Assembly (NCBI RefSeq): GCF_020622345.1
Contig: NZ_JACNMO010000001.1
Location: 372,001 to 436,000, forward strand
Length of the DNA stretch: 64,000 bases
Source of the DNA: Roseobacter weihaiensis
GTDB taxonomy: Bacteria; Pseudomonadota; Alphaproteobacteria; Rhodobacterales; Rhodobacteraceae
Reading direction: 5' to 3'
The notes beneath the pieces were generated by a model, which worked only from the letters and a program-made list of their open reading frames with translations, was not told where the DNA came from and did no database searches. Both the position numbers and the translations under genes were made by a program. Below, piece by piece: positions 1-64,000 of this stretch (position 1 is its first letter; each line of letters starts with the position of its first letter).

Positions 1-1
1 C

Positions 2-367
2 GTCCCCGTGCTGGCCGGACGGCTAAGTGTACGACCCTACTCTTGGACAGTGAATACTGTAGCTCGTGAGGGCCTAGTCAGTGAGCAACGAGTCGCGCTT
101 TTTGGCGAAAGCATGACCGTAATGACAACTGCGCCGGTCCAAGGCCCTGCACGCGATTGGCTCAACTACTACGAAACCCAGGAGCGCTTGTCGATGACAG
201 CACTGAAACGTCGTACATTCGACTCAATTTTGCAAGCTCTGAGTTTTGACCGGCTGACCCCCACGGAAACATTGCACGATGCAGCTACAGAGATCCACGA
301 AGCCTGGGCGGCGGCGTATCCGCAGGCGAGCACAACTCCTGTAAATACTAATCGGAGCATGGAATGA
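2..367 (+). CDS. C-terminal part of unknown protein (partial at window start)
   Basis: The reading frame is open from the first bases of the window, so this is the 3' end of a longer gene; an internal Met at 8 is probably not the true start. I do not recognise the family: the visible ~120 residues have no membrane segment and no catalytic motif I can name. Its stop codon overlaps the ATG of the kinase at 364 (ATGA), which implies translational coupling and membership of the same biosynthetic operon. A role in the pathway of the next three genes is inferred from that coupling only. Confidence 0.55.
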   Translation, partial: VPVLAGRLSVRPYSWTVNTVAREGLVSEQRVALFGESMTVMTTAPVQGPARDWLNYYETQERLSMTALKRRTFDSILQALSFDRLTPTETLHDAATEIHEAWAAAYPQASTTPVNTNRSME

Positions 368-1407
368 AGGCGGGACCCTACGCGGTATTCGACATCGGAG
401 GTACATTTTTTCGCTCTGCCCTATGGCGAGACGGATTGCTAAGCAACGTTTCAAAGAGACCGAGCCTCAATTTCTTGAACACCCCGCATCTTTCCCCCTG
501 TGAATTGCAAAATGAACTGGTAACCTATCTTTTGAATGAAGCAGCCCGACTAGAAGAGGTGTTCGGCAAACGCATAGGTCATGTCGGCATTTCTCTCGGT
601 GCTCCCATGAACGCTAAGACAGGCGAAATTTTGCAATCTGGCCCGCTTTGGGGTCCAGAAGCCAAGTCTTTTGATCTATTAGGACAGCTTAGACGGTTTG
701 CACCCGCAAGAACATACGTGATTGCAAACGACGTGACGGCAGCGCTCCTTAGATACGTTCGCGACATTGATCCTTCCTCCAATGGTAAAGTGCTTTACAT
801 TACGATCAGCACCGGTGTGGGTTCTCGCCTATTCGACGCTAAGCGAGGAGGTATTCCTACCGACAGCCAACATGGTTTTCAGGGGGAAATCGGTCATTTA
901 CCCACCCAAACCATCTTGCATGGCTCGCAGCTCAGCTTTCGATGTGATTGTGGCGGCAAGGACCACCTTAACGCCTTCACATCTGGCCGGGGAATTCTTA
1001 ACTTACTTCGAGAACAACCAAAATTCGCCAGCGGCAGCGAAACGGATGACGACCTATTACGCCGGTTCACCGAAGGTGTACACAACGAAGATCTCGACGC
1101 GATCGCGGTTCTAGATGCTTCTACATCACCGTTGGCACAGATTTTAGCCATCCTATTAACTCATGATCCGATTATAGAAACAATTGTGTTGACAGGCGGC
1201 GTTGTACACAAGCTTGAACCGTCTTATTGTGAGTCACTCAACCGACAATTTCTAAATCACGGCTTGTTTCAAGTTACCGACAGAGATCCTGATTACCTTA
1301 TGCGGAGACTAAGAATCGATACACCGGACGACTCCGCTGGTCTAGTCGGGGCTGGACATTTGGTTGAAACGCTCCATAGCAGACGCTCAGTTTATGTCTA
1401 TGACTGA
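364..1407 (+). CDS. ROK-family sugar/cyclitol kinase
   Basis: A 347-residue ROK-fold kinase. The N-terminus has the phosphate-binding DIGGT motif (residues 10-14), a catalytic-type Asp in ANDV (about 123) and the E-x-GH segment near 175-178. The ROK zinc cluster is visible as CDCGG (194-198), but the usual following GC-L-E is replaced by DHLN, so one Cys ligand is missing. ROK kinases phosphorylate glucose and other hexoses; the acarbose and validamycin C7-cyclitol kinases are reported, as I recall, to be of this type. With a sugar-phosphate cyclase 6 kb away, a cyclitol kinase is a reasonable inference; a plain hexokinase is the alternative. The start ATG overlaps the upstream stop and the stop overlaps the next gene. 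Confidence 0.85.
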   Translation: MKAGPYAVFDIGGTFFRSALWRDGLLSNVSKRPSLNFLNTPHLSPCELQNELVTYLLNEAARLEEVFGKRIGHVGISLGAPMNAKTGEILQSGPLWGPEAKSFDLLGQLRRFAPARTYVIANDVTAALLRYVRDIDPSSNGKVLYITISTGVGSRLFDAKRGGIPTDSQHGFQGEIGHLPTQTILHGSQLSFRCDCGGKDHLNAFTSGRGILNLLREQPKFASGSETDDDLLRRFTEGVHNEDLDAIAVLDASTSPLAQILAILLTHDPIIETIVLTGGVVHKLEPSYCESLNRQFLNHGLFQVTDRDPDYLMRRLRIDTPDDSAGLVGAGHLVETLHSRRSVYVYD

Positions 1408-2467
1408 GAGTGAAACGTCCACCCTGACCTATGGCCGTGGGCACTCGGCGCTACTGCGCCCTGAATTGGGGCGCGGGGCACCTGTTCTAACTCAAATCAA
1501 ACATCCTCCACCTGCGCCCGGGGAACTAATTTGTCGTACGCTTGTTGCAGGTGTATGCGGTACGGATTTACAGATATTCTCCGGCACGCGCGGTGAAACG
1601 GCTCAGGTCTTAGGTCACGAAGGCTTGGGCGTGGTGGAAACAGTTGGCCTTCCTGCCGACAAACCGTTGATCGGAAAGCGCATCGCTGTCAACCCGACCG
1701 ATGCAAAAACTGGTGCTGAATTCGGCCACTCCATCAATGGAATGATGCAAGAGCTTTTCGTTGTACCACAGAGATTGCGCCATTTGGTACTAGATGTCCC
1801 AGCTGAACTAGACGCAGAATTGGCGATCCTTGCGGAACCCTTAGCCTCCGTTCTGGCGTTTGCGACCATTGTTCGGTCTGTCAGTCGGCCGCGCCGTATA
1901 GCACTCTTTGGCAGGGGCACTATTGCACATTTGATACGCTTAGTTGCTCAGGATTTATTCCCTAGCGTGAAAGATGTAGTGGTAATCTCACGTGGCGATT
2001 CGCAATCCTATGAACCCCAAGGTTTTGATCTGTCGGTCATGTGTTCGTCCATCGACGCTGCGGATTGGGCGGCAAATCTAAGCGTCGAGGCCCTATCCGA
2101 CGGCGGGGTACTTTATCTGTTCGGTGGACTCCCCCCCGGGCTTTTGCTGCCTAGCCTAGCATATTCAGATATCGGTAGCCTCCGCGCTCGCAACACTGGC
2201 GGCGAGCTAGGCAATAAGCCGACTGAAACTCTCCAGCATGTCAAGGACGGTCGTGTCATTGTCCTTGCTGGGCATAGGGGCGCATCCAACACTTTGTTGT
2301 TGGAAGCCATGCAAAGGATTACCCGATCGGCCGAGCATTTCCGTCCGCTCGTCAACCAAGTGGTCCATCCTCGAGAGGCCGAGCGTTTACTCAAAAATGC
2401 CTTTGAGGGTTTGTCAACGCGTCAATGGACCAAACTCGGCATCGACTTTCGACGTAGCAAGAAATGA
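1394..2467 (+). CDS. zinc-dependent alcohol/polyol dehydrogenase (MDR family)
   Basis: A medium-chain dehydrogenase with the catalytic-zinc motif GVCGTD near the N-terminus and GHEGLG about 25 residues later. The lobe that normally carries four structural-zinc cysteines lacks them. A degenerate nucleotide-binding segment (GRGTIAH) follows the conserved LAEPLAS helix. Two in-frame ATGs (1394 and 1400) sit at the stop of the kinase gene; either gives an overlap with it, and a start at 1364 would overlap more deeply. The stop overlaps the next ATG (ATGA at 2464). It probably oxidises a hydroxyl on a sugar or cyclitol, as the AcbL-type dehydrogenase does in acarbose clusters; the substrate is inferred from context. 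Confidence 0.85.
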   Translation: MSMTESETSTLTYGRGHSALLRPELGRGAPVLTQIKHPPPAPGELICRTLVAGVCGTDLQIFSGTRGETAQVLGHEGLGVVETVGLPADKPLIGKRIAVNPTDAKTGAEFGHSINGMMQELFVVPQRLRHLVLDVPAELDAELAILAEPLASVLAFATIVRSVSRPRRIALFGRGTIAHLIRLVAQDLFPSVKDVVVISRGDSQSYEPQGFDLSVMCSSIDAADWAANLSVEALSDGGVLYLFGGLPPGLLLPSLAYSDIGSLRARNTGGELGNKPTETLQHVKDGRVIVLAGHRGASNTLLLEAMQRITRSAEHFRPLVNQVVHPREAERLLKNAFEGLSTRQWTKLGIDFRRSKK

Positions 2468-3300
2468 TACGCGGGTTAGACGGGTCTGCCGCTTCAGTCG
2501 GGGTCGCACTTTGGATGTTTTGCGACCCATATGTAGGCCTCCGAACCGCAACATGCTGCTCTCTGGATGAAGTCAATATTGATATGGGCGGACCGGGGCG
2601 CGGAATCGACTTTTTTAGCGATCGTCATCTTGATGCATTCCAGAACTATTTGCGGAAATATCCGATATCGGTTTCGTCGATATCACTCAACCGCCTTAAC
2701 GATATCGGCTTAGTGTCATTCGACGTGCACAATGTCGCTCAGCAAGTGTTGGAGTTGGCTGAAAGAGCACTCACGGTAGCCAATCATCTCGGCGCAAGGC
2801 GCATCGTAATCCCTGGATTTCGACGTAGTTACATAAAATCTCAGCTCGACTTCGAACGAACCGCACAAGCACTGCGCAAGATAACAGAATTGCCCGGAAT
2901 GAACGAGATGGAAGTCGCTTATGAGACTGTTATCGACGCAACCTTACAGCATCAGCTGAATCGCTTTGCGCTCGGGAAACTAAACATGCAGTTCGACCTG
3001 GGAAACCCCTGTCTGTATAGGTTGTCTGCAGCAGAGATTTGGAGAGATGTGGCGATGATTGCTTGTAACGCAATTCATGTAAAAGATATACCTTTAGACC
3101 GCAGCAGAGGTTATGTGCCGTTGGGCAACGGGCGTGCAAAGTTACAGAGATCTTTCGAAGAACTAGCCATAGTAAAACCAGTGCCAAAAACATTCATCCT
3201 TGAGGGACATTACTTTAACGATCCTGAACGTCGGCTTCGAGAGGATCTTGTAGGGCTGACTGAGCTAATCAGAAGTGCGCAAGCTATGCATCAGGCTTAG
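2464..3300 (+). CDS. sugar-phosphate isomerase/epimerase (AP-endonuclease-2 TIM barrel)
   Basis: A 278-residue protein with the xylose isomerase-like TIM-barrel pattern: YETVID (a metal-binding Glu), FDLGN (a metal-binding Asp), AIHVKD (a metal-binding His) and a C-terminal LEGH. Family members isomerise or epimerise sugars and inositols (IolE/IolI-like) using a divalent metal. It is the last gene of the coupled plus-strand operon and overlaps the dehydrogenase stop by four bases. Its likely job is an epimerisation or dehydration on the ketone made by the dehydrogenase; this step is inferred. Confidence 0.82.
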   Translation: MIRGLDGSAASVGVALWMFCDPYVGLRTATCCSLDEVNIDMGGPGRGIDFFSDRHLDAFQNYLRKYPISVSSISLNRLNDIGLVSFDVHNVAQQVLELAERALTVANHLGARRIVIPGFRRSYIKSQLDFERTAQALRKITELPGMNEMEVAYETVIDATLQHQLNRFALGKLNMQFDLGNPCLYRLSAAEIWRDVAMIACNAIHVKDIPLDRSRGYVPLGNGRAKLQRSFEELAIVKPVPKTFILEGHYFNDPERRLREDLVGLTELIRSAQAMHQA

Positions 3301-3468
3301 AAGCGGCAGGTACACATACAGCGGCGTCAATACAAACTCGCGTTCATTCGACAATGAAAGGCTGATGTTAATCGTCGCCAACAAGTTTCCACAGAATTCT
3401 GCAAGCGGATTTCTGCGTTCAAAAGTACGGCGTCTTCCGTAATCGCGCAATTGCTGGAGGTAAATCCC

Positions 3469-4530
3469 CTAAGCACGCAAGCTTTTTGATTGCATAGCTA
3501 ACGCTCTATCGTATCCGTCCGGTTTGCCCGCTCTGACGCAGCTAAGAGTGCGCTGATAGTGTCCACCATCGATACTGTTTAGTTCCGGCATCTGGTGGAC
3601 CGGATTCAGGATGAAACGATCTGGCTCTGATGTCCAGATTTTGCAGATGTATTCGTAAGACGTGAGGCCGCTCAAGGTCTTCAGCCGACGAGCAAAGTTG
3701 TACGCATCCAAGAAGTCAGCGAGGTGACTGTGTAACTGTTCGTGACTGTCGTAGTGGTACCGTTTCACCGTGGCATCCTTAATCGTGCGGTTCATGCGCT
3801 CAAATGGCTGTTGGTCCAGCGATGGTTCGGTTTGGTCAGCCGATGCTCGATCCCGTTGGCCTCGCAGATTATGTCGAAGCGCATCTGCCGGCAGTAGGCG
3901 GTGCTTCGGTTTCTCGGCTGATCTGCGAATTGGATGCCATCATATGTCAGGATCATGTGGATGCGGTAGGGAACGGCTTCGAGGAGACGTTCCAGGAACT
4001 CCTAGGCTGTCTTGCGGTCCGCCTTATCTACCAACTGCGCCACCGCGAACTTGCTGGTCCGGTCAATCGCCACAAAGGGAAAGAGCTTGCCCTCTGCCGT
4101 CCTGACCTCGGCAATATCGATGTGAAAGAACCCGACCGGATAGCGCTTGAAGCGCTGCTTCTTGGGCTGGTCGCCGTCCATATTTGGCAGACGTGAGATG
4201 CCATGTCGCTGCAAACATCTATGCAGAGTAGAGCGCGTCAGATCCGGAATGGTCGGCTGCAACGCATAAAGACAGTCGTCGAGCGGGAGCAGAGTATAGC
4301 GACGGAAGGCAACACTGATGGCTTCCTCTTCGGCGCTGAGAACCGTTGAGCACGGCTCCTTTGGCCCAGTCTTCTGATCTTCAACGGGTCTGTCGCTTGC
4401 GCCACTTTGCGACCGTCTTGGGATTTATCCCAAGCTCGCGGCTTAACTCCGCGATCAAAGCTTGCGGTCGCTGTATTGCTGCTCTGACGGCGTGCGTGGT
4501 CGTGGCGCTGCCATGACGAACTTGTCCCAT
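3469..4530 (-). pseudogene. degenerate IS481-family transposase
   Basis: Reading the minus strand from the ATG at 4530 gives an IS481-type transposase: N-terminal helix-turn-helix (SRELGINPKTVAKWRKRQT), DDE region (HIDIAEVRTAEGK, then FVAIDRTSKFAVAQ) and the C-terminal part ending at 3469. The frame is broken three times: a one-base insertion near 4388, a nonsense change near 4005 (TAG where TGG is expected after DKADRKTA), and a one-base deletion near 3800 just before MNRTIKDATVK. It cannot make a full transposase. It lies between the two convergent halves of the biosynthetic locus, so it marks an old insertion there. Confidence 0.85.
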
Positions 4531-4587
4531 AATGCTTACTTCCATTCCATCGAATGGATCGCACCATCAAACCGTGGGATCAAACAC

Positions 4588-5229
4588 CTAGTCAAATGCG
4601 GTCGGTGCCGTCGGATCTCGCGCGATCCTAACTACTTCGAGTAGTTGCGAAACCGTAACGCGATGGGTCGAAAGATCTGGAAGGTCATCCAGGGGAAAAA
4701 ACTGAATGGCACATGTTTCTTGCGTTTCCAACAACTGTTTGCCTCCTATCTCCGTACAAGAAAAGAAAGCTTTATATGCGTGCGGAATCTGAAATGGATA
4801 GTCATGTTTTCGTTTGTCGAACAAAGCCAGCAGTCGGTCGGGTACAACCTCCAATCCTGTTTCCTCGCTCACTTCCTTTGCAACGGCTTCTCCAGGTGCT
4901 TCGCCGATATCACACCAACCGCCCGGCAGGGTCCACCGATTATCTTCCCTTTCCTGGACCAGCAATATGGTTTCACCTCGGCGAACTACCGCTCGAACGT
5001 CTAGTTTCGGAGTCTTATAATGCTCGTCAGCGGACAGCCAATCCAGAATATCTACTTTAGCGCCAGCGCCAAGTGCCGACATCAAGTCTGCAGCTAACTC
5101 ACGGACTCGCATGTAGCGATCCAAATCGAATTGATCCCTTCCATAGGTTAGCCCAATTTGTGCGATGGCCGACAGTTCCTCAATAGCCTCCAAAAGAGAG
5201 GAACTGTAGCAGTCTACTCGCTTTGGCAT
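4588..5229 (-). CDS. Nudix hydrolase with N-terminal YjhB-type domain
   Basis: A 213-residue protein. The first ~65 residues match the Nudix N-terminal domain seen in ADP-ribose/nucleotide-sugar pyrophosphatases. The Nudix box follows as GGWCDIGEAPGEAVAKEV then SEETGLEV, with the REXXEE core changed to KEVSEE. Such enzymes cleave nucleoside diphosphates linked to another group, using Mg2+. The ATG at 5229 has an AGGAAG-type ribosome site upstream. It is the last gene of the minus-strand set (cyclase, MurA-like, Nudix), 53 bp after the MurA-like stop, so it may act on a nucleotide-linked intermediate or remove a damaged one. The C-terminus stops just short of the IS481 relic but looks complete. 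Confidence 0.85.
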   Translation of the reverse strand: MPKRVDCYSSSLLEAIEELSAIAQIGLTYGRDQFDLDRYMRVRELAADLMSALGAGAKVDILDWLSADEHYKTPKLDVRAVVRRGETILLVQEREDNRWTLPGGWCDIGEAPGEAVAKEVSEETGLEVVPDRLLALFDKRKHDYPFQIPHAYKAFFSCTEIGGKQLLETQETCAIQFFPLDDLPDLSTHRVTVSQLLEVVRIARDPTAPTAFD

Positions 5230-5282
5230 TTGATCATTTCTTCCTCTTTTTGACCCACACTAGTTCAACGGTATTGCCCAAT

Positions 5283-6554
5283 TTATGCAGTCGGCGCGCC
5301 TTCGTCTATGATTTCGATCTGGCCACCTAATTGTACCAAGCGTTCGACGAGGTTCTCATATCCTCGCGCGATCGATGAGATTTGCTGTAATCTACTAGGT
5401 CCTCTCGGCAAAAGGCCGCAAAGCAACAGCGAGGCACTCTCACGGATGCCAGAACCACTCCATACGCCAGGTTGTAGAGATCCACCTAGGACCGAAACCT
5501 TGGGTCCGTCAACCACGGCGTTCAGTCCGCTGCGCACAAGTTGCCTTATATGGTCAAACCTATGCGGGTAGACGTTTTCAATAAGCGTTGAGGTGCCCGG
5601 AGCTACAGCCATCAGGGCGGTCATTTGAGGTGCTAAGTCAGAAGGAAACCGGGGAAATATGCCGGTCTCCAAGCGAAGCGGTCGGGTCGGTCGGCCCGAC
5701 ACCGTCACGCCATCAGCATCATGGGAAACTGAAACTCCGCAATCGTCAAACACTGAAACTATGCTTTCCGCTTCATCAGTTTTTAGTGTGGGGAGTACTC
5801 CTCGCCCGCCTGTGGCGGCGATGGCCGCCGCAAAAGTACCCCAAACAACACGGTCGGTTGGTAGTGCCCAGGACGAAGGTTTTGTGGTTATTGGCCCTTC
5901 AACAATCGCAGTACTCTTGTCCCAGCTAATTTTCGCGTTGCAGGCTTTAAGAAAGCGCGCCACTTCAAGGACTTCTGGCTCACGGCTTACACCGTGAATG
6001 ACACTTCGACCTTCGGCAACCGCCGACAACATTAGTGCCGTTGCGCTGGCAGTTACACCTGCAATCTTGTCGTCAAGCCGGAATTCTCCGCACCGTGGAT
6101 TCTCGCCACTGATTTTTATACCTTCTCGGGACTGACTTACAGAGAAACCGAGCCCTGCGAAGGCCCGAATATGCGGTTCCAATGACCGTCCAGCTATCAC
6201 ATCACCGCCAACGCCCGGAAAATTGATGTACCCAGAACGAATAAGATGCACAACTAAGGCATAAATAGAGCCGCGCATCCTCAGCAAAATTGATCTCGGC
6301 AAAGCGGTTGGCATCTGATGACCCAGGGTCAAGCGCACCTCATCACCAAAAACTCTGCTATGCCAACCTGCTTCATTCATCAGCCTAAACTGGTCCCTGA
6401 TATCTCGAATATTGGGCACGTTCCGCAGACGGATATCACCGGGTATGAGACAAGAGGCGGCAACGATCGGCAGAGCGGCATTTTTCGAACCCTCGATGCG
6501 GACCCGACCTTCCAAAGGAGCTGTGCCTCCCGTTATAAGAAGTACCTCGGACAT
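5283..6554 (-). CDS. MurA-like enolpyruvyl transferase with Asp at the catalytic Cys position
   Basis: A ~423-residue EPT-fold enzyme. Conserved MurA features: GSKNAALP (Lys24/Asn25), FPSD (Asp306, equivalent to the general base), the late Arg371 in RESASLLLCGLL, and the C-terminal ARGYENLVERL. The active-site loop reads GGDVIAGRSLEPH, which aligns with GGC-IG-RP-D-H of MurA and places Asp118 where Cys115 sits; Asp at this site is known to give fosfomycin-insensitive MurA. The ATG at 6554 is preferred; the longer frame would start with TTG at 6563. Housekeeping murA is unlikely to lie inside an accessory cluster, so a specialised enolpyruvyl transfer to a nucleotide or cyclitol is inferred, as the MurA-like NikO does in nikkomycin biosynthesis. 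Confidence 0.85.
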   Translation of the reverse strand: MSEVLLITGGTAPLEGRVRIEGSKNAALPIVAASCLIPGDIRLRNVPNIRDIRDQFRLMNEAGWHSRVFGDEVRLTLGHQMPTALPRSILLRMRGSIYALVVHLIRSGYINFPGVGGDVIAGRSLEPHIRAFAGLGFSVSQSREGIKISGENPRCGEFRLDDKIAGVTASATALMLSAVAEGRSVIHGVSREPEVLEVARFLKACNAKISWDKSTAIVEGPITTKPSSWALPTDRVVWGTFAAAIAATGGRGVLPTLKTDEAESIVSVFDDCGVSVSHDADGVTVSGRPTRPLRLETGIFPRFPSDLAPQMTALMAVAPGTSTLIENVYPHRFDHIRQLVRSGLNAVVDGPKVSVLGGSLQPGVWSGSGIRESASLLLCGLLPRGPSRLQQISSIARGYENLVERLVQLGGQIEIIDEGAPTA

Positions 6555-6651
6555 ACCTACCAATCGCCCGAAGCTAACAGCTTAGGATCATGTCCGTAGC
6601 TTGTAGCTCGTCGCCTGTCAAAGTGTGTGTTAGTATGATCTAGTAGTATGT

Positions 6652-7776
6652 TCACCTTTTAAGCTTTTGTGTTTGACGCAGCCAAGCAAGCGTGTCGACG
6701 AGATCAGCATCACTTATTTCATTGGATGTTTTTAGGAATGAGTATTGGCCAATAGCAACAGGCAGAACCATATTCACCATACCTCCACGGTGATTAGCCG
6801 CATCCTTCAGCGCGTTTCTAACGAAGTTAGGATCGAGCAGATCGTGCCAGACAGGTAAGTTAACCGACATCAAGATCCGTAATATCCGGGTCATAGTACT
6901 TTCATCCAACAGGCCGAGCCGCCAAGCTAATCGGCACGAAAAAGCCATGTCGATCGCAACTGCATCTCCGTGACGCACGCTAAAATTTGACGCGGCTTCG
7001 AGCGGATGGGCTATTGTATGACCGAAGTCGACGGCACGCTCGTAACCTTTAGTCTCATAAGGGTTTTGCTCCAACTCGCACATCATAGCCGCAATGGCCT
7101 TCGCAATCGGATCATGAGAAGTACTTCCACCGTTATTGAGTATCTCTCGGAAGCTCGAACCTCCCGTTTCTTCAATTAATTCAAATAGCTCAGGATCAGA
7201 AGTAATCGCGACCTTTATCATCTCGGCCACTCCCTGCTCAATCTCGCCCCGGTCCAAAGTTTTGAGGAATTCCGGGAAAACCGCGACAGCCGCAGGTGGA
7301 TAAAAGCATCCTAGATAGTTCTTTGCACACCCAAAGTTCACGCCTCCCTTAAGCCCGATGCCAGCATCAATTTGGCCGATGAGAGTTGTGGGAATACGAA
7401 CGTGTGCGATACCACGACGAAGCATAGATGCAGTAAATGACGCAATATCCATGCACACCCCACCGCCGACAGCCACTAGCGCACTGCACCTCGTGACCCC
7501 TGCATCTTTTGTTGTTTGGCAAAGGTTCATAACGGCATCCATCGTCTTCGAAGACTCCCCACTGGCTAGAACGTGCCAATCCAGTGGCACGCCTGCCAAA
7601 CCCAGAAGTTTTTTTATCTGCGAGCCGTAGATCGCATCGACAGTTGGCGTTGTTACTGCAAATATCTGTTCGTAGTGGGAAAGGTTTTCCGTCATCCAAG
7701 TCTGTGATTGCGGTGACCCCAGTTCCCTTATTAACTCGACTCGAAATAGGTTTTCACGAACTGATGCCATCTGCAT
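6652..7776 (-). CDS. sugar-phosphate cyclase (3-dehydroquinate synthase superfamily)
   Basis: A 374-residue NAD-dependent cyclase. It shows GGGVCMD (104-110), the PTTLIGQIDAG loop, Lys143/Asn147 in LKGGVN, AEMIK (Glu185, Lys188), and zinc-ligand candidates in FGHTIAH (His253, His257) and RHGDAV (His269). In dehydroquinate synthase an Asn precedes the GHT motif; here it is Asp250, as in sedoheptulose-7-phosphate cyclases (EEVS type), while His257 is kept as in DHQ synthase. The substrate is therefore open: sedoheptulose 7-phosphate, glucose 6-phosphate (2-deoxy-scyllo-inosose synthase type) or DAHP. An AAGGA ribosome site lies 5' of the ATG at 7776. It is the first gene of the minus-strand set and probably makes the carbocycle of the pathway. 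Confidence 0.88.
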   Translation of the reverse strand: MQMASVRENLFRVELIRELGSPQSQTWMTENLSHYEQIFAVTTPTVDAIYGSQIKKLLGLAGVPLDWHVLASGESSKTMDAVMNLCQTTKDAGVTRCSALVAVGGGVCMDIASFTASMLRRGIAHVRIPTTLIGQIDAGIGLKGGVNFGCAKNYLGCFYPPAAVAVFPEFLKTLDRGEIEQGVAEMIKVAITSDPELFELIEETGGSSFREILNNGGSTSHDPIAKAIAAMMCELEQNPYETKGYERAVDFGHTIAHPLEAASNFSVRHGDAVAIDMAFSCRLAWRLGLLDESTMTRILRILMSVNLPVWHDLLDPNFVRNALKDAANHRGGMVNMVLPVAIGQYSFLKTSNEISDADLVDTLAWLRQTQKLKR

Positions 7777-8517
7777 GCTACAATCCTTACGACTCTGGAA
7801 TTGGCCACTTCAAATTCATTTATGTGCTTTCTTATTATCTTGGTCTGGATAGCACTCTATAAGAAATCTACGTTAGAACAATTCAACCAAAACAGATGCT
7901 GAAGCCACTCGATCTTGAAGTCGAAAAATCACTTGAAAAGGCATAGACAGACTGCAATCCTCCCAGATCAGTGTAGACATTTTTTGAGAGAATGCGAGAA
8001 TAATATACTACCTATGGCTGTGTCGGCAAAAAAGCGCATAGGTGGACGTCCGGTAGGGTGTGGCGCTGTCGACCACGCGGGGGACCTCACCATTGGATCA
8101 TAGCTTTCCCGCAGCACTTCATATGGTGTTTTGCAATTGTGGGAGGTCTGTGCGCAACCGCCAAAGCCTCCAATGATTTGGGATGGCGTTGCACCGGTAA
8201 TGACCATTGAACGATCGCGCGGGACGTAGCAATCGCTTTCTGTGCTTGGTGCCGCGACTGGCAGTCTTATAATGGGTCCCATTATCGTTACTGCCGCCCT
8301 GCTCGCTCTGTGGACTCGTAAGTCGTGGAGACGATAACCTAGAAGCATAAGCACTACTTAACAAAGCCCTTGAGTAAGACTGTCCAATGAACTTCGAAAA
8401 ATTAGACGCAGTCTATTCGAATAGTACGCTCTTCAACCTCAAGAATAGGATAGAAACGCTTTGCTGACATCTGCCATTGAGACGACGAAGATGCCCAAGG
8501 TTAACTTGCTTCAATCA
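7777..8517 (+). other. 740-bp stretch without a convincing gene
   Basis: Short overlapping ORFs occur on both strands, but none has recognisable motifs or a good ribosome site. The stretch must hold the promoter of the cyclase operon. It contains one copy of a 19-bp direct repeat (8273-8291), whose left part belongs to a perfect 15-base palindrome, TAATGGGTCCCATTA (8270-8284). Parts may be decayed mobile DNA, but I cannot identify a family. Confidence 0.5.
8273..8291 (+). repeat. 19-bp direct repeat, left copy
   Basis: TGGGTCCCATTATCGTTAC is identical and in the same orientation at 37268-37286. The two copies bracket the whole stress/repair module, with the left copy between the cyclitol locus and the histidine kinase gene. 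Confidence 0.75.
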
Positions 8518-9561
8518 TTAAATCTCCAACTTGAAACAAAACCAGGTACGATCTTCCGTGGATTCGACTTCCAAAGTGCTGCCGTGGGCCTTCGCGATCT
8601 GATTACTGATGTAGAGACCGAGCCCCAGCCCCTGAAGTGAACTGTCATCCCCTCCTCTGGAAAAAGGCTCGAACAAAGTGGGCAAAACGTTGTCCGGGAT
8701 TTTCGAGCCAGCGTTCGCGACGGAGAGTTCAAAAACATCCTCGGTGAAAAGAGCTTCGACCTCAATGGGGCGGCGTCGCGATCCATGAGTGACCGCATTG
8801 CCTAGTAAATTGGACAACATCTGGCACAGACGTTCTGCGTCACATAGAATTGGCTTAGTGATTTCAGCCTTGAACTCGATGACGCGATCCGGATGCGCTA
8901 GCCTGATTTCTTCCACCACGAGCTCGAAGCGTTTGGACAGATCGTCAGTTGGTTCAAGTGCTGCCGAAAGACCTTCACCAAGCCGCGCCCGCGCAAAATC
9001 CATGGTGACGTCGATGAGCTTGGCCATCCTGTCTGCGCTGCTCTGGATTGATGAGAGCATCTGTTTGATTTTTTCACTGTGGGGTTCGCGAGAAGCGATG
9101 CGTACCGCTGATCCGATGGCAGCCAGAGGGTTGCGCAGGTCGTGCCCGAGAATGGCAATAAATTGTTCCCGTAAAAGCGCTTCGTCATCGCTGGTTCGCA
9201 AAGCGCGGACATAGGCTTTGTCATCCGTTATGTCGCGAGCCGAGCAGAAGAACATGTCCCCTTCCTCTGCGGCGACCCAAGAGAGCCAGCGATATGACCC
9301 ATCCTTGCAGTGGTATCTATTTTCGAAATGCAATGCCGGTTCGCCACGTTGCATTGCTTCGAAGACCTTGAGGGTCGGCGCCATGTCATCAGGGTGCAGA
9401 AAATCGGTGAAAACCTTCGAACGGATTTCTTCTACGCTCCACCCCAACACGGCTTGCCACGCCGGATTGGTCTCAACAAAACGTCCTTCTTGGTTCACGA
9501 ACCCCAAGAGATCGGGTGTTGCACGCCAAGTGCGCGTTTCGAAAAGGTCCGGCGCAGCCAT
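8518..9561 (-). CDS. PAS-domain sensor histidine kinase
   Basis: A 347-residue soluble kinase with no membrane segment. A PAS domain covers about residues 12-115 (PDLLGFVNQEGRFVETNPAW, then HPDD and the RDITDDK end). HisKA follows with the phosphoacceptor His140 in GHDLRNPLAAIG, then a HATPase domain with N-box (LSNLLGNAVTHG) and G-box GLGLGLYIS. Such proteins autophosphorylate on His and pass the phosphate to a response regulator; no regulator is encoded next to it, so it is an orphan. Because it heads a stress-protein region, a role in a general stress pathway is possible but only inferred. The ATG at 9561 is preceded by GGGGA. Confidence 0.9.
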   Translation of the reverse strand: MAAPDLFETRTWRATPDLLGFVNQEGRFVETNPAWQAVLGWSVEEIRSKVFTDFLHPDDMAPTLKVFEAMQRGEPALHFENRYHCKDGSYRWLSWVAAEEGDMFFCSARDITDDKAYVRALRTSDDEALLREQFIAILGHDLRNPLAAIGSAVRIASREPHSEKIKQMLSSIQSSADRMAKLIDVTMDFARARLGEGLSAALEPTDDLSKRFELVVEEIRLAHPDRVIEFKAEITKPILCDAERLCQMLSNLLGNAVTHGSRRRPIEVEALFTEDVFELSVANAGSKIPDNVLPTLFEPFSRGGDDSSLQGLGLGLYISNQIAKAHGSTLEVESTEDRTWFCFKLEI

Positions 9562-9891
9562 AATTTTATCCCCACTCGCCGCAGCCTATAGCATGTTCTG
9601 TGACATAGACGAAATGTTGCGCGACGCGGGCAGCCTGGTTGTCTCGGATGGTCTCTCGGTAGCGGGCATCATTAGCACCGCTCGACGTTACCGTGACCAT
9701 CTCGACGAATACTGCGACCCCAGGGTTCGAAAAACTATTCCAGATTAGCGAGATCGCTCAGTCAGTTCGCCAGACCTGTGCTAGCCTTGAAAGAGGATAA
9801 GGTCTTTCCGAGCGAATATCTGCCAAATCGCGCCTTGCGGAGCTTGAATCTCTTTTCCTGTCGCGTAAATGAGCGAAAGGGAATCCCTGCT
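9562..9891 (+). other. 330-bp intergenic region
   Basis: This lies between two divergent genes: the histidine kinase on the minus strand and the DUF998 gene on the plus strand. Frames entering it do not show a known family. It presumably holds both promoters; no clear operator was seen. Confidence 0.4.
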
Positions 9892-10536
9892 ATGCAGATC
9901 GATGATCACCAACCTGATAAGCACTTGCTCAATGCAGCGGCTTGGATCGCTGGGATAGGCACTCTGTGCCTGCTGCTTGGCAATGTCGTTGGCAGCATCG
10001 TCGTGCCCGACCACGACTGGGTGGCAGACACAGTCAGCGACCTAGCTGCCGGCCGATATGAGATTATCCAAGATGTTGCTCTCTACGGATACGCAGCATC
10101 GCTGATCGCTTGTGCAATCGCGGCGGCCCATCTTCATCTCGACGGCACGCGGTGGAATGTTGGTATTGCGTGCCTCGCCTTGCTCGCCATGTGTGTCGTA
10201 GTGATCGGAGCACGCAACGAATATGGTGACAACGATAGCGAAGGTATCGTGATCCACATCTACGTTGTATATGTACTGGGTTTGCTTTTTGCTGTTCTGT
10301 TTCTCTCGATGGCGCGCGGCCTCTCGGGCATCGCGCGGCGATATGGTGTGATCAGCTACTGTTGCGCGGCGCTCTGGATCGTCGGCGCACCAGTCTTTTT
10401 CCTCTTACCCACCGAATACGACGGCGCCTTCGAACGGGGTTTAGGCGTGATCACTATGGTCTGGGTTACGTCGTTCAGTTGGATGCTGATCTCGGTTGCT
10501 CGCGACGCGGATCACATCCGCGCGCAAGAGATATAA
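9892..10536 (+). CDS. DUF998-family integral membrane protein
   Basis: Starting at the ATG at 9892 (AAAGGGA upstream) gives about 214 residues with six likely membrane helices. The WVADTVSDLAAGRYEI segment in the first periplasmic or cytoplasmic loop is typical of DUF998. The frame extends further 5' to 9778, but that extension is soluble and lacks a ribosome site. Function is unknown for the family. The next gene starts 11 bp downstream, so the two are probably co-transcribed. Confidence 0.75.
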   Translation: MQIDDHQPDKHLLNAAAWIAGIGTLCLLLGNVVGSIVVPDHDWVADTVSDLAAGRYEIIQDVALYGYAASLIACAIAAAHLHLDGTRWNVGIACLALLAMCVVVIGARNEYGDNDSEGIVIHIYVVYVLGLLFAVLFLSMARGLSGIARRYGVISYCCAALWIVGAPVFFLLPTEYDGAFERGLGVITMVWVTSFSWMLISVARDADHIRAQEI

Positions 10537-10546
10537 GAATAGCCTC

Positions 10547-11065
10547 ATGATCCTCGATCACGCTATGGCAGACGCCATTGCCAAAGGCTTCCTTCTGTGC
10601 GCTCTTGGCCTCGGCTGGATCATTCTGCTCGTGCGCATCGTGGGATTGCGATCTTTTTCGAAGATGACCAACTTCGACTTCGTCATGACGGTGGCGATGG
10701 GGTCGCTGCTGGCTGGTGCAGCTCAAACCGGCAAATGGGTCGATCTCGTGCAAACGATGACGGCAATGGCTGCACTCTTTGCGATTCAGTTCGGTGTCGC
10801 ATATGCGCGTCAGAGGTCAGATCGTTTGGACAGCGCATTCCAGAACGCTCCTGTCCTGCTGATGCGGGATGGCAAAATTCTTCACGACGCACTTCGCAAA
10901 ACCCGTGTTGCCGAAGGCGACCTCATCGCGAAACTGCGCGAAGCCAATGCGCTCGAAATGACTTCTGTACGGGCCGTAATTTTAGAGACCACCGGAGATG
11001 TGTCCGTTCTACACGGGGGTCATCTAGATCAAACGCTGCTGCGCGGGGTCGATCTCGAGGATTAA
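10547..11065 (+). CDS. DUF421 (YetF-type) membrane protein
   Basis: About 172 residues: N-terminal helices (LCALGLGWIILLVRIVGLRS), then the family's KMTNFDFVMTVAMGSLL motif, another helix, and a soluble C-terminal domain (APVLLMRDGKILHDAL...). DUF421/YetF proteins have 2-3 helices and a cytoplasmic domain; they are often stress-induced or spore-associated. The start at 10547 is 11 bp after the DUF998 stop; a second ATG at 10565 is possible. Confidence 0.82.
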   Translation: MILDHAMADAIAKGFLLCALGLGWIILLVRIVGLRSFSKMTNFDFVMTVAMGSLLAGAAQTGKWVDLVQTMTAMAALFAIQFGVAYARQRSDRLDSAFQNAPVLLMRDGKILHDALRKTRVAEGDLIAKLREANALEMTSVRAVILETTGDVSVLHGGHLDQTLLRGVDLED

Positions 11066-11430
11066 AGGAGGTTGGTAGTGCCTGCTGCAAACACCGAAAA
11101 ACTTGTCAGAGATTAGTGTCTATGCACCCGCCCATTCGGTAATTGCTGCTAGGCTGAAAGCGGCTTCCAGGATCGACATCGTTGTCGGTTCAGGAGTCCG
11201 GGCCCGAGTACAATGATAATGAAGTGCGTGTTCTCGACCCCCGCCTGCGCATGGCGGAACTGCTCAGTCTCGATTGCACCCCTGATTGATACGGGCAACG
11301 ACCCGTATCGCTCCAGTGTTTTAACGAGTTCCGCTGCCGCCGGCGTCCCTCCGGTGGCAGCTCTTTGATTAGTACGAGCACAGCGATGCCGCTCGCACAA
11401 ACCTCACAAAATTGAACAAGGAATGATAAA
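11066..11430 (+). other. 365-bp stretch without a supported gene
   Basis: A minus-strand frame (11149-11400) is open, but it has no recognisable domain and no convincing ribosome site; it might be a decayed gene. AAGGA directly upstream of 11431 serves the next gene. Confidence 0.4.
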
Positions 11431-11685
11431 ATGGCCGGAGTAGGATGGATTGGTGCACTGATAATCGGTGCGCTGGCGGGTTGGATCGCCGAGAACATCA
11501 TGAAATCTGATCAGAGTCTGCTGATGAACATCTTACTGGGCATCGTCGGTGCACTGGTTTTGAACTGGCTGCTGATCGCCGTATTTGGCACGACGCTCGG
11601 CGGTTGGATCGGACAGTTGATTGTTGCGGCAGTAGGTGCATGTCTGCTGATCTTTGTGGCGCGGCTGATCCGGCGAAAACCATAG
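11431..11685 (+). CDS. GlsB/YeaQ/YmgE-family stress membrane protein
   Basis: 84 residues with three membrane helices and the glycine-rich pattern of the transglycosylase-associated (GlsB/YeaQ/YmgE) family: GALAGWIAENIM near the start, LLGIVGALV in the middle, and a glycine-rich third helix. These small inner-membrane proteins are commonly induced by envelope or general stress. AAGGA sits 10 bp before the ATG. Confidence 0.88.
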   Translation: MAGVGWIGALIIGALAGWIAENIMKSDQSLLMNILLGIVGALVLNWLLIAVFGTTLGGWIGQLIVAAVGACLLIFVARLIRRKP

Positions 11686-11720
11686 CCAGCGATCAGCTGG
11701 CAGTCCGAACTTTCAGCTGA

Positions 11721-12839
11721 CTAAGCTTTCCGGGAACGGGATGGTGAATTCTCGTCAAAATCACCTAAAAACCGCGCAAGTGTCTGCAATGATTGAGTCT
11801 CGTCACAAGCGATCTTGAGAACGATCAGTATCGGCAAAGCAACAATCATGCCGATGATTGACCAGATCCACGCAAAAAACGCGACAAAGAGGAAGAGGAC
11901 CGGAGTGTTCAGGCGCATTCTGCGCGAAATCACGACCGGTGTGATGAACTGGCCTTCAACGGATGTAAGCACGATGTAGGTGGCGAAAACGCCCGCCGCA
12001 GCCCAAGTTCCATCAAGGCTCACAAATGCGACTGCCGCGGCGATGGTGGCCCCCATGAGGCCCCCGAGGAATGGTACGAAGTTGAGCCCGAATGCCATGA
12101 ACCCGAAGATCACAGCGCTTGGCAAGCCCCAAAGATGCATCGCGATACCTACGGCCACGCCAAGGCCCGCGTTGATGACCGCAATACCTCCGAGATAATA
12201 GCCCAAACGGTCCTCTATTGAATGCACCACCTCAACGGCACGCCGCTTGTCAGCAAAACGCTCGAAGCTCTGCACCGTCTTGGTCAGGAACATGTCTCCG
12301 GAGGCGATCAGGAAAAAGATCAGGATAAGGGCGAAGAGAATTCGGCTCAGGAACCCCGGAGCCATGCTGAACAGCGTCGCTGCGATCCCGGTGTTTGAGA
12401 CAACTTCGACTTCTACAGTTTCTGCGTCCTGACCGTCGATGATTTCCTCTGCAGCAACGGTCGCGTCGTTGATGGCCTCCAGTGTTCCGCCCGCTGCAGA
12501 AAGCTTTTGCTTGATCTCATCCATCAGCGACGGAAGGTCTTCGATGAATTGCGCCGCTGGCGCGCTGAGCTGAACAAGCAAGACCACGATGAGCGCCGTC
12601 AATATCGCTGTGAAGAGGGTAGCCGACGCCACTGGTGGGATCCCGATCTTTGCCAAGAGTCTGCGAGGTCTGTTCAGCACAAAATATCCCAGACATGCAG
12701 CCGTCACAGGGATCAGGAAATCACTTGCCCAAACCAGCGCCTGCAAAAGCAGGATGCAGAAGATACCGATGATCGCGATTTCCAGCGGCTTTGAACGCTT
12801 GTCCGTCACGGGTTCGCTGTGTTCGGTTTCAGTCTGCAT
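11721..12839 (-). CDS. AI-2E family transporter (PerM-like permease)
   Basis: About 372 residues with paired N-terminal helices, a large soluble loop (about residues 70-150), and C-terminal helices with the family motif FGFMAFGLNFVPFLGG and IVLTSVEGQFITPVV. AI-2E/PerM proteins are proposed exporters; substrates vary (autoinducer-2, Na+/H+). The ATG at 12839 is chosen because it overlaps the end of the upstream nuclease-like gene by 11 bp; an upstream in-frame start would overlap by 38 bp. It is third in a minus-strand operon after the YihY and phosphodiesterase-type genes. Confidence 0.85.
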   Translation of the reverse strand: MQTETEHSEPVTDKRSKPLEIAIIGIFCILLLQALVWASDFLIPVTAACLGYFVLNRPRRLLAKIGIPPVASATLFTAILTALIVVLLVQLSAPAAQFIEDLPSLMDEIKQKLSAAGGTLEAINDATVAAEEIIDGQDAETVEVEVVSNTGIAATLFSMAPGFLSRILFALILIFFLIASGDMFLTKTVQSFERFADKRRAVEVVHSIEDRLGYYLGGIAVINAGLGVAVGIAMHLWGLPSAVIFGFMAFGLNFVPFLGGLMGATIAAAVAFVSLDGTWAAAGVFATYIVLTSVEGQFITPVVISRRMRLNTPVLFLFVAFFAWIWSIIGMIVALPILIVLKIACDETQSLQTLARFLGDFDENSPSRSRKA

Positions 12840-13809
12840 TGTCTGCTCGTTTGTCTTGCGCAACAAACACAGTCGTCGCCATGGGGAAGTGATCCGAGCC
12901 GAAGTTCTCCAATCTGCGGAACGAGACTAGCCCCACGTCCTTGGTCATAAAAATCTGATCGATCGGCAAGCGCATGACGGGATAGTCCGCGTGAAAACTG
13001 GAGATCATGCCACGTCCGACACGAGGCTCAAGAAGATCGCCGTAGTCCTTGAACCGTTTTGTGGTCCAGGACCAGGCGACATCGTTAAAGTCACCCATCA
13101 CCACAGTCGGCCGCTCAGATGACTGGGTCATCAGGGCGGCGTCTTTGATCTGCTTGTCGCGCACCTCGGTTGTATTGCCTGGCACGGGAGGGCGCGGATG
13201 CAGGCCGATGAAGTTGAAGTCGACGCCGCTAGCAGACGTGAGCACCGCTCGGATGGCAGGTGTGTCATCACCAGCAGGCCAAAGCATCTCGACGCGTGCC
13301 GTTTGGAGCCGCGTAGCAAAGATCAGCCCGTAATGGTCGTCGGCAATATGGGCCTCGACAGTCGGATACCGACTTAGCAAATTGGACAGGGCAGTGTTCC
13401 AGGCTTCATCGGTTTCCATGAGCAGCAAGACATCCGGGTTTTCGCGCTGCAAGATGGCGATCAGATCATCATGTCGCTCGTTTTCCATCAGGACATTCAC
13501 TGACAGCAGGGTCATTTCCTCGTCTGGAGAGGGCGCGGGCGCGATGTCGATCTCCGTCTGCGCCAGCGGTGTATAGGGAAAGATCTGCAGTCCTTGATAG
13601 ACTGTAACAGCAACAAAGACCGTAGAAAGCAGCGGCTTCAGGGAGACTGTGAAGGGCAGACTGACAAAGAGGGCCAACAGCGCCACCCCCGCGATGTGAA
13701 CGCGTGGAAAGTCCCACATGCGGACCCACCACGTGACGCTGTTGGTCAATGGTAAGAGCGTGGTGATGACAACGCAAAGGGCGACAGCCCAAAACACCCA
13801 ATTCAACAT
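12829..13809 (-). CDS. endonuclease/exonuclease/phosphatase-family protein, membrane anchored
   Basis: 326 residues. Three N-terminal membrane helices (about 1-85) are followed by an EEP catalytic domain: LLSVNVLMEN (Asn), METDEAW (metal-binding Glu), HPRPPV (His), MGDFNDVAWSW (Asp/Asn) and the final GSDHFPM. Proteins of this form hydrolyse phosphodiester bonds in nucleic acids or phospholipid/sphingolipid head groups; the substrate is not evident here. It is co-transcribed with the YihY gene upstream (16 bp) and the AI-2E gene downstream (overlap). Confidence 0.87.
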   Translation of the reverse strand: MLNWVFWAVALCVVITTLLPLTNSVTWWVRMWDFPRVHIAGVALLALFVSLPFTVSLKPLLSTVFVAVTVYQGLQIFPYTPLAQTEIDIAPAPSPDEEMTLLSVNVLMENERHDDLIAILQRENPDVLLLMETDEAWNTALSNLLSRYPTVEAHIADDHYGLIFATRLQTARVEMLWPAGDDTPAIRAVLTSASGVDFNFIGLHPRPPVPGNTTEVRDKQIKDAALMTQSSERPTVVMGDFNDVAWSWTTKRFKDYGDLLEPRVGRGMISSFHADYPVMRLPIDQIFMTKDVGLVSFRRLENFGSDHFPMATTVFVAQDKRADNAD

Positions 13810-13825
13810 GTTGGTGACTTCATCA

Positions 13826-14773
13826 TCATGATTTTGCAGCGTCGCCTAGTGTATCGGCCTTGACGGCGCCGCGCGATCCCATGGGTTGATCAAAGCCTTT
13901 CGTTGTGTCGGTGCGCGTTTGCGCCTCCATCTCGGCGTTCAACTCGGCACCCAGCAGTATGATAAACGCGGAAATCCAAAACCACATCAACAAAACGACT
14001 ACGCCACCCAGTGTTCCAAAGCTTTCGTTGTAGGAACCGAAGTTGCTGACGTAAAAAGCAAAGCCTGCGGATGCTATCACCCAGATGATGCAGGCAACAA
14101 TGGCACCGGGTGAGGCCCACTTCCATTCCGGTTCGTCGCGAGAGGGCGCATAGCGGTAAAGGACGGAGAGACCAAAAACGGTCAAGCAGAGCAATCCGAC
14201 CCAAAGTCCTGCAGTCATGACGGTCTCTATGGGCGCCCCGAAATCAAAGACTACTAGTATCGCGGGCAGACCAAGCGTTGCCATAAGGGCGATCAGGAGG
14301 CCCAACATCAAAAAGAGTGTCAAAGCAAAGGTCACGACTTTGAGCCAGACAAAGCTGCGCGTCTCCTCTTCATCGTAGGTGACATTCAGGCCCTCGATCA
14401 GGCTCGCCATTCCTTTTGATGCAGAATAGAGCGCGATCAAAATACCAACGATCGCTGCAAGGCCAAGACCACCCTCGCGTGACCCAGCGACCTCGGTCGC
14501 TTGCTTCGTGACAATGTCGATCACTTCGTCAGGAACGATCCCCGACAGCTTTTCCATTTGATCAACCATCTGGCTCGGTTCGACCAGCAACCCGCTGATC
14601 GCTATAAGGGCCGTGATCGCAGGAAAGAGCGCCAAAAGTCCGTAAAAGGCGACGCCGGCCGCAATCAGACCCACGCGGTCCGCCGCTACCTCATCCTTCA
14701 CCCGAAAGGCGATGTCCTTCCAGCCGAGTGCCGGAATCTCTGTGGGGGTCTCGGCGGCGCGTCCGCGTGACAT
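13826..14773 (-). CDS. YihY/BrkB-family inner-membrane protein
   Basis: 315 residues with about six membrane helices. Family signatures are visible: AAGVAFYGLLALFPAITALI near the N-terminus, YSASKGMASLIEGLNVTYDEEE in the middle, and LGAELNAEME near the end. YihY/BrkB proteins were once labelled ribonuclease BN; no nuclease activity is supported by the sequence. First gene of a three-gene minus-strand operon with the EEP and AI-2E genes. Confidence 0.9.
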   Translation of the reverse strand: MSRGRAAETPTEIPALGWKDIAFRVKDEVAADRVGLIAAGVAFYGLLALFPAITALIAISGLLVEPSQMVDQMEKLSGIVPDEVIDIVTKQATEVAGSREGGLGLAAIVGILIALYSASKGMASLIEGLNVTYDEEETRSFVWLKVVTFALTLFLMLGLLIALMATLGLPAILVVFDFGAPIETVMTAGLWVGLLCLTVFGLSVLYRYAPSRDEPEWKWASPGAIVACIIWVIASAGFAFYVSNFGSYNESFGTLGGVVVLLMWFWISAFIILLGAELNAEMEAQTRTDTTKGFDQPMGSRGAVKADTLGDAAKS

Positions 14774-14801
14774 GGCAGAACCTCGGATTTGGAAACGGAT
14801 A

Positions 14802-14817
14802 AGGGCCGAATGGCCCT
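14802..14817 (-). terminator. possible terminator between DUF3618 and YihY genes
   Basis: AGGGCC-GAAT-GGCCCT is a perfect six-base stem with a four-base loop in the 56-bp gap downstream of the DUF3618 stop. The T tract after it is poor, so termination strength is uncertain. Confidence 0.4.
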
Positions 14818-14829
14818 CTCCTTATGCGC

Positions 14830-15948
14830 TCAGGTCTTGGGCTTGCCCAAGTCCTTGTGTTGCGCCTCTGACTTCGCCTTGTCAGCAACTCGTTCCGCTG
14901 CGTTCTTGGCCTTGTCGCCAATCGCCCCAACGGCAGATTTGTCACCCGGCGCACCACTGTCGAGATCGGCTTTGGTCTCGGATGCGATGTCTTTGACTTC
15001 TTCCTTCACGGTATCAACCACAGACAGCGCCTTTGCCTTTTCTTCCTCGAAGATGCGTTCAGCCTGATCAAACAGGTCGTCGCTTTGAGCGCCCATCAAA
15101 TCGTCTTCGGCTTTGGTGCGCGGCAGCGCGCCACCCAAGGCCGCACCAACGGCAAGTGCGAGCGCGCCCACTACCAATGGCTGTTGGTCGTAGAAATCAG
15201 CAGCCGCATCGGTCCCTTGGGACATCGACCGCGCGGCAGAACGGCGCATCTCGACGGCTTTCTGCCGTGCTGCGATGACACGTTTCCGGCCTTCTTCGGT
15301 CAAAGTTTCGGTGCCCTCGGCGATACGGTTCCCCGCGCTCGACAAACCTTGTTTTGCAGACTGCGTGACATCGCCAACTGCCGACTTGACCGACGACGCG
15401 GCATCGCCAACTGTGGAACCAGCATTTGCCAACCCATCTTTCGCCGTTTGCGCGCTAACTGCCGCTTTGTCCTTCACAGCTCCAGCACCGCTCGACAAAT
15501 GATCAACCACTGAGGGGCTGTCATCATCATCGCCACGAGCCCAGGATGGTTGTGCGGCGGAACGGTCTGCATCGTAGGTAGTCGGTGGCGTGTATGGCAG
15601 ACCGCGACTTTCACGACTACGGCGGAATTCACGCTCCGTCGCACTGTAGCGGTCGTCATCATAGTCGTCGGAAACGTGACGACGCTTCTGCGGTTGCTGT
15701 GAATTGCCGAACATCAACCACGCCAGGCCTATACCGGTCAGCGCCAACGGGATCGGGTTGGCTTTTACTTGATTGGAGATAGAGCGACCCATGTCGCCAC
15801 CGTGTTCTCGAAACTGATCACCGATCTGACGGACAACCGTATCGATCGAGAATTTGTCTTGCAAATCTTCCAGATTGGAAGTCAGGTCCGACCGCTGCTC
15901 TTCAATCTCGCGTTCGATCTCTTTTGGGCTCCGGGACTCATTTGTCAT
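14830..15948 (-). CDS. DUF3618 domain protein with long Ala/Lys-rich tail
   Basis: 372 residues. The N-terminal DUF3618 region (SPKEIEREIEEQRSDLTSNL, about 7-27) is followed by one membrane helix (PIPLALTGIGLAWLMFG), a disordered middle rich in Asp/Arg/Ser, and heptad-like Ala/Lys/Asp repeats. A second Gly/Ala-rich membrane segment (VVGALALAVGAALGGALP) lies near residue 265. Its start overlaps the stop of the holin-X gene. Such proteins occur with holin-X and YqjD-like proteins as a membrane-stress cassette in alphaproteobacteria; molecular function is unknown. Confidence 0.85.
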   Translation of the reverse strand: MTNESRSPKEIEREIEEQRSDLTSNLEDLQDKFSIDTVVRQIGDQFREHGGDMGRSISNQVKANPIPLALTGIGLAWLMFGNSQQPQKRRHVSDDYDDDRYSATEREFRRSRESRGLPYTPPTTYDADRSAAQPSWARGDDDDSPSVVDHLSSGAGAVKDKAAVSAQTAKDGLANAGSTVGDAASSVKSAVGDVTQSAKQGLSSAGNRIAEGTETLTEEGRKRVIAARQKAVEMRRSAARSMSQGTDAAADFYDQQPLVVGALALAVGAALGGALPRTKAEDDLMGAQSDDLFDQAERIFEEEKAKALSVVDTVKEEVKDIASETKADLDSGAPGDKSAVGAIGDKAKNAAERVADKAKSEAQHKDLGKPKT

Positions 15949-16339
15949 CGTAGGCTTCCTTCACGGCTGCGGCATCGCGCTGGACATTCTTGACGGTCCG
16001 CGTCGGTGCAAGGCTTGAGAGTTTGAGGTCATTGACGCCCTTGTTGATTAAGACGAATGCAATAACTGAGAGACCGGCGCCAACGATCAGCGCAGACCAG
16101 CCAGCATCGAGCCCTGCCTCGGTCAAGGCGGCCACGAGGGCGGCGGCCAAAACGTTCAAAGCAACCAACGCGATAATTGCGGCACCCGCGATCAGGCCAA
16201 CGGCTACGCCGGCCTTGGTGACGTTCTCGCTGATTTCGGCGCGGGCTAGATCGACCTCGCTGCGCACGAGACCGCTGACATTGCTCATGGCGTCTGTCAG
16301 CAGGTTGCCCGCACTTTTGTTGGTATTTTCATCGTTCAT
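15938..16339 (-). CDS. phage holin family (DUF1469/holin-X) membrane protein
   Basis: 133 residues. An N-terminal amphipathic region (DAMSNVSGLVRSEVDLARAE) precedes two strongly hydrophobic helices (about 47-75 and 80-102) and a basic tail. This is the YqjE/holin-X pattern; despite the name these are chromosomal envelope proteins, not phage lysis genes. It overlaps genes on both sides (ATGA-type upstream, 11 bp downstream), so it is translationally coupled in the cassette. Confidence 0.85.
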   Translation of the reverse strand: MNDENTNKSAGNLLTDAMSNVSGLVRSEVDLARAEISENVTKAGVAVGLIAGAAIIALVALNVLAAALVAALTEAGLDAGWSALIVGAGLSVIAFVLINKGVNDLKLSSLAPTRTVKNVQRDAAAVKEAYDDK

Positions 16340-16818
16340 GAGAAATCTCCATGTCGCTCAACTCCGGGTGTGTGAAGCGTGGTCTGTTGGTTTGGTGTGT
16401 TGGACGCCTTGGCAAAGCGCGTGGCTGCAAAGCCGATCAGGGCAGCACCCCCAAGGAAGACAAGCGGGTTCTTACGGGCAAAGGCGCTGACGTCCTGCAC
16501 CATCTCGCTCAGATCCCTGTCGCGCATGGCCTCTGACGCGTCTGCAAGCCCCTCTGCGATCTGGCCAAACGTGCGTTCTTGTGGTGAGCCACTGCGCATC
16601 TCTTCGGCGGCGGTGCGCAATGCGGAGGCCACGCCAGACATCTCGTCAGCGACTGACGACTTTGCGGTCTCCGCTTGGTCTTTTGCGGCAGACGCCGCGT
16701 TTTGTGCAACATCACGTGCAGCGGACTTAGCTTGCTCTGTCACGTCGCTGGCCGTTTCTTTGGCCTGAGTTGCGGCAGACTGGGATGGTTTCGGATCGGG
16801 TGTATTTTGGGTCGTCAT
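16336..16818 (-). CDS. YqjD/ElaB-like membrane-anchored protein
   Basis: About 160 residues from the ATG at 16818 (GGAGA 7 bp upstream; a TTG at 16830 would be the alternative). It is Ala/Lys/Thr/Ser-rich with long amphipathic helices (QAKETASDVTEQAKSAARDV) and one C-terminal membrane helix (NPLVFLGGAALIGFAATRFA), as in ribosome-associated YqjD/ElaB proteins. First large gene of the cassette with holin-X and DUF3618. Confidence 0.8.
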   Translation of the reverse strand: MTTQNTPDPKPSQSAATQAKETASDVTEQAKSAARDVAQNAASAAKDQAETAKSSVADEMSGVASALRTAAEEMRSGSPQERTFGQIAEGLADASEAMRDRDLSEMVQDVSAFARKNPLVFLGGAALIGFAATRFAKASNTPNQQTTLHTPGVERHGDFS

Positions 16819-16837
16819 GTCATTCTCCAATTCAGAT

Positions 16838-16906
16838 TCAAAAGGCGAGATTGATGACGGCCATGACGACCACGATCAGTCCGATGAGATAAAAAACGTT
16901 GTGCAT
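16838..16906 (-). CDS. 22-residue single-helix membrane peptide
   Basis: A very small ORF encoding MHNVFYLIGLIVVVMAVINL plus AF: almost entirely one membrane helix. It has a strong AGAGGAG ribosome site 5-11 bp before the ATG and sits 20 bp upstream of the YqjD-like gene in the same orientation, so it probably leads that operon. Similar micro-proteins accompany these cassettes in Rhodobacteraceae, as far as I recall. Function unknown. Confidence 0.65.
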   Translation of the reverse strand: MHNVFYLIGLIVVVMAVINLAF

Positions 16907-16923
16907 TGGGGACTCCTCTTTCA

Positions 16924-16945
16924 GGGAATGATCAAAAGCATTCCC
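16924..16945. promoter_or_regulatory. inverted repeat GGGAATG-N8-CATTCCC
   Basis: A perfect 7-bp inverted repeat with an eight-base spacer lies in the 194-bp space between the divergent micro-protein operon (minus) and the DUF892 gene (plus), 18 bp upstream of the micro-protein ATG. It could be an operator or a 5'-leader hairpin. Confidence 0.4.
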
Positions 16946-17100
16946 GTTCAGGACAGCTTACGTAATTGTTTGGCTCCCCGAGGGTCGCAGACGCTAATCT
17001 GGTTTAGCATTTGCCCAATCGGAAGCTGTGCAGAGCACGTCGTGTCTGTTGTGAGGTTCAATTACAGTTAGCGTAGAGGCTCATCTTGAAAGGACGCCAC

Positions 17101-17598
17101 ATGAGCATCGACACGCTGGAAGACCTCTATCTTGAGCAACTTAAGGATCTCTACAGCGCCAACAAGCAGGCATTGGACATCACTAATGAGATGGCTGAGG
17201 CCGCAACCAATACTGACTTGGCCGACGCCCTTCGCGCGGGCGCGGATGGCATTCAGGATGGCATCACCGCAATTGAGAAGATTTCAGAGGGCCACGACGA
17301 AAGCCCCTCCGGTGAGCATTGCAAGGGAATGGAGGGCCTGGTCAAAGAGGCCCGCGCCCACGCCATCGAAGAAACCTTCGGCGAAGATGCAACCAAAGAC
17401 GCGATGATCATCACGCAATATCAGCGGCTGACTCATTACGCGATTGCGGGATATGGCTGTCTGGCGGCATTTGCGGACCGCCTCGAGCTGGACAATGATC
17501 TGTCTGCGCTGAAAGCCTGTCTTGATGCGTCGTACGATGGCGACCGCACTATGACGGCGCTGGCGACAGGCGGGATTAACAAAAGCGCTGTGACCTGA
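17101..17598 (+). CDS. YciE/YciF-type ferritin-like protein (DUF892)
   Basis: About 165 residues of all-helical DUF892 fold. The N-terminus DTLEDLYLEQLKDLYSANKQ carries the first metal-binding-type Glu residues, and ITQYQRLTHYAIAGYG the later helix. YciE/YciF proteins are stress-induced (RpoS or osmotic) and have a ferritin-like four-helix bundle. The start at 17101 has GAAAGGA upstream; a start at 17086 would lie on top of that site. It converges with the Crp gene, 3 bp away. Confidence 0.88.
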   Translation: MSIDTLEDLYLEQLKDLYSANKQALDITNEMAEAATNTDLADALRAGADGIQDGITAIEKISEGHDESPSGEHCKGMEGLVKEARAHAIEETFGEDATKDAMIITQYQRLTHYAIAGYGCLAAFADRLELDNDLSALKACLDASYDGDRTMTALATGGINKSAVT

Positions 17599-17601
17599 CC
17601 A

Positions 17602-18387
17602 TCAAGCCGATCTGGCCAAATCTGGACTCCCGGTGGTTTCCGTCCCAACCGCGGGTGGAAACCACGACGTGTCCATGTCGAGGAACGCGTTGACGAATTC
17701 ACAGTCTTTCTCCCATTCATCCCGTTTGAGCAGGCGAACATAGGGGCGTTCAATCTCGATCTCGTCATTCTCGACAAATCTGCGCAAGAGTTTGTTGACG
17801 TAGATCGACGTGAGACCAACGGCTTGTCCGATCTCGACTTGACTGAATGGCACCTGAAATCGGTTGCCGAGGCCAATATTCGCAACCGCGAGACGAGACC
17901 GAAGCTGCAGCAGCCAGAACTTCAATTTGCCTGCCGCATCCATTGATCCCAGGCTGCTGGCGTGATGGCGCAATGCGATCTGATCCAGGCTGCCAACAGC
18001 AGTCAGCAGAGCTCCTAGACGTGGATAGTCGATATATAGCGGCGCGAGCCCGCTGCGTGGGAACGGGCAGATAACACCATCGGTCTGCATCATCACGCGA
18101 TGACTTGCATGGGATGATCCGATCTCTGCCAGTCCCATCACCTCGCCCGGCAGGTACACGCGCAAAATCTGACTGCGCCCGTCCGAACTGTCGGACTTGA
18201 CCACGGCCCACCCGGATTTCAGGACCATGATACCTTCCGTTCGATCCCCAACGCTGACGACAGGCCGACCCTTCTTACGTGGATGCTCGTCCCTTTCCAT
18301 GACTGCAATAAAGGCGCATTCGTGGTCAGTGAGGGACACGAACCTGGACAGGCGGCTGACGAGGCAGCTCTGGTATTTTTCTGACAT
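17602..18387 (-). CDS. Crp/Fnr-family transcription regulator (copy 1)
   Basis: About 261 residues: a cyclic-nucleotide-binding beta-roll, dimer helix (MDAAGKLKFWLLQLRSRL), and Crp winged helix (SQVEIGQAVGLTSIYVNKLL). The FNR cysteine cluster is absent, so it is not an oxygen-sensing FNR. The C-terminal tail (DMDTSWFPP) is nearly identical to that of the second Crp gene at 28341 (VDTSWFP). ATG at 18387; the frame opens with GTG at 18402. It diverges from the Pmp3 gene, which it may regulate. Confidence 0.88.
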   Translation of the reverse strand: MSEKYQSCLVSRLSRFVSLTDHECAFIAVMERDEHPRKKGRPVVSVGDRTEGIMVLKSGWAVVKSDSSDGRSQILRVYLPGEVMGLAEIGSSHASHRVMMQTDGVICPFPRSGLAPLYIDYPRLGALLTAVGSLDQIALRHHASSLGSMDAAGKLKFWLLQLRSRLAVANIGLGNRFQVPFSQVEIGQAVGLTSIYVNKLLRRFVENDEIEIERPYVRLLKRDEWEKDCEFVNAFLDMDTSWFPPAVGTETTGSPDLARSA

Positions 18388-18486
18388 ATAAGAAGTTAAC
18401 ACAGTTTAGGACACGCAGCCTCGCTTTAATCTGGCCAAGCTGCGATACGCTGGAGAAATCCGCCGATATCTCAGAAAAGAGCACTT

Positions 18487-18645
18487 ATGGACCTCATCCG
18501 CATCATCCTCTCCGTCATCATTCCGCCGCTTGGCGTCTTTTTGCAGGTGGGGTTTGGAAAACACTTCTGGCTCAATATCCTGCTGACATTGCTGGGCTAC
18601 ATTCCGGGTCTGGTACACGCGGTGTATATCGTCGCGCGCAAGTGA
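18487..18645 (+). CDS. Pmp3/YqaE (UPF0057) small membrane protein
   Basis: 52 residues with two membrane helices and the Pmp3 pattern: LSVIIPPLGVFLQVG then FWLNILLTLLGYIPGLVHAV. Pmp3 proteins affect membrane potential and are induced by salt or cold. The stop overlaps the GTG start of the DUF4112 gene, so the two are coupled. Confidence 0.88.
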   Translation: MDLIRIILSVIIPPLGVFLQVGFGKHFWLNILLTLLGYIPGLVHAVYIVARK

Positions 18646-19010
18646 GCGAGGCTTGCGCCAGCGAGATAGACAAGCTTGACCGCTTGTCGACGATGCTCGA
18701 TAGCCGATTTCGCATACCGGGCACGCCCATACGGTTCGGATGGGATTCCCTTCTCGGGCTCATTCCTGGCGCAGGAGACCTCGCATCTCTCGGTCCGTCA
18801 GCTTATCTCATCTACAAGGGCCACCGTCTCGGCGCGCGCAAGCGCACGATCCTTCGTATGACGGCAAATACTGGATTAGACTTCTTCGTAGGCGCAGTGC
18901 CCATTCTTGGCGATGTCTTCGACCTGATTTTCAAGGCGAACAATCGTAATTTTGCGCTGCTGCGCAAGGATCTGGCAGACGGAGTTTTCGAGAAGGAAGA
19001 CATGGCATGA
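18642..19010 (+). CDS. DUF4112 domain protein
   Basis: 122 residues starting at GTG, which overlaps the Pmp3 stop (GTGA). It contains the DUF4112 core: IPGTPIRFGWDSLLGLIPGAGD, a hydrophobic hairpin, and FVGAVPILGDVFDLIFKANN. Function of the family is unknown. It is coupled upstream to Pmp3 and downstream to the transglutaminase-like gene (ATGA at 19007). Confidence 0.87.
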   Translation: MSEACASEIDKLDRLSTMLDSRFRIPGTPIRFGWDSLLGLIPGAGDLASLGPSAYLIYKGHRLGARKRTILRMTANTGLDFFVGAVPILGDVFDLIFKANNRNFALLRKDLADGVFEKEDMA

Positions 19011-19789
19011 TTGTCGATATCGACGTACGGCTCGGATATGATATCAGCCAATTCGTTGACCTAATCCTCCAGATCCGCGCACCGAGTTTTGCGGACCAGA
19101 ACGTCCTCTCCGAAGCGTTTGACGTTGGCTCACCGGAGCAGGTTGCGGATACAGCAGCTGAAGCGGGCCTCGGCAGCCGGACATTGCTTCGAACATCCAG
19201 CAACTTTGCATGTTCCTACACCTCCAAGGTGGAAATCGACCGACCCTCTTTGGACGTCTCAGTATTGGACAAGGTCCCGCCTCACCTGCTTCCCGGCGAT
19301 GTTGTTCGCTACCTGATGCCGTCACGGTACTGTCCCTCCGACGAACTCCAGAGTTTTGTTGCAGCGGAGTTTGGTCACTTGGACGCGGGCCAGCGGGTGG
19401 CTGCCATTCGCGATTGGATATTCGAGCGCTTTGCCTATGTCCCTGGCTCCAGCAACGCGCAGACCACGGCCATCGACACCTTCGTCCAACGCCAAGGCGT
19501 CTGCCGGGATTTTGCCCATGTCCTCATCACGCTCGCCCGCGCATCCGCCATTCCAGCCCGGTTCGCCAGCGTCTACGCCCCGCATGTCACGCCCCAGGAT
19601 TTTCATGCGGTCGCTGAGATCTACTTAGACGGCACCTGGCATTTGATCGACGCGACCGGTATGGCTGAGGCATCCCAGATCGTCCGGATCGGCGTCGGAA
19701 TGGATGCTGCAGAGGTTGCATTCCTATCAAGCTTCGGTCCGATTTCTCTGATTGAGAAATCGGTCAAGGTGTCGGTTTCCGAAGCATAG
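19007..19789 (+). CDS. transglutaminase-like cysteine protease-fold protein
   Basis: 260 residues. An N-terminal beta domain (about 1-130) is followed by the transglutaminase core with Cys in QGVCRDFAHV, His in DFHAVAEIYL and Asp in LIDATGMA, the standard Cys-His-Asp triad. Bacterial members may act as proteases or crosslinking enzymes; the substrate is unknown. Last gene of the Pmp3-DUF4112 operon; it converges with the C45-type hydrolase gene 6 bp later. Confidence 0.87.
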   Translation: MIVDIDVRLGYDISQFVDLILQIRAPSFADQNVLSEAFDVGSPEQVADTAAEAGLGSRTLLRTSSNFACSYTSKVEIDRPSLDVSVLDKVPPHLLPGDVVRYLMPSRYCPSDELQSFVAAEFGHLDAGQRVAAIRDWIFERFAYVPGSSNAQTTAIDTFVQRQGVCRDFAHVLITLARASAIPARFASVYAPHVTPQDFHAVAEIYLDGTWHLIDATGMAEASQIVRIGVGMDAAEVAFLSSFGPISLIEKSVKVSVSEA

Positions 19790-19795
19790 GGTCTT

Positions 19796-20941
19796 CTACG
19801 CGGCCTCGGATTTGGAAACCAAAGTGTCAGGAAGATACGCGCTGATTTCCTGGCCACGACCTGCCGCATAGTCCATCGCGAGGCGCGTCCAATCGATCAT
19901 TGCGCCCGCAGACCAGTCGGCTCCACTTTCAGCTCCCATCGGCATGCTGACAGTCGCATCGCTACCGCTTGCATGTGAGTAGTCTGCTGTGTGCTGCCCT
20001 TCGCGAAACCCATCAATGGTTTGGCGCCATCGCTTGCCATTCATCGACAGCAAAAGCGATTGCAACTTCGGATCATACTCCGCCGTAAAGAGTGTTCCGA
20101 AGCCTTGGCTGTACCGAACCTGACGCAAAGGTTCTTTTTCAAAGTGACGGCCAAGATCGCGTGGGCCGGCTTGCAAACCCTTCAGATGAGCCAGCCGCTC
20201 TACGGTTCGCGTAAAACCGGGCCGTTCGGCGGCCCTGCCCTTGCTTTGGTGGTTGGTCGCAATGGCCTGCGGCATGATCGTAGCGCCGCCTCCAGGAGCG
20301 AGTTCAACGCTTGCCGTTCGGCCTGCAGCATCCGCAAGGACCACGTTGTAGGCCATGTGGGACGGTATGCGCTTCAATGCAGCCAATGCTGCATCAACTG
20401 TCTCACAGGTCTCCAGCACATAGCGCAGGATCGTTGTGATGCCGAAGCCCTCGCCCGTCTCGGATCTGCCGCCGTAGGCCAGCGCAACGCCGAGCCCCGC
20501 ATCGTTGATGCCATCCGACAGTCCCCAGAGAAATTCGACCATGCCCATGACCGCACGACCCGTCCATTCTGTGCGAAGCAGAAGCCCTTCGTTCAACTCG
20601 GGCGAGAGGTCATAGTTGCGCACCAACCGAACATCATTTCGGTCCGCAACGGCGGCCAGAGAGCATCCACCCAAATAAGGCGGCGGGCACCATGTGGAGA
20701 GGAACCGCGCGGCTCGGTCGGAGCCACCTGCAATCACAACAAGCTTGTCATAGGTTGGGATCAATTCAGGCATGTGGTGCTTCAACGCTGCTCGACAGTC
20801 GGCACGGGACGGCCCTGTATCTCCGCCGCGTGCGATGAACCACGCCTCATAATCAGGCCAGGATCGTGCCCAGCGGGCTGCCCATTTCGGGCCGGGTTTG
20901 GGTTCATCAACGGCATCGAAGGTAAGTGTCATGGTGGTCAT
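19796..20941 (-). CDS. C45-type autoproteolytic acyltransferase/hydrolase (Ntn fold)
   Basis: About 381 residues from the ATG at 20941, which begins 2 bp after the upstream esterase gene's stop; a longer frame to 21166 would run deep inside that gene and is rejected. The motif GGCSLAAV supplies the N-terminal nucleophile Cys after self-cleavage, followed by RNYDLSP and WTGRAVMGM as in penicillin-V-acylase/acyl-CoA:6-APA acyltransferase relatives. Such enzymes hydrolyse or transfer acyl groups on amides. Pairing with a PHB-depolymerase-type esterase suggests an operon of hydrolases. Confidence 0.82.
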   Translation of the reverse strand: MTTMTLTFDAVDEPKPGPKWAARWARSWPDYEAWFIARGGDTGPSRADCRAALKHHMPELIPTYDKLVVIAGGSDRAARFLSTWCPPPYLGGCSLAAVADRNDVRLVRNYDLSPELNEGLLLRTEWTGRAVMGMVEFLWGLSDGINDAGLGVALAYGGRSETGEGFGITTILRYVLETCETVDAALAALKRIPSHMAYNVVLADAAGRTASVELAPGGGATIMPQAIATNHQSKGRAAERPGFTRTVERLAHLKGLQAGPRDLGRHFEKEPLRQVRYSQGFGTLFTAEYDPKLQSLLLSMNGKRWRQTIDGFREGQHTADYSHASGSDATVSMPMGAESGADWSAGAMIDWTRLAMDYAAGRGQEISAYLPDTLVSKSEAA

Positions 20942-20942
20942 C

Positions 20943-22025
20943 TCAGAAATCCTTATTCTCAGTCTCGAAGAAGAAGCGGACCATCTCGGCGCTGGCATCG
21001 GGCCCATTTGGATCGGTGTATGACCCGCCTGCCTGACCGCCTGACCACGCATGGCCCTGCCCCTCGACCGTCCAATGTTCGACCGATACGGCTCCATCGA
21101 CATCGCTGGAAATCTCCTTGGTATAGCTCCGCCCGGACGCAACTCCCATGTCGGACGTTTCAACACTTTGGGTGCTCCCTACCGTGCGTGCACGCCGCGC
21201 GATGCCTTCACCGTTTGAGGGGTGCACCGTTCGGTCGACAGATCCGTGAAACAGGATCGTACGGACCCGGTGACTAGCCGTCTCTGGATCAGGGCCAACG
21301 AGTGCATTACCCGCCATCGCGGCAAAAGCGGAAGGCACGTCCTTGGCCGATCCTGCCGGAAGACCGGAATGCGCGCCGACTGCAGCAAAGACGTCCGGAT
21401 AGGTTTCCCCAAGGATGACCGCCATGGCGGCGCCTGCCGAAAGACCTGCAACGAAGGAATCTTCGCGAGTGACACCGTAATCGGCACAGATCTTCTGCGC
21501 CAATCCAGCCAGGATCGCAGGTTCCCCCCTGCCCCGACGCTGATCGCCCCGGCTGAACCAGTTCCAGCAGGACTGCGCGTTATCGCCCCGTGATTGGGCA
21601 GGGTAGATCACCACAAACCCGTGACGGTCGGCCAAGGCGTTCATACCCGTTCCAACGGCAAAGTCTTCCGGTGTCTGGGTGCACCCATGCAGCATCATTA
21701 CTACACCTGTGATGCCCTCCTTCGCGCAAGCAGGGACATAGAGACGATAGCGGCGACTTCCGGATGCGCATACGAAGACATCGTCCGTGAAGATCGCGCC
21801 GTCCGGAACGCTGATCTTGGGAGAGCCAGAATGTATGGTTTGCCCGGACAAACCCGCCAACATGCTGTCGATCGAAGGCAGGTTTACTCCGTGCGTTTGT
21901 GCGCCCTGCTCTAACGGCGACACGAGGCCGTGCTGCGCAAGTGTGCGTTGTACAAGATCATTGGCTGCCGACGCCCAAGCGGTATCGGCCGCCGGGCGCG
22001 TCGCGCCGACGTTGAAGAGTTTCAT
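20943..22025 (-). CDS. PHB depolymerase-family esterase
   Basis: 360 residues of alpha/beta-hydrolase. The oxyanion region is VVMMLHGCTQTPEDF, the nucleophile elbow GLSAGAAMA, and candidate acid/His lie in LFHGSVDRTVHPSN and GQGHAWSGG. SCWNWFSRGDQ is typical of LpqC/PHB-depolymerase family members. No signal peptide is visible, so it is probably cytoplasmic. It may hydrolyse polyhydroxyalkanoate oligomers or other esters. It is preceded by a CopG-type regulator 29 bp upstream, which may control it. Confidence 0.87.
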   Translation of the reverse strand: MKLFNVGATRPAADTAWASAANDLVQRTLAQHGLVSPLEQGAQTHGVNLPSIDSMLAGLSGQTIHSGSPKISVPDGAIFTDDVFVCASGSRRYRLYVPACAKEGITGVVMMLHGCTQTPEDFAVGTGMNALADRHGFVVIYPAQSRGDNAQSCWNWFSRGDQRRGRGEPAILAGLAQKICADYGVTREDSFVAGLSAGAAMAVILGETYPDVFAAVGAHSGLPAGSAKDVPSAFAAMAGNALVGPDPETASHRVRTILFHGSVDRTVHPSNGEGIARRARTVGSTQSVETSDMGVASGRSYTKEISSDVDGAVSVEHWTVEGQGHAWSGGQAGGSYTDPNGPDASAEMVRFFFETENKDF

Positions 22026-22054
22026 AGTATTTCCTTTGTTATATGTGAGGCGGC

Positions 22055-22471
22055 CTACTTGATGCGGTCGCCAAGTGCCTGTTTGATGTCCGTGCTGGCT
22101 TGAAGGGCGCCAAGCACAGTGATGGACCCTATGGTCTGAAGCGCGAGTTCCGGCGTCACATCAGGATCAATCCGTGCCAATCCCACGACCTTGACATGGA
22201 GCATCTCGCCAGCATCCCGGAGCGCCTCGAGATCAGCTATTGTGTAATCCCGCAGACCGAGCTCCATGGTATGTCGTTCAAGCGATTTGCTGACGACCTC
22301 ACCGTGACTTTCCAGCTGATTGCGGATCGCTGTGCGGATCAGGTCACTCCTATTGGAGTAGAACCCTTCCTGAACCAACAGGTCGATCCGACCCAAGTCG
22401 ACAAAGCCTAGGTTGATCGTGATTTTCTCGTTCTCAGGCTGTTTATCGCGAAGCTGTGTAACCTTACCCAT
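22055..22471 (-). CDS. CopG/ribbon-helix-helix regulator
   Basis: 138 residues. The N-terminal ribbon-helix-helix reads KITINLGFVDLGRIDLLVQE then GFYSNRSDLIRTAIRNQLE, a typical NikR/ParD-like DNA-binding half. The C-terminal region is unrecognised. It is upstream of, and in line with, the esterase and C45-type genes, so local control is likely. A Shine-Dalgarno-like GGAGAAA precedes the ATG. Confidence 0.83.
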   Translation of the reverse strand: MGKVTQLRDKQPENEKITINLGFVDLGRIDLLVQEGFYSNRSDLIRTAIRNQLESHGEVVSKSLERHTMELGLRDYTIADLEALRDAGEMLHVKVVGLARIDPDVTPELALQTIGSITVLGALQASTDIKQALGDRIK

Positions 22472-22760
22472 TTCTTTTCTCCATCTGCTTGGATGTCATA
22501 TGGATGTTATTTCAGGGTTTGCAATAGTAATTGGGCCGACACAGTGAACTTTATGGTGCAGCGCGACCTCTCAGCGGCCTCGCAAAGTTCCAGATCTAGA
22601 TGATTCAAGTCTCGGCCCGGACAGATTTAATCGCTCCGACCGGTTGCTAGACGATGATGTGACGTTCAGAACGCCACTGCCAGTCGAGATATCCATAGCC
22701 CGTCTTCCCAAACCAGATCGCAAAACCGCGCGTTATTTGCGGTTTGGCGCATCTCAGTTC

Positions 22761-23366
22761 TCAGACTGTTGTAAGCTTGGTGAGAGCATAGGCCCGGCGA
22801 ACATAAGCCCCGACCTTGTTGTTCGGGTAGTTTTGCGGGTCTTGGTAAATCGTTAGCGAAATGTTCACCTCTGGGTCACCCGGCGTTTCATCCGTACCGC
22901 CGAGTTCGTGAAGAAGGTGCCGCATGGCGTCATTTTCTTTGGCTACCAACGCAAGGAATTCTGTAATCCCGTGTGCTTGCGCGACCTTCGCAAGAACGCC
23001 AAGCAACAGAGTGCCGATCCCTCGGTTTTGAAATGCATCGACGACCGTAATTGCAATCTCGGCTGAGTGGTCTTCTGTACCCGTGCGGATGTAGCGTGCG
23101 ATCCCGACAGGTTGGGCACTATTTGCGCGCATACACAGCGCACCAACGGCCGCATGATCTTTCGTGTTCAATGCAGAAAATTGCTCGATCTCACGACCGG
23201 TCAGCCTTTTCTTTGCCGCCATAAAGCGAAAAAATCGGGATTGCTTCGAGAGACGGTCAAACCCCAACTCAATCAGGTGGCCGTCATCCGGAACAACATC
23301 TCGGAGGGAGACACGAAGCCCGTCCCTTACTTCAACATCGAATGGCCGAAGCGAACTGTAGGCCAT
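22761..23366 (-). CDS. GNAT-family N-acetyltransferase
   Basis: About 201 residues from the ATG at 23366 (the frame is open to a TTG at 23405). It has the acetyl-CoA binding motif QNRGIGTLLLGVL preceded by EIAITVVDAF, as in the GNAT domain fused to Pat-type acyltransferases; the N-terminus (GLRVSLRDVVPDDGHLI) also fits. Substrate unknown. The 290 bp downstream to the CopG gene hold no gene. Confidence 0.83.
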   Translation of the reverse strand: MAYSSLRPFDVEVRDGLRVSLRDVVPDDGHLIELGFDRLSKQSRFFRFMAAKKRLTGREIEQFSALNTKDHAAVGALCMRANSAQPVGIARYIRTGTEDHSAEIAITVVDAFQNRGIGTLLLGVLAKVAQAHGITEFLALVAKENDAMRHLLHELGGTDETPGDPEVNISLTIYQDPQNYPNNKVGAYVRRAYALTKLTTV

Positions 23367-23905
23367 CCCAACCCTCACAATCAAAAAAGAGGTGACCTCG
23401 GGCAAGTGCCTTATGCCGTCAGGCTCATAGATGTCCGGCCACTGCTAGCAGCGTATCACCGCTGCGGTCAGCGAAACAGACGGTCCACAAATTTGCTGGC
23501 TAGGAAAAGGGTCTTTTCTTGGAAAACCTTGTCAGAGTTTAGGAAATGAGCGCAGACGTCCGGGCATTATCGGTCCAAGATGGGCAAAACGCTGCATGAA
23601 CCGGTTACGCCTGACTTGACCGGCACCTTGCAGCGTACCAAACCAACCGCACTTCTCAAACCCGCGCCCTAGTCGAAGAGAGGACGTTTTCTCGGAGTAC
23701 CACTCGATAGTTTGGAAATCGGTACCGGTGAAACAGATCTTCGACGAAGCATACGAAACTTTGGTCTTCGATACTCATAGGCACGATGTGCGGAACAGAT
23801 CTGCATGGACGTTGATTTCTAATGTGCCGCTTTTTCAGAAGACCGAAGCAGCTACCACTCTGAACCGCTAAAGAAAATTCTTTCACGAACAATAAGGAAG
23901 ACGCA
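23367..23905 (+). other. 540-bp stretch without a supported gene
   Basis: Open frames here are shadows on the opposite strand of flanking genes. The stretch contains the upstream regions of the divergent GNAT gene and of the small Lys/Ser-rich gene. No clear sigma-factor consensus was found. Confidence 0.4.
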
Positions 23906-24067
23906 ATGACTTCAAAATCCAACAAACAAGCCAAAAATAAATCAGTTCTCGCCAAACTAAACGCGGATGGCAAAGAATCCTCAGACCAGCCTTCTTCTAC
24001 GAAGAGCAAATCTGTCCTCTCTGAAATCAATGAGGATCAAAGCCAAAAGAAATCGAAGTCCAAATAG
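23906..24067 (+). CDS. 53-residue Lys/Ser-rich small protein with internal repeat
   Basis: A 54-codon ORF with AAGGA 8 bp before the ATG. The protein is highly charged and probably disordered. It has two copies of a short motif, KNKSVLAKLNADGK and KSKSVLSEINEDQS, ending in a Lys/Ser tail. No family recognised. It lies upstream of, and in line with, the host-attachment gene. Confidence 0.6.
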   Translation: MTSKSNKQAKNKSVLAKLNADGKESSDQPSSTKSKSVLSEINEDQSQKKSKSK

Positions 24068-24244
24068 GCTCTTCTAGCCTTATGGCTCGCTGCAAGGCGT
24101 CTTTTGCCAAACGTTGCTCCAGCGGTTTGTACTCGCGTACTTGCAGTTCCACACCAACGAAGCAACCACCTCCTACTTCTGCTTCTCAAAACGGGTTGCA
24201 AGTGTGCGTGTCGCTCAACCCAGACCAACCAGGGAGATCCAAAT

Positions 24245-24652
24245 ATGACGACTTCTATATGCCCACCCAAAGCCTTTGTCGTGATCGCATCAGGGGCTGA
24301 GGCAAAGTTCTTTGTCAACGATGGCACGGTACGGGACATAAAGCTGAAGCACGTCGGTGGCCTGTCTCCGCAAAACCTTGATGATGAAGGACCCTCGGGC
24401 AACCGGCCACCTGAGTCCTCTAACCAAGAGACGGACGAAGCAACCTCCGCCAAACAACTCGCGCAGTATCTCTACGCGAAGGCCCACAAGAAAGAATTCG
24501 AGCATCTTGTTCTTGTTGCGGACCCAGACACATTGGGAGAGATCCGGCCAATTCTTCATCAAGAAGTCACGCAAAAAATCACTTTGGAGTCGGCGAAAAC
24601 CCTTATCAACTCGCCCACTGAAGACATCGAACGAAGCCTCTCAGCGGATTAA
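24245..24652 (+). CDS. host attachment family protein
   Basis: About 135 residues from the ATG at 24245 (GGGAG upstream). It matches the host_attach family first linked to plant attachment in Agrobacterium: AFVVIASGAEAKFFVNDG, the acidic/Gln-rich loop, FEHLVLVADPDTLGEIR and the C-terminal LINSPTEDIERSL. The fold resembles release-factor/RNase-H-like domains. The true role is unclear; these proteins are often stress-regulated. It converges with the PRC-barrel gene. Confidence 0.87.
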   Translation: MTTSICPPKAFVVIASGAEAKFFVNDGTVRDIKLKHVGGLSPQNLDDEGPSGNRPPESSNQETDEATSAKQLAQYLYAKAHKKEFEHLVLVADPDTLGEIRPILHQEVTQKITLESAKTLINSPTEDIERSLSAD

Positions 24653-24671
24653 GCTCCCAACAAAACGATAG

Positions 24672-24704
24672 TGTGCTGCCGCTCATCTCTGAGCGACAGC
24701 AACA
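24672..24704. terminator. bidirectional hairpin between convergent genes
   Basis: TGTGCTGCCGCTCA and TGAGCGACAGCAACA form a stem of about 13 bp with one bulge and one G-T-type mismatch around a TCTC loop. It lies 20 bp past the host-attachment stop and 26 bp past the PRC-barrel stop, consistent with a shared terminator. Confidence 0.6.
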
Positions 24705-24729
24705 CCATTCAACAACTGTGCGTCGGGAC

Positions 24730-25539
24730 TTAGCCTTCGTACGACGGCTGGGCTTCGAGGGCTTCTTCTGTGCTGTCGATATACACACGGACGTCGCCGT
24801 CTTTTTGCATGATTGTCAGTTCCTCCATCGTCACAGCGATATCTTTTTCGCCAAGACCCAGGAATCCGCCGACACCAATAACAGCACGATCGATTTCGCC
24901 GGAATCTGTCAGCAACAGGCTGTCGATTTCACCGATATCTTCGTCATTGCTGCCATACACGCGGGCACCTGTGAGGTTCTCAGATGTGAGTTGTTCCGCT
25001 TCCATCGCCTCGTAACCATCGCGTTCGACTGCTGGAGCAGCGAGCATCTGACGATCAGAACGCACCATTGCATCAGAGTTCGTCAAATACTCCGGCGCGT
25101 CCTTAACACCGGCGGCACTGGCTTTGACGACAATGAAGTACTCATCAGCATCTTCACCGTCAGACACAAATGTCAGTTCTGACAAATCAACGGCAACGGA
25201 TTTCTCGCCCAGGCCCAAGAAGCCACCGACGCCGACGATCACCGAGGTGATATCGCCCGAACGCGACAAGACGATTTCATCAATCTCGCCAATGTCGTCC
25301 CACTCCTTTTCTCCGTCGGCAGCCAGAGGTTCGTTTGAGATGTCTGCCTCCGAGGCATAGACGCGCGCACCGATGAGCTCGGACGCATTCAGGTTTTGAG
25401 TTTTGTCGAACTCAAGATCCATGAATGCAGCGGTATGGCCGTCGGCCTGTGCTGATGTAGCCATCACCAGAGCAGTTGCAGCAGAGGCCAGCAGCCCAGT
25501 CATGAAACGAGTATTTTGTGTTCTCAATGAGAGAGACAT
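24730..25539 (-). CDS. secreted protein with two PRC-barrel domains
   Basis: 269 residues with a signal peptide (LLASAATALVMATSAQADG). Two PRC-barrel units follow: NASELIGARVYASEADI... (about residues 52-120) and TSENLTGARVYGSNDED... (about 185-250), each with the DIGEIDxLLLxxSGEI-like pattern and GVGGFLGLGEK. Periplasmic PRC-barrel proteins of this type are common in Rhodobacteraceae stress regions; function unknown. Confidence 0.87.
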   Translation of the reverse strand: MSLSLRTQNTRFMTGLLASAATALVMATSAQADGHTAAFMDLEFDKTQNLNASELIGARVYASEADISNEPLAADGEKEWDDIGEIDEIVLSRSGDITSVIVGVGGFLGLGEKSVAVDLSELTFVSDGEDADEYFIVVKASAAGVKDAPEYLTNSDAMVRSDRQMLAAPAVERDGYEAMEAEQLTSENLTGARVYGSNDEDIGEIDSLLLTDSGEIDRAVIGVGGFLGLGEKDIAVTMEELTIMQKDGDVRVYIDSTEEALEAQPSYEG

Positions 25540-25921
25540 GATTTTTCCTTATCATTGTATGATGCTACGGACGCGAACGACCCAATCCCACACCTAAGCT
25601 TTCTCAACTTGTGAGCGATTTGATCCTTCGTCCATCTGTAACGACGGGTGGGCAGAGATGGTCTGCAAAGACCTCGTCGACCTTCTCCATGGATACCATC
25701 CTTAGCCGAGTGGATGCGGAGGCATTCACTAATCTCAGACAGGTTTTGGAGCATTGTGAAGCACAAACCGCCCCTTCGCGTGCTTTAGGTGACGTGCGCC
25801 TGCGGGCGACGGTACGCCACGGCACATCAAAAATAGATTCTGCGGTCGACGGAAGGCGCTCACCAGGGGCTCATGTTCAGGCCGCACACATCCATTCAAC
25901 GAACAAAAGAAGGAACAACAG
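25540..25921 (+). other. 382-bp intergenic region
   Basis: This is the divergent upstream region of the PRC-barrel gene (minus) and the DJ-1/PfpI gene (plus). A plus-strand frame from 25611 runs through it but has no recognisable domain and would overlap the next start. GAAGGA precedes the ATG at 25922. Confidence 0.4.
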
Positions 25922-26596
25922 ATGAAAATTCTCATGGTGCTCACATCGCATGATGAACTAGGCGATACGGGCAAGAAAACTGGCTTCTGGCTCGAGGAGT
26001 TTGCTGCGCCGTATTATGTCCTGCAGGACGCAGGTGCTGAGATCACGCTTGCATCACCGAAAGGTGGCCAACCTCCGCTTGACCCAAGCAGCGATACTGC
26101 CGACGCCCAGACTGCTGCGACTGAGCGCTTCAGGGGCGATGAGGCCGCACAAAAAATCCTGTCTGAGACTCATATCTTGTCGAAAATAAAAGAGTCAGAA
26201 TACGACGCGGTATTTTATCCTGGTGGTCATGGGCCGATGTGGGATTTGGCCGAGGATCAAGACAGCATCAATCTGTTGCAAGCGTTCGCGAAGGACGACC
26301 GGCCAATTGGTGCAGTCTGCCACGCACCCGCCATTTTCAAGCATCCGAAGGGCAGCGACGGGCAGCCCTTGGTTGCAGGCAAAACGGTGACGGGGTTCAC
26401 CAACAGCGAAGAAGACGGAGTTGGCCTCACGGATGTCGTCCCGTTTTTGGTGGAGGACATGCTCAAAGAAAACGGAGGGGTCTACGAAAAAGGTGATGAT
26501 TGGGCATCGTTCGTCACTGTCGACGGAAAGCTCGTCACCGGCCAGAACCCGGCGTCTTCTGAGGAGGCCGCCAAGAAACTGTTATCAATGATCTGA
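25922..26596 (+). CDS. DJ-1/PfpI family protein (Hsp31-like type 1 glutamine amidotransferase fold)
   Basis: 224 residues. The nucleophile elbow GAVCHAPA carries the reactive Cys, with the preceding YPGGHGPMWDL segment and His/Glu context typical of Hsp31/YhbO proteins. These act in carbonyl stress (glyoxalase III or deglycase-like activity) or as chaperones. It starts at 25922 with a GAAGGA ribosome site and stands alone. Confidence 0.9.
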   Translation: MKILMVLTSHDELGDTGKKTGFWLEEFAAPYYVLQDAGAEITLASPKGGQPPLDPSSDTADAQTAATERFRGDEAAQKILSETHILSKIKESEYDAVFYPGGHGPMWDLAEDQDSINLLQAFAKDDRPIGAVCHAPAIFKHPKGSDGQPLVAGKTVTGFTNSEEDGVGLTDVVPFLVEDMLKENGGVYEKGDDWASFVTVDGKLVTGQNPASSEEAAKKLLSMI

Positions 26597-26898
26597 GAAG
26601 TCTGCGTAAATGGCGGGCCGGTTGTGCAAACCCTCAAAAATCTAACTAATGATGCGACCGAGGCAGCTGCATCCGCAAAAGCTGTTCTCGTTTAGTGTTT
26701 GGAAAGTTTGCCGCGCCCCGGGACTGGCCTCAGTGCCAAATGACCGCCACGGTGACGAAGGCTAAGCCGCTCTTGCACGAGCTAGACCTGCCTGCCTCTC
26801 AACGCTGGTGCCATGCACAATGCGTGTACGCGGCAACGAAGGCTTGGCCAAGCGTAACCAAAACGAACTTCAGACATTCTAACCCGAAAGGACACCTA
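26597..26898 (+). other. 302-bp intergenic stretch
   Basis: No gene supported. It contains the upstream region of the broken CsbD copy, including GAAAGGA at its end. Confidence 0.4.
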
Positions 26899-27096
26899 AT
26901 GAACGGGACCAAATTCAAGGTAACTGGAAAAAGATGACCGGCAACGTCAAAGCCAAGTGGGGCGAGTTGACGGATGACGAGATCGCTGAGGTCGACGGTG
27001 ACCGCGAAGCGCTTGAAGGCAAAATCCAAGCCAAATACGGCAAAACGAAAGAAGAGGCCAAGAAGGAAGTGGATGATTTCGTAAACGCGAACTGAT
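26899..27096 (+). pseudogene. CsbD-family stress protein, frameshifted copy
   Basis: Compared with the intact CsbD gene at 29626, this copy matches almost codon by codon from GNVKAKWGELTDDEIAEV through KTKEEAKKEVDDF. One base is missing after the second codon (ATG AAC then GG where TGG is expected), so the natural ATG at 26899 runs into a stop at codon 13. A shortened protein could start at MTGNVKAKWG (26934). CsbD proteins are small, acidic, general-stress proteins. A sequencing error is an alternative to true decay. Confidence 0.75.
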
Positions 27097-27174
27097 CACC
27101 TGTGTGCCATCCCATCCGTGTGAGAGGTGATTGGGATGGCCATCAGGATAATGGATTTGATTAAGGCATTGAAC

Positions 27175-27408
27175 ATGACAAACACTGGCAAGCCACATGA
27201 CAAAGATATCGATATGGACCAGGACACACCGATCGAGCTTAAGGGGTCTGAACAGCATCATAAGCTCAAGAACCAAAAGGGAGAGAAAGGCGATCCTGAT
27301 CACGCAGAGGTCGAGTCTTCCAGTTCTGCCGAGATTGAAGATGCTGTGGCTGACGGTGATGAAGACACGGCCATCGGCGCGGCGCTCAAGTCTGCATCTG
27401 AGGACTAA
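27175..27408 (+). CDS. small acidic hypothetical protein
   Basis: About 77 residues from the ATG at 27175 (AAGG upstream); the frame extends to 27127. It is hydrophilic and acidic (DKDIDMDQDTPIEL, then SSSSAEIEDAVADGDEDTAI), probably disordered. No family recognised. It sits between stress genes and may be one. Confidence 0.5.
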   Translation: MTNTGKPHDKDIDMDQDTPIELKGSEQHHKLKNQKGEKGDPDHAEVESSSSAEIEDAVADGDEDTAIGAALKSASED

Positions 27409-27530
27409 CCGGTCGTCGTGAGGTTTGGTCGATATGTTCTGCCCGCATACCGCCTATGGTTTGTACTTCGGGTGCATCGACCACACCTGAAGAGTGCGGC
27501 GCAGATGCCGTGCAACCGAAAGATAAAGTT

Positions 27531-27701
27531 ATGACCCCGCAAATGACCTTCACAACAGCAAGACAGGCTGATGTCGAAAGGTATCTCGCCGAAGCGCGCG
27601 CGATGCGCCGCGAATGGTTCGCACAGATGCTTACCGCAGGCACACATCGACTCGGCGCAATGTTTCTCCGAAGAAGAGCGGTCCAAACGCCTGTGGTTTG
27701 A
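27531..27701 (+). CDS. small protein of RSP_7527-like type
   Basis: 56 residues from the ATG at 27531. The segment ARQADVERYLAEARAMRREW resembles the short basic proteins that neighbour DUF1127 genes in Rhodobacteraceae. The assignment is by resemblance only. The next gene, a DUF1127 protein, follows in the same direction. Confidence 0.5.
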   Translation: MTPQMTFTTARQADVERYLAEARAMRREWFAQMLTAGTHRLGAMFLRRRAVQTPVV

Positions 27702-27819
27702 CCACTCACTTGGCGTTTGCGCCCCTCAATCAGACTTCGGCTCGGCCGGAACAAACACCCCTAACAATTAGTCACGTGGATTGGCATTCCTGTCCACACA
27801 GCCGGAAAGGCTATCTTAC

Positions 27820-28035
27820 ATGACGTTCCAGAACTTACATCTATCACATCCTTTGCACCGCATAGTAGAGGTCTATTGGCGACTTCGCTCCGAGATCGCA
27901 GAAAATCGCCGGACGCGGGCTGTTTATAATCAGACCTTCGCAGAGCTATCAGCCATGTCAGATCGAGAGTTGGTCGATATCGGCCTAAGTCGCGGAGATA
28001 TCGGTCAAATTGCAGCGGAAGCTGCCGATATGTAA
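27820..28035 (+). CDS. DUF1127 (YjiS-like) small protein
   Basis: 71 residues from the ATG at 27820 (GGAAAGG upstream). The C-terminal DUF1127 motif is clear: TFAELSAMSDRELVDIGLSR followed by GDIGQIA. Arg-rich DUF1127 proteins in alphaproteobacteria affect RNA/phosphate metabolism and are often stress-regulated. Confidence 0.85.
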   Translation: MTFQNLHLSHPLHRIVEVYWRLRSEIAENRRTRAVYNQTFAELSAMSDRELVDIGLSRGDIGQIAAEAADM

Positions 28036-28340
28036 TGGCTGTGGCACTCTACATCGAGCCAGATTTCTCTGGTGAAACGCACTTCGTTTGATCAAGCTCG
28101 ATGCCGCAGCTCGCACGCCCTTTTATTGACACTGAGATCAGCATTCGCTACACGCATTGGTGGAGAAGCGCTTCCAGCGTTTCACGTTTGCCTTCGCGCC
28201 GAAGGATGCTCACCTAGCGTTTTTACCATTGCAGACGAACAGGGTCCAAACCCTGAATGGTATGCTGAGCGTAAGACATTCACTCGATACATTTGGGAAC
28301 CAAACGCCTCGTATAGCGTCAGTCTAGTGAAGGGAATCTC
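28036..28340 (+). other. 305-bp leader of the second Crp gene
   Basis: No gene supported. GGAAC at 28296-28300 and CGTC at 28317-28320, 16 bp apart and 20 bp before the ATG, resemble the alphaproteobacterial EcfG promoter (GGAAC-N16/17-CGTT) with one mismatch. Confidence 0.35.
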
Positions 28341-29225
28341 ATGACCTATGGCCTTACGCCGCCCGACCGTTTGTCGCGCTCATCCGGTGTTCGCCTGTTA
28401 AATTTCGTGCCCCCCGCTCCGAGAGGGCGGCAAGCGAACGCGGCGAGCTCGGTCAGAAACCGCCTGTCAAAATATGTCAGGCTAACTGGCGGAGAACTGG
28501 ACTTCATCGATCGCTCTGAAGACGATCCGGAGACCATCGAAAAAGGCGACAAGTTATCCCAACGCGGTGAGGGTGGCGACATCGTCGTGCTCCAATCTGG
28601 CTGGGCGGTCCTGAAATCCTACAACAAAAGCTCGGGGCACCAAATCCTCCGTGTCTTTCTGCCCGGGGAATTTGTTGGGTTATCTGAGATCGGGACTCCC
28701 CAGATGGAGCACCAAATTAGCATGCAGACATCGGGTGTCGTCAGCCGACTTTCGCGACGCGCATTTTATAGTCGCGTGTCCAGATTGCCCCGCCTCAACG
28801 CGTTATTACTCGCGCTCGTGTCACTCGATCTGCAAGCCTTTCGACATCACGGATCGTGCATGCGCTCGATGAGTGCTGAGAGCAACTTGAAATTCTTTCT
28901 TCTCCAGTTGCGCTCTCGACTTAAAGTGCCTGGCGTAGGTTCCGGTGACCGGTTTCACGTACCTTTGAGTCAAGTTGAGATCGGTCAAGCCATTGGGCTT
29001 ACGTCGATTTACGTCAATAAACTGCTTCGTGCACTTAGAGAGCGAGGGGAGTTAGAAATCGACCGTCCGTATTTTCGGCTCCTCGCCCGAGAGCAGTGGG
29101 AGAAAGACATAGACTTTCTCGATGCCTATGAAAATGTGGATACGTCATGGTTTCCCAGTGTCGAACCTCCAGAAGAACTACCCCCTCGGGATAAGTCCGT
29201 GCATACAGAACTCGCGCTGGTCTGA
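28341..29225 (+). CDS. Crp/Fnr-family transcription regulator (copy 2)
   Basis: 294 residues with a cNMP-binding-like domain, dimer helix (SAESNLKFFLLQLRSRLKV) and winged helix (SQVEIGQAIGLTSIYVNKLL). It is a clear paralogue of the regulator at 17602-18387, sharing the HTH and the VDTSWFP tail, with an N-terminal extension. It has no FNR cysteine cluster. Its position after DUF1127 and before CsbD suggests a second control point in the same stress region. Confidence 0.88.
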   Translation: MTYGLTPPDRLSRSSGVRLLNFVPPAPRGRQANAASSVRNRLSKYVRLTGGELDFIDRSEDDPETIEKGDKLSQRGEGGDIVVLQSGWAVLKSYNKSSGHQILRVFLPGEFVGLSEIGTPQMEHQISMQTSGVVSRLSRRAFYSRVSRLPRLNALLLALVSLDLQAFRHHGSCMRSMSAESNLKFFLLQLRSRLKVPGVGSGDRFHVPLSQVEIGQAIGLTSIYVNKLLRALRERGELEIDRPYFRLLAREQWEKDIDFLDAYENVDTSWFPSVEPPEELPPRDKSVHTELALV

Positions 29226-29625
29226 CTAAGCAGAGGTCATCTATGCGGACTTAGCTAAATTTTGGCCTGCATCGGAGGCGATTTATTCGCGGAAAGACGA
29301 CCTCCCAGGGTGTGATATCGTCGCGGCATTGTAGACCCCGCCTGGGTCGACATACAGCGGGGCCAAAGCTGTCACAGCGGAGCCAAAGCTGTCTTGGTTT
29401 AGCTTTTGCCAAATTTGCACCTTCCTTGGCTGGCCAAATAAGCAAAGCGTCGACAAATTAAGAAGACTACCGGGTACTGCCGCGCTGAATTTAACAACCA
29501 TAGGTTGGAATTATCTGTCCTAAAGGTAGATCGCACCGAGGTCGGCAAAATGGGTGTCGGCACACCATATGTTTGAAACCGAGCCTGGACGCATCGTCCC
29601 GGCATGCAATCTGAGAGGAACTACA
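29226..29625 (+). other. 400-bp stretch without a gene
   Basis: No supported ORF. It contains two copies of GCCAAAGCTGTC about 21 bp apart (near 29360-29390). The last 20 bp carry the GAGAGGA ribosome site of the CsbD gene. Confidence 0.4.
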
Positions 29626-29823
29626 ATGAATTGGGATCAAGTCGAAGGCAAATGGAAAGAGATGACCGGCAATGTCAAAGCCAAGTGGGGCGAGTTGACC
29701 GATGACGAGATCGCCGAAGTGAATGGCGACCGTGAAGCGCTTGAGGGTAAAATCCAGGCGAAATACGGAAAGACCAAAGAAGAAGCGAAACAAGAGGTCG
29801 ATGACTTCCTGAATTCGAACTGA
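29626..29823 (+). CDS. CsbD-family general stress protein
   Basis: 65 residues with the full CsbD pattern: MNWDQVEGKWKEMTGNVKAK, WGELTDDEIAEVNGDR, then EALEGKIQAKYGKTKEEAKQ. GAGAGGA precedes the ATG. It is the intact counterpart of the frameshifted copy 2.7 kb upstream. Confidence 0.93.
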   Translation: MNWDQVEGKWKEMTGNVKAKWGELTDDEIAEVNGDREALEGKIQAKYGKTKEEAKQEVDDFLNSN

Positions 29824-29905
29824 ACGATTTGGCGCCATCTAGACGATCTAGGTTTCTGGTTGGCGCCAATCACGTAAAGAGAACCGAAAGGTTCAGATAG
29901 GCTCG

Positions 29906-29940
29906 CTAAGCTAGGTTCATCATTAGGAACCCTAGCTTAG
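29906..29940. terminator. long hairpin downstream of csbD
   Basis: CTAAGCTAGGTTC and GAACCCTAGCTTAG pair over 13 bp with one bulge around an 8-base loop, about 80 bp past the CsbD stop. There is no T tract, so it may be a processing or regulatory hairpin and not an intrinsic terminator. The rest of the 318-bp gap up to 30142 holds nothing else I can name. Confidence 0.5.
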
Positions 29941-30142
29941 GGTTGATGACCCACCTTGGGTATACACGGTAGTGGGGCCGATCTCGGAGCGTGTAGAGCT
30001 TTCTTCCCTAACCTCTGATATGTCAACGGCTATACGCCGCTGTCATCCTTACCCACAAAATGACATGCCTAGGCTGACGTGATCCATCGCGTTCGACTTC
30101 TTGCTGCAGCACACCGAACGGCGGTGTCCGAACGGAAATTAT

Positions 30143-31897
30143 ATGACGAAATCGAACTTTGATCTGGCCATTGTCGGCCTTGGCCCAAGGGGACATTATG
30201 CTTTGGAGCGTTTTGCTCAAGAACTGTCCCGAGCAGATACCGTTAAAGCCGTGCGAATCCTCCTCGTCGAGGAGACCGAACAGTTGGGAAATGGCCCTGT
30301 CTGGGACCTGTCACAGCCAGATAGCAACTGGAGCAACGTCAACGATCGCATTCTGGAGCTGCCCGCACGTCCCGAAATCAATCTCGGCACCGCCGTGATA
30401 AAGAGCTTTCCCAGCTATCACGACTGGGCCGTGACCAACCCGGCCGCGCGTTCAGAGGATAATTCTGACCACTATCCCCCGCGCAACGCGGTCGGCACCT
30501 ATCTTTATGAAAGGTTTGCCACCCTTCTTCATCCACTTGTTGAACACGGTATTGCAAATCTGGTCCAAGAACGCGCCGACGCGGTAGCTCTTACTGAGAT
30601 AGGGGCCTGTGTAACGGCCCGATCTGGCGTCAAGTTCTTCGCAGATCAGGTCCTCTTGACGGTCGGTCACCAACCGACACAACAAGACCCGCAGATTGAA
30701 AGTTGGCAGGCCGAAATCGAAGCGAGGGATGCCGTTTGCCTGTTTGATGAGCCATACCCGGTTGGTCCAATCGTCGATGCAGCAAAGAGGCGTACAAAGA
30801 CGACCGTCGCCGTTAGAGGATACGGGCTTGCCACGATCGATGTCGTCCGTGCGATTGCCGATGCACATGGTTCGTTCTCACTGCGAGACGAAAAGTTGCG
30901 CGAGCTGAAGTTCACGCCAACGAAAGAGGTTGCCCCGACCATCATTCCGTTCTCCCTTGATGGTCTGCCTATGGGTCCGAAACCCATTACCGAACAGCTG
31001 GACCGGCAATTCGCGCCGTCAGAAAAAGTCTTGGAGGCGCTTGGCCGCGAACTGAGTGATCCAGAATTACAGGCGCGTGCAAAAGGAAAAGCGTTTCTAC
31101 TAGATGCGATCACACCCGTCATCATCGGCGTCTTTCGAGGACTTGAATATAAGCGAGACGACACGCCGTCGGACAACGACGCCCTGCATCATCTAGTTAA
31201 AGCCTGGATCGAGGATCCGGCGCAGGGCCATAAGTGTTTTCTGGACACTGGTCAGCCACCGATCGATTTGTTGAAAAATCTCGTCCAGATGGCCAACGGA
31301 AGCGCGCCGGTCAGTTTAGACTATTGCATCGGTCAGGTCTGGCGGCACTGTCACCCTACCATCTACAGGTCGCTTTCTCATAGCGCGCTCAGCGACGAAG
31401 TCCTGGCGGATATCATTTTTACGGACGAAAGCATGAAGCGCTATGCGTTCGGACCGCCGATGGAGAGCCTCCAGCAGCTTATTGCCCTCTACGAAGCAGG
31501 CATGCTGGATCTGGAGTATCTCGCCGACCCGGGCATCACTGTCACCGATCGCGGGTGGGTGTTGACCAGCGGCGAAGACCACACCACGGCGCAGGTCATG
31601 GTCAACGCGGTTCTGGACGCGCCAAAAATTGCCGATGTCCGATCTCCACTGATCGAAGGTCTGTTGCAGGATGGTCTTGTCGCGCCTGTCCACGATGAAC
31701 TTGGCGTGGCAACGACAGCAGATGGTTACGTCATCTCACAGAATGAAAGTGTTCTGCCCATTGCGGTGCTGGGCCGGTTAGCAAAAGGCACCATCATAGG
31801 TGTGGACGCCATTCTCGAATGCTTTGGTGATAGGCCTCGTGCCTGGGCAAGTAGCGCTGCGAAACGCGCGGCCATAAATCCTATAGAGGCTCTGTGA
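30143..31897 (+). CDS. FAD/NAD(P)-binding protein of unknown substrate
   Basis: 584 residues from the ATG at 30143. The N-terminal dinucleotide-binding motif is AIVGLGPRGHYALERF, followed by LLVEETEQLGNGPVW and the later VRGYGLATIDVVRAI. This is the FAD_NAD_binding_9 arrangement seen in uncharacterised proteins related to amine/ornithine monooxygenases. The catalytic reaction cannot be read from the sequence. It stands alone between CsbD and the convergent MgtC gene. Confidence 0.78.
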   Translation: MTKSNFDLAIVGLGPRGHYALERFAQELSRADTVKAVRILLVEETEQLGNGPVWDLSQPDSNWSNVNDRILELPARPEINLGTAVIKSFPSYHDWAVTNPAARSEDNSDHYPPRNAVGTYLYERFATLLHPLVEHGIANLVQERADAVALTEIGACVTARSGVKFFADQVLLTVGHQPTQQDPQIESWQAEIEARDAVCLFDEPYPVGPIVDAAKRRTKTTVAVRGYGLATIDVVRAIADAHGSFSLRDEKLRELKFTPTKEVAPTIIPFSLDGLPMGPKPITEQLDRQFAPSEKVLEALGRELSDPELQARAKGKAFLLDAITPVIIGVFRGLEYKRDDTPSDNDALHHLVKAWIEDPAQGHKCFLDTGQPPIDLLKNLVQMANGSAPVSLDYCIGQVWRHCHPTIYRSLSHSALSDEVLADIIFTDESMKRYAFGPPMESLQQLIALYEAGMLDLEYLADPGITVTDRGWVLTSGEDHTTAQVMVNAVLDAPKIADVRSPLIEGLLQDGLVAPVHDELGVATTADGYVISQNESVLPIAVLGRLAKGTIIGVDAILECFGDRPRAWASSAAKRAAINPIEAL

Positions 31898-31929
31898 TTT
31901 CGGTAATGTCGTTTTGAGGACGTGCGACG

Positions 31930-32409
31930 TCAGTCTAGGTCGGGTCGGTCATCGGCACCGCGATGCTCCATCACACGGCTGACGGCGAGCAAGCCTGCTG
32001 CCAACGCCGCACAGATAATTGAAAACAGACCGTATCCCATGCCCGCTGCCAGTCCAATCGCGCCCGCGACCCAGAGACTTGCAGCAGTCACCATTCCGCC
32101 GACGCGCTTGTCGCCCTGAATAATTGCACCGGCACCCAGAAAACCGAGGCCCCCAATCAATCCTTGAATGACACGCGTCGGGTCCGCAGATAGCCCAGCG
32201 GCCGTCATGTCTTGCGCCATCTCGACGGAGACAATCGTGAACATCGCCGCGCCTAGCGACACCATCATGTACGTCCGTATGCCAATGCGGCGGTGTCGCA
32301 CTTCACGGTCTATACCAAGAATTGCGCCGGCAACGAGCGCAAAGACCAGTCGCATGAACCAGTCCGCCTGCTCGAATTGAAATCCGATATTGCTTAACCA
32401 TTCTGGCAT
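31930..32409 (-). CDS. MgtC/SapB-family membrane protein
   Basis: 159 residues with five membrane helices and the MgtC motif GAILGIDREVRHRRIGIRTY followed by MMVSLGAAMF and GLGFLGAGAII. It lacks the C-terminal ACT-like domain of Salmonella MgtC. Family members are linked to magnesium limitation and virulence, or to inhibition of ATP synthase; here only membership is supported. Confidence 0.9.
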   Translation of the reverse strand: MPEWLSNIGFQFEQADWFMRLVFALVAGAILGIDREVRHRRIGIRTYMMVSLGAAMFTIVSVEMAQDMTAAGLSADPTRVIQGLIGGLGFLGAGAIIQGDKRVGGMVTAASLWVAGAIGLAAGMGYGLFSIICAALAAGLLAVSRVMEHRGADDRPDLD

Positions 32410-32668
32410 TATTCACCCGCTCTCTCGTATTCCCGGCCGCGTTAGGTCGCAACCTTCCAACCGTTGTATCGTATTCCGCGGGCAAAGCTCGCCACGTTCA
32501 AGAAAGCGCCAGTGCATTCGCTGAACAACTATGCGGTCTTGCAAGGGCTTTGCAAAGCTAAGAGGTGAACATCAAAATTGTTCTTGTCGCGCGCGGTGCA
32601 CCCAACGCCTGGCAAATTTTGGCCATACCTGACCAACGACATCGGCCGCACTTGCGACTCACCTTTAT

Positions 32669-32683
32669 GTTCCTGTATTGTTC
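32669..32683 (+). promoter_or_regulatory. SOS (LexA) box upstream of Y-family polymerase
   Basis: GTTC-CTGTATT-GTTC is a perfect match to the alphaproteobacterial LexA consensus GTTC-N7-GTTC. It lies 21 bp upstream of the polymerase ATG (32705), where bound LexA would block transcription or its start. This predicts DNA-damage induction of that gene. Confidence 0.75.
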
Positions 32684-32704
32684 TCGTCTTGTCAGGAGTC
32701 CAGA

Positions 32705-34060
32705 ATGCACGATCACTCACGAGGAAAGGCGAACGGTGTAGAGCGGCTCTACCTCGACTTCGACAGCTTCTTCGCGACGGCCGAGCAGCATTTTAACCCA
32801 GCCCTGCGAGGCCGCTCGGTTGGTGTGGTGCCTTTGGATTCCCCGAACACAGGGTGCATCGCGATCAGTAAAGAGGCCAAGGCACTTGGTCTGAAGTCAA
32901 ACGTCTCAATCAGGGACGCGAGAGTGGCAATACCCGATATGATCTTCGTCGTCGCGCGACACGACGTTTACGTCCGATTGCACGACCGCATTCTACAGGT
33001 GATCAACAGCTGCTTACCCGTCTCGTATGTTCGGTCTATTGATGAGTTGGTGTGCGCCCTGCTGCCAAGTGAGGCGACACAGGGTGTTCATCTGGCCAAC
33101 CGTATCAAGAGGGAACTGAGCCGCAACTTTAGCGAGGTCTTGACCTGCTCCATTGGCATGGCTTCGACCGAGCTATTGGCGAAAATCGGCGCTGAGATGA
33201 ACAAGCCGGACGGGTTCAGCCTGATCACCGCAGCTGAGTTACCGGCGAAGCTGAAACATTTGCCGCTGCATAAACTTCCAGGGATCTCGACAGGTATTCA
33301 GCAGCGTTTGGAAAACTGCGGAATTAAGAACTTCGAAGCGTTATGGCGGATTGCGCCGAAGCAAGCGCGCGCGATCTGGGGGTCTGTCGAAGGAGAGCGG
33401 TTCTGGAACGGATTGCACGGGTACCATAGTGAGCGGCCAGCTACGAAGAAACGCATGTTTGGGCACAGTCGAATGTTACCGCCGGATTGGCGCGACAAAG
33501 AGAAAGTCGCGATCTGCGCCCGACAGCTCTGTTTCGGTGCCGCCCGTCGCCTTCGACGGACGGAACTCTCGGCAACCAAACTGACGCTCGGGTTTCGCGG
33601 AGGCGGCTATCGCGGTGCCTCCGGCTCACGCAAGGACGACCTGCGCTGGCATCAGGAATTGTGCGTCGCACCCTCCCGAGATGACCGTACATTCCAGAAG
33701 GCGCTGGCCGAAGGTTTGATGAATGCCACACGTCAGAGGATATTCAAGCCGCGATCCGTCAGCGTTATGCTGCACGGGCTGCTGGACACCGAAGCGATGA
33801 CAGGCGATCTCTTCGATCTTGAAGCATCCAATGCTGGCCCTCCCAAATCGACATGCGATCGCAGACGCTGGGAACAGGTGAGCGACGTAATGGACCGGTT
33901 GCGTTCGGAATTTGGCCTCGGCGCCATTTCTTTGGGACCAAAAGCGACTGTGCCGGGCGGATATCTTGGCGCGAAGATTGCGTTTGGGCGCATACCAGAG
34001 CGCGCGGACTTCAATAGCGCTCCAGTCCCGGACGAAGCCACGCATTTCTGTTCATTTTAA
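32705..34060 (+). CDS. Y-family DNA polymerase (DinB/UmuC-like)
   Basis: About 451 residues from the ATG at 32705 (AGGAG upstream). The first catalytic motif is YLDFDSFFATAEQHF and the second SIDELVCALL, so the metal-binding Asp and the SxDE acidic pair are kept, unlike ImuB. The little-finger domain is longer and Arg-rich. It synthesises DNA across lesions. It is preceded by an SOS box and followed by two photolyases, forming a light/UV repair block. No obvious C-terminal clamp-binding motif was seen. Confidence 0.87.
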   Translation: MHDHSRGKANGVERLYLDFDSFFATAEQHFNPALRGRSVGVVPLDSPNTGCIAISKEAKALGLKSNVSIRDARVAIPDMIFVVARHDVYVRLHDRILQVINSCLPVSYVRSIDELVCALLPSEATQGVHLANRIKRELSRNFSEVLTCSIGMASTELLAKIGAEMNKPDGFSLITAAELPAKLKHLPLHKLPGISTGIQQRLENCGIKNFEALWRIAPKQARAIWGSVEGERFWNGLHGYHSERPATKKRMFGHSRMLPPDWRDKEKVAICARQLCFGAARRLRRTELSATKLTLGFRGGGYRGASGSRKDDLRWHQELCVAPSRDDRTFQKALAEGLMNATRQRIFKPRSVSVMLHGLLDTEAMTGDLFDLEASNAGPPKSTCDRRRWEQVSDVMDRLRSEFGLGAISLGPKATVPGGYLGAKIAFGRIPERADFNSAPVPDEATHFCSF

Positions 34061-34234
34061 ATGCTGCCTTGCGTGCTTAGTTTGCACCAATAGGCTTCGA
34101 GTTAACCCGTACCAGCCGCATAGACTAATAAGTAAGCTGGCTAGGACGGGCCCAAAGAGCGCTAAGGTCGCACTCTCGGAACACAATTGAATCCAAAACG
34201 TTCTCCTAGGTAATCCTCTCTGAAAGCTGGCGAT

Positions 34235-35776
34235 GTGACACTCCAAACCCGCGGTGATACGCAACCATTCGACGACAGAACCCTGACAGTGGTCTGGTTC
34301 AAACGTGATCTTCGAATGAATGATCACGCAGCACTGGCCAATGCTGCGCAGAATGGTTGTGTTCTCCCTCTTTATGTCGCTGAGCCGAACTATTGGGCTC
34401 TTCCTGACACGAGCTACCGGCAATGGAAATTCCTACGCGGTGCGGTTCAGAGCTTGAGGAAAGACATCGCCGATCACGGCGGTAGGCTTTGTGTCATGTT
34501 GGGTTCGGTTCAAGAGGCGTTAGACAGCATTCTAGCGACCCATGGCAAGTTTCGGCTTGTCGCTCATATGGAAACCGGGAACGCTTGGACGTGTGAGCGC
34601 GATAAGGCCGTCAGAGGCTGGTGCCTCGACCGAGGCATCGTCTTTGACGAGTTTCAACAATATGGCGTTTGGCGCGGACAGTCTCTGGATCGAAACAAAT
34701 GGGCAAAGAGCTGGGACAAGATGATGTCCGAGCCGCTGTTGCCTGTGCCATCGCAAATCTCATGGGTAGCCCAGGGCAGCGATCAGGTACCAACAGCCGC
34801 CGATCTTGGATTGGACCGTGACGGCATAGTTGATCTACAGGCACCGGGCCGTCCCGCTGCGCTGCAGACGTTATACTCGTTTCTAAATGATCGTGGCGAG
34901 CCCTATCAAAAAGCCATGTCGAGTCCGGTCACAGGGGAGACTGCCTGTTCCAGACTGTCAGCTCACTTTGTCGCCGGAAGCCTCTCAATGCGCGAGGTCT
35001 ACCAGGCAACATTGGCTCGCCAAGAAGAGGTCGCCCACCTTCCGAAGTCAGAACGCGGAACGTGGCCAAGTGCGATGAAATCCTTCATCGGGCGGCTGCA
35101 CTGGCACTGCCATTTCATGCAAAAGCTGGAAGCGGAGCCAGAGATTGAATGGCTTCCCATGGCACGCCTCTATGAGGGGCTGCGCCCGATACCCAACGAT
35201 GATGCGTTATTGAATGCCTTCGCAACCGGGCAGACCGGGTACCCGTTCGTCGATGCTTGCATGCGCTACCTCAAAGCTACGGGCTGGATCAATTTCCGCA
35301 TGCGCGCAATGCTCATGTCATTTGCATCCTACAACCTGTGGCTTCCATGGCAGCAGTCCGGAGAAGTTCTCGCCCGATTGTTTACCGATTATGAGCCTGG
35401 CATTCATTGGCCGCAAAGCCAGATGCAGGCGGGCGAAACGGGTATCAACGCCGTGCGTGTCTATTCACCCGTCAAGCAAGGTTATGATCAGGACCCAACC
35501 GGCGATTTTACGCGCCATTGGGTGCCCGAGCTTGCGAGCCTTGAGGGCAAGGCGCTGCAGGAACCCTGGACGCTGGACCAGCCGCCTGCCGCTTATCCAA
35601 AGCCAATAGTAGACCATCAGGAAACAGCGCGTGAAGCAAAAAAGCGGATCTATGCGCTCCGTCGAACCGATGAAGCTCGGCAGGAATCCGAAGCGGTGTT
35701 TAAGAAGCACGGAAGCCGCAAGCCGCGAGAGCTTCGACAACCGCGCAAGAAAGCGAAGGCTGCCAGAAATGCATAA
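34235..35776 (+). CDS. phrB: cryptochrome/photolyase family protein (class I-like)
   Basis: 513 residues starting at GTG. The Rossmann-like N-terminus reads VVWFKRDLRMNDHAALANA, and the C-terminal FAD domain includes GTWPSAMKSFIGRLHWHCHF, TGYPFVDACMRYLKATGWIN then FRMRAMLMSF. Photolyases use blue light to split UV-made pyrimidine dimers; some relatives are signalling cryptochromes, which sequence alone cannot exclude. The C-terminus has a long basic tail (RKPRELRQPRKKAKAARNA). The stop overlaps the next ATG by 8 bp, so the two photolyase genes are coupled. Confidence 0.85.
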   Translation: MTLQTRGDTQPFDDRTLTVVWFKRDLRMNDHAALANAAQNGCVLPLYVAEPNYWALPDTSYRQWKFLRGAVQSLRKDIADHGGRLCVMLGSVQEALDSILATHGKFRLVAHMETGNAWTCERDKAVRGWCLDRGIVFDEFQQYGVWRGQSLDRNKWAKSWDKMMSEPLLPVPSQISWVAQGSDQVPTAADLGLDRDGIVDLQAPGRPAALQTLYSFLNDRGEPYQKAMSSPVTGETACSRLSAHFVAGSLSMREVYQATLARQEEVAHLPKSERGTWPSAMKSFIGRLHWHCHFMQKLEAEPEIEWLPMARLYEGLRPIPNDDALLNAFATGQTGYPFVDACMRYLKATGWINFRMRAMLMSFASYNLWLPWQQSGEVLARLFTDYEPGIHWPQSQMQAGETGINAVRVYSPVKQGYDQDPTGDFTRHWVPELASLEGKALQEPWTLDQPPAAYPKPIVDHQETAREAKKRIYALRRTDEARQESEAVFKKHGSRKPRELRQPRKKAKAARNA

Positions 35777-37226
35777 GTGGTCACCCGACATCGCCGATCG
35801 CATCCGCCCGCTCAACGCCGCGCAGCTACAGAAGTCAGACGAAACCGCCTATGTGCTCTGTTGGCTGCAACAAACGCTGCGTGCGTGGGACAATCCGGCA
35901 TTGGACGCGGCAATCGAGCTTGGCAACGCGCTTGGCCTTCCTGTGCTCGTATATCACGGGGTCCGCGAAGACTACCCTTGCGCGTCCGACCGGCTTCATG
36001 CGTTTTTGCTTGGCGCCAGTCGCGATCTGCAACAGGGGTGTGAGCAGCGCGGAGTGCGGAGCGTCAACTACGTCGAGCGGAAAGGGCGGCGTGAGAAGGG
36101 TTTAGTTTACCGTCTGGCTGAAAGTGCGGCTGCGGTTCTGACCGACGACCACCCTGTCTTTGTCGCACGTGAACAGGCCGATCGTTTTGCGAAGCGCTCG
36201 AAAGTTCCAGTGGTCGCTGTTGATACCGCGCGGCTCGTCCCAACTCGCGTCTTACCCGATGGACTCACGACCACGCCAGCATTCCGCAAAGCGAGTGGCG
36301 CTTTACGTACCAGATACGAGGAGCATGCGCGAGATTTTGAACCGTCGGTTCCGCAGTTCGATGGCCATCTTTGTTTCGAAGATGAAGCCTTGGGCAGCAA
36401 GTCTGATGCCGAGTTGTCGGAGATCATCGCGAGTTGTGCGATTGACCACTCGTTACCCCCCTGCCCCGAATTTCCGCCAACGGCCGCGGCCGCAGATGCG
36501 ACGCTAAACGAATTTGTCGATACCGCGCTGAAGTCTTATCCCTATCGACGCAATAACCCTGCGGAAGAAGACGGCGTCTCACGCCTGTCACCTTACTTGC
36601 ATTTCGGACTGATCGGGCCACGGAAAATCACAGAAGCTATCCGGGCCGCAGATGTCCCTGCCAACGCGAAGTGGAAGTACCTCGATGAGCTGCTGACATG
36701 GCGAGAATACTTCCACTACTTAGCGTATCGCGAAGAGCGCCCCGACAGCTTTGAAACCGTACCCGAGCGTCCACGGCGTTCGCTAATCGAACACACTGAT
36801 GATCCACGACTCGTTCTGTATTCACTGGATGATCTTGTGCACGGGCGGACGGAAGACGAAACCTGGAACGCTGCTCAGCGCCAATGGCTCGTCACCGGCT
36901 ACATGCACAACAATCTCCGCATGTATTGGGGCAAACAGCTGATCAAATTGACGAAGGATCCGCAGACCGCTTGGAAAACGGCTTCCTACCTTAACGATCG
37001 CCTTTCCCTTGATGGCCGAGATCCAGCAACCTATGGCAACATGAGATGGGTGTTCGGCATGTCGAAGCCTGCGTGGCGCGAGCAATCGATCTACGGCTGG
37101 GTGCCGCCGAAGTCGGACCGTACCATCCGCAAGCGTGACGGAGCTGCAGAATGGCTGGCAGATTGGGCTTCACGTGCAACGCCACACATTAATGTGCCGC
37201 AAGGCATGCCCGAAGACTTGTTGTGA
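35769..37226 (+). CDS. class II deoxyribodipyrimidine photolyase
   Basis: About 485 residues from the ATG at 35769. Class II features are seen near the C-terminus: WLVTGYMHNNLRMYWGKQLI, TASYLNDRLSLDGRDPATYG then NMRWVFG, and the N-terminal AYVLCWLQQTLRAWDNPAL. Class II enzymes repair cyclobutane dimers with FADH-. It is coupled to the upstream class-I-like gene, an unusual pairing of two sequence classes. Confidence 0.87.
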   Translation: MHKWSPDIADRIRPLNAAQLQKSDETAYVLCWLQQTLRAWDNPALDAAIELGNALGLPVLVYHGVREDYPCASDRLHAFLLGASRDLQQGCEQRGVRSVNYVERKGRREKGLVYRLAESAAAVLTDDHPVFVAREQADRFAKRSKVPVVAVDTARLVPTRVLPDGLTTTPAFRKASGALRTRYEEHARDFEPSVPQFDGHLCFEDEALGSKSDAELSEIIASCAIDHSLPPCPEFPPTAAAADATLNEFVDTALKSYPYRRNNPAEEDGVSRLSPYLHFGLIGPRKITEAIRAADVPANAKWKYLDELLTWREYFHYLAYREERPDSFETVPERPRRSLIEHTDDPRLVLYSLDDLVHGRTEDETWNAAQRQWLVTGYMHNNLRMYWGKQLIKLTKDPQTAWKTASYLNDRLSLDGRDPATYGNMRWVFGMSKPAWREQSIYGWVPPKSDRTIRKRDGAAEWLADWASRATPHINVPQGMPEDLL

Positions 37227-37267
37227 AGCCTGGCGAACCAAAGCAAATTTTCAGTCTGAACGAATAT

Positions 37268-37286
37268 TGGGTCCCATTATCGTTAC
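37268..37286 (+). repeat. 19-bp direct repeat, right copy
   Basis: TGGGTCCCATTATCGTTAC, identical to 8273-8291. It lies in the 100-bp gap between the convergent class II photolyase and DUF2235 genes. Confidence 0.75.
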
Positions 37287-37326
37287 CGGTCCAGGCGGCG
37301 GATTTCAAACCAAGGCCATCTTATCG

Positions 37327-38790
37327 CTAGCCTAAAGGCGACGACCCCGAAGCTGCTGCTTGGCATTCTTCATAGAATTCGCGCGCCTCAATGTGGTCCC
37401 TTAACTGCTCGGGCCGATACGGTTTCATCTCCCCCAAGTGCGAAACCGATTCAGCTTTTAGACGCTGTAGTACCGAAGGATGAAGTGGGAAACCTGGATC
37501 CACCAACCGCGGCTTTGCTGGCCACCGTTTCTTGATCGGGCCAAGCTGGAACATGAAGCTTTCTTCGTGCTGCATTCCCATTGGGTCAGGCGAGGTCACA
37601 AGTTGGTCATCATTGATCAAAACCTCTGGCACGCAGTCACGTACCTCTTTGACCATCCATTCCAGGGAGATGTCACTCAGCCTTGATTCCGGTTCGAGAT
37701 AACTTCCCCCAATGTCGCTATGGCATCCCGCGAACCAAACCTGCTTCAACCACTGAGGTTTTTTACCGGCGTTTTTCTTTTCCTCAGCATGCATGGCCCA
37801 TTTTACACGCGGAAAATCCCTCCGCTGCTCATCAATTGCCAAGGCGTGACGAGCAAAGCCAACATCCGAATCCAGCCATTTGTCGTAGTTTTGGCGATTC
37901 CAAACAGCTCGATGTCCGAACTTCCAGATCTTCGGCCAATCTCGGATGTTCGAGATCCTTAGTGGCTTGTCTTCATCAGGAGAGAAGTACTTGAACTGCG
38001 ACCACCGCAATTTGCCGTACCAGTAGAGGACGAATAGGGCCAGAATGCTCAGGGGTGTCCACAGAAGCCAATGCCAAGAGGCATAAATCATAAACGAAAC
38101 AGCGGCCAGAAGCGCAGCAAACGCGCCCGCTGCGGCCAATCCGACTAGGGCATTCCCTAATGCAGCAACTGTGTCGAATACACCGACGAAAGTGGGCTGC
38201 ACATTACCCTGTACGTCCTTCTCCGCATCCGGAACAAAGCTACCATACTTGCGCCGAAACCGCCGACCCAGCTCCTCCCGTCGATCAAGATAGGGCTGTT
38301 GGCCTCTCGGAAACCCATTGCCATGATTGTATACGTAATTGACGGCGTCGCTCGCGATTTTTCGCAGACGCGGTCCATGCCGCGGCACCGACGTGCCATC
38401 CGGCATCGTAGTTGGGACTCCGCAAAGGTTCATAACGTTCGTAACCGCACGGACGGTATAGGCACCACGCGAAAATCCGAACAGGAGGATGCGATCTCCC
38501 GGCTCATAGTAAGAAATGATCTTTTCGTAACAGTCGATCACGTTTTCATCGATACCGGTCCCAACCGCCGCTGAGAGCACATTTCTGACCCGCTGAAGAG
38601 TGAGGCCGCCAACTTCGCCGGCGCCGAGTCCAGCGTCATAAAAGCAGACTTGCTCGTGCGGCTTGATCGGTGAGGACGGGCCCGGCCGCATTGCACGGTA
38701 CATTTTATAGACGTTGGAAAGCCGTTGGTCGGGGCGCAGCCCCCCTACCTGACCAGTGCCATCAGAAAAAATGAGTATGTTCTTTGGCAT
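37327..38790 (-). CDS. DUF2235 alpha/beta-hydrolase with membrane segments
   Basis: 487 residues. The DUF2235 N-terminus (NILIFSDGTGQVGG) and nucleophile elbow LLFGFSRGAYTVRA (Ser107) are clear. Two adjacent hydrophobic helices lie at about residues 213-265, after which the domain continues with the conserved QVWFAGCHSDIGGSY. DUF2235 includes the Tle1 phospholipases of type VI secretion, but no secretion genes are near. It is the third gene after the repeat protein and TIR gene on the same strand, 73 bp from the TIR stop, so a membrane-attacking effector downstream of a TIR signal is a plausible inference. Confidence 0.85.
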   Translation of the reverse strand: MPKNILIFSDGTGQVGGLRPDQRLSNVYKMYRAMRPGPSSPIKPHEQVCFYDAGLGAGEVGGLTLQRVRNVLSAAVGTGIDENVIDCYEKIISYYEPGDRILLFGFSRGAYTVRAVTNVMNLCGVPTTMPDGTSVPRHGPRLRKIASDAVNYVYNHGNGFPRGQQPYLDRREELGRRFRRKYGSFVPDAEKDVQGNVQPTFVGVFDTVAALGNALVGLAAAGAFAALLAAVSFMIYASWHWLLWTPLSILALFVLYWYGKLRWSQFKYFSPDEDKPLRISNIRDWPKIWKFGHRAVWNRQNYDKWLDSDVGFARHALAIDEQRRDFPRVKWAMHAEEKKNAGKKPQWLKQVWFAGCHSDIGGSYLEPESRLSDISLEWMVKEVRDCVPEVLINDDQLVTSPDPMGMQHEESFMFQLGPIKKRWPAKPRLVDPGFPLHPSVLQRLKAESVSHLGEMKPYRPEQLRDHIEAREFYEECQAAASGSSPLG

Positions 38791-38863
38791 CTGGTAATCC
38801 CTACCTTACTAACCGCTGATTTACTTTTGCTGACACGCCCCAAACATTGGACCAACTATCGAT

Positions 38864-39565
38864 TCAGAGGCTAATTAGCTCTGCTAGCTTCGCCGCTACA
38901 TCTGCCATGGCGCCTTCTGCGGTACTCAGACCACTACGAGAAGCAAGCATCGGACTAACGTCTCTAAGCGCTTCATACGTGGTGTCATGTACGACAGGAA
39001 CGAGTAAGTCAGTCGCTAGAAGAACAGACAGTTCCTTGTCGGCAATACCTTCCCCGCGAAGACGCTCCAACAGCGCCGGTGTTACCAGCACGACCCCAAC
39101 ACGCGATTTCGCTAAACCCTTGTCAATTTCTCGGAGCAACGTCGAACCAAGAAGGACATCCTTCTCGCTGAACCAAACTGAAACATCCCGCGACTCTAGC
39201 AAATCGTGAAGCTCTTTGGCTGCCCCTCCTCGATCTTCCCACGCATGGCAGAGAAATACGTCGCGTGGATCTGGCGGAGTAGTTCGTATCTCGACACTGC
39301 GGCGGACCGGCGTCAGTGCTCGCACCTCAGCCGTGGTGTACGTCACAGCCGATCCTGCCGGAGACCAGCTCGGCTTACTACGACCGGAACTAGAACCTCC
39401 ACCGCTACTGCGACCACCACTGACATATCCTGAGCCAGAATAGGTCCGAGATGGAAATGGCGACGAGTACGATCTATATCCGCGATAGCCGCCGCTACAT
39501 GCCGGACAGTTTGCTGCGCCGCTCGCTGTTCGGTGTCCATTCACTGGGGCTGTGCATCTTGCCAT
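38864..39565 (-). CDS. TIR-domain protein with Cys/Ser/Gly-rich N-terminus
   Basis: 233 residues. Residues 1-23 hold a Cys-His pattern (Cys4, His11, Cys20, Cys23) that could bind zinc; about 24-75 are Gly/Ser/Tyr-rich and flexible. The TIR domain spans about 100-233: RDVFLCHAWEDRGGAAKELH, then VWFSEKDVLLGSTLLREI. Glu134 aligns with the catalytic Glu of NADase TIRs (E-K in the SARM1 loop). Bacterial TIR proteins cleave NAD+ or make cyclic ADP-ribose signals in anti-phage defence. Its neighbours, a basic repeat protein upstream and a DUF2235 hydrolase downstream on the same strand, suggest an immune operon. Confidence 0.85.
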   Translation of the reverse strand: MARCTAPVNGHRTASGAANCPACSGGYRGYRSYSSPFPSRTYSGSGYVSGGRSSGGGSSSGRSKPSWSPAGSAVTYTTAEVRALTPVRRSVEIRTTPPDPRDVFLCHAWEDRGGAAKELHDLLESRDVSVWFSEKDVLLGSTLLREIDKGLAKSRVGVVLVTPALLERLRGEGIADKELSVLLATDLLVPVVHDTTYEALRDVSPMLASRSGLSTAEGAMADVAAKLAELISL

Positions 39566-39612
39566 TTATTATCTCTCAACTTCTTAGGGTTTTCGGTGCC
39601 TTGCGTGAGTTC

Positions 39613-39882
39613 TTAACGCTTGCGACCAGGACGTTGGGTCAGAGCAGACCCAGCGGCGGACTTTGCTGCCTTTGAGGCATAGGGGTTCCGAAGCGTCTTG
39701 GAAGCAGCGCTTGCAGCCCTCTTGCTGGTGACTTCATTGGCCTTGCCTTTGCTGCGTACCTGCGTCAATGCAGATCCGGCTGCGCTCTTGGCGGCTTTGC
39801 TGGCTGTACGGCTTCGCAAGACCTTTGATGCTGCAGATGCAGCGCGCTTCCCGGTAACTTCTGTGTTTCGTTTTGTAGCCAT
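39613..39882 (-). CDS. basic Ala/Lys/Ser-rich protein with two long repeats
   Basis: About 89 residues from the ATG at 39882 (AAGGAG 9 bp upstream; the ATG at 39888 is too close to it). It is made of two ~40-residue repeats: GKRAASAASKVLRSRTASKA followed by AKSAAGSALTQ, then SKRAASAASKTLRNPYASKA followed by AKSAAGSALTQ. High Lys/Ala/Ser content resembles histone-H1-like or nucleoid-associated tails, so nucleic-acid binding is possible. It heads the TIR/DUF2235 operon and diverges from the XRE regulator. Confidence 0.7.
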   Translation of the reverse strand: MATKRNTEVTGKRAASAASKVLRSRTASKAAKSAAGSALTQVRSKGKANEVTSKRAASAASKTLRNPYASKAAKSAAGSALTQRPGRKR

Positions 39883-39990
39883 TTCCATGCTCCTTGCTTT
39901 GACTGCTGCTCGAGAAGTTCGAGCTTATTTTCTTGCCCAAAATCACCGAAACCCGACGTCAGACTTGACGCACAAGCATGCACATGATTC

Positions 39991-40050
39991 ACTGTCTTAC
40001 ATGAGAGACGTACCAAAACCGAAACACTAACTGTCTCACATGTAGGACAG
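39991..40050. promoter_or_regulatory. two operator-like sites between TIR operon and XRE gene
   Basis: ACTGTCTTACATGAGAGAC (39991-40009) and CTGTCTCACATGTAGGACAG (40031-40050) share the CTGTCT-ACATG core. The second is a near-perfect dyad centred on ACATGT (arms CTGTC and GACAG). Their centres are about 40 bp apart in the divergent intergenic region, so the XRE protein probably binds here and controls both directions. Confidence 0.6.
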
Positions 40051-40096
40051 TTAAGACGAATTCACCACCGAGTCAACGCATCTTCTGGGAGAAAGA

Positions 40097-40432
40097 ATGA
40101 GTCTTCAGCTTCAAAAGCTCGGCGCTCGTATCGTTGAGCATCGTGGCCCTAGTGGCGTTAGGGCCGCAGCGGCAGAAATTGGCGTTAGTTCAGCTACATT
40201 GTCACGGATTGAAAATGGGCATGTTCCGGACCTAGGAACCTTTGCAAAGATCTGCGCGTGGCTGGGAGAAGACCCCGCTGTATTCTTGGGCATCGAAGCA
40301 AATCGCTCGGTCAGGCCGCCCCCAACAGTCCATATGCGCAAGAAAAATACAACATCAGTTGATACAGCAACTGCGCTTGGAGCCATGATAGTAGCCGTGC
40401 AGAATGCCATCATCGCTCGGGAAGAACTTTGA
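40097..40432 (+). CDS. XRE-family HTH regulator
   Basis: 111 residues. The HTH reads AAAEIGVSSATLSRIENGHV followed by PDLGTFAKICAWL. The C-terminal part is short and unstructured. GGGAGAAAG precedes the ATG. It is followed 4 bp later by an ImmA/IrrE protease gene; such pairs form a repressor and the protease that relieves it. It diverges from the TIR operon over two operator-like sites. Confidence 0.88.
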   Translation: MSLQLQKLGARIVEHRGPSGVRAAAAEIGVSSATLSRIENGHVPDLGTFAKICAWLGEDPAVFLGIEANRSVRPPPTVHMRKKNTTSVDTATALGAMIVAVQNAIIAREEL

Positions 40433-40436
40433 ATAG

Positions 40437-40997
40437 ATGCGCAGGGGCTTTAAGGCGCATGCCGAGCGATTGTCACTTGAGACGCGAAATCGGCTTGGCA
40501 TCCGCAATGACAGCGCCATCGACCCCATCGAACTTGTTCAGTCTAAAGGGTGTCTTGTTTGGACACCTCAAGAGGTGCCTGAACTAGATGTGTCGCACCT
40601 TACTCAGTTGACCGTTTCTGATCCGGATAGCTGGGATGCCGTTACAATAAAGGAAGGTGGCTGCACGGTCATTGTTGTCAACAACACGCGCCCTGCTGCG
40701 AGGCAAGCCAACACGATCATGCATGAGTGGGCACATCTTGAGCTGAAGCATAAACCAAGCCGTGTTGACGAGTTTGAAAATGGCCTTCTGCTTCTCAGTG
40801 ACTATCCGAAAGAACTCGAAGACGAAGCAGATTGGTTGTCCGGCGCAATGTTAGCACCCCGCGACGGTTTGGTGGCCTTGCGAAAGCGGGGACTTGATGA
40901 TGACCAAATTGCTGAGGCCTTTGGCATAAGCAGTCAGCTCGCAACCTGGAGGCTTCGGATGACGGGTATCGATCGGCAACTCCGACGCCAGTACTAA
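40437..40997 (+). CDS. ImmA/IrrE-family metallo-endopeptidase
   Basis: 186 residues with the zinc motif IMHEWAHLELKH (His96, Glu97, His100) and the downstream LEDEADWLSGAMLAP providing the third ligand, as in ImmA/IrrE. Family members cleave XRE-type repressors after a signal such as DNA damage. The adjacent XRE protein is the likely substrate. Confidence 0.9.
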   Translation: MRRGFKAHAERLSLETRNRLGIRNDSAIDPIELVQSKGCLVWTPQEVPELDVSHLTQLTVSDPDSWDAVTIKEGGCTVIVVNNTRPAARQANTIMHEWAHLELKHKPSRVDEFENGLLLLSDYPKELEDEADWLSGAMLAPRDGLVALRKRGLDDDQIAEAFGISSQLATWRLRMTGIDRQLRRQY

Positions 40998-41157
40998 CGG
41001 TGGCTAGAGGTTGAACTCACGCTATACACGATGTCGACAGGTCCATATTAAGAAGTCTCCAGGCGACAAGGCTACTCTACAAGCGCTTCACAACACCGCC
41101 TAGTACTAAGTTTTGGTGGATGTGTTGCCTGCCAGAGGCAACTCTAGCCAATGCTTC

Positions 41158-41781
41158 TCAAGCCACAGTGAGTTTCTGAAAGATATTGTCGAAGGCAACG
41201 AAGCATACTACGGCGTGCAGAACGCCTGCCGGAACATCAAGCACGAAATGCTGTTTCGTGTATATGGTTGACAACGAAACCAAGGCTGGGAACAGCCAGA
41301 TAACGGCAGAAACTGTGATCGTCACGTCCCAAATCATGTGCATGTGCATTGCGCTAAGGACCGCAACCGAAACATGCATCGACGGGAAACAGTTCCCGCC
41401 ACGGTCAATCCTCTGAACGACCGAAAGTAGTCTTCGCGAAATCGTCTCAAGGTGATATTCACGCCATTCAAACGGCGTCTTTACTGGGAAAATCATAGCT
41501 ATTGTGGCTTGAAGTGCGAGCATGAAGAAAAAGCTGGAAGCTATGTAGGTGTACTCGCGCCAGTTAGACACCATAAAAACGAGCGACAGTATGAACGGAT
41601 AGTAGGCAACGGTATAAATCCAAACCCAAACCGGTTCAAAGCGAATGCGTTGATCGAGGACAATCAACAGAGAATAGTACCGGCGCACCCTTAATCTTTG
41701 TGGGAAAAAGTATATCTGATACCCAACAAAAATTAGGAAACAAGCTATGATAAGGCCTAATAGCCGATCACTTGGACTCAC
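41158..41781 (-). CDS. PAP2-superfamily membrane phosphatase (Aur1/inositolphosphotransferase-like)
   Basis: 207 residues with about six membrane helices. PAP2 motifs: CFPSMHVSVAVL (His136) and STIYTKQHFVLDVPAGV (His178, Asp182). This spacing and the KQHF-LD form match the PAP2_3 branch that includes inositol phosphorylceramide synthase. It hydrolyses or transfers lipid-linked phosphate at the membrane. It diverges from the glycosyltransferase gene 167 bp away and probably belongs to the same lipid pathway. Confidence 0.82.
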   Translation of the reverse strand: MSPSDRLLGLIIACFLIFVGYQIYFFPQRLRVRRYYSLLIVLDQRIRFEPVWVWIYTVAYYPFILSLVFMVSNWREYTYIASSFFFMLALQATIAMIFPVKTPFEWREYHLETISRRLLSVVQRIDRGGNCFPSMHVSVAVLSAMHMHMIWDVTITVSAVIWLFPALVSLSTIYTKQHFVLDVPAGVLHAVVCFVAFDNIFQKLTVA

Positions 41782-41947
41782 TCTGCACCCTCAACTTAAA
41801 TCAACGATATTCTTTACTAGCAAGAGGGGCGTGCCAAGAGCCCTCGGGCCTGTAGTGTTAATCTGGAGTAGGTGGAGTTACTAGTGAGTCTCAGTCTGCC
41901 TTCCAAACGCCTGCCTATTTTACTGACTGATTGAGTGACTGTGCCTT

Positions 41948-43144
41948 ATGGAAACACTTGTGAACCCACTTCTTTTTATTGTTTTCATAGGGTTAGCGCT
42001 GCATCTTTTAGGTATAGCTTTGTTAGTTCGACGAATGAGACCAGCCAGCAAATCGGGTCCGAAGCATGCCGACTCAGTTTCCATAATCAAGCCAATCTGC
42101 GGAGTTGATGCAGGGTTGGAAGAGAACATACGTTCAATCCTCGAAGTCGAGCCGATTGGCGACCATGAAGTCCTTTTTGTTGCCGGTTCACTGAATGAAC
42201 CCGGCATTCAAGTTGCCAGATCGATTTCGGCTGAATTTCCTGACGTCACGACTAGGTTCCTGAGTTCATCAGGTAGTGAAGCTCTCAACCCGAAGTCCGC
42301 CAACATAATTGAGGGCATCGCTGCATCTAACTTTGATTTGATCTGGCAAACCGATGCTTGCATTCGGGTTCAACGAGATTCCCTGCGAGTGATCCATTCA
42401 AACTTTCTGTCTAAGGAAAGCGACCTTCTTTGCGCTCTGCCCATAGGGGTCGGTGAAACGAACATCTTCGCGGCATTCCACAATTCTTACCTGAACACCT
42501 ATCTAATCCCTTCGATAGTGTTCCTGTCAATCGTCGCGCATCATCCCTGCACATTGGGAAAGAGCTTATTCTTCCGTCGAACTACATTTCAAGATTTGGA
42601 GGGGGAGGAAGTAATTGCGGGATTTTTGGCCGAGGACTACTTGCTTGGGCAAGCATTCAGTAGAGGGCACAAGAAAGTCGACATTCTACCACTGAGTTCG
42701 ATCGCATCAATAAACCAAACACTGAGTGCTAGCAGCCTGCTTAGCAAAAATTTGCGCTGGTTGGCCATGCGCGGTTCTATCAGCCTGCCGGCACTCGCAG
42801 GTGACATTGCTTTTAATCCCTTTTGCTTTGCCGTTTTGGCAGCCCTATTTCAGCCAAGCCTTTTTTTCAACGTCGTACCAGTCGTCTATTTGATCAAGTT
42901 GGTTCTAGAACTTCTCGGTGCGCGAGTTCTTTGTCGTCCAGCCTACAGGCTACCCCATTTGTTTCTTCTGCCAATGAGGGAGTTTATCATATTTGGTGTT
43001 GGATTGGTTTCAGTGTTGAGGCGTAAAGCCGTCTGGCGCGGAACCTACTTTGATCTCGGTAAACAGAGTAAAATCTTGAATGTAACAAGAGGACACAGTA
43101 AAAAGGAGCTCGTCTCGCGTGCCACGAATAACCTTAGGAAATAG
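41948..43144 (+). CDS. GT21-like ceramide glucosyltransferase family membrane enzyme
   Basis: 398 residues. An N-terminal membrane helix (5-27) is followed by a GT-A domain with the family's series D1 (Asp54 in KPICGVDAGLEEN), D2 (TDAC, Asp136), D3 (AEDY, 229-230) and the (Q/R)xxRW-like NLRW (268-271). C-terminal helices follow. GT21 enzymes glucosylate ceramide; the bacterial HpnI relative glycosylates hopanoids. The acceptor here is unknown, but adjacency to UbiA and PAP2 genes points to a prenyl or ceramide-like lipid. It overlaps the UbiA gene by 26 bp. Confidence 0.82.
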   Translation: METLVNPLLFIVFIGLALHLLGIALLVRRMRPASKSGPKHADSVSIIKPICGVDAGLEENIRSILEVEPIGDHEVLFVAGSLNEPGIQVARSISAEFPDVTTRFLSSSGSEALNPKSANIIEGIAASNFDLIWQTDACIRVQRDSLRVIHSNFLSKESDLLCALPIGVGETNIFAAFHNSYLNTYLIPSIVFLSIVAHHPCTLGKSLFFRRTTFQDLEGEEVIAGFLAEDYLLGQAFSRGHKKVDILPLSSIASINQTLSASSLLSKNLRWLAMRGSISLPALAGDIAFNPFCFAVLAALFQPSLFFNVVPVVYLIKLVLELLGARVLCRPAYRLPHLFLLPMREFIIFGVGLVSVLRRKAVWRGTYFDLGKQSKILNVTRGHSKKELVSRATNNLRK

Positions 43145-43994
43145 CGCATACGCGGCCATCGAACTCGTGAGACCCCACGAATACATCGGCGTCTGCATCT
43201 TCTGTACGAGCGTTGGCTACGTGCTAGGGTCAAACTCCTCTTTGTCCATTTTACTGCTACTACTGATTTCGAACATTGGTTGCCTCGCCTTTGCGTTCGC
43301 GTTCAATGACCTCCAAGACATTGAAGATGATCGAAAGAGCCTCAGGGGATGCACTCGAAACCCATTGACCGCAGGTCGGCTCAGCCTCAGGAGTGCTATT
43401 CTAATCTGTGTGTTCTGTCTTCTCGCTTCTATGACCGCTTCAGCAGCTCTTGGATGGAAAGCATTCCTGGCAAACCTTATCGGCATTTCTCTGGCGTTTT
43501 TGTACTCTTGGAGATTTGTAAGGCTAAAGGCTATCCCCGTTTTAGATGTTGTGTCTCATGGCTTCTTTATTGGTACTCTTCAGTTTTGGGTGGCACTATT
43601 CGCTGTTGACGGCCAGATAGGTGATCCATGGGCCATTGTTCTTGGCGGGGCATTTTTTATGATATCATGCTTAAGTGACTTAAATAATGAGATTAGGGAT
43701 TATGATGCAGATCGTGAAGCAGGATTACAGAATCTGTTGAGCCTTTTCGACTTAAGAAAATACGAGGCCCTTGTGCACTATCTCTCGGCCTGCTTGGCGT
43801 TAGGAATTTTATGCATGTTGGCCTTCAAAGTTTCACCACTCGCAGCGGTAAGTCTGGTGGCACTAGTGGGCGCGTTCCTTGGCTACTATCTACTTGGGAA
43901 CCATAAAGACCACCGACGAATTGCTTTCGAGCGTTGGAGCCAATACTGCTCACTCGCTATGGGTATAGTTCTAGTCTGGGACAAGGTCGCTTGA
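43119..43994 (+). CDS. UbiA-family prenyltransferase
   Basis: 291 residues with about eight to nine membrane helices. The two Mg-binding motifs are NDLQDIEDD (63-71) and SDLNNEIRDYDADREAG (186-202). UbiA enzymes attach isoprenyl chains to aromatic, lipid or ribose-5-phosphate acceptors (for example in decaprenylphosphoryl-ribose synthesis). Context with a lipid glycosyltransferase and a PAP2 phosphatase favours a prenyl-glycolipid or carrier-lipid reaction; the acceptor is inferred, not shown. Confidence 0.87.
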   Translation: MPRITLGNSAYAAIELVRPHEYIGVCIFCTSVGYVLGSNSSLSILLLLLISNIGCLAFAFAFNDLQDIEDDRKSLRGCTRNPLTAGRLSLRSAILICVFCLLASMTASAALGWKAFLANLIGISLAFLYSWRFVRLKAIPVLDVVSHGFFIGTLQFWVALFAVDGQIGDPWAIVLGGAFFMISCLSDLNNEIRDYDADREAGLQNLLSLFDLRKYEALVHYLSACLALGILCMLAFKVSPLAAVSLVALVGAFLGYYLLGNHKDHRRIAFERWSQYCSLAMGIVLVWDKVA

Positions 43995-44058
43995 ACTTCT
44001 TAGTCAAAATGCTCCGACACTCTTCTAGTGAACTTGCCACGTTTGAGGAAATAACAGT

Positions 44059-44706
44059 ATGGACCAACTGACACCAGCGGAAGAAAAGATCGTAGACATC
44101 CTTCTAGAGGAGTATCGACAGTCCTCAGGTGAAATAAAGTTGAGATTAGGGTTTCAGCAGAATCTGACAAACTACCAAATCGCCGCTATCGGCGTAGTCG
44201 CCGCAGCAAGCAGCCAGTTCTTTGATGACACCTTCTTGCAACTCCAGGCCTCCGCGTTTGTTAGGTATGTTCTTCTACTGACACCTTTCGTTTTTTTGCT
44301 ATTCTCGTCAGCACACAACACCCATGACTTGATGATAATTCATCATGCTCGGTACATAAATCATGTGGTCGCACCTGAGATCCGGCGACTGACGGGAACT
44401 ATCTCCCTGCTGGGCGCAGACCGCTACCTTCACGAGGAAAGACAGAATCTTCTCGGTCGGCACGGGATCATGCCCTTAGTAGGTCAAGAATTCGCCTTCC
44501 ACTATCTGATCCCCGTCATATTTTTTGTTCTGTTTGCGACAACTTTTGCAAGTGTCGACAAAGCTTTCATCTCTTCATGGGCAACGCTCAAGTGGAGTAT
44601 CGTTGGGCAATATGCAATTCTTTGTATTGGTGTCTTGCTATACATATTCACGATAACAATGCGCATTAGAGTCGGCCAAGCGTATTTGAGGTTGACTTCG
44701 AGATAG
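44059..44706 (+). CDS. unknown protein with four membrane helices
   Basis: 215 residues; not recognised. An N-terminal charged helix (about 1-35) precedes hydrophobic segments near 38-52, 70-86, 148-165 and 182-204. It follows the UbiA gene by 64 bp in the same direction and may be an accessory subunit of the lipid pathway. GAGGAAATAACAGT upstream gives a weak ribosome site. Confidence 0.6.
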   Translation: MDQLTPAEEKIVDILLEEYRQSSGEIKLRLGFQQNLTNYQIAAIGVVAAASSQFFDDTFLQLQASAFVRYVLLLTPFVFLLFSSAHNTHDLMIIHHARYINHVVAPEIRRLTGTISLLGADRYLHEERQNLLGRHGIMPLVGQEFAFHYLIPVIFFVLFATTFASVDKAFISSWATLKWSIVGQYAILCIGVLLYIFTITMRIRVGQAYLRLTSR

Positions 44707-45109
44707 GCCCTTAGCCATGGCAATCGGACGATGAAAACCTTGGTGGAGTTTGGTGCCCTACGTTTCTTGGGCGTTTACCAGATTGGGAAAATCTTCTGCG
44801 TTTCCTTTTAGGTTCGAGAGGCCAATGACCACCTGCACCAAGCTTCATATTCCCCTTTGCTTTCAACATCTGCCCCAGCCAGACACAAAGTGTCGGTGCG
44901 AGCCAAACCGCCACTTGTGTGGAAGCTCGGAACATAGCTTACGTTGGCCAGATCTGCAGCATTGGACACGGACCGGGCTTTGCCTCTGATACTGCTTTCT
45001 AGGGCTCAGAGCGATTGGCACAGCCATTTTCGTTGCCGTGGCCTGGGACCGATTTCGCCGATCCAGAATACCATGATGATCTGCCGGGGCATCGCAACAG
45101 GAGTCGCCA
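44707..45109 (+). other. 403-bp stretch before the integrase gene
   Basis: Frames on both strands lack recognisable domains. The last bases carry AGGAG for the integrase. No attachment-site repeat could be picked out by eye. Confidence 0.4.
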
Positions 45110-46036
45110 ATGCCCCACCTCGATTACAGAGCCTTCGTCAATTCATGCCGCGATGAACGCGGCGTCGGACATCACACACTGCGAGCCTATGCTCAGGATC
45201 TGCGCACCTTCGCTAGTTTCAAGAGGAAACACCACCTCACCGATCCGCTTTCGAAAGACGACATCCTCGCCTACCACCGCCATCTGCGCGATGAGCTATG
45301 CGCCAAACCTGCGACCATCGAGCGTCGGCTGGTAACCCTTAAGTCGTACTTTGCTTGGCGCGCAGATCGGAACAGCGCCCTTCCCTCACCTTTCATGGGC
45401 GTTCGCATCTCGATCCGCATTCCACGGCGCCTTCCACGCCCGATCGACCGGGACACACTCAAAGCAATTTTGCGGACAGAAAACGAAATGAATTTTGCGC
45501 TGCAAAGCCGCCCGAACTCCTGCGTGATGCAAGAGGTCACAATCCTGATGATCAAGCTTCTGATCGTTACTGGGCTTCGGATCGGCGAACTCACGAACCT
45601 GAAGATCCGCGATGTCTCCACCGACGCCTCCCAAATGATCGTACGCGGCAAAGGCAACAAGGAGCGGATGGTCTTTGTTCCCGACGAGGAGCTGCAAAGC
45701 GCGTTTCGACAATACTGCATTGTTCGCACTAAGCATGGCTCTTTAGATTCGCCGTTATTCCTGAACGCTGTTGGCCGTCGGCTCCGATCGCAAACCTTCC
45801 GGAAACGGTTGCGGGTTCTGTCCCATCGATTGGGGATCGCACCCCACCTGACACCGCACCGGTTCCGCCATTCAGCTGCAACACTGCTAATCGAGGAAGG
45901 CACCGACATCCGAATGGTGCAGGCGCTGCTCGGGCATGCCAACCTCAGGACCACTGAAATCTATGTGAGGGTCTCAAACCATGCTCTGAAACGGGCTTTG
46001 GCGCGCGCCGACATTCTCAATGCTCTCAAACATTAA
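45110..46036 (+). CDS. tyrosine recombinase/integrase (XerC/XerD-like)
   Basis: 308 residues. An N-terminal SAM-like core-binding domain (1-100) precedes the catalytic domain with Arg157 (TGLRIGEL), Lys182 (RGKGNKE), His250-x-x-Arg253 (PHRFRHSAAT), His276 (LLGHANL) and Tyr285 (TTEIYVRVS), so all catalytic residues are present. AGGAG lies 7 bp before the ATG. Such enzymes integrate or excise mobile elements or resolve multimers. It stands at the left edge of the island carrying XRE/ImmA/PIN, the BpsA-like gene and the helicase. Confidence 0.9.
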   Translation: MPHLDYRAFVNSCRDERGVGHHTLRAYAQDLRTFASFKRKHHLTDPLSKDDILAYHRHLRDELCAKPATIERRLVTLKSYFAWRADRNSALPSPFMGVRISIRIPRRLPRPIDRDTLKAILRTENEMNFALQSRPNSCVMQEVTILMIKLLIVTGLRIGELTNLKIRDVSTDASQMIVRGKGNKERMVFVPDEELQSAFRQYCIVRTKHGSLDSPLFLNAVGRRLRSQTFRKRLRVLSHRLGIAPHLTPHRFRHSAATLLIEEGTDIRMVQALLGHANLRTTEIYVRVSNHALKRALARADILNALKH

Positions 46037-46094
46037 GCGAGGAAAACAGTCATTCGCTGCGGATGCCAATTCCAGGCAAACTGAAGAGAACTAT

Positions 46095-46772
46095 TTAACC
46101 GAGTTGGAGGGTAAGCTGACCTGTAACATCTTCCGCACCTTCGCCATGCCAACCGGCACGATAGGCGTCCTTTAGGCTTTTTTCTTTAGGATCGGAAATG
46201 ACGATCGGATCACGAAGTACCGCCACATATGGTGCCGCCAGTTCACAACGTATTGCTACGTCGTAGTGACGTTCTTGGCCGGTTAAACTTCCACCGGACT
46301 TTACCACAGCTGTAACTTGCGAAAATCCAATACCAGCACCGGACTTGGCATTAACCAAACTTCCAAAATCCACTGTATCGCATACGGAACTGATTGTCAG
46401 AGGGTGATCTGATCTACAGACCAATGCAAAGTGCTTGGATTTGCCTTGGACGTATCTGCTGGTTACCAGAGATGCGGATGGTAACTCGTATCGCACACCT
46501 CCTGGAGTTGTCGCTTGGCGCCACACAGCAATTTGTCCAGGGTTTTCGTCTACCAGTCGCGGCTTCGACTTAATCGGGCTAAAGGCGACTAGTGGCTTAT
46601 GTCCAGCGCTTAAAAGTGCAGGCAGTGAAGGCGCGATATTGTTACCTATGCCCCACAGAAACACGCCGTTGTTCTCGCGGCGCTCACGTTCCTTCCTTTC
46701 GATGATGTCTTCAATGGATTGCCCTGCCTCAGTTCCAAATCGCGTCCAAACGAATACTTCTGGCAGTGACAT
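46095..46772 (-). CDS. unknown protein, paralogue A of an island-specific family
   Basis: About 225 residues from the ATG at 46772 (GGGAGAAG upstream). A longer frame to a GTG at 46814 would reach within 5 bp of the divergent XRE start and is less likely. The sequence shares QSIEDIIERKERE, FLWGIGNNIAPS and a C-terminal APYVAVLRDP pattern with the protein at 48799-49383, so the two are diverged paralogues. No known domain recognised. It is divergent from the XRE regulator. Confidence 0.65.
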   Translation of the reverse strand: MSLPEVFVWTRFGTEAGQSIEDIIERKERERRENNGVFLWGIGNNIAPSLPALLSAGHKPLVAFSPIKSKPRLVDENPGQIAVWRQATTPGGVRYELPSASLVTSRYVQGKSKHFALVCRSDHPLTISSVCDTVDFGSLVNAKSGAGIGFSQVTAVVKSGGSLTGQERHYDVAIRCELAAPYVAVLRDPIVISDPKEKSLKDAYRAGWHGEGAEDVTGQLTLQLG

Positions 46773-46818
46773 CAACTTCTCCCTTGGCTCAACCAAATAT
46801 TCATGCATATTCACCTTT

Positions 46819-47157
46819 ATGCAAGATGTTTCTGTCCAGCTGCGATCATTCGCTGAAAAAAAACGTATAAATCAATCGGAGTTGGCTGTACTAATTGGCG
46901 TCAGTCAGCCAACAATATCTCGCATACTCAGAAAACCAACTGTTAAGCGAGGTCCCGCCTATCGCAAAGTGCTTGGTTTCTTGGAGGGCGCAACGAAAGA
47001 TGACTCTGAATATACAAGTATTCATAATGGCTCAGATATGCTTGCTCGACACTTCGAGAATTTAGCTCCAGTAGACGACCGCGAAGCGGAAGCGATAGAC
47101 ATGTTGCTAACGGCGATAGCAAACTACGCTGAAATCAAAGGCAAAGGGGCCAGGTGA
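46819..47157 (+). CDS. XRE-family HTH regulator of ImmA/PIN set
   Basis: About 112 residues from the ATG at 46819. The HTH is KKRINQSELAVLIGVSQPTI followed by SRILRKPTVKRGP. Its stop overlaps the GTG of the next (protease) gene, so they are coupled. The 46-bp gap to the divergent paralogue A gene implies shared promoter control. Confidence 0.8.
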   Translation: MQDVSVQLRSFAEKKRINQSELAVLIGVSQPTISRILRKPTVKRGPAYRKVLGFLEGATKDDSEYTSIHNGSDMLARHFENLAPVDDREAEAIDMLLTAIANYAEIKGKGAR

Positions 47158-48170
47158 AAACGGACTCGCAATCATTTAAGGAAGAGCTTCAAGGACTTGG
47201 TATCTCCAAGGAAGCTCTTGAAGCGGTTTGGCCAAAATGGTGGAGCAACGAAGCCGATGGTTCAATTTCTGCTCAGGCAGAGATGCGGTTTTCTGTGGCG
47301 CGAAGACTTGGCCTTACTCCTAAATCAGTCATCGGTGAAGATCAGCCTGAATTTGTTTGGCGCCATGATGCGAAATTCAAGGGGCTATCAGCCTACGGTG
47401 GCGACGAGGAAGCAGCCTTAACGTCATTCGGCATTGCGTTTGGGCGCCATCTTGAAAAAGGCATCAGCCGGGCCTCGCGACAGTCGGCAGATCTGTCAGA
47501 TGCAACAAGCGTTCGACAGGCGATCTTGGGTCGATCTCCTTATGTCTCATTGCCGGACGTCTGCGCGGTGTGTTGGGGATTTGGAATACCAGTTGTGCAC
47601 CTTCGAGTGTTTCCGCTCTCTGCAAAGAACATGGTGGCGATGGCAGTTAGGACACTTGAAGGTTTTGCAATACTCGTTGGTAAGGATTCCCGGTTTCCAG
47701 CGCCAACAGCGTTCCACGTAGCTCATGAACTCGGCCACATTGCCGCGGGTCATCTGGCGGAAGTGAGCGCTCTGGTAGATCTCGAAGAGACAATCGAAAA
47801 GGATGAGAAGGATGAGAAGGATGAGGAGGAGGGAGAAGCGGATGGATACGCTCTGGAATTGTTAACAGGGCAAAGGAATCCAAGCCTTCAGTTCGACACG
47901 CCACCCAGAAACGGGTTGGAGTTGGCGCAAGCTGTCGCCAAAGCTGCCTCGGAACGAAGGATTGAACCTGGGACACTTGCACTTTGCTACGGCTACCAAA
48001 CCAATGATTGGAAGACGGCTTACGCCGCACTCCACCATATCTATGACTCAAAGCACGACGTTTGGCGATTTCTTAATTTGACCGCATCAAAACAGCTTGA
48101 TTGGTCCTCGTACAGAGACGACGAGGCAGCTTACATTAGAGCAGTCATGGGAGCTGTGGACGTTGCTTAA
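47154..48170 (+). CDS. ImmA/IrrE-family metallo-endopeptidase, large form
   Basis: 338 residues starting with GTG. The zinc site is FHVAHELGHIAAGHL (His191, Glu192, His195) with a later EADGYALELL ligand. Between them lies an acidic repeat (EKDEKDEKDEE). N- and C-terminal extensions make it longer than typical ImmA. It is translationally coupled to the XRE gene before it and overlapped by the PIN-like gene after it. Proteolysis of the XRE repressor is the expected activity. Confidence 0.88.
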   Translation: MKTDSQSFKEELQGLGISKEALEAVWPKWWSNEADGSISAQAEMRFSVARRLGLTPKSVIGEDQPEFVWRHDAKFKGLSAYGGDEEAALTSFGIAFGRHLEKGISRASRQSADLSDATSVRQAILGRSPYVSLPDVCAVCWGFGIPVVHLRVFPLSAKNMVAMAVRTLEGFAILVGKDSRFPAPTAFHVAHELGHIAAGHLAEVSALVDLEETIEKDEKDEKDEEEGEADGYALELLTGQRNPSLQFDTPPRNGLELAQAVAKAASERRIEPGTLALCYGYQTNDWKTAYAALHHIYDSKHDVWRFLNLTASKQLDWSSYRDDEAAYIRAVMGAVDVA

Positions 48171-48816
48171 TTCTGTTGTCGACAACGACGTGATTGAGAA
48201 GCTGTGTCGTTGGGAAAGCCTGAGTGTGATCTCAGACTGCCTTGAGCTTGAATTATCAGCCGTTGGATATTTGGGCTCGCTTCGATTTGTTATTGGAAAA
48301 AAGTTTGTCGGTGAGAAATACAGTGGCGCGACAGAGGACTTAAAAGCTTTCTTGCATGCTGCGTCGGAGCTTGTTCCTACAGAGGCTGAGTTGCATCTGG
48401 CGGCTTCGCTCCAAGAATTTCCTTTACCGAAAGGGATGACGATGGATGAAGGTGAGAGCATACTTTTTTCCGCTGCCATCCTGCGTACGCTTGATCGCGT
48501 TCTGACTGGCGACAAGCGAGCTATTTGCGGCTGCGCTCAGATCGCGAAAGACGCTGCAGAGATTGCAACTCTTAAAGGTCGCCTCATGAGTTTAGAGCAA
48601 ATCTTAGGAACCATGATCGAAGTTCTTGGCCAAGACCAGGTTAGAAAAAGAGTTTGCTCTGATGCCAAGGCAGACAAAACAGCTGCAATCTGCTTCTCGT
48701 GTGGAACGGAAAATTTGAGCGAAGGAACCGCAGCGCAAGCACTTCTTAGCTATCAGTCGGACCTGGCTACAAAGTCCGATGGGTTTAGCTCTAAGACCTT
48801 AGGCTGCAGTCCGTAG
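48163..48816 (+). CDS. PIN-like nuclease candidate
   Basis: About 217 residues if started at TTG 48163 (GGGAG upstream, overlapping the protease stop by 8 bp); the frame is open to 48097. PIN-type acidic positions can be proposed: VVDNDVIEKL at the N-terminus, EDLKAFL, the MDEGESILFSAAI segment and LTGDKRAICG. PIN domains are Mg-dependent RNases and common toxins. The assignment is by motif order, not by close similarity. Together with XRE and ImmA it forms a coupled three-gene set. Its 3' end overlaps the convergent paralogue B gene by 18 bp. Confidence 0.6.
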   Translation: MLNSVVDNDVIEKLCRWESLSVISDCLELELSAVGYLGSLRFVIGKKFVGEKYSGATEDLKAFLHAASELVPTEAELHLAASLQEFPLPKGMTMDEGESILFSAAILRTLDRVLTGDKRAICGCAQIAKDAAEIATLKGRLMSLEQILGTMIEVLGQDQVRKRVCSDAKADKTAAICFSCGTENLSEGTAAQALLSYQSDLATKSDGFSSKTLGCSP

Positions 48817-49383
48817 AAACACCGCGTAAGGGTCGATGAGCTCCGCCGTCAGCCCGATCTTAATCACTTTCTCTTGGTTTGGATCATTCAACAAACTTGG
48901 ATCAGTCCTCACATTCAAACAGGCTTTGTCAACTCGACCACGAACATATTGGCTTCCCAACCTTCCCGCACTCCTACCTACGGCAACTTCGGTTGCTGAC
49001 AGAGGTAGCTCGAACTTGGCTAGTTGAAGATTCTTGATGAGTAGAGCGAACCTTGAACCCACGGCATGGATACCATTTGGAACTTTCTGCCAAGTGACAC
49101 CATCAACGGAGTACTCATCGGCTCTAATAGGCTCAGCGAAGTGGTTTGAAACCATCGGTTCCATGCAAAGGACAATGGGATCACCATTCTCTGCATGTTC
49201 CTCAGCAAAAGGCTGCACCATAGTTGTTGGGTGACAGGTGTTTCCGCCGTAGCCCCAAAGGGCGAAACCTTCGTCTTCGATTTCCTTTTGCTTGCGACCG
49301 ATTATGTCCTCCAATCCCTCATTGGCATGAGTACCAACCTTCATGAAAAGAACTCCTGCCCCTGGTTTCAAAATCTTAGTCAT
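48799..49383 (-). CDS. unknown protein, paralogue B of an island-specific family
   Basis: 194 residues. It shares with paralogue A (46095-46772) the EDIIGRKQKE, ALWGYGGNTCHP and C-terminal DPYAVFLRTA patterns. No known domain. Its ATG overlaps the end of the BpsA-like gene by 8 bp, so the two are coupled, which ties this family to that enzyme. Confidence 0.68.
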   Translation of the reverse strand: MTKILKPGAGVLFMKVGTHANEGLEDIIGRKQKEIEDEGFALWGYGGNTCHPTTMVQPFAEEHAENGDPIVLCMEPMVSNHFAEPIRADEYSVDGVTWQKVPNGIHAVGSRFALLIKNLQLAKFELPLSATEVAVGRSAGRLGSQYVRGRVDKACLNVRTDPSLLNDPNQEKVIKIGLTAELIDPYAVFLRTAA

Positions 49384-50212
49384 ATCTTTCCTCCAAGAGT
49401 TGCAGCTCGTACTCGTTGTCTTGCGCCTGGCCGTAGTTTAGAGACTTCAGTTCTCGAACATACTTGGCGCGAGGCGCTTTCGAGCGTCCATAGAAGTTCT
49501 CCAGACGACTTTGCTCCATTACGGCTTCACTCACCCTAACTCGTTCATTCTGGGGTCGCGCTCGGAATAGAAGGTTGCAAGACCTAAGGTCAGGCGCATC
49601 ATCCAGATGGTACAGGTGTAGCTCCGGCTGCATGCGGGCAACAAAAAAGCCCCTGCTCGCTGCGTGTGATTGAACTTTAGCCAAGACCTCTTGCGACCAG
49701 TTTATCTCTTTGTCATCGGCTATTACAACAAGCCCTTCTCCTTGACTGCAGACTGCTTCTACTCCTCGATCAAGAAACACGTTTATGCTTTCACCGTCGT
49801 TGTATTGTCCCCAGGGGGGATTGGTATAAAAGTAATCAAACTCCACTAGATCTTCGGGGAGCCCGTCCAAGGCATTGTACAGCCTTGCATCAAGGTTCTC
49901 CAAGCGTTCCTTGTCAGCAAAGCGTTTGACCGCGTTTACTATGCGCTCGTCAAAGTCGAGCACCATTACTTTTGAGGGCCCGTACTCCAGGACGCCACGG
50001 TTCTTCAAATAGGCGACGCAAACACTAATCGCGTCGCCATCACCGACAAACACTAGACGCTTTTCATTTGCCCAACGAGCTACAAATTCGCTTTGGATGA
50101 CCATATCACCCGCCTTCATGTAGATCTGGTCGAATTGCCTAATGGGCCTCGGGCGGTTTTGAATAACATCGGATACTGCATTCATTGCGTCGCGAAGATC
50201 GATCTCAGGCAT
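49376..50212 (-). CDS. BpsA-like enzyme with methyltransferase fold (NPPW motif)
   Basis: 278 residues of Rossmann methyltransferase type. Motif I is LVFVGDGDAISV (about 53-64), followed by VLDFDERIVN and the catalytic-type YTNPPWGQYNDG (NPPW at 131-134). This arrangement matches branched-chain polyamine synthase (BpsA) proteins. NPPW is also the motif of amino-methyltransferases acting on DNA bases. Either aminopropyl transfer to a polyamine or base/protein modification is possible. It is coupled to paralogue B and follows the helicase by 190 bp on the same strand. Confidence 0.75.
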   Translation of the reverse strand: MPEIDLRDAMNAVSDVIQNRPRPIRQFDQIYMKAGDMVIQSEFVARWANEKRLVFVGDGDAISVCVAYLKNRGVLEYGPSKVMVLDFDERIVNAVKRFADKERLENLDARLYNALDGLPEDLVEFDYFYTNPPWGQYNDGESINVFLDRGVEAVCSQGEGLVVIADDKEINWSQEVLAKVQSHAASRGFFVARMQPELHLYHLDDAPDLRSCNLLFRARPQNERVRVSEAVMEQSRLENFYGRSKAPRAKYVRELKSLNYGQAQDNEYELQLLEERYD

Positions 50213-50402
50213 AATTCAGTGTTTCCAATAAGTCGTTATTATCTGTCAACATGGATAGCAGTAGCGACTAAATCAACTGTTCTTGTGGGATCGCATTAGC
50301 CGACTTGGGTGATAGTGCATGCAATTATTCACCGAGATTACAATCTTTTTAAAATTGAAGCTCACGCGCAGTCAAACAAGTTTCCTTCTCAGCAGATGGA
50401 TG

Positions 50403-53400
50403 TCACTCAGCGCAGAAAATTCGGAGGCGAACACCGACTGACTGGCATGCGGAATAGGTTGAAAGTACCAAGTGATAGAATTGAAGTACGTGCGGCTCAG
50501 GTTGCGGTTTCGCGAACTGGAGCTTCAACTTCGCAAGCGAAAGCATACCTCCCGAACATACTAGCCAAATCTCTCTGTCTGTGGTTGGACTAGAACGCAA
50601 ACGTTGGAAGGCCCTACGGAAAGTCCTCGATCCTCTGCCATGACGTTTACGATCGACCGTCTGAGTGATGGGTGACTTACGCTTTGACAGTCTCCAACGG
50701 CCATCGAAACGGGTCACGCTACCCGGCAGTTCCGCTCCGTCGCTTTTCATATACGCAAGGTTTTTAAGGCCTTGAGCGCAAACATCGTAGAAGGCTGAAG
50801 CCGATACTCCAGGGTTGCCTTTTTTCCACTTCCCGGCGACCACGACCGCTGCTGGGCTTAGTAAGGCCTCATCTAGCCCAAGAAAGTCGCCGACTTCGTC
50901 ATGTAGATCGTCGCACACCAGATCCGGAAAGCTCCGCCCAAATAGAGTAGGTCCCCTATCTGGCCTGAGCGACTTATCGATAAACTCGAATAGAGAGCCG
51001 TCTGCCCAAACATCGACATGGCCGTTGACCAGCTCGCCTTTCTCAGATGTCACCGCTTCGAGACCTGGGATTGTAGTGATTAGATCGAGCACCAAACTAG
51101 CGGCACCTTTCGGGTCAGTGAGGTCGAGATCGAGACGGTAAAAGTCACCACTAACATATGTGTGGACTAGATCGCGGGTGATGATCCGGAAAGGCTGCAA
51201 TTGGTTCAAGCGACGGGTTAAAGAGATCTTAGGATTGTCCTTGGTCTTTATGCGGCTGAGGCTAGGCGACACGAGCCAGTACTTCCCCTTCTTTGCGTTC
51301 CAATCGATCCACGCATGATGGTCGTCTCCATCGACACGCAGGCTAAACCGGAACCTCTTCGGCGCCTTAGGATCTGTGTCTTCCTCAACTTCGACGCACA
51401 GATTCTCGATAGCAACAGCCGCTGTCTGTCCCTTTGCAACGAACTGGTCATCCAGCTCCGCCATGTCCACAAGAATGTTGAGCGGCGTTGGATCGGCTGG
51501 AACCATGTCAGGAACTGCGAAACGGGAGAAAATCGACGCTGTCCCTGCGGCTTCGTCGAGCTCGGAGGCAACTTTTCCACACCACTCCGAATATTGCTGT
51601 GGTGTTAGGTCGTTTCCTTTGCCATCGCGCACCCGCGAACGGGAAAAACCAACAGATCTCCGAGTACCATCTTCGTTCGCCTGGGCGTGAATATAACCCG
51701 TGGCCCGGGTCACAACGTTGAGGTGCTCGCCCATAAACACACCGGACCGATCAAGCGAGCGAGCTGACAGACTGCGTGATCGTAGCGCTAGCGGCCCGAG
51801 ACCGGTGTTCTTTACGCTCATGAAAGAAATGTTGTTGTAATGCCCGTCGGGCAAAAGAGCGCGTAAGGTCTTGGCGTTAACGCGTGGACCGATGCCATCA
51901 AGTTCGTTGACCCAGAGTCCCGCGCTGTCGAAGAAGAAAAGACGCTTGTCTTTTTTTGCGTAGATCGTCGCTTCGAGGCTGGGTGCCTGAAAGAGGCTGC
52001 CTGACAGGAACGGTGATGGCGTTAGTCGAAGTGTGATATGATAGCGGCAAAGACCGTCGGCAGTTTGACCGGTTAGCACTTCGTGCCGATCATCGCTAGT
52101 CAGTTGGGCTCGGATGTCTCTTTGGAGCTCATCCAAATTAAGGTCTTGTTGAATCGTGAATGCGACCGCCGCGCTCGGGAATCTTAGATCGTCATGAAGA
52201 CTGGGATCGTCGAGTTCGGGTCTTTCGCGGAAGCGTCCCATCACGTAGTCGAGAGTTGGCAGGGCAGCGATTAGATTTTCCAAAACCGCTGCGTCATTGC
52301 GGACAAACGGCTTGTTGTCGTTCGCCATCGAAGCTTTGTCAAAAGAAAGAAAACTATTCCATTCGTCTGCGACGCTCTGACCGTTGGGTGCAAGTACGTA
52401 AGCTTGTGGTACGGGCTCACCAATCGGTCCAGGATGGCGTATCAACCTGCCAATCTGCTGGACCAACATGCGCGTATTCGTGAAAGGTTCGTAGAGCGCG
52501 AGTATCGTGCAGAGCGGGTCGTCAATTCCTTCTATCAGCATGAACTGGTGGATGAGAAAACGTTCGGGTCGCGCTGAAAGGTCCCGCGGTACGGCATTGA
52601 TAATCCCGTCATGGGGCCGATCGGGGAAGTTATTATGGATCGCGAGGACCCCGTCGGCACGACCGGCAAGAGCTACAGTCAACGCCTCATGCATTTCTCG
52701 AACCGAATCCTCTCGGTCACAACGTACTATGACTTTGTTGGCTGCCGTGAAACGTGCATCTGCAACAAGTGCGTCGACTCTGGCGACCAGTTCCATGGCA
52801 TAGTCTTCAACCGATGCGGGCAATGCTTGTTCGTCAATTTCGACGTCACGTATGAGACCATAGCCAACCGCATCGGCAAAGCCAAGAAAGTGAATATGGT
52901 CATCATCGACGTCGAAGATCTTTAGATCGCCACGAAATGGTGTGGCACTGAACAAGACGGTCGGCACGGCAAATCCGCGGACTACGCGTGCCCAGCTTGG
53001 CGCAGGTTCACGATGCCCCTCGTCGAACAATATCGTGCCAACGCGGCCATGCAGTTGACTAATTTTGCCGTCAGCGTCGATCTGCTGGATTGCCTGCACG
53101 GTACCGACCAAAATGATCTGCTCACCGTTGTTATTGTCTAGGTGTTCAATCAGTTGCTCGATGTTACTCGGTAGAATATTCCAGACCTTATCTGGCTTCC
53201 ATTCTGGTCCAGCACCGATTTTATCCCAAAAGCGGTTCTCGAACTGGGAGGAGAGCTGCTCGACCAAAGCCGCTGAAGGACAAACTACGAGTACGGCCTG
53301 AGTTTGGGCTCGTTGGCGAGCGATTGAAGCTATTACTCCAGTTTTTCCCGTGCCAGTCGGCATATTGACAAGGCAGGCGCGTTCGCTCGATGACGCGAAA

Positions 53401-53480
53401 TAAGCGTCTACGGTATCTAGAGCTGCATGCTGATGCGGCCAGAGTGCAAGCGATGTTCTGGATAGTTCAGTCTCTGACAA
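50403..53480 (-). CDS. large DEGH-box superfamily 2 helicase
   Basis: 1025 residues from TTG 53480; an in-frame stop lies three codons upstream of it. SF2 motifs: Walker A PTGTGKTGV (41-49), motif II DEGH (153-156), motif III FSAT (about 177-180), and motif VI QQIGRLIRH (about 355-363). The remaining ~600 residues are unrecognised beta-rich sequence and may bind DNA or a partner. DEGH in place of DEAH is seen in some restriction and defence helicases. It is on the same strand as the BpsA-like and paralogue B genes and probably leads that operon. Confidence 0.82.
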   Translation of the reverse strand: MSETELSRTSLALWPHQHAALDTVDAYFASSSERACLVNMPTGTGKTGVIASIARQRAQTQAVLVVCPSAALVEQLSSQFENRFWDKIGAGPEWKPDKVWNILPSNIEQLIEHLDNNNGEQIILVGTVQAIQQIDADGKISQLHGRVGTILFDEGHREPAPSWARVVRGFAVPTVLFSATPFRGDLKIFDVDDDHIHFLGFADAVGYGLIRDVEIDEQALPASVEDYAMELVARVDALVADARFTAANKVIVRCDREDSVREMHEALTVALAGRADGVLAIHNNFPDRPHDGIINAVPRDLSARPERFLIHQFMLIEGIDDPLCTILALYEPFTNTRMLVQQIGRLIRHPGPIGEPVPQAYVLAPNGQSVADEWNSFLSFDKASMANDNKPFVRNDAAVLENLIAALPTLDYVMGRFRERPELDDPSLHDDLRFPSAAVAFTIQQDLNLDELQRDIRAQLTSDDRHEVLTGQTADGLCRYHITLRLTPSPFLSGSLFQAPSLEATIYAKKDKRLFFFDSAGLWVNELDGIGPRVNAKTLRALLPDGHYNNISFMSVKNTGLGPLALRSRSLSARSLDRSGVFMGEHLNVVTRATGYIHAQANEDGTRRSVGFSRSRVRDGKGNDLTPQQYSEWCGKVASELDEAAGTASIFSRFAVPDMVPADPTPLNILVDMAELDDQFVAKGQTAAVAIENLCVEVEEDTDPKAPKRFRFSLRVDGDDHHAWIDWNAKKGKYWLVSPSLSRIKTKDNPKISLTRRLNQLQPFRIITRDLVHTYVSGDFYRLDLDLTDPKGAASLVLDLITTIPGLEAVTSEKGELVNGHVDVWADGSLFEFIDKSLRPDRGPTLFGRSFPDLVCDDLHDEVGDFLGLDEALLSPAAVVVAGKWKKGNPGVSASAFYDVCAQGLKNLAYMKSDGAELPGSVTRFDGRWRLSKRKSPITQTVDRKRHGRGSRTFRRAFQRLRSSPTTDREIWLVCSGGMLSLAKLKLQFAKPQPEPHVLQFYHLVLSTYSACQSVGVRLRIFCAE

Positions 53481-53655
53481 ATTGTACTCTCAATTAGAAG
53501 TTCAACTAGGGTTTCTGTTTAATGATCAGTCGCTCAGAACAAGACCTACGCGTCTTGATTGAATTTCAATTTGCCCGGCAACTTAACGGGGTGCTGTGAA
53601 AATGTCTCTGATAGACTTTCCATGGTTAGAGAACGCCCAACTCCAGCTCCTCTAG

Positions 53656-54771
53656 TCACACATTTGTTTCATTCAGGTTTAGCCAATAGCGCGTGTACCT
53701 GAGCTCGCCAGTCCGCCTCAGGGCACCAATCGCGACAAGTTCTTGTAGATCTCTTGTTGCCGTTGCCCGTGATGTCCCGGAGATCGAGATATAGTTCTCC
53801 GCACTCAGGCCACCTTTGAACCCGTCAGGCCCCTCTCGGAACATCCGCTCGATCACCTTGGCCTGTCTTTCATTCAACGCAACGCGATACCGGTCATAGA
53901 AATGTGCCTTGGCAATGAAGAAACTCACACGGTCCTGGGTGACCTGCTGCGCTTCCAGAACGACCTCAGCGAACCATAGCAGCCACGGCGTGGCATCCAG
54001 CGTCTTCTGGTGCCGCTCGAGCTGATCGTAATAGTCTTTCCGCTTTCGCTCGATGGTGAAGGCAAGTGCGATGAGGCTTGGCTGACCGATGTTCTGAGCT
54101 ATGGACTTTTCAGCCAGAGCCCGACCCAGGCGGCCATTCCCGTCCTCAAACGGGTGGATACTTTCGAAGTAGAGATGGCTGAGACCGGCGCGCGTCAATG
54201 CTGGTAAAGGCCCTTCCTTATTCGGCGCTGTCCGGTTGAACCAATCGACATATCGGCCCATCTCGTCCGGAACTTGCTTAGACGGTGGGGCTTCAAAATG
54301 TACGACCGGGCGATCAACACGACCCGAGACGATCTGCATCGCATCTTCGTGCCGCCGATAGGACCCGATGGCCTCGAGCCGTTTGTCGAAAGACAGGAGC
54401 ATTTCGTGCCACCGGAAGAGCGTGTCGTGTTCAAGGGGCTCGGCATGGGTCGAGTATACGTCGACCATCATTTCGGCCACGCCCTGCTCTCGGGGTTTGT
54501 TCGGATAGCTGTCCGGTTCCAATCCGAGATGTCGGCGCAGCGAGGATTGTACACTGCGCCGATCCAGCATCTCGCCTTCAATGGCACTGGTTTTCATGGC
54601 CTCGTCGCTCAGCAGGTCGATGCGGAGTTGATCACGCTCTGCCGAATTGACATGCTGAGCGGCGCCCAGGACTTCGCCTGACGACATCAGGAAGCGCTGC
54701 TCGAACGGTGCCAGTGATGCTGCGTCGTACCGGAAATCCGGCCAACCTGATATCTGCCAGTTCCATGCCAT
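53656..54771 (-). CDS. Fic-domain AMPylase with inhibitory motif and C-terminal wHTH
   Basis: 371 residues. An N-terminal DUF4172-like region carries TSAIEG (61-66), fitting the class II inhibitory motif [S/T]xxxE[G/N]. The Fic core is HPFEDGNGRLGR (206-217). The C-terminus (residues about 300-371) looks like a winged helix (GLSAENYISISGTSRATATR). Fic enzymes transfer AMP to Ser/Thr/Tyr of target proteins. Two perfect or near-perfect dyads overlap and precede the start codon (54771-54843), which suggests autoregulation. Confidence 0.9.
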   Translation of the reverse strand: MAWNWQISGWPDFRYDAASLAPFEQRFLMSSGEVLGAAQHVNSAERDQLRIDLLSDEAMKTSAIEGEMLDRRSVQSSLRRHLGLEPDSYPNKPREQGVAEMMVDVYSTHAEPLEHDTLFRWHEMLLSFDKRLEAIGSYRRHEDAMQIVSGRVDRPVVHFEAPPSKQVPDEMGRYVDWFNRTAPNKEGPLPALTRAGLSHLYFESIHPFEDGNGRLGRALAEKSIAQNIGQPSLIALAFTIERKRKDYYDQLERHQKTLDATPWLLWFAEVVLEAQQVTQDRVSFFIAKAHFYDRYRVALNERQAKVIERMFREGPDGFKGGLSAENYISISGTSRATATRDLQELVAIGALRRTGELRYTRYWLNLNETNV

Positions 54772-54843
54772 GAGTTATAGAATTCCTTCCTATAACTCAC
54801 AGAATGAGCATTTTTGAGCTATAGAAGTCAATCCTATAACTCA
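54771..54843. promoter_or_regulatory. two tandem dyad operators at the Fic gene start
   Basis: Dyad 1: TGAGTTATAG (54771-54780), 9-bp spacer, CTATAACTCA (54790-54799), a perfect 10-bp inverted repeat that overlaps the first base of the start codon. Dyad 2: TGAGCTATAG (54815-54824), 9-bp spacer, CTATAACTCA (54834-54843), one mismatch. Their centres are 44 bp apart, about four helical turns. The Fic protein's own winged helix is the likely binder. Confidence 0.75.
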
Positions 54844-54949
54844 AACACGTGCAAACACACTTATACTCTGCTGTGCATTTGCACGTAAAACTTGCTCTTA
54901 ACTCCGACTGATTGAAAGTCAAAGCCCGACCAATTGAAAGCGAGCACCC

Positions 54950-55582
54950 TCAAACCTGCAGAGTTCGGGCCTGTTCATTCGCGCCATCGGTAGCCAAGTC
55001 CAGCTCCGGCAAATCCCGCAGGCTCTGCAAATCAAAGGTGGCCAAGAACGCTTCAGTCGTCACGAAGGTATGCGGCGCGCCCGCACGCGGAGCCCTTGGT
55101 CCCCTGGCAATCAAATCCTTAAACCGCAGCCGTGCCAGAAGGTCGCGACTGACCTCCTTGCCGAAGATGTTCTTCAGGCCCGCCCGATCGATGGGTTGGT
55201 GATAGGCGATGGCGCAGAGCACGCCCATCTCCATCTCGGTGAAGGCCAGCGCCTGATCTCCAAGATCAGCGGCCGCCTTGATCGCATCAGCAAACTGGGT
55301 TCGAGTCCGGAACATCCAGCCGCCGGCGGTCTGGACCAGTTCGTAAGGTCGACCCGTGAGCTCCCCCTGAACATCCTCAATCAGCATCTCGACAGACACC
55401 CCCTGCCCCACCACGCGCGCAAGATCATCACGTCTAACCGGAGTAGCGCTCGCGAAGAGCACCACTTCGATCCGCCCCATCCACTCGCGCCAACGCAGCT
55501 CCTGTGGAAGGTCGTCGAGCTCCCGGTCAAAGACGGCTCCACCCTCGTCTGTCAGCTTCCGCTTCTTGGCAGCGACAGTCAT
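54950..55582 (-). CDS. scpB: SMC-ScpB-like chromosome-segregation protein
   Basis: 210 residues of ScpB type: two winged-helix domains with LRWREWMGRIEVVLFASATP near residue 35 and the conserved LCAIAYHQPIDRAGLKNIFG then DLLARLRFKDLI. ScpB dimers bridge the kleisin ScpA of the SMC condensin. No scpA or smc is present, so this is probably a plasmid-type orphan. The ATG overlaps the DUF1403 stop by 4 bp. Confidence 0.88.
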   Translation of the reverse strand: MTVAAKKRKLTDEGGAVFDRELDDLPQELRWREWMGRIEVVLFASATPVRRDDLARVVGQGVSVEMLIEDVQGELTGRPYELVQTAGGWMFRTRTQFADAIKAAADLGDQALAFTEMEMGVLCAIAYHQPIDRAGLKNIFGKEVSRDLLARLRFKDLIARGPRAPRAGAPHTFVTTEAFLATFDLQSLRDLPELDLATDGANEQARTLQV

Positions 55583-56532
55583 GATGCGATCCCATAAAGC
55601 CGGAACGTCGAGCGTCCGGTCAGTTCCCGCGCCACACCCAGTTCCACCAGCCTGTCACAGAACCGCCGCGCCGCGCGATCCGTCATCGGAATGTTGGTAC
55701 CCCAGATACGCGGCGACAGCATCGACGCCGGCACCACGGCATCCTCGGTCAGGAATAGATCGACCGCCGCGTCCGATCCTTTTGCCCGCAGTTTCGGGGC
55801 GACAAAGCAAAGCGCCTCGCCGCGACGAGCTAGATCCCTTGCCATTCGGCTCGTCTCTTCGATGCTCTCCAAAATCAGTACCTGGACCGCCAGCTCGGCC
55901 CCCTGCCCGTCTGCGACCAGGTCTCGCAGCGCCGTCTTTGTCAGCCGCCGTGCAGATACAGGTAGCAGGGTTTTCCATTTCAGGGCTCGCGCCAAGACAA
56001 TATCCGAGAGCAGGCAAGCAACCCGTTCCGCCCGGTCGTCTACCTCGAGTACAGCGCGCAGCACAGCGACACAACCCGACAGCGGCCCATGTGTCCGTGC
56101 GCGCTCCAATCCCGCGTCAAGCCAGACGCCAACCTCGCCTGCTAAGTCGGCACCGACAAGGTCGGCAATCTCATCCGTACCTCCTGCCCGCAGACGCACG
56201 GCGGCGCGCCAGAAGGCCAACAGATCTCCGTCTGAACCCCGCGCCTCGCCCCGCGGCGTCAGGTGGTAGGCGTCGCGGATATCCGCCTCCCGCGCCAGCC
56301 GGCCTTCCAGTTTCGACGTGGCCGTCGCCGCGCTTAGCGCCAGGCGGTTGGCCAGCAATTTCAGCGGCACACCATGCCTAGGATCGCTGATCAACTGATT
56401 GAGCACTATCAGCGCCGCCCCGGACCGAAATGCCACAGTTTCAAGGGTTTCGGCACGCCGAGTGGTGACCCATACCGGGAGTTTGGGTAGGCTCACTAGG
56501 TCGTCGTTGACAGCTGTGGGCTGATAGGTCAT
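55579..56532 (-). CDS. DUF1403-family protein
   Basis: 317 residues. The family pattern is seen from RAETLETVAFRSGAALIVLN through the mid-region DLLAFWRAAVRLRAGGTDE to a C-terminal FCDRLVELGVARELTGRSTF winged-helix-like part. Function unknown. In rhizobial and rhodobacterial replicons it is regularly next to scpB, as here, where the two are translationally coupled. A dyad lies 76-106 bp upstream of its start. Confidence 0.85.
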   Translation of the reverse strand: MTYQPTAVNDDLVSLPKLPVWVTTRRAETLETVAFRSGAALIVLNQLISDPRHGVPLKLLANRLALSAATATSKLEGRLAREADIRDAYHLTPRGEARGSDGDLLAFWRAAVRLRAGGTDEIADLVGADLAGEVGVWLDAGLERARTHGPLSGCVAVLRAVLEVDDRAERVACLLSDIVLARALKWKTLLPVSARRLTKTALRDLVADGQGAELAVQVLILESIEETSRMARDLARRGEALCFVAPKLRAKGSDAAVDLFLTEDAVVPASMLSPRIWGTNIPMTDRAARRFCDRLVELGVARELTGRSTFRLYGIAS

Positions 56533-56607
56533 GCCACAAGACTATCGCACGGCGGCGCTTTCCGCTACCAGATAGTGTACAAACCGCCCCACGTTACAGC
56601 TCTTTTC

Positions 56608-56638
56608 TATGTCCAATAAGTTTGCCTTATCGGACATA
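56608..56638. promoter_or_regulatory. dyad TATGTCCAATAAG / CTTATCGGACATA
   Basis: 13-bp arms with one mismatch around TTTGC, located 76 bp upstream of the DUF1403 start. It could be an operator for the DUF1403-scpB pair or a recombination site. Confidence 0.5.
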
Positions 56639-56937
56639 AAAATGATAGCCTCAAAACCATGAACAAATCGCCCGAAAATGCGCCCAAAACACCTCGCTAC
56701 AGTCATTCGCTGCATTTTACTCGAATGTCGGCTTTAGGAAATTCGGGCAACTCATCCACCATGCCGCAGAGGTCAGGCTAGGTATCGCTTCCCTGTTCGT
56801 TCCAATCAATTCGCTGATACTAGAACAAATTTTCCCTATTAAAAAGTTTAGGGAAATGGCGTTCAAGCATCTGTTTTCTTTGCCGAAATCAAGCCGGCAG
56901 GCCAGAATATCAACAAAATCAGCAGTTTTCCCTGTAT

Positions 56938-56957
56938 TTTCCCTGTTAACAGGGAAA
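56938..56957. repeat. perfect 20-bp palindrome TTTCCCTGTTAACAGGGAAA
   Basis: Perfect palindrome, preceded at 56925-56936 by a further TTTTCCCTGTA copy and at about 56830 by a TTTTCCCTAT/TAGGGAAA pair. Such iterated palindromes can be protein-binding or replication/partition sites. Confidence 0.55.
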
Positions 56958-57104
56958 TTTGGCGCAGACTGGATAGCTCGGAACTGCGCGCACAGCCAAA
57001 CACTTCATTTGTACCATCCGGCGTGAATCGCAACTTGTCCGGCGAGACTTGCAACTTTTGTCGGGTAAGAACACGATTTCCATCATAGTCGCCGTTTTAA
57101 TGGT

Positions 57105-57338
57105 CGACTCTCAGCTTAGCTGGCTAGTTTTCTGGTTTGCAAAACTGCCACGGTGCACGAGCTCTGCGTAGGGGGCCATCGCCCTGATCCTGCTTTTGAT
57201 ACTGGAAGACGGACCTGTGCAGATCCGCCAACTCGCACGCCCGCCTCTCGGCAGATTGCTCCGCAATCGCCTGCCGGGCAATGGACGCTCAGACAGGCCA
57301 TGCCGATCCATCACGTCCGACACAGCCCTGCGTTTCAC
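57105..57338 (-). pseudogene. IS3-family OrfB N-terminal relic interrupted by palindromic element
   Basis: Minus-strand translation begins with RAVSDVMDRHGLSER, then, after about 42 bp of inserted hairpin DNA (57243-57284), continues as RACELADLHRSVFQYQKQDQ. This is the start of an IS3/IS407-type transposase OrfB; it ends soon after and lacks the DDE domain. It accompanies the OrfA relic at 57407-57734. Confidence 0.65.
57243..57284. repeat. mobile palindromic element, copy 2
   Basis: Contains CTCGGCAGATTGC-TCC-GCAATCGCCTGCCGGGCAATG-like sequence, a stem with a short loop. It matches copy 1 (57655-57701) in both flanks, while the inner stem differs in a compensating way (ATTGC/GCAAT against ATTTG/CAAAT). 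It sits inside an OrfB relic. Confidence 0.65.
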
Positions 57339-57406
57339 GTGTCCGGCATGGTCCTCGGACCGATGGCGGCCGCATGCCGAACCGTTAGTAATTTTTTGTC
57401 GCGAGA

Positions 57407-57734
57407 TCCTTTAGCGCAGCATTGTATAACATTGCGTCCGCCAGCATCCGCTTCAGGCGATTGTTCTCGTCTTCGAGCGCCCGGAGCTTCTTCGCATCAG
57501 ATACGTTCATACCACCGAACTTGGCTTTGTATTTGTAAAACGTCGCATCGCTGATCCCGTTGTTCGCTACAATCGATCCACCGGATCGATTGCGACACGC
57601 TCCAACTCCGGCACAGCTCCTGCGCTTTCACGCCTGCCTCATATTCCTTGACCATCCCCCCCCTCGGCAGATTTGTGAAACAAATCGTCTGCCGGGCAAT
57701 GAATGATCTGTTCGTCACTAAATCTGCGTTTCAT
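57407..57734 (-). pseudogene. IS3-family OrfA relic interrupted by palindromic element
   Basis: From the ATG at 57734 the minus strand reads MKRRFSDEQII, then a ~45-bp hairpin insert (57655-57701), then VKEYEAGVKAQELCR, a second disruption, and GISDATFYKYKAKFGGMNVS with the helix DAKKLRALEDENNRLKRML. This is an IS407/IS3-type OrfA with HTH and leucine-zipper parts, but frame-broken. Confidence 0.7.
57655..57701. repeat. mobile palindromic element, copy 1
   Basis: Contains CTCGGCAGATTTG-TGAAA-CAAATCGTCTGCCGGGCAATG-like sequence: a long stem with a two-base bulge and a five-base loop. Inserted in the OrfA relic after the codons for EQII. Confidence 0.65.
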
Positions 57735-58171
57735 AGTCCATCCCTTTCTCGGACGGATCACTAGCACCTCAGTGGCCGGATTTCAGGGAGCTGGGTCAGA
57801 AGGTCAGGATCATAAAAGGCAATCAGACGACCAAAGCCCGAGGAGACCGTACTAGAGCCACGGGACCCCGCCGACCCCTGCTGTAACTGAGCCCGTACGG
57901 GATATTCAATAGCACTTGCGTTAGTACTGTCCGGCATCAAGGCATAAGATGCTGGTTCAAGGTCGGGCGCCGATCACAGAGTTTCGGCGGACTTGCGCCC
58001 AACGTTTCTGTCCTGGTCAAGAGGAACTTGCTCGAATCCAGAACCCGATCTAACATTTCTAAGTAGAATACTGCGGATTACACTCAACCATTACGTTTAT
58101 TCGCGTCGCAGGCCCTGATGCAGTGCTGCGAGCCTGCTCCGGCATTCCGACGCTTGCGGTCGGAGATTCTG
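57735..58171 (+). other. 437-bp stretch without a gene
   Basis: No recognisable ORF on either strand. Its end provides CGGAG for the beta-helix protein gene. It probably contains the right end of the IS3 relic. Confidence 0.4.
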
Positions 58172-60385
58172 ATGACAACCTACATTGTAACAACACTTGC
58201 GGACGAAGCACTTTCATCGGACCAACCCTTTGACGCAGCGCGAGAGGCGGCGGATGGCACTGGCCTGTCGCTACGTGAAGCGCTCGATCTTGCCAATGCG
58301 TTGACTGGCTCAGACGAGATTGTGTTTCACCCGGACCTCGCCAACGGTCGAGTGACGCTGACCGGTAACGCACTGCAGATCACGAGTGATGTTACGATTG
58401 AAGGCGATGCCGCAGGTGACGGGACAAGCAGCATCATCCTAGACGGTGGCTATCGATCCCGCGTTCTGGAGGTTTTTGCAGGCGATGCTGCAATCTCGGA
58501 TGTTGATATCACCCGGGGCGGTCTCGGCCTGAGAGATGAACGTGGTTTTGGTGATGGCGGTGGTGTGACTATTGCCGCAGAGGCTGAACTGACGATCGCC
58601 GACGCGCGGATATACCGCAACGGGGCAGGCGACTTTGCCGGATCTTTAGGCGGTGGCATATACAATGAGGGCACGTTGCGGCTGACCGGTTCCGAAGTTT
58701 TTCAGAACTCGGCGGGCTTCAGTCGCTCGTCTTCGGATGGGGGGGGTGTCGCCAATGCCGGCATGCTTATTATCGAAAATACGCTCATCAGCGACAACGC
58801 AACGGCGGGACGCATTCTCGGCGGCGGTGGGGGTATATTGAACAGCGGGACGACGTTGGCGACAAATGTGCTGTTTACCGGTAACGTCGGGCTTGAGGGC
58901 AGCGCCATCAACAATTCTGGTACCATGGTGCTCAGCGGCGCAACGATTACCGGAAACACCCCCACACCCACGTCGTTTGGAACCCCTGATGCGGTTTGGA
59001 ACACGGGACAAATGACTTTCGTGCACTCCACAATCACGGCGAACACAGGGGCGGAGATCGAGAACCGTGCCGAACTGACGTTGATCAACAGTATCGTGAC
59101 GGAGGCACCCGGCGCGGTGATCACAAAGATCGGCCAAAATATCGTTGGTTCGGCCTTGTTTGATGGTGACTTGCAGTCCGGCGAGGTCCAGTCAGAGGAC
59201 ATCTTTGCAAATATCGGTCAGGACGGCCCGGTGCTGGCGGACAATGGCGGGACGTTGCCAACGCTTCTGTTGCGTGCCTCGGAGCTTAACCCGGCTCTCG
59301 ATGCAGGAGATCCGGCTTTGGCGGTTGACGCAACCGGGATGCCGCTAATGACGGATGCGCGGGGTGCGGGTTTCGCGCGGACGGTCGATTTGCCCTATAC
59401 CGGCGCGACCGGAAATGGCCTTGCCGATCTGGGCGCTCTGGAACTTCGGCTTGATGCGGCGGACACGCTGGCGTTCAACGACACGGTGCTGCCAGTGCTG
59501 AGTTACGGTGGAGGCCAGGACCGCGGGACTTTCGACGTGAGCGGTTCTGCCGGCAGGCTGATACAGGGTGAAAACGCCTGGAATCACCTGCTCGTTGATT
59601 ATGAGGTGACGCCCGACACGATCCTGACCTTCCGTTTGGAGGCGGAAGGGCAGGCCGAAATCTATGGCATAGGGTTCGACAATGACGATGATCCCGAATC
59701 TGAAACCTATTTTCAACTCGGTGGAACGCAGCGGAATTTCGGTCTTCAAGATTTCAATATCGGGATAGAAAACAGCACAAGCGCCGAGTTCTTCCAAATC
59801 CCGGTGGGCGAATACTTCACAGGACAGTTCGACCGGCTGGTTTTTGTCACGGACCAGGACGCGCCGGGTCCCGTATCACAGGACCCCGCGGCAAGTATCT
59901 GGTCCGACGTCGCACTTTTCGAGGATGGACCCCGAGTGCGGCTGAATGGCGCGTTGGAAAACGTTCAATCCTATAGCGCGCAACAGGACCGCGGCACGGC
60001 CACGATCTTTGATAACGGTTTCACGCTGGTACAGGATTCCAATTCCTGGAAGCGGATCGACATTGACTATCAGGTGACAGAGAAAACCCTCCTCACATTC
60101 GATTTTGACTCTTCTAATCAAGGCGAATTGCATGCAATCGGCTTTGAAAACGATGATGTGCCGGATGGGGATACGTTTTTTACGTTGCTGGGGACGCAGG
60201 ACGGGTTTGGCATCCGCGATTTCTACGACACTTCAGTGATTGCCGATGGTCCACTCAGCTATGAAATTCCGGTTGGCGACTATTTTACAGGTCGGTTCGA
60301 CAGCTTGGTTCTCGCTACCGATCAGGATGTGGGAGAGGGCGCAGACAGCTTTTGGTTTGACCTGACACTTACCGAAAGTCTTTGA
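58172..60385 (+). CDS. large right-handed beta-helix protein with two C-terminal repeat domains
   Basis: About 737 residues from the ATG at 58172 (GGAG upstream). The N-terminus TTYIVTTLADE with GLSLREALDLANAL is the CSLREA-type motif. Residues about 60-330 are Gly/Asn/Thr-rich beta-helix turns (choice-of-anchor/pectate-lyase-like), ending in the DLGALELR cap. Two homologous ~130-residue domains follow, each with QDRGT, IYGIGFDNDDD-like and VGEYFTGQFDRLVF-like motifs. There is no signal peptide or RTX repeat, so export, if any, would be by a type I-like route. Probable surface or extracellular protein; ligand unknown. Confidence 0.8.
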   Translation: MTTYIVTTLADEALSSDQPFDAAREAADGTGLSLREALDLANALTGSDEIVFHPDLANGRVTLTGNALQITSDVTIEGDAAGDGTSSIILDGGYRSRVLEVFAGDAAISDVDITRGGLGLRDERGFGDGGGVTIAAEAELTIADARIYRNGAGDFAGSLGGGIYNEGTLRLTGSEVFQNSAGFSRSSSDGGGVANAGMLIIENTLISDNATAGRILGGGGGILNSGTTLATNVLFTGNVGLEGSAINNSGTMVLSGATITGNTPTPTSFGTPDAVWNTGQMTFVHSTITANTGAEIENRAELTLINSIVTEAPGAVITKIGQNIVGSALFDGDLQSGEVQSEDIFANIGQDGPVLADNGGTLPTLLLRASELNPALDAGDPALAVDATGMPLMTDARGAGFARTVDLPYTGATGNGLADLGALELRLDAADTLAFNDTVLPVLSYGGGQDRGTFDVSGSAGRLIQGENAWNHLLVDYEVTPDTILTFRLEAEGQAEIYGIGFDNDDDPESETYFQLGGTQRNFGLQDFNIGIENSTSAEFFQIPVGEYFTGQFDRLVFVTDQDAPGPVSQDPAASIWSDVALFEDGPRVRLNGALENVQSYSAQQDRGTATIFDNGFTLVQDSNSWKRIDIDYQVTEKTLLTFDFDSSNQGELHAIGFENDDVPDGDTFFTLLGTQDGFGIRDFYDTSVIADGPLSYEIPVGDYFTGRFDSLVLATDQDVGEGADSFWFDLTLTESL

Positions 60386-60551
60386 AGGCGGTGCGCTTTG
60401 GCTTAGCATTGCCCAAGCAGCCTCATGTCCAAACAGACCCACATGTGGTCTCGCGGACTAGGCCAACTCAGAGTTGCCACTGATCCAAACCCCGGGATCG
60501 GCTCCAAACCTTCAAGTTTTCAGATAATTTGGGTCCTTAGGCAGGCTGTAC

Positions 60552-60875
60552 TCAAGGAGAGCGCCGGCCATATGTAAAATCGGTCTGGCAGAGTTCGTTG
60601 GGACGCGTGGTTTTGTCTTTGAACGCCTCAGCAGCTTCGATGGCCACGAAGGCCGGGCGACTGATAAGATCGCGCTCCTTGAGGATGCGATAGGCAGATG
60701 TTTCTGATATGTAGTGCCTTTTCGTATCGGTGAATCGCACCGTCAGTTCGCGTGGCGACAACTCCGGCTCCTCCAGGGCCATCTCAACCAACTGATCCCG
60801 AATGTCATCGGGAATGCGGTTCCACGCCCAGTTTGGATCCGGCCGGCGGTCCTCCAAACCTACCTCGCCAAGGGC
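60552..60875 (-). pseudogene. IS3-family transposase fragment
   Basis: The minus strand encodes GLEDRRPDPNWAWNRIPDDI, the helix ELSPRELTVRFTDTKRHYIS with the following SAYRILKERDL, and the first DDE-domain residues TDFTY, after which the frame ends. Both ends of the transposase are missing. The strand upstream (60876-61097) is open but is antisense to the plus-strand remnant below. Confidence 0.75.
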
Positions 60876-60936
60876 CGGTTCCTGGACAACATCTCCGTCG
60901 AATGGCTTTGGCGACCCATGAAATGCGAATGCGTCG

Positions 60937-61209
60937 ATGCGCAATAAGATTGATGAATCAGCAGATTTGCATGGACCAATCGAGGCCGAACGTCTTGCTG
61001 AGTTGGAGGCATCAACCCTAGATGCAACCCATGTGCTTGATATCGTTGCAGGCGGTGATCCATCAGATGTTTCAGGCGTACAAAACAGGTCCGTCAATCG
61101 CTCTTTAGGTAGCCAGTGGCGGGGAAAAGTAGATGCACTTGATGACGCTCTTGCTAGTCAAGCCGGCCAAGGCGCTGTGAAAGCGAACGTAAGGCTCAAA
61201 CCATGTTGA
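60937..61209 (+). pseudogene. C-terminal remnant of a polymorphic toxin (type 15-like)
   Basis: 90 residues right after the IS3 fragment, with an in-frame stop just upstream of 60937. The C-terminal part VNRSLGSQWRGKVDALDDAL followed by VKANVRLKPC resembles the end of polymorphic toxin type 15 nuclease domains as I recall them. The N-terminal portion and delivery domain are gone, presumably through the insertion. The next gene resembles an immunity protein. Confidence 0.45.
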
Positions 61210-61219
61210 GGAAAATCAT

Positions 61220-61408
61220 GTGAATGATTTGGACGTAATAATTGACCGCAATGGCCCACTGTTGGAAGCGAAATCTGTTTCCGTTGAAGTTATCAACTCT
61301 TATCGCGGAAAAATTCCTGAAATGCTGTTGGAACTTTGGGATACGCAAGGCATCGGTTCTTGGGCAAAGGGGGCTCGGAGCCCTCATCTGACGGTTTTTC
61401 TCAGTTGA
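61220..61408 (+). pseudogene. truncated GAD-like (T6SS immunity type) protein
   Basis: 62 residues from GTG 61220 (GAGGAAAA upstream, 10 bp after the toxin remnant). NDLDVIIDRNGPLLEAKSVS and PEMLLELWDTQGIGSWAKG match the GAD-like domain at the start of Tdi1-type immunity proteins. The C-terminal DUF1851 part is absent, so it is probably a relic. Confidence 0.5.
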
Positions 61409-61748
61409 CCGCAGCCAGCCCCTAGAAGACATCCGTCTTAGGCAGTCATTAGCTCAGGACCAGCGGGGAACCAAATTTCTCAAAGCTCAGAAACAGTCGG
61501 GTGCCCACCGTAATTTGGGAAGATATCCCAGATTTGTGCTCTATCGGCCAATGGTATTTACGGAACGAACGATAGGGAGGCGTTGTTATCTGATAACACG
61601 CTTAAAAACTGGGGCGGTGATCGGATAACAGCACGCCTTTGAAGTATAAGTAAAGGCATCTGCGGGGGGCTGCGGAGACATGGTTCTCCGCAATCCCCCC
61701 GATACCCGCAATGCCGCCGGCGCACTGTCGGCTCATCAGGAGACCAAC
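61409..61748 (+). other. 340-bp stretch without a gene
   Basis: It contains a 15-base palindrome TGTTATCTGATAACA (61584-61598) and a second half-site GGATAACAGCA about 40 bp later; these may be operator sites for the lipoprotein gene that follows. Confidence 0.4.
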
Positions 61749-61970
61749 ATGAAATTCATCTATCCGCTCATCGCAGCGACCGCCCTGATCTCAGCCTGCG
61801 CACCAGGCACCGCAATTGACAGCGATATGGAGCGCGGCCTTGTCGGCGCAGCTCTCGGGTACGGCACGGCCAAGGCCATCGACGGAAACGGTGACCGCGG
61901 TGCAATCATCGGCGGGCTTGCCGGTGTATTCTGCGATGATGCTGGCGTTTGCAGCCGACCGCGCTATTGA
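61749..61970 (+). CDS. small Gly-rich lipoprotein
   Basis: 73 residues. Signal sequence KFIYPLIAATALISAC ends in the lipobox (ISAC-A), so Cys17 is probably lipidated and the protein membrane-anchored. The mature part has a glycine-zipper-like GLVGAALGYGTAKAI and AIIGGLAGV. Function unknown; such lipoproteins are common in Rhodobacteraceae. An intrinsic terminator follows. Confidence 0.75.
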   Translation: MKFIYPLIAATALISACAPGTAIDSDMERGLVGAALGYGTAKAIDGNGDRGAIIGGLAGVFCDDAGVCSRPRY

Positions 61971-61990
61971 GCCCATCCAGAAAACGTCAA

Positions 61991-62020
61991 AGGGCGCGGA
62001 TCAGGTTCGCGCCCTCTTTT
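61991..62020 (+). terminator. intrinsic terminator of the lipoprotein gene
   Basis: AGGGCGCG and CGCGCCCT form a perfect 8-bp GC-rich stem with a 9-base loop, followed by C-TTTT. It starts 20 bp after the lipoprotein stop. Confidence 0.85.
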
Positions 62021-62149
62021 AGTTCGCTGCTGCCAGTATCGCGATGATGCAGTCCACGGAATCTCGGGCCCTGGGAACCTCTCCTTTTTAACGGGAATTT
62101 GTCGTAAGCTTTGGTAAAAGGCCGCAGCCTCCTGCGCCAAGGACCAGCT

Positions 62150-62440
62150 ATGATGTTTGGGTTCGTTGCAAAACACAGAGGGGTTTGGCGAGTGAGTTGG
62201 ATGTGTGATGCGCTCGGTGTGTCACGAAGCGGACCCCATGCCTGGCTGACAAGACCGCGCCGCGACAAGTCGATCCGGGACGATATCGGCAGCGATCCGT
62301 TCAAGCTTTCTGCGCTCGGATCGGACTTATGGTGCGCACCGTGTCTGGCATGATCTTTTGGAGCAGGGCCATCGCTGTGATTTGCATCGCGTCGAAAGAA
62401 TGATGCGTCAGCAGACGTTCAAAGCGCGGCCCCAACCAAA
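62150..62440 (+). pseudogene. IS3-family OrfB N-terminal relic
   Basis: The plus strand encodes MFGFVAKHRGVWRVSWMCDA and LGVSRSGPHAWLTRPRRDK, typical of IS3 OrfB starts. After a small deletion near 62325 the frame shifts and continues VWHDLLEQGHRCDLHRVERM. The DDE domain is missing; the IS256 relic begins here. Confidence 0.7.
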
Positions 62441-62474
62441 AATGTCTCTCGGCGATAGCATCGCCTATCCACGG

Positions 62475-63335
62475 CCGTGTAGACAGCCTTCAGGGCTGTC
62501 GCTACCGCCTTGCGGTCCTTGGAGTTGGCAAAGCTCATGGAGTGGCGCAGCAGATGGACGATGCACGTCTGGACCTGAGTTTTTGGGAAGGCCGCCTCGA
62601 TGGCCTTGAGAAAGCCCTTGAGACCACCTGCGACGGCAATCAGGATGTCCTGGACACCGCGATTGCGAAGATCGTTCAGCACCTTTGCCCAGAACTTGGC
62701 GCCCTCGTTGGTCTGGAACCACAGGCCGAGAACGTCGCGTTCGCCGTCCGGCAGGATCGCCAAGGCCACGAACGCCACCTTGTTGCTGACCGCGCCATCG
62801 CTGCGCATGTTGACCCGGATCGCATCCATGAATACCACCAGATAACAGGGTTCCAGAGGGCGGTTCTGCCAGGCGGTGACCTCCTCCATCACGGCCTCTG
62901 TGATCGCAGAAATGAGGCTTGGAGAGGCCTCAAAGCCACAAATCTCCTCGATTTGCCCCTGAATTTCCGGGGTCGTCATGCCGCGGGCATATATGCTGAC
63001 GATCTTGCGGTCGACCTCCGGGAAACGGCGCTGATATTTAGCGATCAGCAACGGATCAAAGGTGCCATTCCGGTCGCGCGGGATGTCCAGAACCACCTTC
63101 CCGCTGTCGGTGGTCACCGTCTTCCGGCTACTGCCGTTGCGGAGATTGGGCGGCTGGCTATGGCCCTCGGGTACCCTTCGACACGTTCCTCGCCGAGATG
63201 TTCCTCCATCTCGGTCGTCAACGCGCGTGACGTCAGTGCATTCGTCAGCTCGGCAAGAATGCCTTCCTTGCCGAACAGGTCGCCAGCCGAGCGGCCTTCC
63301 ATCAACCGGTCCAATAGGGCTTTGTCAATGCTCAT
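62475..63335 (-). pseudogene. IS256-family transposase, frameshifted and 3' truncated
   Basis: The N-terminal part MSIDKALLDRLMEGRSAGDL with LTSRALTTEMEEHLG is in one frame; the rest (DSGKVVLDIPRDRNGTFDP, the DDE Asp in VVFMDAIRVNMRSDG, the helix NRGVQDILIAVAGGLKGF) is in another, with the shift near 63140. After AVYTAVD the normal C-terminus, including the last acidic residue, is lost at the junction near 62475. It cannot transpose by itself. Confidence 0.82.
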
Positions 63336-63467
63336 ACGTCCGTTTCCTTACAGAGCAGTTACTACGCCAGAGCACGAAATTCACGATAGTCCCAATTCTA
63401 GACGATCAGGCGTAGCTCGACCTAAAGAGAAGCAGAATGGCCTGCTGCCGGTTTCGTGGACGGCAAT

Positions 63468-64000
63468 TTAAGCTTTCATAGCTCTCTCCTCGAAGGTCAC
63501 AGGACTTAGATAGCCAATGGTCGCGTGGCGGCGTTTTGGATTGTAGAACCGCTCGATGTAGTCAAATACATCTGCACGTGCCTGCTTTCTGGTCCGGTAA
63601 GTTTTTCTCCTGACCCTTTCGGTTTTCAGCGATGAGAAGAAGCTCTCCATCGCAGCATTGTCCCAAACATTGCCAGAGCGGCTCATCGAGCATGTGATGC
63701 CGTGGTCAGCCACCAACCGCTGGAACGGCTCGCTGGTATATTGGCTGCCCTGGTCCGAATGGTGCAGAAGTTCGCGTGGTCGCCCTCTACGCCAGATCGC
63801 CATGATCAGAGCATCTGTCACCATCTGGAATGTCATTGCATCGCTCATGGACCAACCGACGACCCGACGTGAGAACAGATCAATGACGGCCGCGACGTAG
63901 AGCCAGCCTTCCGCCATCCAGACATAGGTGAAGTCGGCCACCCATTTCTGGTTCGGACCTTCTGCATCAAACTCTCGCTCAAGCACGTTTGCGGCTATCA
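63468..64000 (-). mobile_element. IS3-family transposase OrfB (partial at window end)
   Basis: The visible 177 residues cover the DDE domain: VADFTYVWMAEGWLYVAAVI then DLFSRRVVGWSM (first Asp), HHSDQGSQYTS (second Asp), and NAAMESFFSSLKTE (Glu), with the C-terminal helix ending at 63468. The frame is open to the window edge, so the N-terminus lies outside. All three catalytic residues are present, so this copy may be functional. Confidence 0.88.

Follow-up and report, generated by a model that had tools for sequence, protein, structure and literature searches.

Closest described systems

The described systems closest to the locus analysed here are the acarbose and validamycin clusters (AcbC, AcbM, AcbO and AcbL; ValA). 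Its cyclase is closest to ValA among proteins in the PDB, and a ROK kinase, a dehydrogenase and an isomerase-type protein lie beside it, the Acb proteins being likened by description. An excerpt of PMC9200736 describes AcbM and ValC as ROK kinases. Unlike these clusters, the locus has no recognised pseudoglycosyltransferase or nucleotidyltransferase, and it adds MurA, MurB, ATP-grasp, GH4-like and Gfo/Idh proteins. A second system is the kirkamide/streptol symbiont Candidatus Paraburkholderia kirkii (L050), kirkamide being described in part of PMC8599487 as an N-acetylglucosamine analogue. Its cyclase is 37% identical to that of the locus, and among the 18 proteins described below only the cyclase and the ROK kinase have homologues there.

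The nearest cyclases among the loci sampled are those of Mesorhizobium (L035-L039), with 50-51% identity and a common IAHP motif. At these five loci the cyclase, GH4, ROK, Zn-dehydrogenase and TIM-barrel genes form a single run, but DegT, Gfo, MurA, MurB and ATP-grasp homologues are absent from the stretches at E<=1e-8.

The muramic-acid portion of the cell wall is ordinarily synthesised by two enzymes, MurA and MurB. The proteins of the locus resemble them in fold family and in several residues that we take to be catalytic, but the MurA falls under the TIGR01072 cut-off, and the MurB is fused to a GNAT domain and has Cys at the Ser position. A precedent for a MurA relative in a natural-product pathway is NikO of nikkomycin biosynthesis, which an excerpt of PMC6801904 describes as a MurA-related enolpyruvyl transferase with an acceptor other than UDP-GlcNAc; we liken it to the present MurA by description. 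NikO takes UMP as its substrate and carries Cys130; the enzyme studied here instead shows Asp at the Cys115 position and is accompanied by MurB and a cyclitol module.

Organization of the island

The window, a stretch of 64,000 nucleotides of Roseobacter weihaiensis DNA, contains in its first 7.8 kb all six enzyme families that an earlier note on this DNA had described, each in its reported place and in a frame without internal stops. The note had also proposed that the rest of the cluster be sought 5' of base 1, and there it was found: the island reaches about 17 kb further, the window holding its right-hand third. The island encodes 18 proteins, all in frames uninterrupted by stops, and translational overlaps are retained.

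The frame truncated by base 1 proved, as a correction to the earlier note, to be the 3' end (1..367, plus strand) of a gene for a GH4-like NAD-dependent enzyme of 416 aa, the whole gene running from -883 to 367 (C13:371117-372367). It is followed on the plus strand by genes for a ROK-family kinase, the candidate cyclitol kinase (364..1407; Pfam ROK, 68 bits), a Zn-type medium-chain dehydrogenase (1400..2467; Pfam ADH_N, 44 bits) and a xylose-isomerase-like TIM-barrel protein, a candidate epimerase or isomerase (2464..3300; Pfam AP_endonuc_2, 45 bits). These genes overlap by a few bases, as had been observed before; for the dehydrogenase, the ATG at 1400 appears a more likely start than the listed TTG at 1364. 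On the minus strand, one run comprises genes for a Nudix hydrolase with a Pfam Nudix_N domain (4588..5229), a diverged MurA-like enolpyruvyl transferase (5283..6563) and a sugar-phosphate cyclase related to 2-epi-5-epi-valiolone synthases (6652..7776). The two halves converge on a degenerate IS481-type element (about 3576..4601, minus strand), which lies outside the pathway and whose frames are in fragments.

Upstream of the GH4-like gene on the same contig, DegT, Gfo/Idh, GNAT-MurB, ATP-grasp 3, ATP-grasp 2, MFS and ATP-grasp 1 genes lie on the plus strand, and beyond ATP-grasp 1 are PTP-like, AmgK-like kinase, PaaK-like and methyltransferase genes on the minus strand. The locus combines a cyclase, a ROK kinase, a dehydrogenase and an aminotransferase, the set that defines a C7N-aminocyclitol cluster. 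We give about an even chance to the reading that the genes of the earlier note form the right-hand end of an island of about 25 kb that was acquired horizontally and serves to make a C7N-aminocyclitol natural product with a muramic-acid-like decoration.

The cyclase and the cyclitol core

The possibility that the cyclase is an ordinary 3-dehydroquinate synthase (DHQS), against which the earlier note had wagered its reading, was ruled out on several grounds. A separate aroB lies elsewhere in the genome (on C24), and the cyclase scores 232.8 bits against NCBIfam TIGR01357 (AroB), below the cut-off of 305. It carries DFGH and NHR in the motif columns where DHQS rows have NLGH and DKK. Its best solved relative in the PDB comparison is ValA with 215.2 bits, the next reaching 150 and DOIS (2d2x) 105.8. 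In a tree that left out DOIS and aminoDHQS, it falls on the non-DHQS side (100/98), groups with Mesorhizobium and Bradyrhizobium cyclases (100/100) and belongs to a 19-row clade (92/90) that also holds the kirkamide symbiont cyclase and stands beside the ValA-containing one. A DDGS row is placed near ValA on a long branch, so that enzyme products are not readable from this tree. The ValA-type group does not include this cyclase, which departs from that group at one motif position; by eye, the Pro of the FSP motif is His. Judged from its sequence, 2-epi-5-epi-valiolone (EEV) is the likely product.

The neighbours of related cyclases were then compared at 85 loci, an incomplete sample in which the alignment query contributed the best 80 of at least 521. 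ROK homologues were found at 48 of these, Zn-dehydrogenase homologues at 38 and TIM-barrel homologues at 26, the three jointly at 26/85. Nudix homologues occurred at 4/85, and MurA, MurB, ATP-grasp and AmgK-like kinase homologues at 0/85. The expected co-occurrence of six families therefore holds for the ROK, Zn-dehydrogenase and TIM-barrel proteins but not for MurA, and hardly for Nudix. A cyclitol pathway with an enolpyruvyl transferase, as first conceived, has in its favour the MurA-like enzyme, which the island carries one gene away from the cyclase, but finds no parallel at the loci sampled. DegT, Gfo and GH4 accompany the cyclase at three loci among those sampled. By eye, the cyclase loci of Mesorhizobium L036 and Rokubacteria L046 are set among glycosyltransferase and sugar-epimerase genes. 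The cyclitol core of the island is well supported.

Diverged MurA and MurB and their possible roles

The host genome has separate housekeeping MurA and MurB, the island copies being second copies. The MurA-like enzyme reaches 281.2 bits against NCBIfam TIGR01072, below the cut-off of 392.7. It shares 30-34% identity with nine housekeeping MurAs, which share 47-90% with one another, and of the 123 positions at which these nine agree it differs at 57 (leave-one-out controls, 0-19). Of the residues that we take to be catalytic in MurA (K22, N23, R91, C115, R120, D305, R371 and R397), all are retained except C115, which is Asp. The positions that presumably form the UDP site, P121, V122, D123, S162 and G164, are S, L, E, G and T. 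The conserved D369 is lost, and activity of the enzyme is thus not assured.

The MurB domain scores 156.2 bits over residues 191-459, above the NCBIfam TIGR00179 cut-off of 144.5, and misses the longer model NF010480 (230.9 of 259). The Arg of a YR motif, a Ser/Cys proton donor and a terminal Glu are, we assume, the functional residues of MurB, and YR at 337-338, Cys 386 and Glu 456 are present here, Cys occupying the Ser position as it does in 2gqt. The domain changes 9 of 39 invariant positions (leave-one-out controls, 0-4). For the AmgK-like kinase, the best family of the scan was NCBIfam AmgK (MurNAc/GlcNAc anomeric kinase), at 88.1 bits below the cut-off of 550. Dapdiamide-type matches in the island were far under their cut-off, and neither a nucleotidyltransferase nor a glycosyltransferase was recognised among the scanned island proteins.

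Second copies of essential targets inside acquired clusters are a known pattern, and the MurA and MurB copies could be self-resistance duplicates in an ordinary C7N-cyclitol cluster whose product attacks cell-wall synthesis. An Asp at the Cys115 position, which in an excerpt of PMC6801904 occurs in natural fosfomycin-resistant MurAs, would suit this role. However, the divergence of the enzyme from housekeeping MurAs argues against such duplicates, and a MurB resistance copy fused to a GNAT domain would be unexpected. A substitute MurA should moreover keep P121, S162 and G164 of the presumed UDP site, all changed here, and we consider self-resistance unlikely.

It also seems improbable that the substrate of MurA and MurB is a nucleotide sugar, from which they would form a muramic-acid-type second unit for later attachment to the cyclitol or to amino acids. 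The retained catalytic residues, R120 among them, and a kinase closest to the MurNAc/GlcNAc family fit this proposal, but the altered UDP-site positions and the want of a recognised nucleotidyltransferase or glycosyltransferase speak against it. A role in modifying the cell envelope or recycling wall fragments, with no secreted small molecule, is in our judgement very unlikely: MurA, MurB and AmgK-like genes do belong to wall metabolism, and the surroundings of L036 and L046 point the same way, but the island has an MFS exporter and three ATP-grasp ligases and no recognised glycosyltransferase.

Proposed pathway and product

The presence of cyclitol genes together with diverged MurA and MurB copies in foreign-looking DNA points to a natural product, as yet undescribed, that would mimic a building block of the cell wall. 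With the MurB, ATP-grasp, aminotransferase and kinase genes found upstream, the predicted product is no longer a plain cyclitol but an aminocyclitol bearing muramic-acid-like features. The scheme that follows is inferred throughout: which substrate each enzyme takes, including the MurA acceptor, in what order the steps run, where the amino group and lactyl ether sit, and what the product is. The cyclase would convert sedoheptulose 7-phosphate to an EEV-type C7-cyclitol, which the ROK kinase would phosphorylate. The TIM-barrel protein, Zn-dehydrogenase and GH4-like enzyme might set ring stereochemistry and oxidation state, and the Gfo/Idh dehydrogenase and DegT aminotransferase would add an amino group, a possible site of acylation by the GNAT domain. 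With PEP as donor, the MurA-like enzyme is predicted to place an enolpyruvyl group on a ring hydroxyl, giving an ether that the MurB domain would reduce to a lactyl ether. The ATP-grasp ligases could then attach amino acids to the new carboxylate, and the MFS protein may export the product.

On our best reading, this product is carba-muramyl-peptide-like, an aminocyclitol with a lactyl ether and amino acids. Its fuller form, which we put forward only tentatively, is a carbocyclic muramyl peptide in which MurNAc is replaced by a C7N-aminocyclitol analogue, made by MurA and MurB retargeted from UDP-GlcNAc to a carbasugar, and ATP-grasps take the place of Mur ligases; it would mimic wall precursors or breakdown products. 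If so, secondary metabolism has taken over two consecutive peptidoglycan enzymes together, to act on a carbasugar, and the outcome would be a cell-wall mimic lacking the normal glycosidic centre, of use as a probe for wall recycling and muramyl-peptide sensing. The enolpyruvyl transferase might then also be indifferent to fosfomycin, given its Asp at the Cys115 position. In a limited literature search, nothing fitting was found on MurA-type enzymes in such clusters, nor was a natural compound of the carbocyclic muramyl kind. The phrase "carbocyclic muramyl" occurs once in each of two papers that, by their titles, concern NOD ligands.

Distribution and probable acquisition of the island

The full gene combination was met in one genome only, within the genomes and loci sampled. 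No close cyclase was found in 145 other relatives searched, no close ortholog was confirmed by single-protein scan of genome contigs, and at E<=1e-50 the cyclase was detected among 398 genomes of the phylum in its own genome only. Among 385 genomes of the class, with at most four candidates scored per genome, the best other match of the cluster MurA had 32% identity and 197 bits (own housekeeping MurA, 187), the highest identity being 36%. At E<=1e-30, ATP-grasp 3 was found in its own genome and in none of the remaining 384 of these 385. GNAT-MurB had a match at E<=1e-28 in 190 of the 398 genomes of the phylum; outside its own genome, all the matches listed begin at query residue 141 or beyond and leave the GNAT part uncovered. 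MurA-like plasmid genes of Streptomyces sp. NBC_00280 and Embleya were considered as possible relatives and set aside, the first having no cyclitol genes annotated nearby and the second no annotation.

All 18 island genes have GC3 values of 0.41-0.52, versus 0.72-0.78 in five housekeeping genes of the same genome and 0.62-0.68 in four genes to the right of the island. This single low range is as expected of one acquired block, and the same-strand run of cyclase, MurA-like and Nudix genes likewise speaks for the unity of the island. Because GC3 is uniformly low and core neighbours recur beside related cyclases, the gene grouping is more than chance. IS fragments also sit between MurB and the cyclitol genes, as well as between the two halves, so the linkage could partly reflect insertion history. 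Several broken IS elements, the absence of a close cyclase from the other relatives and the missing D369 would fit a decaying island that makes nothing, but with every frame free of internal stops and the translational overlaps retained, this is highly improbable.

Elsewhere in its own genome the IS481 element has only two matches, each under 70 bases, and it is 79-82% identical to plasmid sequences in the eight best-listed matches. When positions 1-8000 of the window were searched against plasmids, the eight best-listed of 523 records matched this element only. A plasmid search with positions 2600-20000 of locus L003 returned nine records with short matches, covering at most 4% of the query; of the eight listed, four lacked annotation and four were annotated transposases.

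Gene content and layout of the island

The genome of R. weihaiensis comprises 5,351,665 bases in 91 contigs, with the window at C13:372001-436000 on contig C13. The earlier note had described six genes at window 1-7776, and gene reading and family profile scans recovered all six in the families claimed (ROK, zinc dehydrogenase and TIM barrel on the plus strand; Nudix, MurA-like and cyclase on the minus strand). Neighbouring plus-strand genes in the window share few-base overlaps; on the minus strand the cyclase gene is followed by the MurA-like and then by the Nudix gene. Since the window edge cuts the plus operon, the stretch just upstream (L003, C13:352001-372000) was examined, and the extension 5' of base 1 proposed earlier did yield further cluster genes. 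On the plus strand these encode ATP-grasp 1 (L003 9689-10831), an MFS protein (L003 10824-12035), ATP-grasp 2, whose C-terminal domain is of the L-amino-acid-ligase type (L003 12051-13259), ATP-grasp 3 (L003 13256-14440), a GNAT-MurB fusion of 462 aa (L003 14670-16058), a Gfo/Idh protein (L003 17013-17978), a DegT aminotransferase (L003 17975-19117) and a GH4-like protein (window -883 to 367, negative positions lying 5' of base 1). On the minus strand lie an APH-family kinase closest to AmgK (L003 6942-8072), a PTP/phytase-like protein under the Pfam cut-off (L003 8082-8756) and, as the leftmost island genes and with the same low GC3, a PaaK/AMP-ligase-like protein with a weak DdaG-type match (L003 3909-5252, window -16091 to -14748) and a SAM methyltransferase (L003 2660-3535, window -17340 to -16465). 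One IS fragment lies between the GNAT-MurB and Gfo/Idh genes. Another, between the PaaK-like and APH-family kinase genes, sets the PaaK-like and methyltransferase genes apart from the rest, and these two may or may not be pathway members.

The cyclase resembles ValA

Among solved structures, the best relative of the cyclase is ValA (4p53, 215 bits), followed by DDGS (5tpr, 150) and then the 3-dehydroquinate synthases (DHQSs); DOIS scored 106 bits. Its motif columns (DFGH, IDM, HR) are those of ValA, and the DHQS-row motifs NLGH and DKK are missing. At the Pro of ValA's GHxFSP it has His, a change common to five Mesorhizobium rows (IAHP) and a Bradyrhizobium row (LSHP). In a midpoint-rooted tree of 51 rows, the cyclase groups with these five Mesorhizobium and one Bradyrhizobium rows at 100/100, within a 19-row clade (92/90) that also holds Ca. 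Paraburkholderia kirkii. Four rows of EboD and five of DHQS fall outside (100/98). The tree program flagged the long branches of these two groups as prone to mutual attraction, and the placement of the long-branched DDGS row is unsure. By motif columns and tree the cyclase is thus not an ordinary DHQS, the outcome that the earlier note had set against its own proposal; in the strict sense of EEVS it is a candidate.

A search of 146 genomes, made up of the host's, 18 from its genus and others from its family and class, gave matches at E<=1e-35 in 50, with at most 37% identity for all those listed outside the own genome; at E<=1e-50 the own genome stood alone among 398 genomes of the phylum. By motif columns, 19 fetched relatives' matches were 16 DHQS-like and 3 EboD-like. 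EboD-like cyclases were seen in the same genus (L029), the same family (L014, L021) and Ketogulonicigenium (L034), the last in an annotated Ebo-type cluster.

Recurrence of the cyclitol genes at other cyclase loci

We compared 85 cyclase loci, several shortened by contig ends: five from plasmid records (one EboD-like) and the best 80 of at least 521 from a genome scan. At E<=1e-8, homologues were found of ROK (48), zinc dehydrogenase (38), TIM barrel (26), GH4 (13), DegT (7), Gfo (5) and Nudix (4), and at none of the 85 of MurA, GNAT-MurB, any of the three ATP-grasps, the AmgK-like kinase, PTP, PaaK, methyltransferase or MFS. Of the six-family co-occurrence expected earlier, the part joining ROK, zinc dehydrogenase and TIM barrel to the cyclase held at 26 of 85 loci (25 when each frame goes to its best query alone), with Nudix at 4 and MurA at 0 of the 85; ROK, dehydrogenase and Gfo are common families, and the counts cover cyclase loci alone. 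The single run cyclase-GH4-ROK-ZnADH-TIM was present at five Mesorhizobium loci, and cyclase, DegT, Gfo and GH4 occurred jointly at three (L041, L046 and L047, the cyclases of the last two being identical). Judged from gene content, the island's cyclitol half is thus a type of module that turns up repeatedly. A described role for its GH4-like member was not found in the literature searched.

Diverged MurA-like and MurB-like proteins

The host genome has separate housekeeping MurA, AroA and MurB. The island MurA (window 5283-6563, minus strand) was aligned with nine housekeeping MurAs, namely seven of its best-scoring class matches, the host's housekeeping copy and an Acinetobacter MurA. It shares 30-34% identity with them, against 47-90% among themselves, and is altered at 57 of 123 invariant positions, compared with 0-19 differences when each of the nine was left out in turn. 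In E. coli MurA numbering, it retains K22, N23, R91, R120, V163, D305, R371 and R397 and carries C115D, P121S, V122L, D123E, S162G, G164T and D369G. Of 39 invariant positions, 9 are altered in the MurB domain, where leaving out each of 15 MurBs in turn gave 0-4; the domain retains the YR motif and terminal Glu, with Cys at position 386 where Ser is usual, as in 2gqt. In the phylum sample, no match listed outside the own genome covered the GNAT part. Both genes have diverged and appear to form a matched MurA/MurB pair, one member on each side of a C7N-cyclitol module.

According to PMC6801904, natural fosfomycin-resistant MurAs can carry Cys-to-Asp, and nikkomycin biosynthesis uses a MurA relative, NikO. 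A plasmid gene of Streptomyces sp. NBC_00280 (L126 11956-13287), annotated hypothetical and 32.5% identical to MurA, is possibly a further diverged enolpyruvyl transferase.

Other island proteins and the predicted product

The nearest relatives of DegT are 7b0d, whose entry bears the name glutamine-scyllo-inositol transaminase (281 bits), and QdtB, a 3-keto-sugar aminotransferase. Against the dapdiamide synthase model ATP-grasp 3 scored weakly, at 41 of 840 bits, and ATP-grasp 1 reached 64 of 500 bits with a Ddl-like model from archaea; these matches would indicate a peptide or amide ligase, amino acid unspecified. The sole solved relative of ROK is a glucokinase (34.5 bits). Two plasmid hits, H76 and H77, from Parabacteroides and Bacteroides, place weak relatives of the AmgK-like kinase in genes annotated RNase adapter RapZ, a possible kinase-RapZ fusion.

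A model for the first steps is the acarbose pathway, with cyclase AcbC, ROK-type 7-kinase AcbM, epimerase AcbO and AcbL (PMC9200736); kirkamide, one of a symbiont's C7 cyclitols, is described as a GlcNAc analogue (PMC8599487). The island very probably encodes a C7-cyclitol pathway; that MurA and MurB also act in it as biosynthetic enzymes is an even call. Given the added MurA, MurB and ATP-grasps, the simplest product would be an aminocyclitol to which amino acids and a lactyl ether are attached; that it is strictly a carba-MurNAc peptide is a tentative, less favoured reading. All enzyme substrates and the product are predicted. The whole combination was observed once, in the own genome, and among the papers listed from a mainly open-access literature none described a cluster with sugar-phosphate cyclase, MurA and MurB.

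Base composition and mobile elements

GC3 is 0.41-0.52 across the 18 island genes, as a single island would show; four genes to its right have 0.62-0.68, and the host's five housekeeping genes compared (murA, murB, ddl, aroA, aroB) have 0.72-0.78. The two gene halves converge on a broken, degenerate IS481-type element (window 3576-4601), which has two other matches in the own genome, each <70 bases and 77-79% identical, and 79-82% identity to plasmid records in the eight best-listed matches. The plasmid copies, from Phaeobacter, Leisingera, Sagittula and Dinoroseobacter, point to a roseobacter-like habitat. An ArdC-type anti-restriction protein gene (L003 832-1764), which sits in DNA of higher GC just beyond the island's left end, hints at a mobile-element origin. 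A second stretch, at window about 40001-50000, is also low in GC, with 0.48-0.52 in 2-kb steps where most of 10-40 kb has 0.54-0.60, and is possibly another acquired region.
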